A stretch of 39,292 bases of DNA, from contig JAFSYP010000006.1 in NCBI GenBank assembly GCA_017449935.1, positions 1 through 39,292 on the forward strand, read 5' to 3'. The notes beneath the pieces are model-generated. The model was given only the letters and a program-made list of their open reading frames with translations. It ran no database searches and had not been told where the DNA came from. The position numbers and the translations under genes were made by a program. Source of the stretch: Clostridia bacterium (GTDB lineage: Bacteria > Bacillota > Clostridia > Oscillospirales > Acutalibacteraceae). Below, piece by piece: positions 1-39,292 of the stretch; positions within the stretch are counted from its first letter, which is position 1, and every line of letters begins with the position of its first letter.

Positions 1-661
1 CGGGGTTCCGGGGATCGTCCTCGGGGATCCCGGCCTCCACCTTGCCCACCAGGTCGGCGACCACGTCGGCCGCCTTGGTGAAGATGCCGCCGCCCACACG
101 GGCAAACAGCGCCATCGACGACGCGCCCATGCCGAACGTCAGCATCGCGCTGGTGATCGCGTCATTGGTCAAAGGCATGCCGCCTTCTTTAAAGACAAAT
201 TTCAAAAGGAACAGCCAGATCGAAATATCCAGAAGCCCCAGACCGACGACCGTAAAGCCCATCACGCTGCCGGCGGAGAATGCCACGCGCAGACCGCGGT
301 TCAGACCTTCCTGACAGGCGTTGGCGGTGCGGGCGTTGGCCGCTGTCGCGATCTTCATACCGACAAAACCGGACAGACCGGAGAAGAAGCCGCCCGTCAG
401 AAATGCGAACGGCACGTAAGGCGTTAAGAGCTTGGCCAGAGCCATGCCGCCCAGCACGACGAACATAACGCCGAAGAAGATCAGCACGACCTTATACTGA
501 CGGCCGAGGTAGGCGTTCGCGCCGCTGCGGATGGAAGCGGAGATCTTTTGCATCCGCTCCGTGCCCTCAGAGAACTTCAGCACGCGTTTCGCGGTCAGCC
601 CGGCGAACAGCAGGGCCAGCAGCGAACAGGCGGCCGTCAGAACGACGATCCATTTTTCCAT
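1..661 (-). CDS. hppA: Membrane-bound ion-translocating pyrophosphatase, N-terminal part (cut by window start)
   Basis: This is a multi-pass membrane enzyme that hydrolyses pyrophosphate and pumps H+ or Na+ across the cytoplasmic membrane. About 220 codons are present, starting MEKWIVVLTAA at an ATG with an AAAGGGG ribosome binding site 9 bases upstream. Several hydrophobic segments are visible. The family hallmark ADLVGKVEAGIPEDDPRNP sits at the window edge, just after GGGIFTKAADV; in this family the DxxxDxxxK lysine/aspartate cluster binds Mg-pyrophosphate. Family members are usually near 670-700 residues, so about two thirds lies outside the window. The later GNTTAA or GNTTKA motif that separates K+-dependent from K+-independent enzymes is not visible, so the coupling ion is undecided. 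Confidence 0.95.
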   Translation of the reverse strand, partial: MEKWIVVLTAACSLLALLFAGLTAKRVLKFSEGTERMQKISASIRSGANAYLGRQYKVVLIFFGVMFVVLGGMALAKLLTPYVPFAFLTGGFFSGLSGFVGMKIATAANARTANACQEGLNRGLRVAFSAGSVMGFTVVGLGLLDISIWLFLLKFVFKEGGMPLTNDAITSAMLTFGMGASSMALFARVGGGIFTKAADVVADLVGKVEAGIPEDDPRNP

Positions 662-1190
662 GAAAACAACCCCTTTAAGACGACGATTTCCTGCAAGCCG
701 TTCAAAAAAATGGAAAAACAAACGGTCGGTCCGGGTATTCCCCCAACCAACATTTGCCTTTACACGCCGAGGCAAAAAAGCCTTCCGCGCACCCTATTTT
801 CTTTTGAAAAAGCGAAATCAGGAAAAAGGCCGCTTTTTTTTTATACTAACACAAAATCTGAAAAAATGCAAGAAAAATCCGAAAAAAAACAAAGGATTTG
901 CGGTTTGTTGTATGTTTATACACAGTGCGTGCAAACGATGCACAAGATATTGTATATGGCGCCGCGCGAGACTTTCGGACGCGGCTATTATTTCGATGTT
1001 CACGGCTTTTTGTGGGATTCCGAATAACAAACCAAGTGTCATCGCGAGCGAAGCGCGTCGATCTCCCGCAGATGCAATCATAAATTCCGTTAACAGGGAC
1101 TGTCATCCGGTTGAGATTGCCACTCCCCTTCGGGGCGCGCAATGACAATTCTTCTTGTTTGCAGTATCCCGCAAAAAACCGTGAAGAGGG
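662..1190. other. AT-rich intergenic region between hppA and the EEP-fold gene
   Basis: No convincing gene is seen in this 529-base gap. Open frames here lack plausible composition and run into hppA on the opposite strand. It should hold the hppA promoter on the minus strand, but I see no strong -35/-10 pair. The part from 1037 to 1147 is a separate inverted-repeat element. Confidence 0.6.
1037..1147. repeat. Imperfect inverted-repeat element (REP/MITE-like)
   Basis: TGTCATCGCGAG at 1037-1048 is mirrored by GCAATGACA at 1139-1147, enclosing about 90 bases with a further internal palindrome (CCCCTTCGGGG near 1126-1135) and a TGTCATCCGG copy at 1101. GTCATTGCGAGCGAAGCG-type ends are a recurrent intergenic element in many Firmicutes genomes. 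Its copy number here cannot be judged because only one copy lies in the window. Confidence 0.5.
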
Positions 1191-2282
1191 TTATTTCTTG
1201 CTGAACGCTTCGCGCGCCAGACGGACGAGATCCGATCCGATCAGACGCAGACAGCGACCGACCATGCGGAAATAATACACGATCTTTTCCGCGGCGGATT
1301 TGTCCGTTTCTTCACGCAGCGTCATATCCGGCCGCGCGTAATCCTGCGTGTTCAGACGCACCGTGCAGGACATCACGGCGTGATCGGTCAGCGCTTCGGG
1401 TCTGTCCGGCTTGTCGGTATAGAACGTGTAGGAAAAGTCCGTCACGTCGAACGACAGACCGTCGCCGCTGCGGTACAGCAGACGCTCGTAGGAATCCCAC
1501 AATCCCCAGAACTTGTTGTCGTACTGCGCGTTGTAGCGGTCGATGATCTCTTCGGCGTCGTCGCCGTGCAGATAGTTGCCGCCGTTGATCTTTTCCGCCC
1601 AGCCGTCCGAAAATCCGCCCTCCACGATCATGGTCCGGTAGAAATCGGAGAAAGGATAGGTGTGCAGCGTGCAGTTGAAGTCGCCCGTGATGAGGATCGG
1701 CCGGTCCGCGGAATGCTCGCCGATATACTGCGAGAGCTGGATGAACTGCGCTCTTTTGGCGAGCTGGTCCTCCATGGTCTTGGACGCGTCCGTGTGGATG
1801 TTGTACAGGTCGATCAAAACGCCGTTCACATCCAGCGTGCATTTCAGAAAGCCCTTCGGCGTCAGCCCGTCGTTGTCCGCGGTGAGGATGCCGTAAAACT
1901 CCGTCCACGCCACCCGGTCGACGTTGCAGATCGGGTACTTGGAAAAGAGGTTCAGACCGTCGCCGGCCGGGATGCCGCCGCTGGTGAAGGTCTTGTACGG
2001 ATAATCCGTCATCTGCGCGGCGAGCAGCGCATGGTACTGGAAATCCTCCTGCACGGCGACCACGTCCGCGCCGCTTTGATTCAGCATCCTGCCGAGCGTG
2101 CGTTCCGCGTGCGCGACGACCTTGTGCTCGGAGGAGAACAGCGCGGGGATCGGCAGGCCGCCTACGTTCGAGCAAAGGACCGTCAGCGACAGCGTATCGT
2201 CAGATGCGGCAAGGGCCGAACACGCGCAGCCGAACATGAACAGCACGGCCAGAAAAACAGAAAGAATTTTTTGCGGTTTCAT
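1191..2282 (-). CDS. Secreted endonuclease/exonuclease/phosphatase-fold protein
   Basis: A 363-residue protein starting MKPQKILSVFLAVLFMFG. The N-terminal stretch is a signal peptide ending ACSALA before ASDDT; a Cys in MFGC could alternatively make it a lipoprotein. The mature part has the EEP (DNase I/sphingomyelinase/inositol phosphatase-like) pattern: an early VLCSNVGGLP segment, VVAVQEDFQYH with the metal-binding Glu, ITGDFNCTLHTYPFSD (GDFN), and LTDHAVMSC (DHxxV) near the end. Substrate is unknown: nucleic acid, phospholipid or inositol phosphate are all possible. The start was chosen at the ATG preceded by AGAGGCG; an upstream in-frame ATG at 2333 lies beyond the terminator of the upstream gene and is unlikely. 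It is separated from ispH-rpsA by that terminator, so it should have its own promoter. Confidence 0.8.
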   Translation of the reverse strand: MKPQKILSVFLAVLFMFGCACSALAASDDTLSLTVLCSNVGGLPIPALFSSEHKVVAHAERTLGRMLNQSGADVVAVQEDFQYHALLAAQMTDYPYKTFTSGGIPAGDGLNLFSKYPICNVDRVAWTEFYGILTADNDGLTPKGFLKCTLDVNGVLIDLYNIHTDASKTMEDQLAKRAQFIQLSQYIGEHSADRPILITGDFNCTLHTYPFSDFYRTMIVEGGFSDGWAEKINGGNYLHGDDAEEIIDRYNAQYDNKFWGLWDSYERLLYRSGDGLSFDVTDFSYTFYTDKPDRPEALTDHAVMSCTVRLNTQDYARPDMTLREETDKSAAEKIVYYFRMVGRCLRLIGSDLVRLAREAFSKK

Positions 2283-2298
2283 AGTCAAACGCCTCTTT

Positions 2299-2329
2299 AA
2301 AAAACGGCCGGCTGTATTCAGCCGGCCGT
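2299..2329 (-). terminator. Rho-independent terminator of the ispH-rpsA transcription unit
   Basis: An 11-bp perfect stem (ACGGCCGGCTG, 2304-2314, with 2319-2329) closes a 4-base loop. On the minus strand it is followed at once by a run of six T. It lies about 16 bases after the ispH-rpsA stop codon. Confidence 0.93.
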
Positions 2330-2344
2330 GCATATTCAGATGGA

Positions 2345-4533
<2,189 letters not shown>

Positions 4534-4555
<22 letters not shown>

Positions 4556-5181
4556 AATTCGGTGATCTTTTCCATCACGAACGCGGCGGCGACACGACAC
4601 TGCTGCGCGCTGTGTTCATCCTCCGGCAGCTCGAGCGAATCGTACGGGATGACCTCGCCGTAACGGATCGTCAGCTTGGAACGGAAATGCGGTTTTTCGG
4701 AAAAGTAGATGCACACGGGCAGGATGTCGGCGTGCGTCTGCTTGGCGATCATAGCGACGCCGCCCTTGGCGCGGTGCGGCTTGAGATCCTTGGAGCGCGT
4801 GCCCTCCGGGAAAATGCCCAGGACGTGGCCGCGGTCCAGAAGCGCCTGCGCATAGCGGATCGCTTTCATATCCACGCCGGAGCGGTCGACGGGGAACGCG
4901 TTCATCGTCGTCAGCAGCCAGCGGGAGAACGATTTTTTGAACAGGGAGATCTTGGCCATAAAATGCAGCGTCCGCGGACAGGTCTCCGCCACAAAGACGG
5001 GATCGATCGCGGTGACGTGGTTGCACGCGACGATAAAGCTGCCCTCCTGCGGGATGTTTTCGGTGCCGACCACCTTTTCCTTGAACACGAAATGGACCAG
5101 GAAGTGGATGACCGGACGGATCCGCGGATACGCGGCGCTTTCTTTGTCGGGGTCATAGTGAAACTGGAACGGTTTACTCAT
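4534..5181 (-). CDS. plsC: 1-acyl-sn-glycerol-3-phosphate acyltransferase
   Basis: A 215-residue membrane-associated acyltransferase that converts lysophosphatidic acid to phosphatidic acid in phospholipid synthesis. The catalytic HX4D motif is NHVTAID (H55, D60), and the glycerophosphate-binding motif is FPEGTRS (residues 124-130). Hydrophobic segments near residues 23-33 and 45-55 fit membrane association. Length matches short Firmicutes PlsC. The start overlaps the cmk stop by four bases (ATGA), and the stop overlaps the ispH-rpsA start. The cmk-plsC-ispH-rpsA order is a conserved arrangement in Clostridia (known of the lineage), so the genes are very likely co-transcribed. Confidence 0.93.
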
Positions 5182-5849
5182 GCTATTCTCTCCTTTATGA
5201 TCTGCATCAGCGCGGCGAGCGCGGCGTCGAAATCCAGATCAGACGTATCGAGCAGCACTGCGTCGTCCGCCTGCCGCAGCGGTGCGACGGCGCGGTGCGA
5301 GTCGTTGTAGTCGCGCTGAATGATGTCGGCCAGAACGTCCTCGAAGGGCGTCGGCATCCCTTTTTCCAGCAGCTCTTTGTATCGGCGTTCGGCACGCGTT
5401 TCGGCCGATGCGGTCAGGTACACCTTGACGTTTGCGTCCGGCAGCACGACCGTGCCGATGTCGCGCCCGTCCATGATACAGTTGTTTTCCGCGGCGATGT
5501 CGCGCTGCAGAGAAAAGAGAAAGTCGCGCACCTGCGGATGGGCGGAGACGTCGGACGCCGCCATGGACGCGTCGGGGGTGCGGATCGCGTCGGACACGTC
5601 CTCCTCGCCGAGAAACACGCGCTGCACGCCGTCGGCATAGCGCAGCGAAACGCGCACGCCGTCCAGCGCGGAAGCGACCGCGTCGGCGTCCTTCGTGTCG
5701 ATGCCGGCACGCAGCATGTAAAGACCGACCGCGCGGTACAGCGCGCCGGTGTCGACGTAGATACAGCCGAGCGCCGCGGCGACGCGTTTGGAGAGGGAGC
5801 TTTTTCCAGCGCCGGCGGGGCCGTCGACCGCGATGTTGAAAACAGACAT
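5178..5849 (-). CDS. cmk: Cytidylate kinase
   Basis: A 223-residue cytosolic kinase that phosphorylates CMP and dCMP with ATP. The P-loop GPAGAGKSS is at residues 10-18, followed by VDTGALYRAV (CMP-binding) and DGRDIGTVVLPDA, which are typical of the family; RRYKELLEKG forms part of the lid. Full length. It lies three bases downstream of folA and overlaps plsC by four bases. Start ATG at 5849, directly after the folA stop. Confidence 0.95.
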   Translation of the reverse strand: MSVFNIAVDGPAGAGKSSLSKRVAAALGCIYVDTGALYRAVGLYMLRAGIDTKDADAVASALDGVRVSLRYADGVQRVFLGEEDVSDAIRTPDASMAASDVSAHPQVRDFLFSLQRDIAAENNCIMDGRDIGTVVLPDANVKVYLTASAETRAERRYKELLEKGMPTPFEDVLADIIQRDYNDSHRAVAPLRQADDAVLLDTSDLDFDAALAALMQIIKERIA

Positions 5850-5852
5850 GGT

Positions 5853-6344
5853 TTACCGCTCCTTTTCGTAAAGATCGAATGTATAGTACAGACCGTCCTG
5901 TTCGTGCAGGACGCTGCGTTTCGCAAGACGCCAGTCGGGCGAGGCGTCCAGATCGGGCAGGAATGTGTCCGCCGGTTTTGCGGCGTAAAACCGCGTGATG
6001 TACGCCTTGCCGCAGTACGGCAGCAGCGCACGGTAGACCGCGCCGCCGCCGATGACGAAGACGCGCTCGTCGTCGTAATCGCGCAGCAGCCGCAGCAGCT
6101 CGTCGACGCTGCGCACGACCGTCGCCCCGTCGGGCGCAAAGCCGAGGTCGCGAGAGAGAACGATGTTGACGCGGTTCGGCAGCGGCTGTCGGTTCGGCAT
6201 GGAGAGAAACGTGTTCCGGCCCATGACGACGACGCCGCCCGTCGTTTTCTTACGGAACTGCACCATGTCCGCCGAGACGCGGAACAGCAGCCCGTTCTGA
6301 TAGCCGATCCCCCAGTCGAGGGTGGCGGAAGCAATAAGGTTCAT
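5853..6344 (-). CDS. folA: Dihydrofolate reductase
   Basis: A 163-residue DHFR that reduces dihydrofolate to tetrahydrofolate with NADPH. It begins MNLIASATLDWGIGYQNGLL, with the active-site acidic residue in SADMVQFRKK (D26), the NADPH-binding VVVMGRNTF, and VFVIGGGAVYRALL near residue 110. It recycles the dihydrofolate made by the ThyA encoded at 7342, and the two genes lie in the same minus-strand run, separated by a secreted-protein gene. RBS GGGAGA precedes the ATG. A 118-base gap upstream, containing the palindrome GTTGTATAACAAC on the minus strand, might hold an extra promoter, but no clear -35/-10 pair is seen. Confidence 0.94.
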   Translation of the reverse strand: MNLIASATLDWGIGYQNGLLFRVSADMVQFRKKTTGGVVVMGRNTFLSMPNRQPLPNRVNIVLSRDLGFAPDGATVVRSVDELLRLLRDYDDERVFVIGGGAVYRALLPYCGKAYITRFYAAKPADTFLPDLDASPDWRLAKRSVLHEQDGLYYTFDLYEKER

Positions 6345-6462
6345 AGGTATTCTCCCGTCAAATGCCGGTCCGATGCGAGCGGCGGCATTTTATCCGCACA
6401 CGTTCCCTACGGGTGTGTACGACGCAGATCGTTGTTATACAACGGTTTCGTCACAATACGAT

Positions 6463-7296
6463 TCAGTCAATGATCACCTTGAACAACGGAATAACGGATG
6501 CGGACGTCAAAGCGGCTTCCGTTTCGATCGAGAAGCTGCCGTCGGATCGGATCATGGCGTAGGAATAAGACTTTTCGTCGGTGCCGTTCCCGAGAATGAT
6601 CTCGATCTCTCTGTCCGCATAGGACGGATCGACCTTGCCGGACAGTGTGATGGCGAAGGTCGGGATCCCGGTCATAGACGTCCCGACTTTTTTGCACAGG
6701 AACGACCGGATGGAAACGTCCGTGCGCAGATGATACAGTTCATCAAAAGAGTACCAGGTGGTAGGTATAGTCGGCTCAGGCACAGTCGTCTCCACAGTCG
6801 GTTCCGCAGTCGGCTTCACAGTCGGATCAGGAACGGTCGCGCCGGTCGGCACGGGGGGTTCGTCGCTCTGTGCGCGCACAGAGTCTGCGCGACGGGTCGT
6901 GGATTCGGCGCGATAAGTCGTGCCGGTCGGAACGCTGTACGTCGTTTCCGGTTTAGTTGTCGTTGTGGTTGTTGTGGTTGATGTGGCCGTTGTGAGGGCC
7001 GGCCGTGTTGTTGAATACGCCGGCTGCGTCATGGTCGTTGTGGCCCATGTCGTAGTCAAGGAAAGGTCGCGCACATACGCCTGCACCGTCGTGCCCGCGG
7101 CAGGATAGCAGGGGATCGTTTCGCCGATCTCCATATCCATTGTGTTCAAAGGCGCGCCGAAGCTGTCAATGACCTGCTGCTGCACGGAGACCTGCGATTC
7201 CAGCCGGTCGATCTTCTCGACGGCGGCCTTGTCCAGAACGATATAGCCCGCGGAAGCGAGGATGGTCACAAGTAAAGCGGCGATTGTTTTTTTCAT
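6463..7296 (-). CDS. Secreted or membrane-anchored protein with Thr-rich linker, unknown function
   Basis: A 277-residue protein of unrecognised family. It starts MKKTIAALLVTILASAGYIVL, a signal peptide or uncleaved anchor, followed by a short predicted coiled coil (KIDRLESQVSVQQQVIDSF). A linker of about 100 residues is extremely rich in Thr and Pro, like a cell-wall-spanning or glycosylated stalk. A folded C-terminal domain of roughly 90 residues has beta-like segments (IPTFAITLSGKVD, DREIEIILGNG). Two ATGs lie in tandem. The second (7296) sits six bases from GGAGG, the first only three, so 7296 is preferred. It interrupts the thyA-folA run. No sortase motif is visible, so anchoring would be through the N-terminal helix. 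Confidence 0.75.
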   Translation of the reverse strand: MKKTIAALLVTILASAGYIVLDKAAVEKIDRLESQVSVQQQVIDSFGAPLNTMDMEIGETIPCYPAAGTTVQAYVRDLSLTTTWATTTMTQPAYSTTRPALTTATSTTTTTTTTKPETTYSVPTGTTYRAESTTRRADSVRAQSDEPPVPTGATVPDPTVKPTAEPTVETTVPEPTIPTTWYSFDELYHLRTDVSIRSFLCKKVGTSMTGIPTFAITLSGKVDPSYADREIEIILGNGTDEKSYSYAMIRSDGSFSIETEAALTSASVIPLFKVIID

Positions 7297-7341
7297 CATG
7301 ATCCTCCGTGATTATGTGCTCGTGACGCGCGGCGCGATCGG

Positions 7342-8172
7342 TCAGATCGCAACGGGGATCTTATGATCGAACGCGTTGTATTGATAATCCTCCAGCCGGA
7401 AGCTGTCGGGCGTGAAGTCGTAGAAATTCGTGACGGACTTGTCCATGATGAATTTCGGCGCGGGGTAGGGGGTGCCCTTCAGCAGCTCTTTGACCAGCGG
7501 AATATGGCGGTCGTAGATGTGCGCGTCGGCGACGACGTGGACAAACTCGCCCGCTTCGAGACCGGACACCTGCGCCATCATGTGCACGAGCACCGCGTAC
7601 TGCACCACGTTCCAGTTGTTCGCCACGAGCATATCCTGCGAACGCTGGTTGAGGATGGCGTTGAGCCGGTTGCCGGACACGTTGAACGTCATGCTGTACG
7701 CGCACGGATACAGTCCCATCTCGGACAGGTCGTGGTGGTTGTAGATATTGGTCAGGATACGGCGCGAACGCGGGTTGTTCTTCAGATCGTACAGCACGCG
7801 GTCCACCTGATCGAAATCGCCCTCCGGGTAATGGTGCTTGACCGAGAGCTGGTAGCCGTACGCCTTGCCGATGCTGCCCGTTTCGTCCGCCCAGGCGTCC
7901 CAGATGTGCGAGTGCAGCAGATGGATGTCGTTGGATTTTTTCTGCCAGATCCACAGCAGCTCGTCGATCGCGGACTTGAACGCCGTGCGGCGCAGCGTGG
8001 TGATCGGGAACTCCTTCGCCAGGTCGTAGCGGTTGACCATGGCGAATTTCTTGACGGTGTGGGCGGGCGTGCCGTCCTCCCAGACCGGACGGACCTTGCA
8101 GCCCTCGTCCGAAACGCCGTTTTCGAGAATATCGTTCAGATTGCGGATCAGGACTTCATCAGCGTAGCTCAT
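7342..8172 (-). CDS. thyA: Thymidylate synthase
   Basis: A 276-residue ThyA-type enzyme that methylates dUMP to dTMP using methylene-tetrahydrofolate and releases dihydrofolate. The catalytic cysteine is C157 in GLYPCAYSM. LNQRSQDM (dUMP phosphate contact), NVVQYAVLVHMMAQ and HIYDRH are all typical. The ATG at 8172 follows GGAGGAAACACC and overlaps the upstream lipid-kinase stop by four bases; a longer in-frame extension to 8271 runs inside the kinase gene and is rejected. Together with folA nearby this completes the folate cycle for dTMP. It is classical ThyA, not flavin-dependent ThyX. Confidence 0.95.
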   Translation of the reverse strand: MSYADEVLIRNLNDILENGVSDEGCKVRPVWEDGTPAHTVKKFAMVNRYDLAKEFPITTLRRTAFKSAIDELLWIWQKKSNDIHLLHSHIWDAWADETGSIGKAYGYQLSVKHHYPEGDFDQVDRVLYDLKNNPRSRRILTNIYNHHDLSEMGLYPCAYSMTFNVSGNRLNAILNQRSQDMLVANNWNVVQYAVLVHMMAQVSGLEAGEFVHVVADAHIYDRHIPLVKELLKGTPYPAPKFIMDKSVTNFYDFTPDSFRLEDYQYNAFDHKIPVAI

Positions 8173-9086
8173 GGTGTTTCCTCCGTCTTTTTCATGATAT
8201 GTATGCCGTGCCGGATGCACTGGACGGCGACTTCCTCGGTCTCGCCGCCGAACTCGCCGTCGAGCGACCACGGGACCGACGCGCCCATAAAGTCGAACAA
8301 AAAGATCTTGCCGTGCCGGACGGTGACGTACTCCTCGTCGAAGACGCCGTTCTGCACGTCGGTGTACAGCCGCACGAGATCCATCGGATTCTTCGGCTTT
8401 TTGATGAGGACCAGCTCCATCAGCCCGTCGTCGAGCCGCACGCGGTCGGGCGGGAATTTCAGCACGCCGCCGCCGACGGCATAGGCGTTGGTCACGGAGC
8501 CGAATACGTATTCGCCCTCGATCACTTCGCCGTCCGCGTCCAGGCGCAGCGGGATCGTCTCGATGTGCAGCAGCTCCTTGGCGCCGCCCATCAGATACGC
8601 GGCGTAGCCGTAGCGGTTTTTGATATGCTGATCGGTGGCATAGGAGGCCTTGGTGAACAGGCCGAAGCTCGCAGTATAGCAGAAATAGCGCCCTTCGCCG
8701 AAAAGACCGACGTCCTGCGGCACGGGCTTGCCCTCCAGGATGGTGCGGATCGCCGCATCTTCGTCGAACGGGATGCCGTTGCTTTTGGCGAAATCGTTGG
8801 TCGTGCCGGCCGGGATGTAGCCGATCGGCACGTCGACGCCGGCCTCCAGCACGCCGTTGACCGTTTCGTTCAGCGTCCCGTCTCCGCCGCGGCAGACGAC
8901 GAGATCGAAATCCTTTGAAAGACGCGCGGCGACGTCCGTCGCGTCGTGTGGGCCGGTCGTCAGCCGGATGAACGGCTCGTATTCCGTGTCGCGGAAATCG
9001 CTGCCGAAGCTGAACGCCAGTCGGCGCGTCACGATACGGCCCGACCGGGGATTGACCAGGATCAGCGCTTTTTTCTTTTTCATCAT
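8169..9086 (-). CDS. Diacylglycerol kinase-like lipid kinase (DAGK catalytic domain)
   Basis: A 305-residue cytosolic or peripheral lipid kinase of the DgkB/YegS family. It opens KKKKALILVNPRSGR, then DLVVCRGGDGTLNETVNG (the GGDGTLNE nucleotide-binding motif) and IGYIPAGTTNDFAKSNGIP. The last part includes DDGLMELVLI, also typical of the family. It probably phosphorylates diacylglycerol to phosphatidic acid, feeding the same lipid pool as PlsC in this gene run; sphingoid or other lipids cannot be excluded. RBS GGAGGG. Two ATGs are in tandem at the start, and 9083 would also be well spaced. Confidence 0.9.
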   Translation of the reverse strand: MMKKKKALILVNPRSGRIVTRRLAFSFGSDFRDTEYEPFIRLTTGPHDATDVAARLSKDFDLVVCRGGDGTLNETVNGVLEAGVDVPIGYIPAGTTNDFAKSNGIPFDEDAAIRTILEGKPVPQDVGLFGEGRYFCYTASFGLFTKASYATDQHIKNRYGYAAYLMGGAKELLHIETIPLRLDADGEVIEGEYVFGSVTNAYAVGGGVLKFPPDRVRLDDGLMELVLIKKPKNPMDLVRLYTDVQNGVFDEEYVTVRHGKIFLFDFMGASVPWSLDGEFGGETEEVAVQCIRHGIHIMKKTEETP

Positions 9087-9123
9087 GTGATACCCTCCGC
9101 GCGGAAATGCTTACCGCAGACTC

Positions 9124-10269
9124 TTACCACGCTTCGACGAGGATCTTTTCCAGATCCGATTTTTCCGGTTTTTTGGGATTGGTGCGCGTGCAGGAATCGA
9201 GCATGGCGGCGTCCGCCATTTCCGGGATGCGCGCAAAGTATTCCTCGCGCGTGCAGACGCCCAGCTCCGAAACGCACAGCGGGATGTCCATTTCCTTCAT
9301 CATGTATTCGACCCAGCTGACCAGCGCGCGCACGGTGGTGATCGTGTTGAAGTTGCGCAGTCCCAGAATCTGGGCGATGTTGCAGTATTTCTTGACCTGC
9401 TTGGGATACTCGGCCTGGCTGCGGCTGTGCTTGGAGATGCCGGAATTGTACTGGATCACCAAAGGCAGCAGCATGGCGTTGGCGCGGCCGTGCGGGATGT
9501 GGAACTGCGCGCCGAGCTGGTGCGCGAGCGAGTGGTTGATCCCCAGTCCCGTCGCGTTGAACGCGATGCCCGCCAGGCACGACGCGACGTGCATTTTCTG
9601 CCGGGCGTGCGTATCGTTGCCGTCGAGGTACGAGCGCAGCATGAACGCGCCGAAGATCTCGATCGACTTTTCCGCAAGCGCCGCGGAGAATTCGTTGTTG
9701 TCGGTGCTGACGTAGGATTCCATCGCGTGCGTGAACACGTCCATGCCCGTGTCCGCCGCGACTTTCGGCGGCACGCTCTTGACCAGCTCCACGTCGAGGA
9801 TCGCTTCCTGCGGCAGGAGCGTGTCGGACACGAGCGGGAACTTTGTGTTGTTCGCCGGGTCGGAGATCACGGAGAAATTCGTGACCTCGGAGCCGGTGCC
9901 GCTGGTGGTGGGCACGGCGATCAGCCGCACGCTGCGTTCGGGATGCATCTGCCGCGCGACCTCGCGGATGCCCTTGGCGGAGTCGATGGCGGAGCCGCCG
10001 CCCACGGCGACGATGCAGTCCGCGTCGTATTCCAGCAGCGCGCGCACGCCCGCCGTGATCTTGTCGATCGGCGGGTCGGGCACGATGTCGTCATAGACGC
10101 GGTAGTCGATCCCGCTTTTTTGCAGGCGGTCGGTCAGGAAGCGAATCATGCCGCTTTTGACGACGAACGGATCGCTGATGAGCATCAGACGCGTACAGTC
10201 CAGCGCGGCGAGCCGATCCAGCGCGTTCTCGCCGAAATAGATGGTGGTTTTGATGTCGAAGGATTTCAA
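9124..10269 (-). CDS. Iron-containing alcohol dehydrogenase (PduQ/EutG-like)
   Basis: A 381-residue group III alcohol dehydrogenase. The N-terminal half binds NAD(P)H through AVGGGSAIDSAKGI. Metal-ligand histidines lie in NHSLAHQLGAQFHIPHG. Similarity of the N terminus (TTIYFGENALDRL) is to 1-propanol dehydrogenases, but there are no bacterial microcompartment genes nearby, so a general role in reducing aldehydes during fermentation is more likely. It is the first gene of a long minus-strand run and has the consensus promoter at 10302-10330, suggesting strong expression. The gap to the lipid-kinase gene is 37 bases with no terminator seen, so read-through into the lipid and folate genes is plausible. 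Confidence 0.9.
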   Translation of the reverse strand: MKSFDIKTTIYFGENALDRLAALDCTRLMLISDPFVVKSGMIRFLTDRLQKSGIDYRVYDDIVPDPPIDKITAGVRALLEYDADCIVAVGGGSAIDSAKGIREVARQMHPERSVRLIAVPTTSGTGSEVTNFSVISDPANNTKFPLVSDTLLPQEAILDVELVKSVPPKVAADTGMDVFTHAMESYVSTDNNEFSAALAEKSIEIFGAFMLRSYLDGNDTHARQKMHVASCLAGIAFNATGLGINHSLAHQLGAQFHIPHGRANAMLLPLVIQYNSGISKHSRSQAEYPKQVKKYCNIAQILGLRNFNTITTVRALVSWVEYMMKEMDIPLCVSELGVCTREEYFARIPEMADAAMLDSCTRTNPKKPEKSDLEKILVEAW

Positions 10270-10301
10270 GACAGCACCCCAAACAGTCGGATTATTCTGT
10301 T

Positions 10302-10330
10302 ATTATACTCCCTGCGGGAGATAATGTCAA
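10302..10330 (-). promoter_or_regulatory. Consensus sigma-A promoter of the alcohol dehydrogenase gene
   Basis: On the minus strand TTGACA (10325-10330) is spaced 17 bases from TATAAT (10302-10307), a perfect vegetative promoter. The spacer contains the small palindrome CTCCC-TGC-GGGAG (10308-10320), which could be an operator lying between the two promoter boxes. Confidence 0.9.
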
Positions 10331-10344
10331 TTTTTTTGTATGGA

Positions 10345-12078
10345 TCAGACGCCCGAATACGCCGAAAATCCGCCGTCCACCGGCAGCACGACGCCGGTGA
10401 TGAACGCGGAATAGGCGCTGTCGCACAGGAACAGCAGCGCGCCCGTCAGATCGGCAGGCGTGCCGAAGCGGCGCAGCGGCGTGTGGGAGATGATCTTATC
10501 CGAACGCGGCGTCAGCGAGCCGTCCTCGTTGAACAGCAGCTTCTGATTCTGGTTGGTGGCGAAGAAGCCGGGCGCGATGGCGTTGACACGGATGCCCACG
10601 TCCGCAAAATGCACCGCCATGAACTGCGTGAAGTTAGAAACGGCGGCTTTCGCGGCGGAATAGGCGGGAATCTTCGTCAGCGGACGGTAGGCGTTCATGG
10701 AGGAGACGTTCAGGATGCAGGCGTCCTCTTTGCCGACCATGTCCTTGGCGAAGCACTGCGTCGTCAGCAGCGTGCCGAGGAAGTTGAGATTGAACACAAA
10801 CTCGATGCCCTTGGGATCGAGGTCGAAGAAGGTCTTGACGCCTTCGGCTTTTTCGGCAATATCGGAAAGCTCCAGCGTTTCCTTCGTCGTGGTGCCCAGC
10901 GGGGAATTGCCGCCCGCGCCGTTGATGAGGATATCGCAGGTCCCGAAGGTGTTCGCGATCGTGTCCCGCGCCGCGGCGAGGCTTTCCGGCTCGAGCACGT
11001 TGCATGCGACGGCCAGCGCGATCCCGCCGGCTTCGCTTATGTCGTCCGCGACCTTCTGCGCGGCCGCGGCGTTCAGATCGAGGATGGCGACCTTCGCGCC
11101 CTGCATGGCGAGGTCCTTCGCAAAGCCGCTGCACAGCACGCCGCCGGCGCCGGTGACGACCGCCACGCGGCCGTTCAGCGCGGGATGCTGCATCGCCGAA
11201 GCGCCGCGCACCAGTCGGATCTGACGGTGCAGCGCGTCGGCCGCGGCGCAGAACGCCTCCTTGTTGCTCGCGTACTGATACGCGACGATCCCCTGCGTCA
11301 GCGCGGTGGAGCCGCCGTGCTTTTCGAGCTTGTCGATGCCGGCGAAGATCTTCAGGTGCGGTTCGATCGTCAGGAATCGGTCGCCCTCCTTCTTGTCGAA
11401 GCGGCGCAGCAGCTCGGTATACTGCGCGTCGCCCTCGCCGACGGGCGTGACGACGCCGTCCGAGAAGCGCGCGTCCTTGACGTGCATATAGTCGATGTAC
11501 GGCTCGAGCAGATCATAGGCGGGCAGGATCGGCTCGTTGGTGTGGACGTAGTTGGCAGGGTCGAAGATGCCGCCGAGCTTGTCGCCGAGCGCTTTGTGCA
11601 GATCAAGGCAGCGAGACGCGATATCGCCGTAGATGCCGACCTCGTTTTCATGGCAGCAGCGGATGCCGAACGGCGCGGCATAGTCGCAGAACGCTTCCAG
11701 ACGGCGCAGCACTTCGCCGCGGTATTCCTCGTACGATTCGCCTTGGGTGAAATAGAAGCTGAACAGGCGGATGTTCTTTGTGCCGAGGATCTTCGCGACC
11801 TCGACCGTGTTTTTGAACGCGGCAAAATGCGGCTCGAAATCGTCGGTGATCTCGATCTTGCCGTAGCCGGAGCCGATGGCGGACACGCCGACGCCCGCTT
11901 CATCCAGGATCGCTTTCAGCTCCCGCGCTTCGTCGGGCGTGATGGTATTGATGCTGCGGCCGCCGTCCAGCGCGCGCAGCTCGATGTGGGTGATGCCGTT
12001 CGCTTTGCAGGCGGCGATCTGTTCGCGGATATTGGGGGAAGCCTCGTCCGCAAACGCGGAAAGAATGAAATGTGCCAT
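10345..12078 (-). CDS. Fusion of a sugar-phosphate isomerase/epimerase-like TIM barrel and an SDR oxidoreductase
   Basis: A 577-residue protein. Residues 1 to about 286 are a xylose-isomerase-like TIM barrel with probable metal ligands in [17 protein letters not shown] (D173), YMHVKD (H199) and LTIEPHL (E239). Residues about 300-577 are a short-chain dehydrogenase: [16 protein letters not shown] at the NAD(P) site, INGAGGN, ILNVSS with the catalytic Ser and [11 protein letters not shown] (YxxxK). The SDR half closely resembles D-mannonate oxidoreductase/fructuronate reductase-type SDRs ([20 protein letters not shown], ending [10 protein letters not shown]). An internal in-frame Met (residue 296, base 11193) has no ribosome binding site, so one fused polypeptide is expected. 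The likely role is keto-sugar or uronic-acid catabolism. The ATG at 12078 follows AAAGGAG; a longer frame to 12456 is out of place inside the upstream gene. Confidence 0.85.
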
Positions 12079-12080
12079 AT

Positions 12081-12704
12081 TTATTCTCCTTTGAGCGGAT
12101 CGGTATGATCCGCAATATATTGCTGAATGGATCGAAGCAGGACGTCCCGCTCTGCGGCGAAGTCTTCGTCCAGCTTCCGCACGTCCTCCGGCAGGACGGA
12201 GACCGTTTCGTCGTCGGGATCGAACATCCGGTATCCGCGCTCGAATGTGTCGCGGTGCAATACGTCGAACGCTGCCCGCGCGCCTTCGAGCGCCGCGTCC
12301 GTCAGCGGTTTTCCGTTGAGCCGGAAGAATGCGCTGAGCGTTTCGGCGTCCTCGCACAGCAGATAGTTCCACGCGTAGACGTACTGCTTCGGGGCAGGCA
12401 GCGCGCGGAAAGCCGCGGTCAGATCGTTTTCGTCTTCCAGCGCGCGCTGTACGCACAGCGCCGTGCCGTGCAGCAGCTCTCCGGCGTCGGCCGAAAGCGC
12501 CGTCTCCCGCGTGAGCGCGCCGTATTTCTGACGCAGCGCCGCTTCCTCGCGCAGCTTTTTGAGCACGGCGTCGCGCGCGGCGTTGTGCCGGCGCACGGCG
12601 CGGGACGCTTTCACGCCGACGAACAGCAGCAGCGCGTACGATACGATCAGAACGGCGGTCAATACTTTATACTCCGCAAACGCGTGCAGCATGTCAGAGA
12701 ACAT
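12081..12704 (-). CDS. Small membrane-anchored protein of unknown function
   Basis: A 207-residue protein not recognised as a named family. One N-terminal transmembrane helix (about residues 14-32) is followed by a basic stretch ([20 protein letters not shown]) and an all-helical soluble domain with the segment [18 protein letters not shown] near the middle. The topology suggests the soluble domain lies in the cytoplasm. It overlaps rsmI by 11 bases upstream and ends two bases before the fusion gene, so it is translated within the same operon. No catalytic motif is visible. Confidence 0.75.
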
Positions 12705-13539
12705 CCGCGTCTCTCCTTTCGGTCAGCGCTTTGTATATGTCGCCTTTTTTCAGCCCCGTCTGCTTGGCGGCGCGTTTGGCCGCGTCGGTCGGGGACAGCC
12801 CTTCGCCGAGATACCGCTCGGCCAGCGTCAGCGCGTCCTCCGGCGAGACTTCCTCGGCCTTTGGCGGCGCGGCGCCCTCGACGATCAGCACGATCTCGCC
12901 CTTGATCGGTTCCTGCTCGATCTGCCGCAGCGCCTCGGAAAAGGTCGTGCGGATGACCTGCTCGTGGATCTTCGTGATCTCCCGCACGATCGCGATGCGG
13001 CGATCGCCGAACGACGCGTACATATCGCGCAGCGTCGCGGGGAGCTTGTGCGGCGCTTCGTAAAAGATCATGGTGCGCGTTTCCGCCTGCACCTGCCGCA
13101 GATGGTCGCGGCGGCTCTGCTTGTTGACGCTCAGAAAGCCCTCGAACGTGAATCGGCCCGCGGGCATCCCGGAGAGCGCGAGCGCCGTCGCAAAGGCGCA
13201 CGGCCCCGGCACCGCGGCGACGGGCACGCCGTGATCGTGACACGCGCGCACCAGGTCCTCGCCGGGATCGGAGATGGCGGGCATCCCCGCGTCCGTGACG
13301 AGCGCGCAGCTCTCGCCCGCCAGAAGGCGCGAGAGGATCTCCTCGCCGCGCACACGGCGGTTGTGTTCGTAGTAGCTGACCAGCGGCTTTCTGACGCCGA
13401 AATGGTTCAGCAGCTTCAAGGTCACGCGGGTGTCCTCGGCGGCGATGAAGTCGCAGTCCTCCAGCGTCTGCACCGCGCGCGGCGACAGGTCGCCGAGATT
13501 GCCGATGGGCGTGCCCACGACGTATAACGTACCGCTCAT
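12694..13539 (-). CDS. rsmI: 16S rRNA 2'-O-ribose C1402 methyltransferase
   Basis: A 281-residue tetrapyrrole-methylase-fold enzyme that uses S-adenosylmethionine to methylate the ribose of C1402 in 16S rRNA. The N terminus TLYVVGTPIGNLGDLSPRA, then AAEDTR, SYYEHN and ALVTDAGMPAISDPGE are diagnostic, and AVPGPCAFATALALSG continues the SAM site. It overlaps the trmN6-like gene by four bases, as in the Firmicutes yabB-rsmI arrangement; the GIY-YIG gene often found between them is absent. Confidence 0.95.
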   Translation of the reverse strand: MSGTLYVVGTPIGNLGDLSPRAVQTLEDCDFIAAEDTRVTLKLLNHFGVRKPLVSYYEHNRRVRGEEILSRLLAGESCALVTDAGMPAISDPGEDLVRACHDHGVPVAAVPGPCAFATALALSGMPAGRFTFEGFLSVNKQSRRDHLRQVQAETRTMIFYEAPHKLPATLRDMYASFGDRRIAIVREITKIHEQVIRTTFSEALRQIEQEPIKGEIVLIVEGAAPPKAEEVSPEDALTLAERYLGEGLSPTDAAKRAAKQTGLKKGDIYKALTERRDADVL

Positions 13540-14276
13540 GGCGCCGTCCTTTCGTTTTGATACAGACCGTACATGGCGAGCGCGTCGTCCGTGTAGCGGC
13601 CGTTTTCGTCCTTGAGATACAGCGGCGGTTCGACGATCATGCCGCTGTTCGCGCCGAGTTTCCCTTCCAGAAGGAACAGACTCGGTTTTTTACCGACCGA
13701 GTGGATCATCAGCCGCAGACGCTTCGGTTCGATCCCGCATTCGCGCATCGCGCAGACCGCGTCCGCCAGCCGGTCGGGACGCTGGCAGATGCACAGCCGT
13801 CCGCCGAAGCGCAGCAGCCGGCGCGCCGAGACCGTCACGTCCGGCAGCGTACAGAAGATCTCGTGTCTTGCGATACGCGCACGCTCGTCCGTGCTCTGCA
13901 GTCCGCCGCGCGGCGTCACATAGGGCGGGTTCATCGTCACGAGATCGAACGAGCCGAACGGGACCTGTTCGTTCGTGAGCGCGCGCAGATCGGCGCAAAC
14001 GACGCGCAGCTTGTCGGTCAGACCGTTTCGTTCGGCGGCGTCGCGGATCTGATCGCAGGCGTCCTGCTGGATCTCGACCGCCGTCACGCTGCGGCACAGC
14101 CCGTCCCGGCAGAACAGCAGCGGGATGATCCCGCAGCCGGAGCCGAGATCGCACGCGGCGTCCGTGCGCTTCGGCGCGGCGAAGCAGGCGAGCGCGATCG
14201 CGTCCGTGCCGAACGTATGCAGCGCCGAAACGGTCGCCGTGATCCCGCCGCCGAGATCTTCGAGACGCGTGCGCAT
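13536..14276 (-). CDS. tRNA1(Val) adenine-N6 methyltransferase-like protein (YabB/TrmN6)
   Basis: A 246-residue class I SAM-dependent methyltransferase. CDLGSGCGIIPLLF is the SAM-binding motif I, and DLVTMNPPYVTPRGG carries the NPPY catalytic motif of N6-adenine methyltransferases. Length and context with rsmI match the family that modifies A37 of tRNA-Val. It is the first gene of a four-gene minus-strand operon and has the consensus promoter at 14310-14338. Confidence 0.9.
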   Translation of the reverse strand: MRTRLEDLGGGITATVSALHTFGTDAIALACFAAPKRTDAACDLGSGCGIIPLLFCRDGLCRSVTAVEIQQDACDQIRDAAERNGLTDKLRVVCADLRALTNEQVPFGSFDLVTMNPPYVTPRGGLQSTDERARIARHEIFCTLPDVTVSARRLLRFGGRLCICQRPDRLADAVCAMRECGIEPKRLRLMIHSVGKKPSLFLLEGKLGANSGMIVEPPLYLKDENGRYTDDALAMYGLYQNERTAP

Positions 14277-14309
14277 CTTCTTTCACCGCCATGCTTCTAT
14301 ATTTCAAAA

Positions 14310-14338
14310 ATTATACCGCGTTCCCGCCGGTTTGTCAA
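14310..14338 (-). promoter_or_regulatory. Consensus promoter for the trmN6-rsmI operon
   Basis: On the minus strand TTGACA (14333-14338) and TATAAT (14310-14315) are 17 bases apart, with the start codon about 34 bases downstream of the -10 box. Confidence 0.9.
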
Positions 14339-14397
14339 TTGATTGCGGCGTGCCTGAAGGAATTTGTAACGATTTTTTGAATTTCCCCGTACAGGCA

Positions 14398-14426
14398 TTG
14401 AATCCCGCCGGAAGATATGATATAAT
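14398..14426 (+). promoter_or_regulatory. Promoter of the membrane-anchored surface protein gene
   Basis: TTGAAT (14398-14403), a 17-base spacer and TATAAT (14421-14426), about 34 bases before the start codon. It is divergent from the trmN6 promoter, with about 60 bases between the two -35 boxes. Confidence 0.85.
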
Positions 14427-14459
14427 TTTTTGCAGAACACTACTAAAAGGGGGATCCGT

Positions 14460-15767
14460 ATGCTCAAGCGTTTGCTTTGCGTACTCTTTGCCGTTCTGCT
14501 CTGTGCGTCCGTCTGCGTATCGGCGGCGGCGAGCGAGGCCGAGATAGCCGCCGTGTCGTCCGCGCCGGACGGTCTTCGATTCGTATTCACCTATCCGAAC
14601 GAGGGCAGCGAGTGCATCGAGGCGGTCTTTTCCGTGCCGTATGATCTGGGCTCGATTGCGAGCAGCATTGCCGAGTATTATGCCTGCTGCATCCAGTTCG
14701 ACTGGTCGGTCGACAGCCGCGACGCGTTCCATTATGATACAAGCTGGGATAAAGCCGGCGGGAATTATCCCGTGCAGCAGCTCGGCGGCAGCTTCGTCGA
14801 AAAGCGTGAAGTGTTCTGGTTCGCCTACCCCGAGGCGGCCGAGCGCTGCGCCGGCGCCGTGAAGGAGAGCGCCGGAGAGGGCGGCGAGACGGTGCGCACG
14901 TTCGATTTCGACGCGCATGATCTGTACGTCCGCGCGCGTTTTATGCTGTATTCTTACGTGGTGAATCAATGCTGGTTCTCCGATTGGTCGGATGTGTACG
15001 ACGTCGGCAAGGATCTCGGCCGCGAGGCGCCGAAGGTCCCCGACGTCGGCAAAGACCGCCCGGAGATCGAGGAGGCGCGTCTCGACAACGGTACGCTGCT
15101 TGCTTATCTTTCCTACCCCGACAGTATATACGATACCGCGTCCGCGCTGCTTGCCGGGTACGGTACGCAGTTGAGCTTCCAGTCGCAGATGCGCGTGGAC
15201 GATGGCATATGGGAATTCTGGAGCGTGAGCGGCGACGATACGCCGTATCTGCTCGGAGAGCGCGAGACGCAGCTGCCCGACGGTGCCGATGCGGGCAAGG
15301 TCGAGTACCGCTTCCGGCTGATCGGCAACGATCCGGCAGACGGCTCGACGATCCTCACCGGATGGAGCGATTACGTCACGGTCAAGGACGGCGAAGCCCG
15401 GGTCGTGAAAAACGACGATCCGTTTGAAAAGAAGGAGGCCGAAAAGCGCAGGCAGGAGGCGATCAAGGAGGCCAACAAGTGCAAGCTCTGCGGTATCTGC
15501 CCCTTCCATCCCTTCGGCGTGTGCATGTTCCTGTGGCTGGCCATTGTGCTGGCGATCGTGCTGATCGTGGTCTATAATGTGCGCGCGTCCGCGAAAAAGA
15601 AAAAGCGCGCCGCCGAAACGAAAGCGCGGGAGGAAGCCTCCCGACGGGCGGACGCCAAAACCGATTCGTTCATCAATACAGACCGCGTCAGTCTGCACAA
15701 GGACGGCGCAGACGTAAAAGAGAAAGACGCAGACGCGAAAGAGGAGGAAGCAGAGCATGAGGATTGA
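14460..15767 (+). CDS. Surface protein with signal peptide and C-terminal membrane anchor, unknown function
   Basis: A 435-residue protein. The signal peptide MLKRLLCVLFAVLLCASVCV ends near SAAAS. The extracellular part contains two related modules, each with an aromatic-rich segment and a WSDxxxV pattern (WFSDWSDVYDVG and ILTGWSDYVTV), suggesting duplicated beta-sandwich domains. Near residue 340 a cysteine cluster (CKLCGICPFHPFGVC) immediately precedes a single transmembrane helix (FLWLAIVLAIVLIVVYNV). A cytoplasmic tail of about 63 residues is highly charged (KKKKRAAETKAREE, ending EEEAEHED). The type I topology with a large charged tail could relay an outside signal or tether a cytoplasmic partner. 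The ATG at 14460 follows AAGGGGGA. Its stop overlaps the start of the next gene by 11 bases. Confidence 0.8.
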   Translation: MLKRLLCVLFAVLLCASVCVSAAASEAEIAAVSSAPDGLRFVFTYPNEGSECIEAVFSVPYDLGSIASSIAEYYACCIQFDWSVDSRDAFHYDTSWDKAGGNYPVQQLGGSFVEKREVFWFAYPEAAERCAGAVKESAGEGGETVRTFDFDAHDLYVRARFMLYSYVVNQCWFSDWSDVYDVGKDLGREAPKVPDVGKDRPEIEEARLDNGTLLAYLSYPDSIYDTASALLAGYGTQLSFQSQMRVDDGIWEFWSVSGDDTPYLLGERETQLPDGADAGKVEYRFRLIGNDPADGSTILTGWSDYVTVKDGEARVVKNDDPFEKKEAEKRRQEAIKEANKCKLCGICPFHPFGVCMFLWLAIVLAIVLIVVYNVRASAKKKKRAAETKAREEASRRADAKTDSFINTDRVSLHKDGADVKEKDADAKEEEAEHED

Positions 15768-17202
15768 AAAGATCGCGGTGGGCGCGCTGAACGCGCTCGC
15801 GAAACATGAAGGCAAAAAGATCCTGAAAAAGGAAGGGTATGCGCCAAAGCCCGCGCCCGCGGAGCCGGTGCGGATGAAGAATCCGGACGGCGACCGCTTC
15901 CGCTGCGGCTTCGCTTCGCGCGTCACGATGCCGAAGGACATCCATGCCCGCCCGTTTTATCTGGCCGGCCACCGCACCGGCAAGACCGTCTCCGACGTGC
16001 TGGACCCCCTGACGGTCAGCGCGCTGTGGCTCGACTGTGAGGACGGCGGCGGCATGGTCGTCATCGGCGCGGACGTGGTCGGGATCTCTGGCGTGGAGAT
16101 CGCGCAGATCCGCGCGTCTTTGCAGGATTTCTGCAAGGAAACGGGCTGCAAAAGCGTGAGCATCCTCTGCTCGCACAACCACGCGGGCATCGACACGCTC
16201 GGCTACTGGGGCAAGGCGATCGTCGGTCCCATCCCCGGCGACGGCAAGGACCCGGAATACATGGCGCTGCTGATGGAAAACATGCGCGCGTGCTGCCGCG
16301 AGGCGTACGAAAACCGCCGGGAGGGCAAGCTGTACGTCGGTTCGGTGCGCGTGCCGGAGGGCGTGTTCCGCAAGCGTCCGCCGATCGTCGCGCGCGACGT
16401 GCTCTCGCGCATCCGCTTCGTGCCGGACGACGGAACGACGGAGACGTGGTGGCTGAATTTCGGCGCGCATCCCAACACCATGGGCGGCGACAATCAGCTC
16501 GTCAGCGCCGAGTACCCCGGATACCTGCGTACGGCCGTCAACGCGCAGCGTAAGACGAACGTCCTGTTCGGCGTCGGTCCGATCTTAGCGGTCGATCCGG
16601 GCGAGCTGAGCGAGGATCCGTATGAAAACGCGAAGCTGGAGGGCGAGCTGCTGGCGAAGGCCGCGTTCACGATCGACAACGACGTGCAGCTCATGCCCGA
16701 CGTGACGATCGTCTGCCAGCCGTATCTCGCGCCGGTCGAAAACGCCGTGCTGGCGCTCATGGGGATCATCAAGACCGTCAACTATAAGCGCGCCGCCGCG
16801 AAGGACAGCAGTCTCGGACTGGCGCTGCGCACGGAAATGACCTATATGCGCATCGGCACGCAGCAGATTCTGATGCTGCCGGGCGAAGCGGCGCCGGAAT
16901 TTGCGTTCGATATGTACTCGAGCGCGGAAACGTCCGCGACCGGTCTGGGGCCGGAGGTGAACGCGAAACCGCTTTGCCGCGTCGCCGAAGACGACAATCT
17001 GATCGTGTTCGGCCTGGCGAACGACATGACCGGCTACATGGTGCCGACGAACGATTTCATCCTCAACGAGTACGGCCCCTATCTCGATACGGCGACCGAC
17101 CGCAACGGGGCGCGGCACTACCATGAAACGAACTCCCTGGGCCCGAAGATCACGCAGGTCGTGTCCGATACCTTTGCCGGGATTCTGGAGCGCCTGCGCT
17201 GA
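15757..17202 (+). CDS. Neutral/alkaline ceramidase-like protein
   Basis: A 481-residue protein with the metal-binding pattern of the neutral ceramidase N-terminal domain: FRCGFASRVTMP near the start, SILCSHNHAGIDT (HNHxG metal ligands), and WWLNFGAHPNTMGGDN, which corresponds to the histidine/glycine-rich active-site region. RTEMTYMRIGTQQILMLPGEAAPEF also resembles the family. No signal peptide is seen, so the protein appears cytosolic, unlike most secreted ceramidases, and the substrate may be a different N-acyl compound. It is translationally coupled (11-base overlap) to the membrane-anchored protein upstream. RBS GAGGAAG. Confidence 0.75.
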   Translation: MRIEKIAVGALNALAKHEGKKILKKEGYAPKPAPAEPVRMKNPDGDRFRCGFASRVTMPKDIHARPFYLAGHRTGKTVSDVLDPLTVSALWLDCEDGGGMVVIGADVVGISGVEIAQIRASLQDFCKETGCKSVSILCSHNHAGIDTLGYWGKAIVGPIPGDGKDPEYMALLMENMRACCREAYENRREGKLYVGSVRVPEGVFRKRPPIVARDVLSRIRFVPDDGTTETWWLNFGAHPNTMGGDNQLVSAEYPGYLRTAVNAQRKTNVLFGVGPILAVDPGELSEDPYENAKLEGELLAKAAFTIDNDVQLMPDVTIVCQPYLAPVENAVLALMGIIKTVNYKRAAAKDSSLGLALRTEMTYMRIGTQQILMLPGEAAPEFAFDMYSSAETSATGLGPEVNAKPLCRVAEDDNLIVFGLANDMTGYMVPTNDFILNEYGPYLDTATDRNGARHYHETNSLGPKITQVVSDTFAGILERLR

Positions 17203-17203
17203 T

Positions 17204-18091
17204 ATGGCACGGGAGATCACGTTTACCGTACCGCCCGAATATGACGAAAAAAAGCTCTGTGCCTTCCTTCGCGGGGAGGCGCAGATTTCCTATGCTTTGT
17301 ACGCGACGCTGCGCCACACGCCCGGCGCCGTCACGCGCGACGGCGCGCTCATCCGCAGCGTCGACCGCGTGCATACGGGCGAGCGCATCCTGGTCGCGTT
17401 TCCCGCGGAACGCACGCAGCTGATCGCGACGGACATGCCGCTGGATATTCTGTATGAGGACGCGGATCTGCTCGCGGTCAACAAGTCCGGGTATCTCGCC
17501 ATGCACCCGTCGCACGGGCACCCCGACGACACGCTCGCCAACGGCGTGACGGCGTATTTTCGCCGGCAGGGGACCGAGGGCGTGTTCCATGCCGTCGGAC
17601 GGCTCGACAAGGGCACGTCCGGCGTGGCGGTCTGCGCGAAGCATACCTATGCCGCGTCGCGGCTGAACGGCCGGGGACAGAAGACGTATATCGCGCTCGT
17701 GGACGGCGAGCTGTCCGGCAGCGGCACGGTCGACGTGCCGATCTATCGCCCCGATCCGGACAAAACGACGCGCGCGTGCGGCGAGGGCGGCGAGCGCGCC
17801 GTCACGCATTACGAAACGCTCGCTTCGGGCGGCGGCAAAAGCCTGGTGCGTCTGAAGCCGGAGACGGGACGCACGCACCAGATCCGCGTGCATATGGCGT
17901 ATCTCGGCGCGCCGCTGACGGGCGACAGCCTGTACGGCACGCGCGTGCCGGGGCTCGGCAGGCATCTGCTGCACTGCGCCGCCGTGTGCGTGCCGCATCC
18001 CGTGACCGGAGAGACGATGACCTTTACCGCCCCGCTCCCGCCGGAGTTTGCCGACGCGGTGCGCGCCTGTATGCCCATGCCTGTTTTTTAA
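17204..18091 (+). CDS. RluA-family RNA pseudouridine synthase
   Basis: A 295-residue enzyme that isomerises uridine in rRNA or tRNA. The catalytic Asp lies in GRLDKGTSGVAVCAK, where the family has HRLDxxTSG; here Gly replaces the usual His. LYEDADLLAVNKSGYLAMHPSH and LKPETGRTHQIRVHMAYLG are also diagnostic. The N-terminal 70 residues are S4-like. The exact target (RluD-like or other) cannot be assigned. The ATG at 17204 lies one base after the upstream stop codon. Confidence 0.9.
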   Translation: MAREITFTVPPEYDEKKLCAFLRGEAQISYALYATLRHTPGAVTRDGALIRSVDRVHTGERILVAFPAERTQLIATDMPLDILYEDADLLAVNKSGYLAMHPSHGHPDDTLANGVTAYFRRQGTEGVFHAVGRLDKGTSGVAVCAKHTYAASRLNGRGQKTYIALVDGELSGSGTVDVPIYRPDPDKTTRACGEGGERAVTHYETLASGGGKSLVRLKPETGRTHQIRVHMAYLGAPLTGDSLYGTRVPGLGRHLLHCAAVCVPHPVTGETMTFTAPLPPEFADAVRACMPMPVF

Positions 18092-18129
18092 GATTGCCGT
18101 TCGGATTCTTTAAGAATGGTTTAAGAGCC

Positions 18130-18158
18130 TTGACAGAATCCGGTTTTCGTGCTATTTT
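18130..18158 (+). promoter_or_regulatory. Promoter of the Cys/Thr-rich lipoprotein gene
   Basis: TTGACA (18130-18135), a 17-base spacer and TATTTT (18153-18158), about 34 bases upstream of the ATG. It lies directly after the pseudouridine synthase gene, so the lipoprotein is probably transcribed separately. Confidence 0.75.
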
Positions 18159-18192
18159 AGTACAGCAATATGATGAATTTGGAGGAAAAAAC

Positions 18193-18957
18193 ATGGTCAA
18201 AAAGATATTTGCGCTGCTTTGCGTACTCTCTGCCGTTCTGACGCTCTGCTCCTGCGGGCTGGTGAATATGTTCAAGCAGGAAGAGGAATCCACGACGGAG
18301 GTCACCTTCCCCGCGCCCACGACGGAATGGTTCCTGGACTGGACCGTTCCGGAGCTTTCGAGCGAGGAAGCGTCCACCGAGGCGCCGACGGCTGCGCCCG
18401 CGGCCGCCACGACGCGTCGCGCTTCCGGCGGCAGCTACTCCGGCGGCAGCTCCGGCGGTTCGTACAAGTCCGGAACGACAAAGAAGTACAGCGGCAACCA
18501 GAGCACCTGCCAGCATGACTGGGCGGATGCGACCTGTACGACGCCGATGACCTGTAAAAAGTGCGGCCTGACCAAGGGCAATCCCAACAAGCACAGCTAC
18601 AAGGCCGCGACCTGCACCGAGCCGGAGATCTGCCGCAACTGCGGCGCGAAGAACGGTCAGCCGCTCGGCCACGACTACGATTCGCAGGGACGCTGCAAGC
18701 GCTGCGATCCGTATTACACGTCGAAGAAGACCACGACCTCGACGACGACCACCACCACGACGGCGGCGGACGATACGACAAAGGCGGACGATACGACCAA
18801 AGAGGGCGAAACCACGACAAAGGCGGACGAATCGACCACTACGACGAAGGCGGACGAATCGTCCACGACCACTACTACAACCACGACCACCACGACGACA
18901 ACCACCACCACGACCACTACGACTACCACGTCGCCGGAAAACACAGCCGTGTTTTAA
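18193..18957 (+). CDS. Lipoprotein with zinc-ribbon-like Cys repeats and Thr-rich tail
   Basis: A 254-residue protein. A lipoprotein signal peptide ends in the lipobox LCSC (C21 lipidated). A Thr/Ser/Gly linker (residues about 30-100) precedes two tandem modules with the pattern C-x-H-x-W/Y ... C-T-x-P-x-x-C-x-x-C-G, finishing CKRC. Such Cys repeats recur in surface proteins of this lineage and probably bind zinc or form disulphides. The last 85 residues are almost only Thr, Lys, Ala, Asp and Glu with long Thr runs, a likely glycosylated or wall-embedded stalk. RBS GGAGGAA. It is monocistronic, between its own promoter and a terminator. Function unknown. Confidence 0.8.
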   Translation: MVKKIFALLCVLSAVLTLCSCGLVNMFKQEEESTTEVTFPAPTTEWFLDWTVPELSSEEASTEAPTAAPAAATTRRASGGSYSGGSSGGSYKSGTTKKYSGNQSTCQHDWADATCTTPMTCKKCGLTKGNPNKHSYKAATCTEPEICRNCGAKNGQPLGHDYDSQGRCKRCDPYYTSKKTTTSTTTTTTTAADDTTKADDTTKEGETTTKADESTTTTKADESSTTTTTTTTTTTTTTTTTTTTTTSPENTAVF

Positions 18958-18992
18958 CGCGCCGCGAAAGCGTCAACCCATCATAAATACCG

Positions 18993-19029
18993 AAAACTGC
19001 CGAGGCCATGCGACCGCGGCAGTTTTTTT
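18993..19029 (+). terminator. Rho-independent terminator after the lipoprotein gene
   Basis: CTGCCG (18997-19002) pairs with CGGCAG (19017-19022), extended by AAA/TTT at the base, followed by seven T (19023-19029). It is A-rich on the left, so it may also work for the convergent LOG-family gene. Confidence 0.85.
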
Positions 19030-19046
19030 ATGTCTTTCTTTGGCTG

Positions 19047-19622
19047 TTACAGGAACTTCGTCTGCTCCGGCAGCATCGTCGTCGTGTCGCACGTTTCGAC
19101 GTAGCCGAGCATCGCGTCGGCGTCCGAAAACGCGTGCATCAGCGCGCGGCAGGCGTCCTTCATGAAATTGCCCTCGATGGCCTTTTCAATCAGGGCGAGC
19201 ATGTCGTCGTAGTAGCCGTCGACGTTGAAGACGGCGATCGGTTTATTGTGGCGGCCGAGCTGCTTGAGCGTGAGCACCTCGAAGAACTCCTCGAACGTGC
19301 CGATCCCGCCGGGCGCGATGATGAACGCGTCGGCGCGCTGCTCCATCTCAAACTTGCGCTCGCGCATGGTTTCGGTGTAGATAAAGTCGGTGCAGTGCGG
19401 GTACAGCACGCCGTCCACGTTGAAAAATGTCGGCGCGACGCCGATGATCTCTCCGCCGGCTTCGGTCATGCCGCGCGCCGCGGCGCCCATCAGACCGGCG
19501 GCGCCTCCGCCGAAGATCAGCGCGTGTCCGCGCTCGCCCATTTTTCGACCGAGCAGCTCGGTCTGCCGGATATAGACAGGCGCGATCTCATCGCTTGACG
19601 CGCCGTAAAGACAGATCTTCAT
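19047..19622 (-). CDS. LOG-family protein (nucleoside 5'-monophosphate phosphoribohydrolase-like)
   Basis: A 191-residue Rossmann-like protein of the TIGR00730/LOG family. The signature PGGIGTFEEFFEVLTLKQLG is present, with the partner motif MRERK (residues about 110-114) and LIFGGGAAGLMGAAARG. Plant LOG enzymes release cytokinin base from the nucleotide; bacterial members hydrolyse AMP-type nucleotides or have unknown substrates. RBS GGAGAGG. Its own perfect promoter lies at 19658-19686, and it converges with the lipoprotein gene at a shared terminator. Confidence 0.9.
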   Translation of the reverse strand: MKICLYGASSDEIAPVYIRQTELLGRKMGERGHALIFGGGAAGLMGAAARGMTEAGGEIIGVAPTFFNVDGVLYPHCTDFIYTETMRERKFEMEQRADAFIIAPGGIGTFEEFFEVLTLKQLGRHNKPIAVFNVDGYYDDMLALIEKAIEGNFMKDACRALMHAFSDADAMLGYVETCDTTTMLPEQTKFL

Positions 19623-19657
19623 GAATGTTCAACCTCTCCTGGCCTGCATTTTCATCC

Positions 19658-19686
19658 ATTATACAGTCTTTGCGGAACGCTGTCAA
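19658..19686 (-). promoter_or_regulatory. Consensus promoter of the LOG-family gene
   Basis: On the minus strand TTGACA (19681-19686), a 17-base spacer and TATAAT (19658-19663), about 35 bases before the start codon. The -35 box lies 12 bases beyond the end of the upstream DUF4830 gene. Confidence 0.9.
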
Positions 19687-19697
19687 TCCTTTTCGGA

Positions 19698-20195
19698 TCA
19701 AGCCGCCGTGGATGAAACGGACGGTTCGGGGCGGTCGAAGCCGTGCATGAAACCGTGCAGCTCGGTCGAGCAGACGTCCCCGCCGATCACCATGCCGTCC
19801 AGCACCAGCAGATTCAGCTCGATCACGTCCGCGCGCCCCTCATAGCCGGGATAGTTCCGGACGGCGTACGTCCAGCGCTTGACGCGCTTGCCGCAGTACA
19901 GCGACAGGTCGAGATCCTGCGATTTCTGGATCGCGTTGTATTTTTCGTATACCTCGTCGAACTCCGCCGGGATCAGGATCTCCGTGACCTGCACGGGGTC
20001 CTCCTCCACGTCCCAGCCGAACTGCGAAATGAACGCCAGACGTTCCGCCGCGTTGCGGGCGTGCAGCTCGATGCTGCCGTCCACGGCTGCGGGACGGCTG
20101 TGTCCGAGACGCCAGAAGATGATCGCCGCGATCGCGACGAGCACGAGCAGAAGGACCCATTTGAGCTTGGACGAACGAAACGTATACACAAACAT
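19698..20195 (-). CDS. DUF4830-type membrane-anchored protein
   Basis: A 165-residue protein with one N-terminal transmembrane helix (about residues 13-28) and an extracytoplasmic domain. Segments such as RLAFISQFGWDVEEDPVQV, ILIPAEFDEVYEKYN and VIGGDVCSTELHGFMHGF match what I recall of the DUF4830 family, common in Oscillospiraceae. Function is unknown. The charged residues after the start place the C-terminal domain outside the cell. The ATG at 20195 is preceded by a GGAAAGGCGGG stretch. Confidence 0.75.
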   Translation of the reverse strand: MFVYTFRSSKLKWVLLLVLVAIAAIIFWRLGHSRPAAVDGSIELHARNAAERLAFISQFGWDVEEDPVQVTEILIPAEFDEVYEKYNAIQKSQDLDLSLYCGKRVKRWTYAVRNYPGYEGRADVIELNLLVLDGMVIGGDVCSTELHGFMHGFDRPEPSVSSTAA

Positions 20196-20261
20196 GCAAA
20201 GACCCGCCTTTCCTGCGCATTCTGTGCAAATATATGGAAAAGCGGGGCAAAAAAGAACTGT

Positions 20262-20720
20262 TCAGAAAACTTTTTTCGGCAGCCACATGACGCCTTGCGG
20301 CACGATCTCCAGCACGGCGTAGTCGCCGCTGTGCACGCTGCCGGGATTGCAGACGTACAGACCGTCGTCGTATTCCTGCACCGGGACGTGCGTATGGCCG
20401 TATAATGCAATGTCAGCCTTTTTATCGCGGGCGACCCGGCGCAGCATACTGTCGCCGTACTTGACGTTCTGCATATGGCCGTGCGTGCAGAAGATCCTTT
20501 TGCCGCCTTCCTCGGCGCAGATCTCCGTCGGCAGATCGGAATAAAAGTCGCAGTTGCCGCGCACCTGAAGCAGCGGGACGCCGGGCATCGGGAAGAACGG
20601 CGCGACGTCGCGTTCGCCGTCGCCCAGATGGATCACCAGCGAATAGCCGCGTTCGCGGGAAAAGATCTCCCGCAGACTCCACACGTCGCCGTGCGTGTCG
20701 GACAGGACCAGTATTTTCAC
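20262..20720 (-). CDS. YfcE/MJ0936-type metallophosphoesterase
   Basis: A 152-residue calcineurin-like phosphodiesterase. All five metal-binding motifs are visible: LSDTHGD, HLGDGERD, GNCDF, THGHMQNV and GHTHVP. Family members hydrolyse phosphodiesters with Mn2+; the natural substrate is unclear. The start is a GTG (VKILVLSDTHG), chosen because GAGGAGG lies eight bases upstream of it. An in-frame ATG at 20744 would place that Shine-Dalgarno sequence inside the coding region. Confidence 0.9.
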   Translation of the reverse strand: MKILVLSDTHGDVWSLREIFSRERGYSLVIHLGDGERDVAPFFPMPGVPLLQVRGNCDFYSDLPTEICAEEGGKRIFCTHGHMQNVKYGDSMLRRVARDKKADIALYGHTHVPVQEYDDGLYVCNPGSVHSGDYAVLEIVPQGVMWLPKKVF

Positions 20721-20773
20721 GCATGTATCCTCCTCGGGATGCATATAAAGATAGAAGAAATGGGGCGAGCTTT

Positions 20774-21022
20774 ATGGAAAACCGTCAGAGCCAGGGACCG
20801 CAGGAGCTTTTGCGGATGATGGAGCGGCTGCGGCAAAGCGGCCTGAACGACGACGCGCGCGAGCGTGAGCTGCTTCGCTTCGCGGGCGAAAACATGAACG
20901 AGGCGCAGCAGGAAAAGATGCGGTCGGTGCTGCGTGACCGCCGCTCGCTGCAGGAGCTGCTGCAGTCCGAGCAGGCGCAGGCGCTACTGCGCAGTCTGGG
21001 AAAACAAGGCAGCCAAGGATAA
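20774..21022 (+). CDS. Small helical protein, unknown function
   Basis: An 82-residue protein, first of a three-gene cluster. It is rich in Arg, Glu, Gln and Leu (ELLRMMERLRQSGL, MRSVLRDRRSLQELLQ) and predicted to be wholly alpha-helical and soluble. No family recognised. The ATG at 20774 is inferred from composition; only a weak GGGGCGAG lies upstream. It is followed 21 bases later by the next cluster gene. Confidence 0.65.
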   Translation: MENRQSQGPQELLRMMERLRQSGLNDDARERELLRFAGENMNEAQQEKMRSVLRDRRSLQELLQSEQAQALLRSLGKQGSQG

Positions 21023-21043
21023 ACGGTGCGGTGAGGTGCGGAA

Positions 21044-21376
21044 ATGGACATTTCCATAGACAATATCGGACAGCTTCTGTCCTCGCTGAGCGACGAGGAA
21101 TTTCAGTCGCTCAGGGACACGGCGCAGTCGCTGCTGTCCGGAAACGCCGCCGCACCGCCGCCGAACGCGCCGCAGGACGAGACGGCGATCGACCCGCAGA
21201 TGATGGCGAAGCTCGGTCGCCTGATGCGGGCGATGCGCCGCGGCGAGGACGAGCGGTCCGCGCTGATCGGCGCGCTCAAGCCGTATCTGAGCGCCCCGCG
21301 CCGCAAGCGTGCGGACGAGGTGATGCAGATGCTGCGTCTTGTGGACCTGCTGCCGATGCTGAAGGAGGAAAAATGA
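21044..21376 (+). CDS. Small protein of the same cluster, unknown function
   Basis: A 110-residue protein, MDISIDNIGQLLSSLSDEEF at the start, a Pro/Ala-rich spacer near residues 35-50, then basic helical segments (RLMRAMRRGEDERSALIGAL) and a hydrophobic helical end. It looks soluble and helical like its upstream neighbour. It shares a four-base ATGA overlap with the following gene, so the two are translationally coupled. Family not recognised. Confidence 0.7.
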   Translation: MDISIDNIGQLLSSLSDEEFQSLRDTAQSLLSGNAAAPPPNAPQDETAIDPQMMAKLGRLMRAMRRGEDERSALIGALKPYLSAPRRKRADEVMQMLRLVDLLPMLKEEK

Positions 21377-21600
21377 ACAGACGGATGACGCCGCCGATCC
21401 GCCGCGATCCGCGGTTTTTGGACGTTTATCGCGGGGAGAGCCTGCGTATGCACGCGCCGCCCGAGGAGCCGGGCGCGCCGCCGCAGACGCAGGGGCCGCC
21501 CGCACGCGACGAAGCGGTCATTCTGCCGCTGCTTTTATTGCTGCTGCGCGAGGGCGCGGACCGGTATCTGCTGCTCGCGCTGCTGTATATTCTGATGTAG
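21373..21600 (+). CDS. Small protein with Leu-rich C-terminal membrane helix, unknown function
   Basis: A 75-residue protein starting MNRRMTPPIRRDPRFLDVYR, followed by a Pro-rich spacer and a strongly hydrophobic C-terminal stretch (ILPLLLLLLREG, YLLLALLYILM). It is probably a tail-anchored membrane protein. The start is well supported by GAAGGAGGAAAA directly upstream and by the overlap with the previous gene's stop codon. It ends only three bases from the convergent ABC ATPase gene, with no terminator visible between them. Confidence 0.75.
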   Translation: MNRRMTPPIRRDPRFLDVYRGESLRMHAPPEEPGAPPQTQGPPARDEAVILPLLLLLLREGADRYLLLALLYILM

Positions 21601-21603
21601 AGA

Positions 21604-22341
21604 TCAATCGAGATGCATGGCCGCGAGGATTTGACGCTTGTAGTCCAGAAAGTCCGTCGAGAGCGCGAAATCCTCCGTTTTCTCTTTGTCGATGCGGATC
21701 TGCGCGCGGATCTCGCCCGGCTTGCCGGACAGGATATACACGCGGTCGCACAGCAGTATCGCCTCGTCGACGTCGTGCGTGATCAGCAAAACGGACAGCT
21801 CGATCGTACGCATCACGCCGAGATACCATTTGTGCATCGTGCGCTTGGTGATTGCGTCGAGCGCGCTGAACGGCTCGTCCAGAAGCGCCACGCCGTCGGA
21901 CGCGAGATAGGTGCGCAGAAACGCCGCGCGCTGTCGCATCCCGCCGGAGAGCTGCGCGGGATAGAGCGTCTGCGTGCCGGCGAGGCCGAACGGTTCAAAG
22001 TACGGCTCGGCAGCCGCGCGCGCCTCGCGCCGGGACATGCCGCGCAGCGTCAGCGGCAGACAGACGTTGTCGACGACGCGCCGGTACGGAAACAGCAGGT
22101 CCTTTTGAAGCATATAGCTGACCTTGCCCGGTTTCCCCGTCACGTCCTCGCCGCGCAGCAGCACGCGTCCGCCGTCGGGGGCGCAGACGCCGGACAGCAC
22201 GTTGAACAGCGTCGTTTTGCCGCCGCCGCTGACGCCGAGGACGCCGACGATCTCGCCGGCGTTCAGCGTCAAAGAGACGTTTTGCAGCACTTCTTTGTCG
22301 CCGAAGCGCTTGCTGATCTGTTCAGCCTTCAGTATTTCCAT
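21604..22341 (-). CDS. thiZ: ABC transporter ATPase for thiamine precursor uptake (ThiZ-like)
   Basis: A 245-residue ATPase of the NitT/TauT-like class. Walker A is GVSGGGKTT, the Q-loop segment is SYMLQKDLLFPYRRVVDN, the signature is LSGGMRQRAA, Walker B is GVALLDEPFSALD, and the switch His is in LLITHDVDEA. It powers import of a pyrimidine or thiamine precursor together with the permease and binding protein upstream in the same riboswitch-controlled unit. It is the last gene of that unit. Confidence 0.9.
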   Translation of the reverse strand: MEILKAEQISKRFGDKEVLQNVSLTLNAGEIVGVLGVSGGGKTTLFNVLSGVCAPDGGRVLLRGEDVTGKPGKVSYMLQKDLLFPYRRVVDNVCLPLTLRGMSRREARAAAEPYFEPFGLAGTQTLYPAQLSGGMRQRAAFLRTYLASDGVALLDEPFSALDAITKRTMHKWYLGVMRTIELSVLLITHDVDEAILLCDRVYILSGKPGEIRAQIRIDKEKTEDFALSTDFLDYKRQILAAMHLD

Positions 22342-22344
22342 AGC

Positions 22345-23346
22345 TTATTGCGCAAGATACGCGTTGGAGAAGCCCGTGCCGGCCGGCAGAGCCTTCTCGA
22401 CCAGCCCTTCCTCGGACAGCCATGCGTAAAAGGCGTCCCAGCGTTCGGGCGAAATATAGCCCCAGTAGGGCGCGTCGCTGACGTATTCCGCGCTCAGGTA
22501 TTCCTGACTGGCCAGCACCAGCGCTTCGGAGTCGGTCAGCGAATGCGTATCGTCGGCGTCGATGAGGATGCGGGCGGCCTCCTGCGGATGCTCCGCGGCA
22601 AACAGATACCCCTGCTTCGTCGCGGCAAGGAACGCCTTGGCGGCCTCCGGCTCGCTTTGCAAAAAGACGTTGTTGGCGATCAGCACGGGCGTATAGTAGT
22701 CGAACACGGGGTTCAGGTCACGGAAATAGAAGAAATCCGTGTCCACGCCGCTGATCTCGGCATTGATCCCGCTCCAGCCGTAGAATACCCAGATGGCGTG
22801 GTCGGGATGCTGCAGGACGTCCTGCGCTTCGTTCGTGACGGTGTTGGGGATCAGCTTGACCGATTCCCAGTCTGCGCCGGCGTTCGTCACGACGTTTTTG
22901 AGCATGGCAAGCTCCGTGGGCGAATCCCACGTCAGATATGTGTTGCCCGCAAGTCCGGCGGGCGTGTCCATCCCTTGTCCGGCCTTGGAGAGGATGCCGG
23001 AGGAGTTGTGCTGCACGAGCGCCGCGACCGCCGTGACGCCCAGCGGCGTGTCGGAGGTGAACGCGGGCGCGAGCGTGTCCTGCATGTCCACGGCGAACTG
23101 CGCCTGTCCGGCGGCGCACGCCTGCGTCGCGCCGTTTTCCGGCGGCTGCACGATCGTCACGTCCAGCCCCGCGTCGGCATAATAGCCGTTGACGAGCGCG
23201 ACATACAGACCGGTGTGGTTGGTGTTCGGCGTCCAGTCCAGACACACGGTAATCGGCGTTTTGCCGTCCGCCGCTTTCTTTGCGCCGCAGGCGGTCAGGC
23301 AGACGAGCAGACAGACGCTCAGAACGATACAAAAGACTCTTTTCAT
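22345..23346 (-). CDS. thiY: Thiamine-precursor-binding lipoprotein (ThiY/NMT1-like)
   Basis: A 333-residue periplasmic-binding-type lipoprotein, with lipobox LTAC (C20) after a hydrophobic signal. ITVCLDWTPNTNHTGLYVA near the start is the characteristic opening of ThiY/NMT1-family proteins that bind the hydroxymethylpyrimidine precursor, and VQPPENGATQACAAGQAQF continues the ligand-binding lobe. The substrate (formylaminopyrimidine or HMP) is inferred from family and riboswitch. It overlaps the permease stop by four bases; the ATG at 23346 directly precedes the signal peptide. Confidence 0.92.
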   Translation of the reverse strand: MKRVFCIVLSVCLLVCLTACGAKKAADGKTPITVCLDWTPNTNHTGLYVALVNGYYADAGLDVTIVQPPENGATQACAAGQAQFAVDMQDTLAPAFTSDTPLGVTAVAALVQHNSSGILSKAGQGMDTPAGLAGNTYLTWDSPTELAMLKNVVTNAGADWESVKLIPNTVTNEAQDVLQHPDHAIWVFYGWSGINAEISGVDTDFFYFRDLNPVFDYYTPVLIANNVFLQSEPEAAKAFLAATKQGYLFAAEHPQEAARILIDADDTHSLTDSEALVLASQEYLSAEYVSDAPYWGYISPERWDAFYAWLSEEGLVEKALPAGTGFSNAYLAQ

Positions 23347-24116
23347 GAGGAAACTCCTTTCTGCTTCCACGGCATGGCCGCTTTTTCCATCAGCGCGACC
23401 GCGCCCATGAGCAATAAACTGATCGCGGAAATAAACAATATCACGGCGAACATCCGGTCGTAGGCGTAGGCTTTTTTGACGCGCGTCATGTACACGCCCA
23501 AGCCTTCAAAGCCGCCCAGCCATTCCGACACGACCGCGCCGACGACGGCGTAGGACGCGGAGATGCGCAGCCCGGCAAAGAAATCCGGCGCCGCGCAGGG
23601 CAGCTTTACAAAACGGAAGATCTGCATGCGCCCTGCGCCCATCGTGCGCATGAGGTGGATACAGTCCGGATCGACACAGCCGAAGCCGCTCAGCAGTCCG
23701 ACTGTGATCGGAAAGAACGTCGTGATGACGACGAGCGTGATCTTCGGCGCCATGCCGAAGCCCATCCACAGCACCAGAAGCGGCGCTATGGCGATGGTGG
23801 GAATGGTCTGCGTCACGACCAGCAGCGGATACAGCGCCTTGTACAGGAAGCGGAACCGGTCCATCAGCACGGCGACGGCGAATGTGAGCGCGATCCCGAT
23901 CAGAAGGCCGTACATCGCCTCCTGCAGCGTGACGGCGGCCTGCCGCAGCAGATCGCCGATGTTGCGGACGAACGCGCGGAACACGTCCGCCGGAGAGGGG
24001 AGCATATACGCCGGCACGATCTCGCCCTCGCAGCACAGGAACCAGATCGCCAGCACCGCCGCGACCGCTGCCGCGGGCGCCAGCTTATTGGTGATGCTTG
24101 GAAACCTTTTTGTCAA
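23343..24116 (-). CDS. thiX: ABC transporter permease for thiamine precursor (ThiX-like)
   Basis: A 257-residue integral membrane permease of the binding-protein-dependent type, with about six hydrophobic helices. The cytoplasmic coupling loop is visible around MRTMGAGRMQIFRFVKLPCAAPDFFAGLR (given here as the EAA-type region, residues about 160-187). VTQTIPTIAIAPLLVLWMG is typical of SsuC/TauC/ThiX permeases. It overlaps the thiamine-binding protein gene upstream by 32 bases and ThiY downstream by four. Confidence 0.92.
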   Translation of the reverse strand: MTKRFPSITNKLAPAAAVAAVLAIWFLCCEGEIVPAYMLPSPADVFRAFVRNIGDLLRQAAVTLQEAMYGLLIGIALTFAVAVLMDRFRFLYKALYPLLVVTQTIPTIAIAPLLVLWMGFGMAPKITLVVITTFFPITVGLLSGFGCVDPDCIHLMRTMGAGRMQIFRFVKLPCAAPDFFAGLRISASYAVVGAVVSEWLGGFEGLGVYMTRVKKAYAYDRMFAVILFISAISLLLMGAVALMEKAAMPWKQKGVSS

Positions 24117-24384
24117 TGGTGAGGACCTCGCCTTCCGGAGAATAGACGACCTTGATGTAAGCGCTCACGCTCTCGCAGCCGGCCTTGATGGCGACCTTCT
24201 GGCAGTTTGCGGCGATCTCCATCAGCTGGTCATAGCTTTCGCCTTCGACCGTCGTTTCAAAAGGACCGACGTAACAGTTCAGACCGGAGGATTTGATGTA
24301 GGCGATCACCTCGTCCACAATGCGGATCAGCTCGTCCTCGCTGTCCACGGCGGGCAGCACCTGGATCGCTATGCTTGCTTTCAT
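24085..24384 (-). CDS. Thiamine-binding MTH1187/YkoF-type protein
   Basis: A 99-residue cytosolic protein of the thiamine-binding DUF77 (MTH1187) family: MKASIAIQVLPAVDSEDELI, AYIKSSGLNCYVGPFETTVEG and the IKVVYSPEG end. Family members bind thiamine or HMP and are often encoded with ThiXYZ. It is first in the unit after the TPP riboswitch. The ATG at 24384 follows GAAAGGAG, which sits right next to the riboswitch terminator, so translation starts just beyond the attenuator. Confidence 0.88.
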   Translation of the reverse strand: MKASIAIQVLPAVDSEDELIRIVDEVIAYIKSSGLNCYVGPFETTVEGESYDQLMEIAANCQKVAIKAGCESVSAYIKVVYSPEGEVLTIDKKVSKHHQ

Positions 24385-24401
24385 GCAAAAAACTCCTTTC
24401 A

Positions 24402-24433
24402 AAAAAAAATAACGCCCCGTTCGGAACGGGGCG
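24402..24433 (-). terminator. Attenuator hairpin of the TPP riboswitch
   Basis: A nine-pair stem CGCCCCGTT (24413-24421) with AACGGGGCG (24425-24433), loop of three bases, followed on the minus strand by TTA and nine T. It lies between the aptamer and the first start codon and is the expected transcriptional expression platform. Confidence 0.93.
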
Positions 24434-24444
24434 CGTCGATGCGG

Positions 24445-24525
24445 ATTGTACGTCTTCCACGTTCGCATTACCGAACAGGTTAGAAGGGTATGATCTCAGC
24501 CGAAAAGGCACCCCTGACATGTCAC
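24445..24525 (-). promoter_or_regulatory. Thiamine pyrophosphate (THI element) riboswitch
   Basis: On the minus strand the aptamer core reads AGGGGTGCC, CTGAGATCATACCC, AACCTG, then GGTAATGCGAACGTGGAA, which is the conserved THI-box order; P1 closes through TGTC with GACG. The element is followed by a terminator hairpin and the MTH1187-thiX-thiY-thiZ genes. High thiamine pyrophosphate should favour termination and lower import. This confirms that the downstream transporter handles thiamine or a precursor. Confidence 0.95.
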
Positions 24526-24529
24526 GGCT

Positions 24530-24558
24530 ATTATAGCGGGAAGCGGCGCGTTTGTCAA
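24530..24558 (-). promoter_or_regulatory. Consensus promoter for the thiamine riboswitch operon
   Basis: On the minus strand TTGACA (24553-24558), a 17-base spacer and TATAAT (24530-24535), so transcription should begin right at the 5' edge of the riboswitch. Confidence 0.92.
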
Positions 24559-24574
24559 GAGCGATTTCGGGGAA

Positions 24575-24602
24575 TTGACAAATCGGACGGACGATGTATA
24601 AT
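24575..24602 (+). promoter_or_regulatory. Promoter of the MATE exporter gene
   Basis: TTGACA (24575-24580), a 16-base spacer and TATAAT (24597-24602). It is divergent from the thiamine promoter, with only 16 bases between the two -35 boxes, so RNA polymerases at the two sites could interfere. Its position also rules out the ATG at 24594 as the start of the downstream gene. Confidence 0.88.
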
Positions 24603-24629
24603 AGCTGGTGGAAAAAGGAGGGCGTATCC

Positions 24630-26015
24630 GTGTCCGTTCGCTCGCGCGGCCGTTTGGAGATCACAACGGGACCGCTGCTATGGAATATTGTGCGTTTCGC
24701 AGTGCCGATCATCTTGTCGGGACTGCTTCAAATGCTGTTCAATATGGTCGACGCCGCTGTCGTCGGACGTTTCGGCAGTCCGACGGCGCTCGCTTCCGTC
24801 GGCTCGACCGCGTCGCTGACGCACCTTTTGGTCAATCTGTTTCTGGGACTGTCCGTCGGCGCGGGCGTGACGGTGGCGCAGGCGATCGGCGCCGAAGACA
24901 GAGACGGCGTGCGCCGCGCCGTGCGCACGTCGGCGACGCTGAGCCTGATCTGCGGCGCTGCGGTGGCGGCGGTCGGCGCGGTCTTTTCGGCGACCTTTCT
25001 GCGCTGGATGGGCTCGCCGTCGGAGATTCTGGACGGCGCGGCGACGTATATGCGCATCTATTTTCTCGGCATGCCCGCGATCATGCTATTCAATTTCGGC
25101 AGCTCGATCCTGCGCTCGATGGGCGACACGAAGCGGCCGCTGTATTTTCTGCTGTGCGCCGGCGCGGTGAACGCCGTGCTGAACCTGCTGCTCGTGATCG
25201 TCTTTCGCATGGACGTCGCGGGCGTGGCGCTGTCGACCGTGCTGTCCCAGTGCGGCGCGGCGGCGCTGGTGACGCTGTGCCTTATGCGCCTGCCGCATGA
25301 CGTGCGTCTGTCGCGGCAAAACGTCGGGATCGACCGCAAAAGCTTTTGGAAGATCGTACGCATCGGCGTACCGGCGGGGCTGCAGAGCTGTCTGTTTTCT
25401 TTCTCCAACGTCGTGATCCAGTCGTCGGTCAACGCGCTCGGCGCCGCCGCCGTGTCCGCCAACGCCGCGGTGACGACGCTGGACAATTTCGTATACGTCG
25501 CCATGAACGGCGTTTCGCAAAGCACGAACACCTTCTCCGGCCAGAACTACGGCGCGCGGCAGATGCAGCGCGTGCGGCGTACGGCGCTGGACGCCGTGCT
25601 CGTTACGGTGATCGTGGGGTGTGCGCTCGGTCTGTCGGAAGCGCTGTTCGGCGAAAAGCTGCTGCGGCTGTTCACGACCGATCCCGCTGTGATCGCCGCC
25701 GGGATGCAGCGGCTGGAGATCACGGCGACGACCTATTACTGGTGCGGCGTGATGGAGGCGCTGTCCGGCGTGCTGCGCGGGACGGGACGCTCCATCCTGC
25801 CTATGGGCGTGACGCTGCTGGGCGTCTGCGGTCTGCGGATCGCATGGGTTTACGCCGTGTTCCCGGTCCTGCCGTGTCTGGGTACGCTTTACTGGTCGTA
25901 TCCGTTTTCCTGGATTCTGACGACCGCCGTCCTGTTCGGGATGCTGCTGGCCGTGTTTGCAAAGGAGCGAAGAAAAGAACATGTCGATCCTGATCTGTCC
26001 GGTGTGCGGACGTGA
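24630..26015 (+). CDS. MATE-family multidrug/toxin exporter
   Basis: A 461-residue integral membrane antiporter with about 12 hydrophobic helices in two homologous halves. The N terminus (ITTGPLLWNIVRFAVPIILS) and LFNMVDAAVVGRF are typical MatE sequences, and FGSSILRSMGDTKRPLYF matches the conserved loop at the end of the first half. Substrate unknown. The start is taken as GTG at 24630, preceded by AAAGGAGGG. An in-frame ATG at 24594 overlaps the -10 box and cannot be on the transcript. It overlaps rlmA by 35 bases. Confidence 0.92.
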   Translation: MSVRSRGRLEITTGPLLWNIVRFAVPIILSGLLQMLFNMVDAAVVGRFGSPTALASVGSTASLTHLLVNLFLGLSVGAGVTVAQAIGAEDRDGVRRAVRTSATLSLICGAAVAAVGAVFSATFLRWMGSPSEILDGAATYMRIYFLGMPAIMLFNFGSSILRSMGDTKRPLYFLLCAGAVNAVLNLLLVIVFRMDVAGVALSTVLSQCGAAALVTLCLMRLPHDVRLSRQNVGIDRKSFWKIVRIGVPAGLQSCLFSFSNVVIQSSVNALGAAAVSANAAVTTLDNFVYVAMNGVSQSTNTFSGQNYGARQMQRVRRTALDAVLVTVIVGCALGLSEALFGEKLLRLFTTDPAVIAAGMQRLEITATTYYWCGVMEALSGVLRGTGRSILPMGVTLLGVCGLRIAWVYAVFPVLPCLGTLYWSYPFSWILTTAVLFGMLLAVFAKERRKEHVDPDLSGVRT

Positions 26016-26763
26016 CCTGACGCGCGCAGAGCGCAGCTTCGCGTGCGACGCGGGACACAGCTTCGATCTGTCGAAGGAGGGGTATCTCAATCTCCTTCTC
26101 CCGACGCAGCGCCGCAGCCGGCATCCCGGCGACGCGCCGGAGCTTTGCCGCGCGCGCCGCGCGTTCCTGTCGGCGGGGCATTACGCGCCGCTGCGCTCGT
26201 TCGTCGCCGCGCGTCTTTCGGGCGAAGTCGTTCTGGACGCGTGCTGCGGCGAGGGGTATTATACGTCCGCCGCGTCCGAACGCGGCTTTCGGACCTTCGG
26301 CTTCGACATCGCCAAGGATATGGTCCGTCTGGCGGCAAGGGCGGACAAGCGCACGCAGTATTTTGCCGCGGGACTGCACGCGATCCCCGTGCGCACAGGC
26401 TCTGTCGATGCGCTCATGCATCTGTTCGCGCCGCCGGCGGACGCGGAGCTGTCGCGCGTGCTGCGGCCGGGCGGCACGCTCATCCGGGTAATGCCGGGCG
26501 AGCGGCATCTGTGGGAGCTCAAGCAGGCGCTGTACGACACGCCGTATCTCAACCGCGAAACACCGCAGCCGTGCAGCCTGACGCCGGTGCGGCAGGAGCG
26601 TCTGCGCTATGATTTCGAGCTGTCCGGCGCCGAGGAGATCCTGGACCTGTTCCGCATGACGCCGTATTCCTACAAGACGTCCCGCGCGGGCGAGGAAAAG
26701 CTGCGCGCGCTGAAGCGTCTGCGCGTCACGGCGGATTTTCTTGTGCTGACTTACTGCAAATGA
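25981..26763 (+). CDS. 23S rRNA guanine-N1 methyltransferase (RlmA-like)
   Basis: A 260-residue methyltransferase. An N-terminal zinc finger, CPVCGRDLTRAERSFACDAGH, leads into SFDLSKEGYLNLLLP, the standard start of RlmA(I)/RlmA(II) enzymes. The SAM site is VVLDACCGEGYYTSA. Methylation of G745 or G748 of 23S rRNA is expected; the G748 type is linked to tylosin resistance, but the sequence alone does not decide between them. The ATG at 25981 lies inside the MATE gene after a GGAG-containing ribosome binding site, so expression is coupled. Confidence 0.88.
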   Translation: MSILICPVCGRDLTRAERSFACDAGHSFDLSKEGYLNLLLPTQRRSRHPGDAPELCRARRAFLSAGHYAPLRSFVAARLSGEVVLDACCGEGYYTSAASERGFRTFGFDIAKDMVRLAARADKRTQYFAAGLHAIPVRTGSVDALMHLFAPPADAELSRVLRPGGTLIRVMPGERHLWELKQALYDTPYLNRETPQPCSLTPVRQERLRYDFELSGAEEILDLFRMTPYSYKTSRAGEEKLRALKRLRVTADFLVLTYCK

Positions 26764-27011
26764 AAAACCGTGTTGAGAAGCACGAGCGAGATCGTGCCGG
26801 GCATCCCCAGAAGACCGACCGCGCCGAGCGTATAGGGATTGACGGCGACGGTGACGCCGGTGAGCGTGCCGAGCACGTTGACGGCCAGGAGCGAGACGAG
26901 GCCCTGCACGGCGGAGGACAGCACGCAGCGGATAAAGCGGCCGGTGCGCGCAAAGGCGATCAACACCGCGAGCGCGGCGGCGGCCAGCGCGAAATAAACG
27001 AAAAACAGCAT
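26751..27011 (-). CDS. BofA-like membrane protein (pro-sigma-K processing inhibitor family)
   Basis: An 86-residue, mostly hydrophobic protein with three helices. The C-terminal pattern SLLAVNVLGTLTGVTVAVNP, then GAVGLLGMPGTISLVLL matches the BofA family, which in Bacillus holds the SpoIVFB protease inactive until sigma-K is needed. It supports a spore-forming ancestry, although BofA-like proteins also occur outside classical sporulation. The 3' end overlaps rlmA by 13 bases in convergent orientation. Confidence 0.8.
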   Translation of the reverse strand: MLFFVYFALAAAALAVLIAFARTGRFIRCVLSSAVQGLVSLLAVNVLGTLTGVTVAVNPYTLGAVGLLGMPGTISLVLLNTVFHLQ

Positions 27012-27108
27012 CAGTATCCCTCCAAAAACACCTTGCTAAAATTATATAGTATTTTCCGGACAAATATGATACAATAACGAAAAGATTCCGAAAAAAAGGA
27101 GAAAGCAC

Positions 27109-28068
27109 ATGGAACCGGTAAAAATGATCCCCTATATTTCGTCCACCATCTGGGGCGGCAGACGGCTGATCGAGGAATACGGCGTGCGGACCGACAAGGA
27201 GAACGCGGCCGAGGCATGGGTGCTGTCCTGCCATCCGAACGGCTGCGGCGTGATCGCGGGCAGCGCGCTGGACGGCCGGACGCTGCGCAGCGTGTACGAG
27301 GAGGACCCTTCGATCTGCGGCACGCGCGGGGCGAAGTTCCGGGAGTTCCCGATCCTGATCAAATTCATCGACGCGCGGGACAACCTGTCGATCCAGGTGC
27401 ATCCCGACGAAGAATACGCCCGGCGTGTGGAGCACGGCGCGGGCAAGACGGAGTGCTGGTATATCCTGGACGCGGACGAGGGCGCGCAGCTGGCGCTGGG
27501 GTTCAAAAGGGCGATCGACCGCGAGACGTTCCGCGCGTCCATCGCGGACAATACGCTCATGGACTATGTGCAGAAGGTCGACGTACACAAAGGCGACTTC
27601 TTTTTCATCGAATCCGGCACGCTGCACGCGATCTGCAAGGGCGTGCTTCTGGCGGAAGTGCAGCAGAATTCCGACACGACCTACCGTGTCTATGACTATG
27701 ACCGCCGCGGGGCGGACGGCAAGCCGCGCGCGCTGCACGTGGACAAGGCGGTGGACGTGACGAATACGACGCCGTACACGCCGGTCGTGCCGTCCGAGGC
27801 GGACAAGGCGCGGTTCAACACGCCGCAGCGCACGCTTCTGACGTGCTGCGAGCTGTTTTCGGTCTGCCGCGTGGACTGCCGCGGCGAATATGCCGACGCC
27901 GTGACGGCGGAGAGCTTCGTGTCGCTGCTTGTGCTGGAGGGCAGCGGGACGTTCACATGCGGCAAAACGGCGTTCCCGCTCTGCAAGGGCGAGAGCGTCT
28001 TTATCCCGGCGGGCGCGGGCGACTATGCCGTGCGCGGGGAAATTGAACTGTTGGAGACCAGGATCTGA
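27109..28068 (+). CDS. manA: Mannose-6-phosphate isomerase, class I
   Basis: A 319-residue cupin-fold zinc enzyme interconverting mannose 6-phosphate and fructose 6-phosphate. Signature segments are YISSTIWGGRRLIEEYG, LSIQVHPDEEYAR (zinc ligands), KTECWYILDADEGA, and GTLHAICKGVLLAEVQQNSD with YRVYDYDR. Length fits the short Firmicutes type. RBS AAAGGAG is eight bases before the ATG. Its stop codon directly abuts the ABC-F start, so the two genes form a unit. Confidence 0.94.
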   Translation: MEPVKMIPYISSTIWGGRRLIEEYGVRTDKENAAEAWVLSCHPNGCGVIAGSALDGRTLRSVYEEDPSICGTRGAKFREFPILIKFIDARDNLSIQVHPDEEYARRVEHGAGKTECWYILDADEGAQLALGFKRAIDRETFRASIADNTLMDYVQKVDVHKGDFFFIESGTLHAICKGVLLAEVQQNSDTTYRVYDYDRRGADGKPRALHVDKAVDVTNTTPYTPVVPSEADKARFNTPQRTLLTCCELFSVCRVDCRGEYADAVTAESFVSLLVLEGSGTFTCGKTAFPLCKGESVFIPAGAGDYAVRGEIELLETRI

Positions 28069-29976
<1,908 letters not shown>

Positions 29977-30013
29977 ACGGCAATAACGCACGCCGACAAC
30001 GGCGCCCCCGCGC

Positions 30014-30038
30014 GTAGGGGCGGCAATCTGCCGCCCGC
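30014..30038 (+). repeat. REP hairpin, GTAG-headed (copy 1)
   Basis: GTAG followed by GGGCGGCA-ATC-TGCCGCCC, an 8-bp stem with a 3-base loop. Same element as the copies at 30079, 32147, 32341, 32524, 32572, 32692 and 35644. Confidence 0.9.
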
Positions 30039-30078
30039 AAAAACCGTAACATATCAACGATCTGCGCCGCTTGCACCC

Positions 30079-30103
30079 GTAGGGGCGGCAATCTGCCGCC
30101 CGC
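30079..30103 (+). repeat. REP hairpin, GTAG-headed (copy 2)
   Basis: CACCC precedes GTAG and the GGGCGGCA-ATC-TGCCGCCC hairpin. The shared CACCC lead is also found in copies 32524, 32572, 32692 and 35644. Confidence 0.9.
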
Positions 30104-30140
30104 AAAAACAACGCCGCGTCAAATTGACAAAATGTCCGGC

Positions 30141-30160
30141 GGCAAGCATGTATGCTTGCC
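30141..30160. repeat. Perfect inverted repeat, 9-bp arms
   Basis: GGCAAGCAT-GT-ATGCTTGCC in the gap between the ABC-F and GNAT genes. There is no T-run next to it, so it is not a typical terminator. It is probably another small repeat family. Confidence 0.6.
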
Positions 30161-30378
30161 CTGCAAACGGAAACAACCTGTCTCTGTACGCCCCCGCATC
30201 CATGCGGCTTTTTGTAAAGCCCACCCTCTTTACTCCGCCCGGAAACGCTTGATACACAAGACAAAACTCCCCCTTTAAATGCCTTGCCTGTAAAGGACGC
30301 CTCCGTTACAGGCGCGGCGGGGTGCAAAGGCGGGGCCTTAACAGAATTATTCTTCACAAGAACAAAGGAGTGTATACT

Positions 30379-30951
30379 ATGTCGATCACGGTAAGGTCAT
30401 ACAGGCAGTCGGACCGGGACGCGGTGGAGCTGATCTGCGTGGCGACGGCGGATTACCGCGTGCGGTCGATGTCGCGGCGGACGCTTTTGCTCAGGACGCA
30501 GTGCGACTACTATCTGGAATGCGAGCCGGAGAACTGCTTTGTCGCGGTCAAAACGGCGGACGACGGCAGCGAAAAGGTGATCGGTTATGCGCTGTGCGCG
30601 GCGGACTGCGAGACGTACGCGCGGCGGTATCTGGACAAATATCTGCCGAAGCTGCGCGAATACAGCAAGTTCAACGCGCGTCTGGCGCGTGCGGACGTGA
30701 TGCTGGCGGGGCAGTTTGCGGCATTTTTCCCGGCGCACATGCGTCTGCAGGTGCTGCGCGAGGAGCGCGGGCAGGGCGCGGGGGAGGCGCTGGTGCGTAC
30801 GCTGGCGGAGCATCTGACGGCGCAGCGCGGCAAGGGGATCGTTGTAATTCTGAATAAGAAAAATACTGAAGCCGGAGCGTTTTTCAAGCAGTGCGGTTTT
30901 TCGTTTTTGCGCAAGACGCCGGGCGGAATCGCCTATGGTTTGGATCTGTGA
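30379..30951 (+). CDS. GNAT-family N-acetyltransferase
   Basis: A 190-residue acetyl-CoA-dependent acetyltransferase. The pyrophosphate-binding motif is LREERGQGAGEALVRTLAEH near residue 135, followed by GIVVILNKKNTEAGAFFKQCGF, the usual C-terminal strand-helix. The N-terminal half (SYRQSDRDAVELICVATADY) resembles GNATs often annotated near O-GlcNAcase-like proteins. Substrate unknown. RBS AAAGGAG precedes the ATG. It is followed by a strong terminator at 31012-31056. Confidence 0.88.
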   Translation: MSITVRSYRQSDRDAVELICVATADYRVRSMSRRTLLLRTQCDYYLECEPENCFVAVKTADDGSEKVIGYALCAADCETYARRYLDKYLPKLREYSKFNARLARADVMLAGQFAAFFPAHMRLQVLREERGQGAGEALVRTLAEHLTAQRGKGIVVILNKKNTEAGAFFKQCGFSFLRKTPGGIAYGLDL

Positions 30952-31011
30952 CGGCGGCGGGAGAAAAACGGGCCAAATTGTTGTAAATAGGCAAACTGAA
31001 CAATTATATGA

Positions 31012-31056
31012 CGTCGGATTTGTGGAAAGTGTCCACATGTCCGACGCTTTTCTTTA
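31012..31056 (+). terminator. Rho-independent terminator after the GNAT gene
   Basis: CGTCGGA (31012-31018) pairs with TCCGACG (31040-31046), and inside it GTGGA (31022-31026) pairs with TCCAC (31032-31036). TTTTCTTT follows. It separates the housekeeping block from the accessory locus. Confidence 0.85.
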
Positions 31057-31085
31057 CAATTTCTTAAAATTTTTTCAAATCCATA

Positions 31086-31114
31086 TTGACAATTCGCCAA
31101 AGGGATGGTAAAGT
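31086..31114 (+). promoter_or_regulatory. Promoter of the EAL-like gene
   Basis: TTGACA (31086-31091), a 17-base spacer and TAAAGT (31109-31114). This leaves a leader of about 110 bases before the EAL-like start codon, long enough for post-transcriptional control. Confidence 0.75.
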
Positions 31115-31231
31115 GTAAGAGACTAAGAGTGTGTCATTATCTGTTATTGCGTGGCAAGTCGCGTGTGCGCGACACATATATATAGTATTGCGGATCGCGG
31201 ATCCGAATTCAGCTTGACGGGAGTGCCTGAG

Positions 31232-32020
31232 ATGGAAGAAAAAATGAACGCCGCGGCGAATACCCCGACCACGGAGCAGAAAAAAAGCTCCGGCTCCTCT
31301 GCGCGTGCGCTGCGCACGCTGGAGATGCGGTACCAGCCCGTGTTCGACGTGCATCTGAACATGGCGATCGACTTTCTGGTGACGCTGCGCATCAACGACC
31401 GCAAGATGGGCGTGCTGCTGCAGGACGCGTTCTTCCCCGTGGCGGAAAAGAGCAACCAGATCTGCGAGCTGAACAAGTGGACGGTCGAGGAAGGGTGCGA
31501 CGCGATCCTGCGCTGCCAGAAGCGCGAGGCGGACGTCAACCGTCTGATCGTCCCCATTTCCAAGAAATACCTCTCCAAGCCCTACTGCGTCAAGCAGCTC
31601 GTCAAGGTCGTCGAGAGCAAGGGCGTCGAGCCGGATAAATTTTGCTTTAACATTTCCGAGAGCATCTATGCTGCCGAGCAGGCGCAGGTCGCCGAGACGA
31701 TCAAGCAGCTGCGGGATTACGGCTTTGTGGTGTCCATCGACGATTTCGGCGTGGAGTACACCTCCCTGTCCCACCTCGGCATGTATAACGTCGACTACAT
31801 CGGCATCGACGGCAGTCTGCTGGACGACATTATGACCGAGGAGCGCGTCCAGAACCGGATGCAGGGCATCATCGAGTTCTGCAAGAAGATCGAGGCCCAG
31901 ACGCGCATCCACGGCGTCAATACGCCGGAGCAGGCCGCGCTGCTGCGCACGCTCGGCGCCGACCAGATGCTCGGCGATCTGTACGGCAAGCCCATCGCCG
32001 AACGGTCGATCAAGATCTGA
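31232..32020 (+). CDS. Degenerate EAL-domain protein, probably catalytically inactive
   Basis: A 262-residue cytosolic protein whose fold pattern matches the EAL cyclic-di-GMP phosphodiesterase domain: YQPVFDV at the start, FCFNISESIYAAE, SIDDFGVEYTSLSHL (canonical DDFGxGxSSL) and YIGIDGSLL. Catalytic residues are largely missing: the EAL glutamate region reads DFLVTLR, the KID lysine is replaced by Gly, the EGVE segment reads HGVN, and the final QG is LG. It should therefore be a binding or scaffold protein rather than an enzyme. There is no membrane segment and no GGDEF domain. The ATG at 31232 follows GGGAG. It has its own promoter and points toward the SipW/TasA-like locus. Confidence 0.8.
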   Translation: MEEKMNAAANTPTTEQKKSSGSSARALRTLEMRYQPVFDVHLNMAIDFLVTLRINDRKMGVLLQDAFFPVAEKSNQICELNKWTVEEGCDAILRCQKREADVNRLIVPISKKYLSKPYCVKQLVKVVESKGVEPDKFCFNISESIYAAEQAQVAETIKQLRDYGFVVSIDDFGVEYTSLSHLGMYNVDYIGIDGSLLDDIMTEERVQNRMQGIIEFCKKIEAQTRIHGVNTPEQAALLRTLGADQMLGDLYGKPIAERSIKI

Positions 32021-32035
32021 TCGGACGTTTCCGAA

Positions 32036-32527
32036 GTGACACGCCCAGATCGCAAGCCCAACCGTCTGCCGGACTATGACTACTCCCGGAACGGCACGTA
32101 TTTCATTACGGTCTGCGCCAAAGACAGACAGCCTTTGTTTTGGACCGTAGGGGCGGCAACCTGCCGCCCGCAAAATCCGGCAATCGGCCGCCCGGACGAA
32201 CGCCTTTCCGAAATCGGGCGACTGGTTGAAACGGCAATTCTTCAAATCCCGACGGTTTATTCCTTCGTTTCCTTGGATATCTTCTGTATTATGCCGGATC
32301 ATATCCATATGATCTTAACGCTGCATGCATCCGAACCGGACGGGCGGCCGATTGCCGCCCCTACGATCTCGACGATCGTCGGAAGCATGAAACGATGGGT
32401 GAGCATACAGGCAGGCGGAAGCGTTTGGCAGAAAGGCTTTTACGACCACGTGATCCGCGACGAACAGGATTTCCTGACGAAAGCGCAGTATATTGAAAAC
32501 AATCCCGTTCGCTTGCTGCACCCGTAG
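32036..32527 (+). CDS. REP-associated tyrosine transposase (RAYT, Y1 family), possibly 3'-truncated
   Basis: A 163-residue IS200-like HUH nuclease. NGTYFITVCAKDRQPLF is the typical start, IMPDHIHMIL carries the HUH histidines, and QYIENNPVR carries the catalytic tyrosine region. Start is GTG at 32036; no good ribosome binding site is seen. Two REP copies lie inside the frame, one forward at 32147 (encoding GAATCRPQ) and one inverted at 32341 (encoding GRPIAAPT). The stop codon TAG is part of the GTAG of the REP at 32524. Relatives usually continue a little after NNPV, so the REP may have clipped the C terminus. RAYTs bind and cut GTAG-headed REP hairpins, matching the surrounding repeats. Confidence 0.88.
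   Translation: MTRPDRKPNRLPDYDYSRNGTYFITVCAKDRQPLFWTVGAATCRPQNPAIGRPDERLSEIGRLVETAILQIPTVYSFVSLDIFCIMPDHIHMILTLHASEPDGRPIAAPTISTIVGSMKRWVSIQAGGSVWQKGFYDHVIRDEQDFLTKAQYIENNPVRLLHP
32147..32171 (+). repeat. REP hairpin inside the RAYT gene (copy 3)
   Basis: GTAG plus GGGCGGCA-ACC-TGCCGCCC, in frame within the transposase coding sequence. Confidence 0.9.
32341..32364 (-). repeat. REP hairpin, inverted, inside the RAYT gene (copy 4)
   Basis: Read on the minus strand, GTAG is followed by GGGCGGC-AATCG-GCCGCCC. It is the only copy on the minus strand and forms a head-to-head pair with the copy at 32147. Confidence 0.8.
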
Positions 32528-32547
32528 GGGCGGCAACCTGCCGCCCG
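32524..32547 (+). repeat. REP hairpin providing the RAYT stop codon (copy 5)
   Basis: CACCC-GTAG-GGGCGGCA-ACC-TGCCGCCC; bases 32525-32527 (TAG) are the transposase stop codon. Confidence 0.9.
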
Positions 32548-32571
32548 AAAGATACCCGGCGGCCCGCACCC

Positions 32572-32596
32572 GTAGGGGCGGCAACCTGCCGCCCGC
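32572..32596 (+). repeat. REP hairpin (copy 6)
   Basis: CACCC-GTAG-GGGCGGCA-ACC-TGCCGCCC, 24 bases after copy 5. Direct-repeat orientation. Confidence 0.9.
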
Positions 32597-32691
32597 ATTG
32601 AATCGGCATTGTACGGTGACGCGGCGGACGCGCAATGCGCGTACATACAAGGAATCCATTATATATCAACGCTCGGCGCCGTGCCTCACCC

Positions 32692-32716
32692 GTAGGGGCG
32701 GCAACCTGCCGCCCGC
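32692..32716 (+). repeat. REP hairpin (copy 7)
   Basis: CACCC-GTAG-GGGCGGCA-ACC-TGCCGCCC, between the RAYT and the membrane-anchored protein gene. The spacing to copy 6 (95 bases) differs from that between copies 5 and 6, so this is not a CRISPR array. Confidence 0.9.
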
Positions 32717-32787
32717 CAAATATCCCCCGCACGAAAACGAAATATCCCATACATTTTATTATATAAAAGCAAACGGAGTTGATCGAC

Positions 32788-33657
32788 TTGGCCAAGAAGA
32801 AGAAGGACGCCGCGCCCGAGGCGCAGAACGGCACGGTTGCCTCTCAGGGGGACAAAGGCCCCTACATTCCTGCATTGTCCATGGCGGATCAGAGCAAGAA
32901 GTACGACGTCAACACCACCGCGGAAAAGGTACGCAAGCGCGACTGGATGATCCGTATTATTGCGTTGATCCTGTTGATATTGCTGCTGATTCTCGGCATC
33001 GGGTACTGCAGCGTCTCGATCCTCAACAAAGCCGGCCGCTTTACCGTCAGCCTTGTGCCGAACGAGTACGGCATCCAGCTTGCGGAGTCGGAGGATTTTG
33101 ACCACCCGACGCTGAATCTTTCGGCAAGTCCCGTGGAGGACATGAACAACATCACGAAGGAGTGGCTCCTGAACAAGAACGGCGAGCTGGGCGACGACCC
33201 CGTATACGAGAGCTTTACGGCGTTGGATAAGGTCTGGGGCGAGCACAACGGCACCAACTACCTGGCCTACACGTTCGGCGTGCGCAACTCGAGCGCCGAT
33301 GAAAAGGACGTCGTCTCCTACCGCGTGTCCCTCAATCTGGAGAACCAGTACAAGGGCGCGGACGAGGCGGTCCGCGTGATGGTGTTCCGCAACGGCGTTC
33401 CGACGATCTATGCCAAGCCCCGTACGGACAACGGTAAGCTCGAGGAATTTGCCGCTGATAAGAGTTTCCTGGAAGACGACGTCGTCTTTGAAGACGTCCG
33501 CGCGGACTTCCAGATCGGCGAGGTCGACCGCTACACGGTGGTCATCTGGCTGGAAGGCGAAGATCCAGAATGTGTAAACAAGATCATGGGCGGAGAAGCA
33601 AAGTTTTCGATGCACTTTGAAGTCATCGGAGGCAACAGCTCCGCGGACGCCGGTTGA
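32788..33657 (+). CDS. Membrane-anchored extracytoplasmic protein of the SipW/TasA-like locus
   Basis: A 289-residue protein of unrecognised family. A basic N terminus (MAKKKKDAAPEAQNG) and about 54 cytoplasmic residues precede one transmembrane helix (about residues 55-77, IIALILLILLLILGIGYC), then an extracellular domain of about 210 residues. The end carries VVIWLEGEDPEC (W254, C262), the same signature as the two TasA-like proteins downstream, which suggests a common beta-sandwich fold. No TYAWF cleavage motif is present, so it may stay in the membrane as the base or anchor of a fibre (inference). The start is TTG at 32788, ten bases after GGAG; a TTG at 32779 is too close to that ribosome binding site. 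Confidence 0.75.
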   Translation: MAKKKKDAAPEAQNGTVASQGDKGPYIPALSMADQSKKYDVNTTAEKVRKRDWMIRIIALILLILLLILGIGYCSVSILNKAGRFTVSLVPNEYGIQLAESEDFDHPTLNLSASPVEDMNNITKEWLLNKNGELGDDPVYESFTALDKVWGEHNGTNYLAYTFGVRNSSADEKDVVSYRVSLNLENQYKGADEAVRVMVFRNGVPTIYAKPRTDNGKLEEFAADKSFLEDDVVFEDVRADFQIGEVDRYTVVIWLEGEDPECVNKIMGGEAKFSMHFEVIGGNSSADAG

Positions 33658-33752
33658 GCTTGGGGGAGACCGACCGACGGCTAAAGGGCGCAAGCCTTTG
33701 CCCATTATCCCATTACACTTGGATATAAAACTATTTTTTGGAGGAAAAAACA

Positions 33753-34568
33753 ATGAAAAAACGTTCTCTTGTTGCAGCTGTTGCGATGCTGATCGTTTCC
33801 GCGATCGTGCTCACCAGCTCCACCTACGCATGGTTCGTTGTTGGTACGCAGGCTCATGTGACCAACATCGCAGCGACCATCTCGACCGCCGCGTCCGGCG
33901 TTCAGGTCCGTGACTACGGCTCCACGCTCTCCTGGAGAAGCACGCTTGCTTGGGCTGATTTCTACAATCTGTCCGACACCGCAACCTTCCCGACCACGTT
34001 CTCGCCCGCGACCTGCTGGGCTGAGGGTGCAACCCCCCTGTTCCAGTGCAAGGCCGGCGCGTACAACTCCAGCATCGACGACCAGATCGACATCAGCAAT
34101 GCGACCGGCGCCGGCACGGAGTATGCGACTGTGAAGTTCTTCGTCCGCAGAATGGACGCGACGGGCTCCGTCACCCTGAAGCCTACGATCACTGTCCCGC
34201 AGAACGGTGAAGCGAACAAGGCGCTCAAGATGGCTGTTGCGTACCACAACGGTACGGCCAACCAGGGCGTTCTCGGCATCTACAGCGATGCGGACTACGA
34301 GGCGATCAAGACCAACGGCAACTACACCGACACCAATCAGGACCATTACATCAGCAGCGCTGATACCGGTTATGACAGCAGCAAGATGGCTGCTGTGGCC
34401 AGCACGAAGACCTTCGGCACCGACACCGTCACCCTGACGAACGTCAACACGACCGGTACCGCGTATGTCACGCTGTACATCTGGCTCGAGGGTAACGATC
34501 CCGATTGTACGAACGCGCTGAGCAACATGACCGCGACGTTCGGCATCGATCTTGAGGCTGCTTCTTAA
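33753..34568 (+). CDS. TasA/camelysin-like secreted protein with SipW-type signal peptide (first)
   Basis: A 271-residue protein. The signal peptide MKKRSLVAAVAMLIVSAIVL runs into TSSTYAWFVV; TYA-WF is the hallmark of SipW-cognate signal peptides, so cleavage after A26 is expected. The mature protein is rich in Thr, Ser, Ala and Asn, as in fibre-forming subunits. Near the end VTLYIWLEGNDPDC (W244, C252) is the shared signature. Two further cysteines (ATCWAEG, LFQCKAG) near residues 85-105 could form a disulphide. The GGAGGAAAAAAC ribosome binding site is very strong, and its codon use looks adapted to high expression, consistent with a major subunit (inference). It is followed by a stable hairpin at 34615 and then the SipW-like gene. 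Confidence 0.82.
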   Translation: MKKRSLVAAVAMLIVSAIVLTSSTYAWFVVGTQAHVTNIAATISTAASGVQVRDYGSTLSWRSTLAWADFYNLSDTATFPTTFSPATCWAEGATPLFQCKAGAYNSSIDDQIDISNATGAGTEYATVKFFVRRMDATGSVTLKPTITVPQNGEANKALKMAVAYHNGTANQGVLGIYSDADYEAIKTNGNYTDTNQDHYISSADTGYDSSKMAAVASTKTFGTDTVTLTNVNTTGTAYVTLYIWLEGNDPDCTNALSNMTATFGIDLEAAS

Positions 34569-34614
34569 TCGCAAGCGGAATCATTCGGCACACGTTTAAC
34601 CTTTAGTCCCTTTG

Positions 34615-34649
34615 GCTGTGCGCGGGGCGGTCCCCGCGCCGCGCACAGC
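34615..34649 (+). other. Long GC-rich hairpin after the first TasA-like gene
   Basis: GCTGTGCGCGG (34615-34625) pairs perfectly with CCGCGCACAGC (34639-34649). There is no T-run after it, so it is more likely an mRNA 3'-end stabiliser or partial terminator than a standard terminator. Confidence 0.7.
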
Positions 34650-34673
34650 GCGCAACACTTCTCCCCCCAAAAT

Positions 34674-34696
34674 GTAGAGGCGGTTGAAGCCGTCCT
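34674..34696 (+). repeat. Second type of GTAG-headed hairpin, forward
   Basis: GTAG followed by AGGCGGTT-GAA-GCCGTCCT, an imperfect stem. The head tetranucleotide matches the REPs, but the stem sequence differs. Confidence 0.5.
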
Positions 34697-34721
34697 AAAA
34701 AAGTGATTAGCTAAGCACAAA

Positions 34722-34745
34722 TAGGGCTGTTTGAACAGTCCCTAC
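34722..34745 (-). repeat. GTAG-headed hairpin, inverted
   Basis: On the minus strand GTAG is followed by a GGACTGTT-CAA-ACAGCCC imperfect stem. It faces the copy at 34674, giving an inverted pair. Confidence 0.5.
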
Positions 34746-34878
34746 ACGGTACCGTGCCAACCGGCACGGCCCGGCGGCACGGTATCGTTTGTGCGGCGCG
34801 CAAAGGAATGATTTGTACGCTGCGCCCCCGCAGCGCAGAAATGATCCCTTTACAGTAGTGAAAGACGGAGGGCAGTTC

Positions 34879-35805
34879 ATGAAAAAAGTATTGAATATCC
34901 TTGTCGACGTCCTGATCGTGATTGTAGTGGCGTTCGCGGTGCTGATGACCATAATGGCGGTCACGGCCTCCAAGAGCAAGAGCGGCATCCCGACCGTGTT
35001 CGGCTACGGACTGCTGTCCGTCCAGACCGACTCCATGGTCTCGCCCGAGGGCTTCTCGCCGGGCGACCTGATCATCGTGCATACGCTCGAGGACAAACAG
35101 TGCAACGAGCTGAAGATCGGCGACGTCGTGACGTACCAGCGTGTGTATGACAACGAGCCCTTCCTCGAATCGCACCGTATCGTGCCGAACACGCCGGAGG
35201 TCAACCCCTTCTATGCCGATATTGCAAACGAAGTCGTGGACGGCGTCTGGGTTCATGAAGGATACAATTACTATGTGACCATGGGCGACAACACGCCCGG
35301 TATCGACTTTACCCAGACCGGAAACAAGATTGATTATGCGTCCCACGAGAACATTGTCGGCAAGTGGACGGGGACAAAACTGCCCGGCGTCGGCAAGGCG
35401 CTCGATTTCCTGCGGACGCAGAGCGGCTTCATGCTTTGCGTGGTGCTGCCCGTCGCGGCGTTCTTCATCTATGAGCTGTACGTCTTCATCATGACGCTCA
35501 ACAGCAAGCAGAAGGAAAAGACGCTCGCCGAGGTCGCCGACAAGGAAGCTGAGCTCAAGCAGAAGGCGATCGAGGAGTTCCTCGCCCAGCAGCAGAAGGA
35601 CGGCGGCGAGGCCGCCGCGCCCGAAACCGCCCCCGCCGCACCCGTAGGGGCGGCAACCAGCCGCCCGGAGGATGAACCGGCAAAACCCGCGGAGGAACCC
35701 ACCGACTCCCCCGCCGCATCGTCCCCCGCCGACATCAGCGAGGAAGAAAAACAGCGCATCATCCAGGAGTACCTCGCCAAACAGTCCGGCGAGAAAAAGG
35801 AATAA
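34879..35805 (+). CDS. SipW-like signal peptidase I with long cytoplasmic tail (first)
   Basis: A 308-residue membrane protease of the ER/SipW type (Ser-His-Asp). An N-terminal transmembrane helix (about residues 8-29) is followed by SVQTDSM (nucleophile S52), ESHRIV (H99) and MGDNTPG (D137), then a second helix (about 183-206). SipW itself ends near there; this protein has about 100 extra cytoplasmic residues with IEEFLAQQQ (231-239) and IIQEYLAKQ (294-302). Residues about 255-263 (PVGAATSRP) are encoded by an in-frame REP copy (35644-35668). It should cleave the TYA-WF signal of the adjacent TasA-like proteins. The ATG at 34879 follows GGAGGG; the upstream in-frame ATG at 34789 lies in the repeats. 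Confidence 0.88.
   Translation: MKKVLNILVDVLIVIVVAFAVLMTIMAVTASKSKSGIPTVFGYGLLSVQTDSMVSPEGFSPGDLIIVHTLEDKQCNELKIGDVVTYQRVYDNEPFLESHRIVPNTPEVNPFYADIANEVVDGVWVHEGYNYYVTMGDNTPGIDFTQTGNKIDYASHENIVGKWTGTKLPGVGKALDFLRTQSGFMLCVVLPVAAFFIYELYVFIMTLNSKQKEKTLAEVADKEAELKQKAIEEFLAQQQKDGGEAAAPETAPAAPVGAATSRPEDEPAKPAEEPTDSPAASSPADISEEEKQRIIQEYLAKQSGEKKE
35644..35668 (+). repeat. REP hairpin inside the first SipW-like gene (copy 8)
   Basis: CACCC-GTAG-GGGCGGC-AACCA-GCCGCCC, in frame in the Pro/Ala-rich tail of the signal peptidase. Reading frame and a lineage-typical linker composition are kept. Confidence 0.88.
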
Positions 35806-35886
35806 CCGGGCCTTCCTCTTATATACTCCGAACGGGAACACCCAAAGCCTTCCCCTATAAGGAAAGCCCAAATGGGAACAGCAATT

Positions 35887-36019
35887 GCCTTCCCCTCCAG
35901 GGGAAGGTGCCCCGAAGGGGCGGATGAGGTGGAAAACGCCGACCAAGCATAGAATCCGGAAGCCCTCCACCTCATCAGTCACGCCTTGCGGCGTGCCAGC
36001 TTCCCCTCCAAGGGAAGCC
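35887..36019. repeat. MITE-like inverted-repeat element
   Basis: Outer arms GCCTTCCCCTCCAGGGGAAGG (given as 35887-35907) and the matching right arm 36000-36019 each form a small palindrome of CTTCCCCT/AGGGGAAG. Inner arms GATGAGGTGG (35923-35932) and CCACCTCATC (35967-35976) are perfect inverted repeats. Related CTTCCCCT fragments lie at about 35849-35871 and 36039-36060. Elements of this pattern are abundant in intergenic DNA of Oscillospiraceae; no transposase is encoded in it. Confidence 0.75.
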
Positions 36020-36084
36020 CGAGAAGGAACATCTCAAGCCTTCCCCTCAAGGAGAAGCCCAAACAGTCCCCCCGCAAAACCTTG

Positions 36085-36115
36085 ATTTATAACCTGTCTC
36101 CGACAGATTATAAAT
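36085..36115. promoter_or_regulatory. 31-bp near-perfect palindrome before the second TasA-like gene
   Basis: ATTTATAACCTGTC (36085-36098) and GACAGATTATAAAT (36102-36115) are inverted repeats with one mismatch and a 3-base centre. It lies 39 bases before the start codon, with no T-run, which fits a dimeric-regulator operator; an mRNA hairpin is the alternative. Confidence 0.6.
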
Positions 36116-36154
36116 GACGGCTTTGTCAAAAATACAGAAAAAGAGGTAATCACT

Positions 36155-37129
36155 ATGGCAAAACGCAAACTTGGTGCATCGGTCATCATCCTTTGCATCG
36201 CCACGGTTACGCTGATCTCAGGTACCTACGCCTGGTTCCTGAGCGGCGGCGCGGCGAACCTGTTTGACGTCGGCTTCGACGTCATCGAGTCGAGCGGCAA
36301 CATCCTCCTGCAAGGTGACGCCGGCACGGCCAGCGGTACCTTGTCCGAGGACGGCAATTGGGGTACTTTGCTGGAGCGCAAGGACTTTGTGCTGAAGGAC
36401 TTCATTGTCGACGGCGGCTCCTACAAGCCCGTATCCGGCAGCGCTTTCACGCAGGCGAGCGCGAAGTTCATCCTTGTCAACCTTCGCAACGATGCTTTTG
36501 AGTCGATGGATGCTCCGTCCAAGGCGACGCTGTCCAACGAAGAGCTGGACCAGATCTGCTACAACGATTTCACCTTCAAGGTCAAATCCGGAGGAGAAGA
36601 AATCGTCGGCACTTCCGCAAACGGCGCTTATATGACCGTCGATTTTATCGGCAGAGAGTATAAGCGTGACTCTCAAGGCAACAAGACAGACGAGCTTGTG
36701 GATAGCGTTGAGGCGAGCGCAGCCAAAGCAGCCCGTGTTGCTGTCACATTCGACGGCCAGACGACAATTTATTCCATAGATGGTGAGAGTTATAAGGCTG
36801 TAACCAGCAATTTTGTTAGCGGTATCACCGATACCCCGGATTCCAGCAATCAGAAAGACCAGATCATTACGGAATCTGACACCGGTTCCGGAGCAGCGGC
36901 TCTTAAGACGCCGGCAGAGATGGGCGTTGTAAGTTACAATTCTTTGGGTTCATCCGAGAATCTTACCAAGATCTTCCTCGGCAACATTCCGAACACCGAC
37001 AGCGCCGGCAAAGAGGTTACAGTGCGTGTCTGGCTCGAAGGTAACGATAAGGACTGCGTCGATATCGCCGGCAGGTCCATCGCGGGCAAGAACCTGCTGA
37101 CCAAGATCAACTTCGGCATCGTCGAGTAA
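36155..37129 (+). CDS. TasA/camelysin-like secreted protein with SipW-type signal peptide (second)
   Basis: A 324-residue protein. The signal MAKRKLGASVIILCIATVTL continues ISGTYAWFLS, again the TYA-WF SipW-cognate motif (cleavage after A26). VTVRVWLEGNDKDC (W293, C301) is the shared C-terminal signature. The middle (about residues 165-270, bases 36650-36960) is richer in A and T and in rarer codons than the two ends, as if a variable domain were inserted between conserved ends. It may be a minor or tip subunit next to the more strongly expressed first TasA-like protein (inference). The GAGG ribosome binding site is weaker than that of the first paralogue, and the palindrome at 36085 lies upstream. 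Confidence 0.82.
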   Translation: MAKRKLGASVIILCIATVTLISGTYAWFLSGGAANLFDVGFDVIESSGNILLQGDAGTASGTLSEDGNWGTLLERKDFVLKDFIVDGGSYKPVSGSAFTQASAKFILVNLRNDAFESMDAPSKATLSNEELDQICYNDFTFKVKSGGEEIVGTSANGAYMTVDFIGREYKRDSQGNKTDELVDSVEASAAKAARVAVTFDGQTTIYSIDGESYKAVTSNFVSGITDTPDSSNQKDQIITESDTGSGAAALKTPAEMGVVSYNSLGSSENLTKIFLGNIPNTDSAGKEVTVRVWLEGNDKDCVDIAGRSIAGKNLLTKINFGIVE

Positions 37130-37186
37130 TTGATCCCAAGCATAATACATACTGTTATGCACCATTTTTGACAAAACCCTGTATTG

Positions 37187-37213
37187 GCGGGGCGGACGCC
37201 ATATCCGCCCCGC
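37187..37213 (+). other. GC-rich hairpin after the second TasA-like gene
   Basis: GCGGGGCGGA (37187-37196) pairs perfectly with TCCGCCCCGC (37204-37213), 7-base loop. There is no T-run. It mirrors the hairpin after the first TasA-like gene in position and in lacking a terminator tail. Confidence 0.65.
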
Positions 37214-37225
37214 ACCGGGTGTTAT

Positions 37226-37274
37226 AATGCGGTGATTTATGGGCTGTTCCGGTCAACATATAAATGACCGCATT
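37226..37274. promoter_or_regulatory. Long inverted repeat upstream of the second SipW-like gene
   Basis: AATGCGGTGATTTAT (37226-37240) and ATAAATGACCGCATT (37260-37274) are inverted repeats with one mismatch around a 19-base centre. A TATAAT at 37223-37228 overlaps the left arm, so it could be an operator on a -10 box or a 5' leader hairpin. The inner ATTTAT/ATAAAT ends are shared with the palindrome at 36085. Confidence 0.55.
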
Positions 37275-37302
37275 GGGTAAATTATGTTTCAGAGGAACTG
37301 CA

Positions 37303-38250
37303 ATGGATAAATCGAAAGAAAAAGGCCTGGTTTCGACCATAGCCAATATCGTCTCTTCGATCGTTCTGGTTTTTGCAATTCTGATCACTGTACTTGTTAT
37401 CACGTCGATGAAATCGTCGTCCGGCGTCGCGCATCTGTTCGGCTACTCCGTGCTGTCCGTGCAAAGCGACTCCATGGAGCCGACCTTCAAGGAGAACGAC
37501 CTGATCGTCATTCGCATGACCAAGCCGAGCGAGCGCTTTAAAAAAGGCGACGTCGTGTCGTTCTTCACCTACGACAACACCGGCACGCGTTTCATCAACA
37601 GCCACAGGATCGTGGAGGTCATGCACGGCGAGACACGGGACCGCTATGTGACAAAGGGCGATAATGCGGAATCTGCCGACCACAAGAAGCTGTACAGCTC
37701 GAGCATTATCGGCGTCTATGTCGACAAGAAGATCTCCGGCCTCGGCGCGATCGTGGATTTCATCCACTCGCCGACCGGCGTTCTGCTGTGCGTCGTCATC
37801 CCGTCCGCCATCATCATCATCGCGCAGGTGGTCAGTTATGCCAACTCTGCCTCCAGACGCAAAAAGCAGCTGCTGCTTGAGGCGGAGGAGCGCGCCAGAA
37901 TGGAGCGCATCCAGTTGGTGAACGACGTGATGGCCGCGCAGCGCGGCGCGATGGGCGGGACGTTTGTGCCCGGCGTGCAGCTCGACCCGAATGTCCGTGT
38001 CGACGACGCCGACAAGCAGCGCGTGATCCAGGAGTATCTGCAAAGGCAGGCGCAGGAAGAAGCCAAAAAACAGGCGATCATTGAAGAATACCTGCAAAAA
38101 CAGAAAGAAGCCGAAGCCGCTGCCAAGGAGGAAGCCGAGGCCGCCAAGATCAAGGCGATCATCGCGGAATTCTTGTCGCAGCAGCAAAAAGCAGGCGCGG
38201 ACGCGCCCGCGAACGAAAGCCCTTCCGGACCGGAAGACAGTGAGGGCTGA
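37303..38250 (+). CDS. SipW-like signal peptidase I with coiled-coil cytoplasmic tail (second)
   Basis: A 315-residue protease paralogous to the one at 34879. The N-terminal helix is about residues 14-35, SVQSDSMEP holds nucleophile S57, NSHRIVEV holds H101, and TKGDNAES holds D120. The second helix is about 159-180. The tail of about 130 residues is predicted to be coiled coil and holds VIQEYLQRQ (241-249), IIEEYLQKQ (259-267) and IIAEFLSQQ (286-294), three copies of the motif also found in the first peptidase. Two peptidases in one locus may each serve one TasA-like partner. The ATG at 37303 follows AGAGGAACTGCA. Confidence 0.88.
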   Translation: MDKSKEKGLVSTIANIVSSIVLVFAILITVLVITSMKSSSGVAHLFGYSVLSVQSDSMEPTFKENDLIVIRMTKPSERFKKGDVVSFFTYDNTGTRFINSHRIVEVMHGETRDRYVTKGDNAESADHKKLYSSSIIGVYVDKKISGLGAIVDFIHSPTGVLLCVVIPSAIIIIAQVVSYANSASRRKKQLLLEAEERARMERIQLVNDVMAAQRGAMGGTFVPGVQLDPNVRVDDADKQRVIQEYLQRQAQEEAKKQAIIEEYLQKQKEAEAAAKEEAEAAKIKAIIAEFLSQQQKAGADAPANESPSGPEDSEG

Positions 38251-38322
38251 GTATCTTCGGATATTTATATATAGTATGTAAACAAATCCATAGCAAAATA
38301 CAAGGAAAAGGTGGACTTGAAT

Positions 38323-39292
38323 ATGGGTGCTATCGTAAAATTCATGGGTGATTTCTTGAACCAGTTCGTCGTGAAAGGGTTCTGGGGTATTCTCAAGGGT
38401 ATTGGCCTCGGTATTGCCAATATCTTCAATATCCCGCGTTATATCACCATTTTCAAGAATTATTCTTCCGAGCTCGGCGCCGGCGGGATCGTTCTTGCCA
38501 TCCTCGCGATCATTCTCGTTCTGGCCGTTCTGGCCGGCATCATCTTCCTGATCGTGCTCCTGTGCAAGAAGTACATCCGCTTCCGCAAGACGGTCGTGGA
38601 TCAGGAAGAGCTGCTCAATGAGGTCGCCACGCTCAACCGCGAGGTTATCAAGCTGACGCTCGAAAAGGAAAAGATCCTTGCCATGAAGGTTTCGCAGCTC
38701 GGTCTTCGTCCGGGCGAGAGCCCCTATCTCGAAGCGCCCGACGGCTCCGCAGGCGAAGCCGCTGCCGAAGGCGGCGAAGAGGGCGCCGAAGGCGATATGC
38801 TCGATGAAGATTACAGCCGTTTCTACAAGCTCACCCAGGTCGACCTGGAGCTGGCGGATTACCAGCCGCCCGTTTACAACAACGACATCACCCTTCCCGA
38901 AATCGTCGAAATGTACAGAAACTTCGCGGCCTCCCGCATGGGCCTGTACTACGAACCCAATACCATCCGCCTGTTCCTTGCTGCATTCGCTTCCACGCGA
39001 CTGATCATCCTGCAAGGTATTTCCGGTACAGGTAAAACTTCACTTCCGTATTCCTTCGGTAAGTTCCTGCAGAACGACGCGACCATCGCTTCCGTGCAGC
39101 CGTCGTGGCGTGACCGTACCGAGCTGTTCGGCTACTTCAACGAATTCACCAAGCGCTTCAACGAGACCGAAGTGCTCAAGAAAATGTACGAAGCTACATA
39201 TAAAGAAGACATCTTCCTGACCATCCTCGACGAAATGAACATCGCTCGTGTGGAGTACTACTTCGCCGAGATGCTGTCCATCCTCGAAATGC
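38323..39292 (+). CDS. Membrane-anchored AAA+ ATPase of AAA_5/McrB type (cut by window end)
   Basis: The first 323 codons of a gene that runs off the window. Residues 1-50 contain amphipathic segments (FVVKGFWGILKGIGLG). Residues about 53-80 are one strong transmembrane helix (LAILAIILVLAVLAGIIFLI). A short coiled coil (95-122) and an acidic Ala/Glu linker (139-160) follow. Then comes the AAA+ module: Walker A GISGTGKTS (232-240), ASVQPSWRDRTELFGYFN (256-272), and Walker B ILDEMNIARVEYYFAEML, a pattern typical of McrB-like AAA_5 ATPases. McrB proteins of restriction systems are soluble, so a membrane-tethered form beside SipW peptidases is unusual. The ATG at 38323 follows AAGGTGG. Confidence 0.85.
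   Translation, partial: MGAIVKFMGDFLNQFVVKGFWGILKGIGLGIANIFNIPRYITIFKNYSSELGAGGIVLAILAIILVLAVLAGIIFLIVLLCKKYIRFRKTVVDQEELLNEVATLNREVIKLTLEKEKILAMKVSQLGLRPGESPYLEAPDGSAGEAAAEGGEEGAEGDMLDEDYSRFYKLTQVDLELADYQPPVYNNDITLPEIVEMYRNFAASRMGLYYEPNTIRLFLAAFASTRLIILQGISGTGKTSLPYSFGKFLQNDATIASVQPSWRDRTELFGYFNEFTKRFNETEVLKKMYEATYKEDIFLTILDEMNIARVEYYFAEMLSILEM

Follow-up and report, generated by a model that had tools for sequence, protein, structure and literature searches.

The window is the whole stretch of DNA analysed here, 39,292 nucleotides that make up the entire contig C107 of genome G000. An ORF check found all six plus-strand genes that a sequence-only reading had proposed as one cluster, with nothing unrelated between them, and the gene caller likewise places no extra gene there; two of the gaps exceed 300 bases. 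The six-gene unit is therefore real but longer than claimed, as it opens upstream with an EAL-like gene and runs past the contig end at 39292, which cuts the AAA+ gene. The downstream extension proposed in that reading was found on contig C121 of the window's own genome, where the unit resumes and the AAA+ gene is completed. This gene starts at GTG 38311 or ATG 38323.

31232..32020, + strand: EAL-like protein with altered catalytic motifs (Pfam EAL, E 3.3e-46); opens the conserved unit
32788..33657, + strand: membrane-anchored extracellular protein with W-x-E-G-x-D-x-x-C signature (ORF, signature)
33753..34568, + strand: exported TYAWF protein (SipW-type signal peptide), also bearing the W-x-E-G-x-D-x-x-C signature (ORF, motifs)
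34879..35805, + strand: signal peptidase 1 of SipW type; two IxEYLxxQ-like motifs in its cytosolic tail (profiles, catalytic columns)
36155..37129, + strand: second exported TYAWF protein (SipW-type signal peptide) (ORF, motif)
37303..38250, + strand: signal peptidase 2 of SipW type; three IxEYLxxQ-like motifs in its cytosolic tail (profiles, catalytic columns)
38323..39292, + strand: McrB-family AAA+ protein (predicted GTPase, NxD) with N-terminal membrane helix; incomplete at contig end
C121:28865-29095: C-terminal 77 residues of the AAA+ protein
C121:26875-28818: partner protein (DUF2357-type, McrC N-domain), followed by the giant gene

Besides the giant gene, contig C121 has three additional genes for peptidases and encodes other exported proteins. 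The fourth peptidase gene, on C121 (L123:11880-12383), lacks the catalytic His as judged by eye. Giant proteins of 4425-5805 aa occur in five genus members; Glug-type repeats, considered for the giant protein, were unconfirmed by Pfam over its first 1730 residues and were dropped.

Peptidases, cargo, and the EAL-like protein

In the alignment, the catalytic columns of both window peptidases read Ser, His rather than Lys, and Asp, in agreement with their earlier description as Ser-His-Asp enzymes. Among 126 aligned peptidases, Ser and His were each present in 121 and both in 119, and Asp occupied column 118 in 100 and column 124 in 109. Peptidase 1 matched NF046067 (E 8.3e-18) and TIGR02228 (51.2 bits) below both cut-offs; peptidase 2 matched NF046067 at E 3e-34, also below cut-off, and TIGR02228 at 73 bits, where the cut-off of 51.85 is exceeded. 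NF046067 is the SipW equivalog with a cut-off of 190 bits, which the window peptidases (64.6 and 118.3 bits) do not reach and which no protein exceeded in any of 60 genomes.

As noted from the sequence, the anchored protein and the TYAWF proteins have W-x-E-G-x-D-x-x-C in common; no SipW-type cleavage motif was seen in the anchored protein (32788-33657). We take TYAWF to be a SipW-type signal-peptide motif, and this was the sole basis for calling the exported proteins TasA-like. That label was not borne out. The three window cargo proteins have no Pfam or NCBIfam match that counts, the one sub-threshold match being to flagellin (E 0.015), and PF12389 (TasA/camelysin) matches no protein in the window's genome. 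Only G039 and G056 of the 12 AAA-bearing genomes match PF12389, on contigs other than that of the AAA+ gene. Relatives of the cargo gave scattered sub-threshold matches, including TapA-type TIGR04087 (2/23) and TIGR04088 (1/23), and a profile of the anchored protein had no match below E 0.2 in the PDB. Cargo in other loci includes proteins of BspA-type LRR (E 2.2e-49) and M26_N (E 2e-10) families.

The EAL-like gene holds an equal position in relatives. Leu and His replace the expected glutamates of EAL and AEGVE in the window protein, and strict EAL-type motifs are missing in all 35 EAL-like partners. Across 36 aligned sequences, Glu is kept in the EAL column in 12, in the AEGVE column in 2, and in both in none. 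These substitutions suggest that the EAL-like partners are likely inactive, and we go no further than likely because some sequences retain one of the two glutamates.

Conservation of the operon

Gene order was compared in loci L043-L122, the best 80 of at least 495 confirmed loci, which are related to each other. SipW is present in 79 of the 80 and the DUF2357 gene in 76; in the one locus without SipW (L078), the sequence begins 46 bases ahead of the AAA+ gene. SipW lies directly upstream of the AAA+ gene in 66/77 loci, and DUF2357 is the next gene after it in 71/76 and at most two genes away in 76/76. All 54 well-flanked loci, defined by at least three genes on each side of the AAA+ gene, have SipW within six genes upstream or seven downstream and the two genes on each side on the same strand; a SipW-type signal peptide was found by regex in 53. 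New genomes with the same AAA+ class gave 11/11 loci with DUF2357 as the next gene and SipW nearby. In contrast, SipW was found with none of 13 related McrBs outside the family and at none of five short-AAA loci in new genomes. A sister class lacks SipW although it has DUF2357, the membrane helix, and a gene encoding >1000 aa. Since the short AAA+ class has a helix and no SipW, the helix alone was rejected as a marker of SipW linkage.

The proposed linkage holds because the layout recurs and SipW is absent near related McrBs outside the family: the AAA+ protein belongs to a single conserved unit together with SipW-type peptidases and proteins that bear SipW signals. What recurs is SipW-AAA-DUF2357; the exact six genes with two substrate-peptidase pairs are not general, many loci having one pair. 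It had also been suggested that an McrC neighborhood would make the linkage a matter of chance. The AAA+ gene does adjoin an McrC-like DUF2357 gene, but does so within the SipW operon, and therefore the two neighborhoods are not alternatives. Moreover, 4 of 77 DUF2357 proteins join DUF2357, a coiled coil, and SipW in one polypeptide. An unrelated AAA+ gene that merely happens to sit next to a SipW cluster is thus next to untenable, being refuted by conserved order, gene fusions, and controls without SipW.

The locus keeps its neighbors, wholly or partly, in all six AAA-bearing genus members and in G024; from their sequences we take these to be ManA and ABC-F, together with a GNAT protein assigned by Pfam. 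In the same six genomes, 30 of 31 SipW matches fall inside the operon stretch (some genes match twice).

The cytosolic tail motif IxEYLxxQ was found in 45/77 upstream peptidases versus 0/24 SipW from loci without AAA+, using a relaxed pattern loosened after the data had been seen. Control tails are shorter (mean 26 vs 74 residues), and the motif is in 0/7 controls with tails of at least 40. It is not a universal feature, occurring in 4/10 held-out loci with upstream SipW and missing in some lineages.

The McrB-like protein and its DUF2357 partner

An AAA+ profile built from 11 relatives matched McrB chains only among PDB entries at E up to 0.1 (best 5e-8). The motif G-[TS]-x-N-x-D-[DE] was found in 80/80 loci, and N367 N368 D369 D370 are invariant in alignment A1 of the AAA+ proteins. 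Read one residue further, N-N-D-D fits NxxD too; alignment with GTVNMDE-type relatives favors NxD. The NTPase residues are intact, and a transmembrane-like stretch is present in all 78 complete proteins. The earlier description as a transmembrane McrB-type AAA+ ATPase thus stands for the McrB family and the membrane helix, and "ATPase" is better replaced by predicted GTPase of the McrB NxD clade, according to the signature described by Bell et al. (PMC11090510).

The N-terminal domain contains a probable coiled coil, judged by eye from heptads, and may be homologous to FtsB, the matches being weak. Bell et al. called the corresponding CoCoPALM domain FtsB-like (PMC11090510). Such an N-terminus might put the complex at the division site, with the job of positioning the fiber machinery, and Staphylococcus offers a precedent in PcdA (PMC10602043). 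However, every match to FtsL types is under cut-off (E 0.017, 0.049, 0.069), and PcdA, whose Walker A is degraded and which lacks an McrC-like partner in the account cited (PMC10602043), differs in this from the AAA+ protein here. We regard a division-site role as decidedly improbable.

Of 40 partner proteins in one alignment, 22 match Pfam DUF2357, from which the name is taken. The window genome's own copy, 90% identical to that of G002, and its nearest relatives have no Pfam match and are named after more distantly related proteins in that alignment. The stretch after DUF2357 is >50% K/R/E/Q/A in 54/71 proteins. When the PDB was searched with a profile of the DUF2357 alignment, the listed matches started no earlier than profile position 320, within the charged tail, and we set them aside as low complexity. 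One of the DUF2357-SipW fusions is from Ruminococcus albus KH2T6, in which Pfam recognizes DUF2357 together with the S26 and S24 peptidase families. The KH2T6 record bears no metagenome-bin label.

The AAA+ protein matches the PADLOC candidate-defense profile PDC-M26A (E 1.2e-39). Together with its McrB ancestry and with its nearest named relatives, the CoCoNuTs, which are predicted defense systems with a nuclease (PD-(D/E)xK, HEPN or other) in or beside the McrC homologue (PMC11090510), this could point to anti-phage defense, in which McrB/DUF2357 would sense infection and the peptidases or surface proteins would be effectors or a barrier. Three DUF2357 proteins checked against PADLOC models gave no match, however, and a scan of 40 DUF2357 proteins themselves had no nuclease among the best 25 of 61 families listed; the window genome's own copy likewise has none. 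Full-protein Pfam scans of L021, L026, L029, L030, the own copy, and the R. albus protein found no McrC endonuclease domain. A few DUF2357 proteins have almost no tail, and the stable neighbors of the locus speak against a variable island. Defense is accordingly quite unlikely.

Relation to known systems and a proposed role

The operon had been proposed as a new system, but the association of McrB, coiled-coil McrC, and signal peptidase was already named CoCoPALM in one paragraph by Bell et al. (2024), who considered the peptidases likely pilus assembly factors and deferred the class to a later paper (PMC11090510). The components in that paragraph agree with ours: an NxD McrB-like GTPase with a transmembrane and, probably also here, coiled-coil N-domain, a coiled-coil McrC homologue, and signal peptidase genes. 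The word SipW is absent from the main text (PMC11090510), and the best literature matches listed gave no paper on a link between McrB/DUF2357 and SipW besides this eLife paper and its preprint. What is added here to the main text of Bell et al. is that the peptidases are of SipW type, together with the cargo, the giant protein, the EAL-like partner, the fusion of DUF2357 with SipW, and the motif in the SipW tails.

The Bacillus subtilis tapA-sipW-tasA operon, in the account cited, also places a SipW-type peptidase beside its presumed substrates and pairs an anchored with a released protein, but has three genes without AAA+ or DUF2357 (PMC9674648); the substrates here have no PF12389 match. Since B. 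subtilis SipW-dependent fibers form without an AAA+ gene, processing in itself can proceed without such a motor. With McrBC type IV restriction the operon shares an McrB-family AAA+ protein and DUF2357, the McrC N-domain; it differs in that no nuclease was found in the DUF2357 families listed, an N-terminal membrane helix replaces the DNA-reading domain, and exported-protein genes lie around it. PcdA of Staphylococcus aureus is likewise an McrB-family AAA+ protein co-opted to a cell-envelope process, albeit with EVE domains (PMC10602043).

We infer, with a probability of roughly 60%, that the window covers the 5' half of an operon of CoCoPALM type. In it, an McrB-like GTPase of restriction origin and a DUF2357 protein, with no nuclease detected, would have been recruited to the cytosolic side of the membrane to organize SipW-type peptidases that process surface proteins. 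The AAA+ protein may form a ring at the membrane, where DUF2357 would stimulate nucleotide hydrolysis as McrC does for McrB. The DUF2357 tail, or a fused peptidase, and the cytosolic SipW-tail motifs could tether the peptidases to this ring. The peptidase active site lies outside the cell and the AAA+ protein inside, so any coupling must cross the membrane. Nucleotide turnover might cluster or gate the peptidases such that TYAWF subunits are cut and released beside the uncleaved anchored protein, a putative fiber base, with the giant protein perhaps displayed together with the fiber. The EAL-like protein may tune the system as a c-di-GMP or protein sensor. It is possible, though we hold this step only tentatively, that an McrC domain free of nuclease, bound to SipW and in Ruminococcus fused with it, activates the GTPase ring, which would gate or power fiber release and assembly from the cytosolic side of the membrane.

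The same membrane AAA+ protein with its conserved active site could instead be a chaperone-like machine for membrane remodeling or extraction that, with DUF2357, clears stalled or uncleaved preproteins from SipW, pulling on the cytosolic tail motifs in quality control and not assembly. Unfolding would be conjectural, and DUF2357 is known from McrBC as an NTPase activator and not as an unfolding adaptor, which makes this reading unlikely.

If organization of SipW-type peptidases by the GTPase and DUF2357 is right, a motor family known from cutting foreign DNA would have been rebuilt to process surface proteins in Clostridia of the gut and rumen, R. albus KH2T6 among them, providing an energy-coupled signal peptidase complex and a role for nuclease-less McrB/DUF2357 genes. 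Should the ring also gate or power release, a restriction motor would have become one that drives proteolysis coupled to export. With the fusion and the tail motif, what was a genomic association now suggests concrete, testable protein contacts.

Layout of the unit

All six ORFs that the sequence-only reading had described, encoding an anchored protein, two TYAWF proteins, two SipW-type peptidases (SipW1 and SipW2) and a McrB-type AAA+ protein, are present in the window, which is a complete contig and ends within the AAA+ gene. Extending the unit past that gene, as the same reading proposed, recovered the remainder on C121, a second contig of the same genome that codes for the AAA+ protein's C-terminal 77 residues; ~120 residues are missing in the unassembled gap between the contigs. 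The DUF2357-type partner protein on C121 is 90% identical to the copy in genome G002.

Features of the unit beside the six ORFs
31232-32020: EAL-like gene, upstream of the six ORFs, part of the unit in relatives
32036-32527: IS200/RAYT-like transposase ORF between the EAL-like and anchor genes (weak, E 0.0016, below cut-off)
C121, in order after the AAA+ end: DUF2357-type protein; giant gene; SipW-signal protein; two peptidase genes; candidate exported protein; fifth peptidase; two candidate exported proteins; two small membrane proteins

In the window the EAL-like gene is split from the remaining unit by the weak IS200-like ORF and four of seven REP-like repeats; the EAL-to-anchor gap in G002 is just ~60 bases. 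The repeats (core GTAGGGGCGGCAACCTGCCGCCCG) lie at 30000-35674, one of them within the SipW1 gene. A 1518-aa minus-strand ORF (25801-30357), antisense to ABC-F-like and ManA-like genes, was rejected by a codon-usage gene caller and is most likely spurious. In another genus member, contig C76 of G005 (locus L124) stops directly after SipW2, near the window contig's break, so incomplete assembly may explain why such MAGs seem to lack the AAA+ gene.

Linkage across genomes

The AAA+ gene was found in 12 of 60 genomes surveyed (own genome included), always with a SipW within ~1.5 kb, and our tally gave some SipW in 26 of the 48 genomes without it. Of 31 SipW matches in the six genus members that carry the AAA+ gene, 30 fell inside the operon stretch. 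A public-genome scan confirmed at least 495 AAA+ relatives, the best 80 of which were used for locus counts; carriers among the relatives listed were mainly rumen and gut Clostridia, with some Bacilli and Christensenellaceae, and included Ruminococcus albus KH2T6. Some SipW was present in 79 of these 80 loci and DUF2357 in 76, the misses lying at contig or locus edges. SipW was immediately upstream of the AAA+ gene in 66/77 loci, and DUF2357 was the next gene after it in 71/76 and at most two genes off in all 76. The 54 loci with at least three genes on each side all had SipW, with the two genes to either side on one strand, and 53 had a SipW-type signal peptide.

A second set of 197 genomes, sampled separately from the order, yielded 22 AAA+ carriers; five already used and two with contigs matching earlier loci were excluded, leaving 15 genomes (16 regions). 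Co-occurrence, on which the sequence-only reading had staked the link, held here, with SipW and DUF2357 in 11/11 loci of the same AAA+ class. SipW was absent from 5/5 held-out loci whose AAA+ genes belong to a short class, in part arranged in tandem, and 13 more distant NxD McrBs had SipW in none and DUF2357 in five. The short membrane sister class (L233-L237, from G592, G557, G504, G570 and G531) has no SipW in view; a DUF2357 gene is flanked by two short-class AAA+ genes in L234-L236, a gene for a protein >1000 aa is nearby in four of the five loci, and G531 holds both classes.

Component proteins

A profile of 11 AAA+ relatives matched only McrB in the PDB at E up to 0.1 (E 5e-8, residues 206-413). 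Walker A, Walker B and the N-N-D-D sensor were invariant across these relatives, and the NxD[DE] form was present in 80/80 loci. The partner matched Pfam DUF2357, the McrC N-domain, in 22/40 family members (L026, E 1.6e-13); the own-genome and nearest copies score below that model and are named by their common alignment with Pfam-matching members. Its tail is charged in most copies (>50% K/R/E/Q/A in 54/71). In L068, L070 and L118 the C-terminus looks globular by eye rather than coiled coil, and may resemble a DegV-type fold. Two small conserved genes follow DUF2357 in the Ruminococcus loci L093, L102 and L105, one for a protein of ~150 aa that has a membrane helix, the other for a 74-75 aa coiled coil (by eye); in L221 and L225 a 75-76 aa protein is coded after the SipW gene.

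Physical linkage is indicated by single chains that join DUF2357 to a coiled coil and a SipW peptidase in 4/77 DUF2357 proteins, all from Ruminococcus-titled loci (peptidase part, E 4e-40 to 6e-43 against our own profile); Pfam detects both domains in the L102 fusion. A repeated I-x-E-Y-L-x-x-Q motif occurs in the SipW tails of 45/77 upstream and 6/47 downstream peptidases, with 0.2 on average (maximum 3) in shuffled upstream tails. SipW from loci without AAA+ had it in 0/24, these control tails being shorter (mean 26 vs 74 residues; 0/7 in controls of at least 40). A relaxed pattern, picked after viewing the data, covers 64/77 upstream peptidases. The window's two peptidases together carry five copies. 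Only 4/10 held-out loci have the motif, which thus marks part of the family.

Across 126 aligned peptidases, Ser and His were each retained in 121 (both in 119) and Asp in 100 or 109, depending on the column; the peptidases score under the B. subtilis SipW equivalog cut-off. Pfam and NCBIfam back the C121 peptidases, two of three reaching the TIGR02228 cut-off. The third (11880-12383 of L123, the C121 stretch), one of the operon's five peptidase genes, is a weaker match that by eye lacks the catalytic His, and so may have no activity of its own or may pair with the active ones. The His is seemingly absent too from its G002 counterpart.

W-x-E-G-x-D-x-x-C is common to the anchored and secreted proteins, which match no TasA or camelysin family. 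Downstream of the AAA+ gene, L057 codes for a BspA-type leucine-rich-repeat protein (15679-19572; LRR_5, E 2.2e-49) whose signal peptide is of the SipW type. None of 35 EAL-like proteins had a strict ExLxR or AEGVE motif; in alignment the first-motif Glu was kept in 12/36, and none had Glu at both places. A GGDEF-EAL protein lies at the opposite end in G039 and G055.

Relation to CoCoPALM and proposed function

The unit had been proposed as a new system, a claim overtaken by print: one paragraph of Bell et al. 2024 (PMC11090510) names CoCoPALM and defers the class to a later paper. The core of the unit equals that class as worded there. Because the kind is already in print, the unit belongs to a known but uncharacterised kind. 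Judged by title, Bell et al. 2024 and the preprint of that work were the only publications in our literature search to use CoCoPALM in this sense. Our searches gave no published account of the peptidases as SipW-type, of the cargo proteins, of a fusion between DUF2357 and SipW, of the motif in the tails or of an EAL-like partner, and the figures or supplements of PMC11090510 may show some of these.

Sequence features support a membrane location and NTPase competence for the AAA+/DUF2357 system, as well as its association with peptidases and exported proteins; fibre formation, the use of GTP, and force or gating are inferred. Quality control at SipW sites is one main rival. The other, a defence system, would fit the McrB ancestry and a match to one candidate-defence profile, PDC-M26A, but no nuclease was seen in family scans of the DUF2357 partners (for 40 members, among 25 of 61 families listed), the three partner proteins tested had no PADLOC match, and the chromosomal place is stable within the genus. 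Most likely, a McrB-like ring with a DUF2357 activator, its nuclease lost, is the organiser or gate of SipW-type peptidases, which would free surface subunits next to the anchored base protein, together with giant surface proteins.
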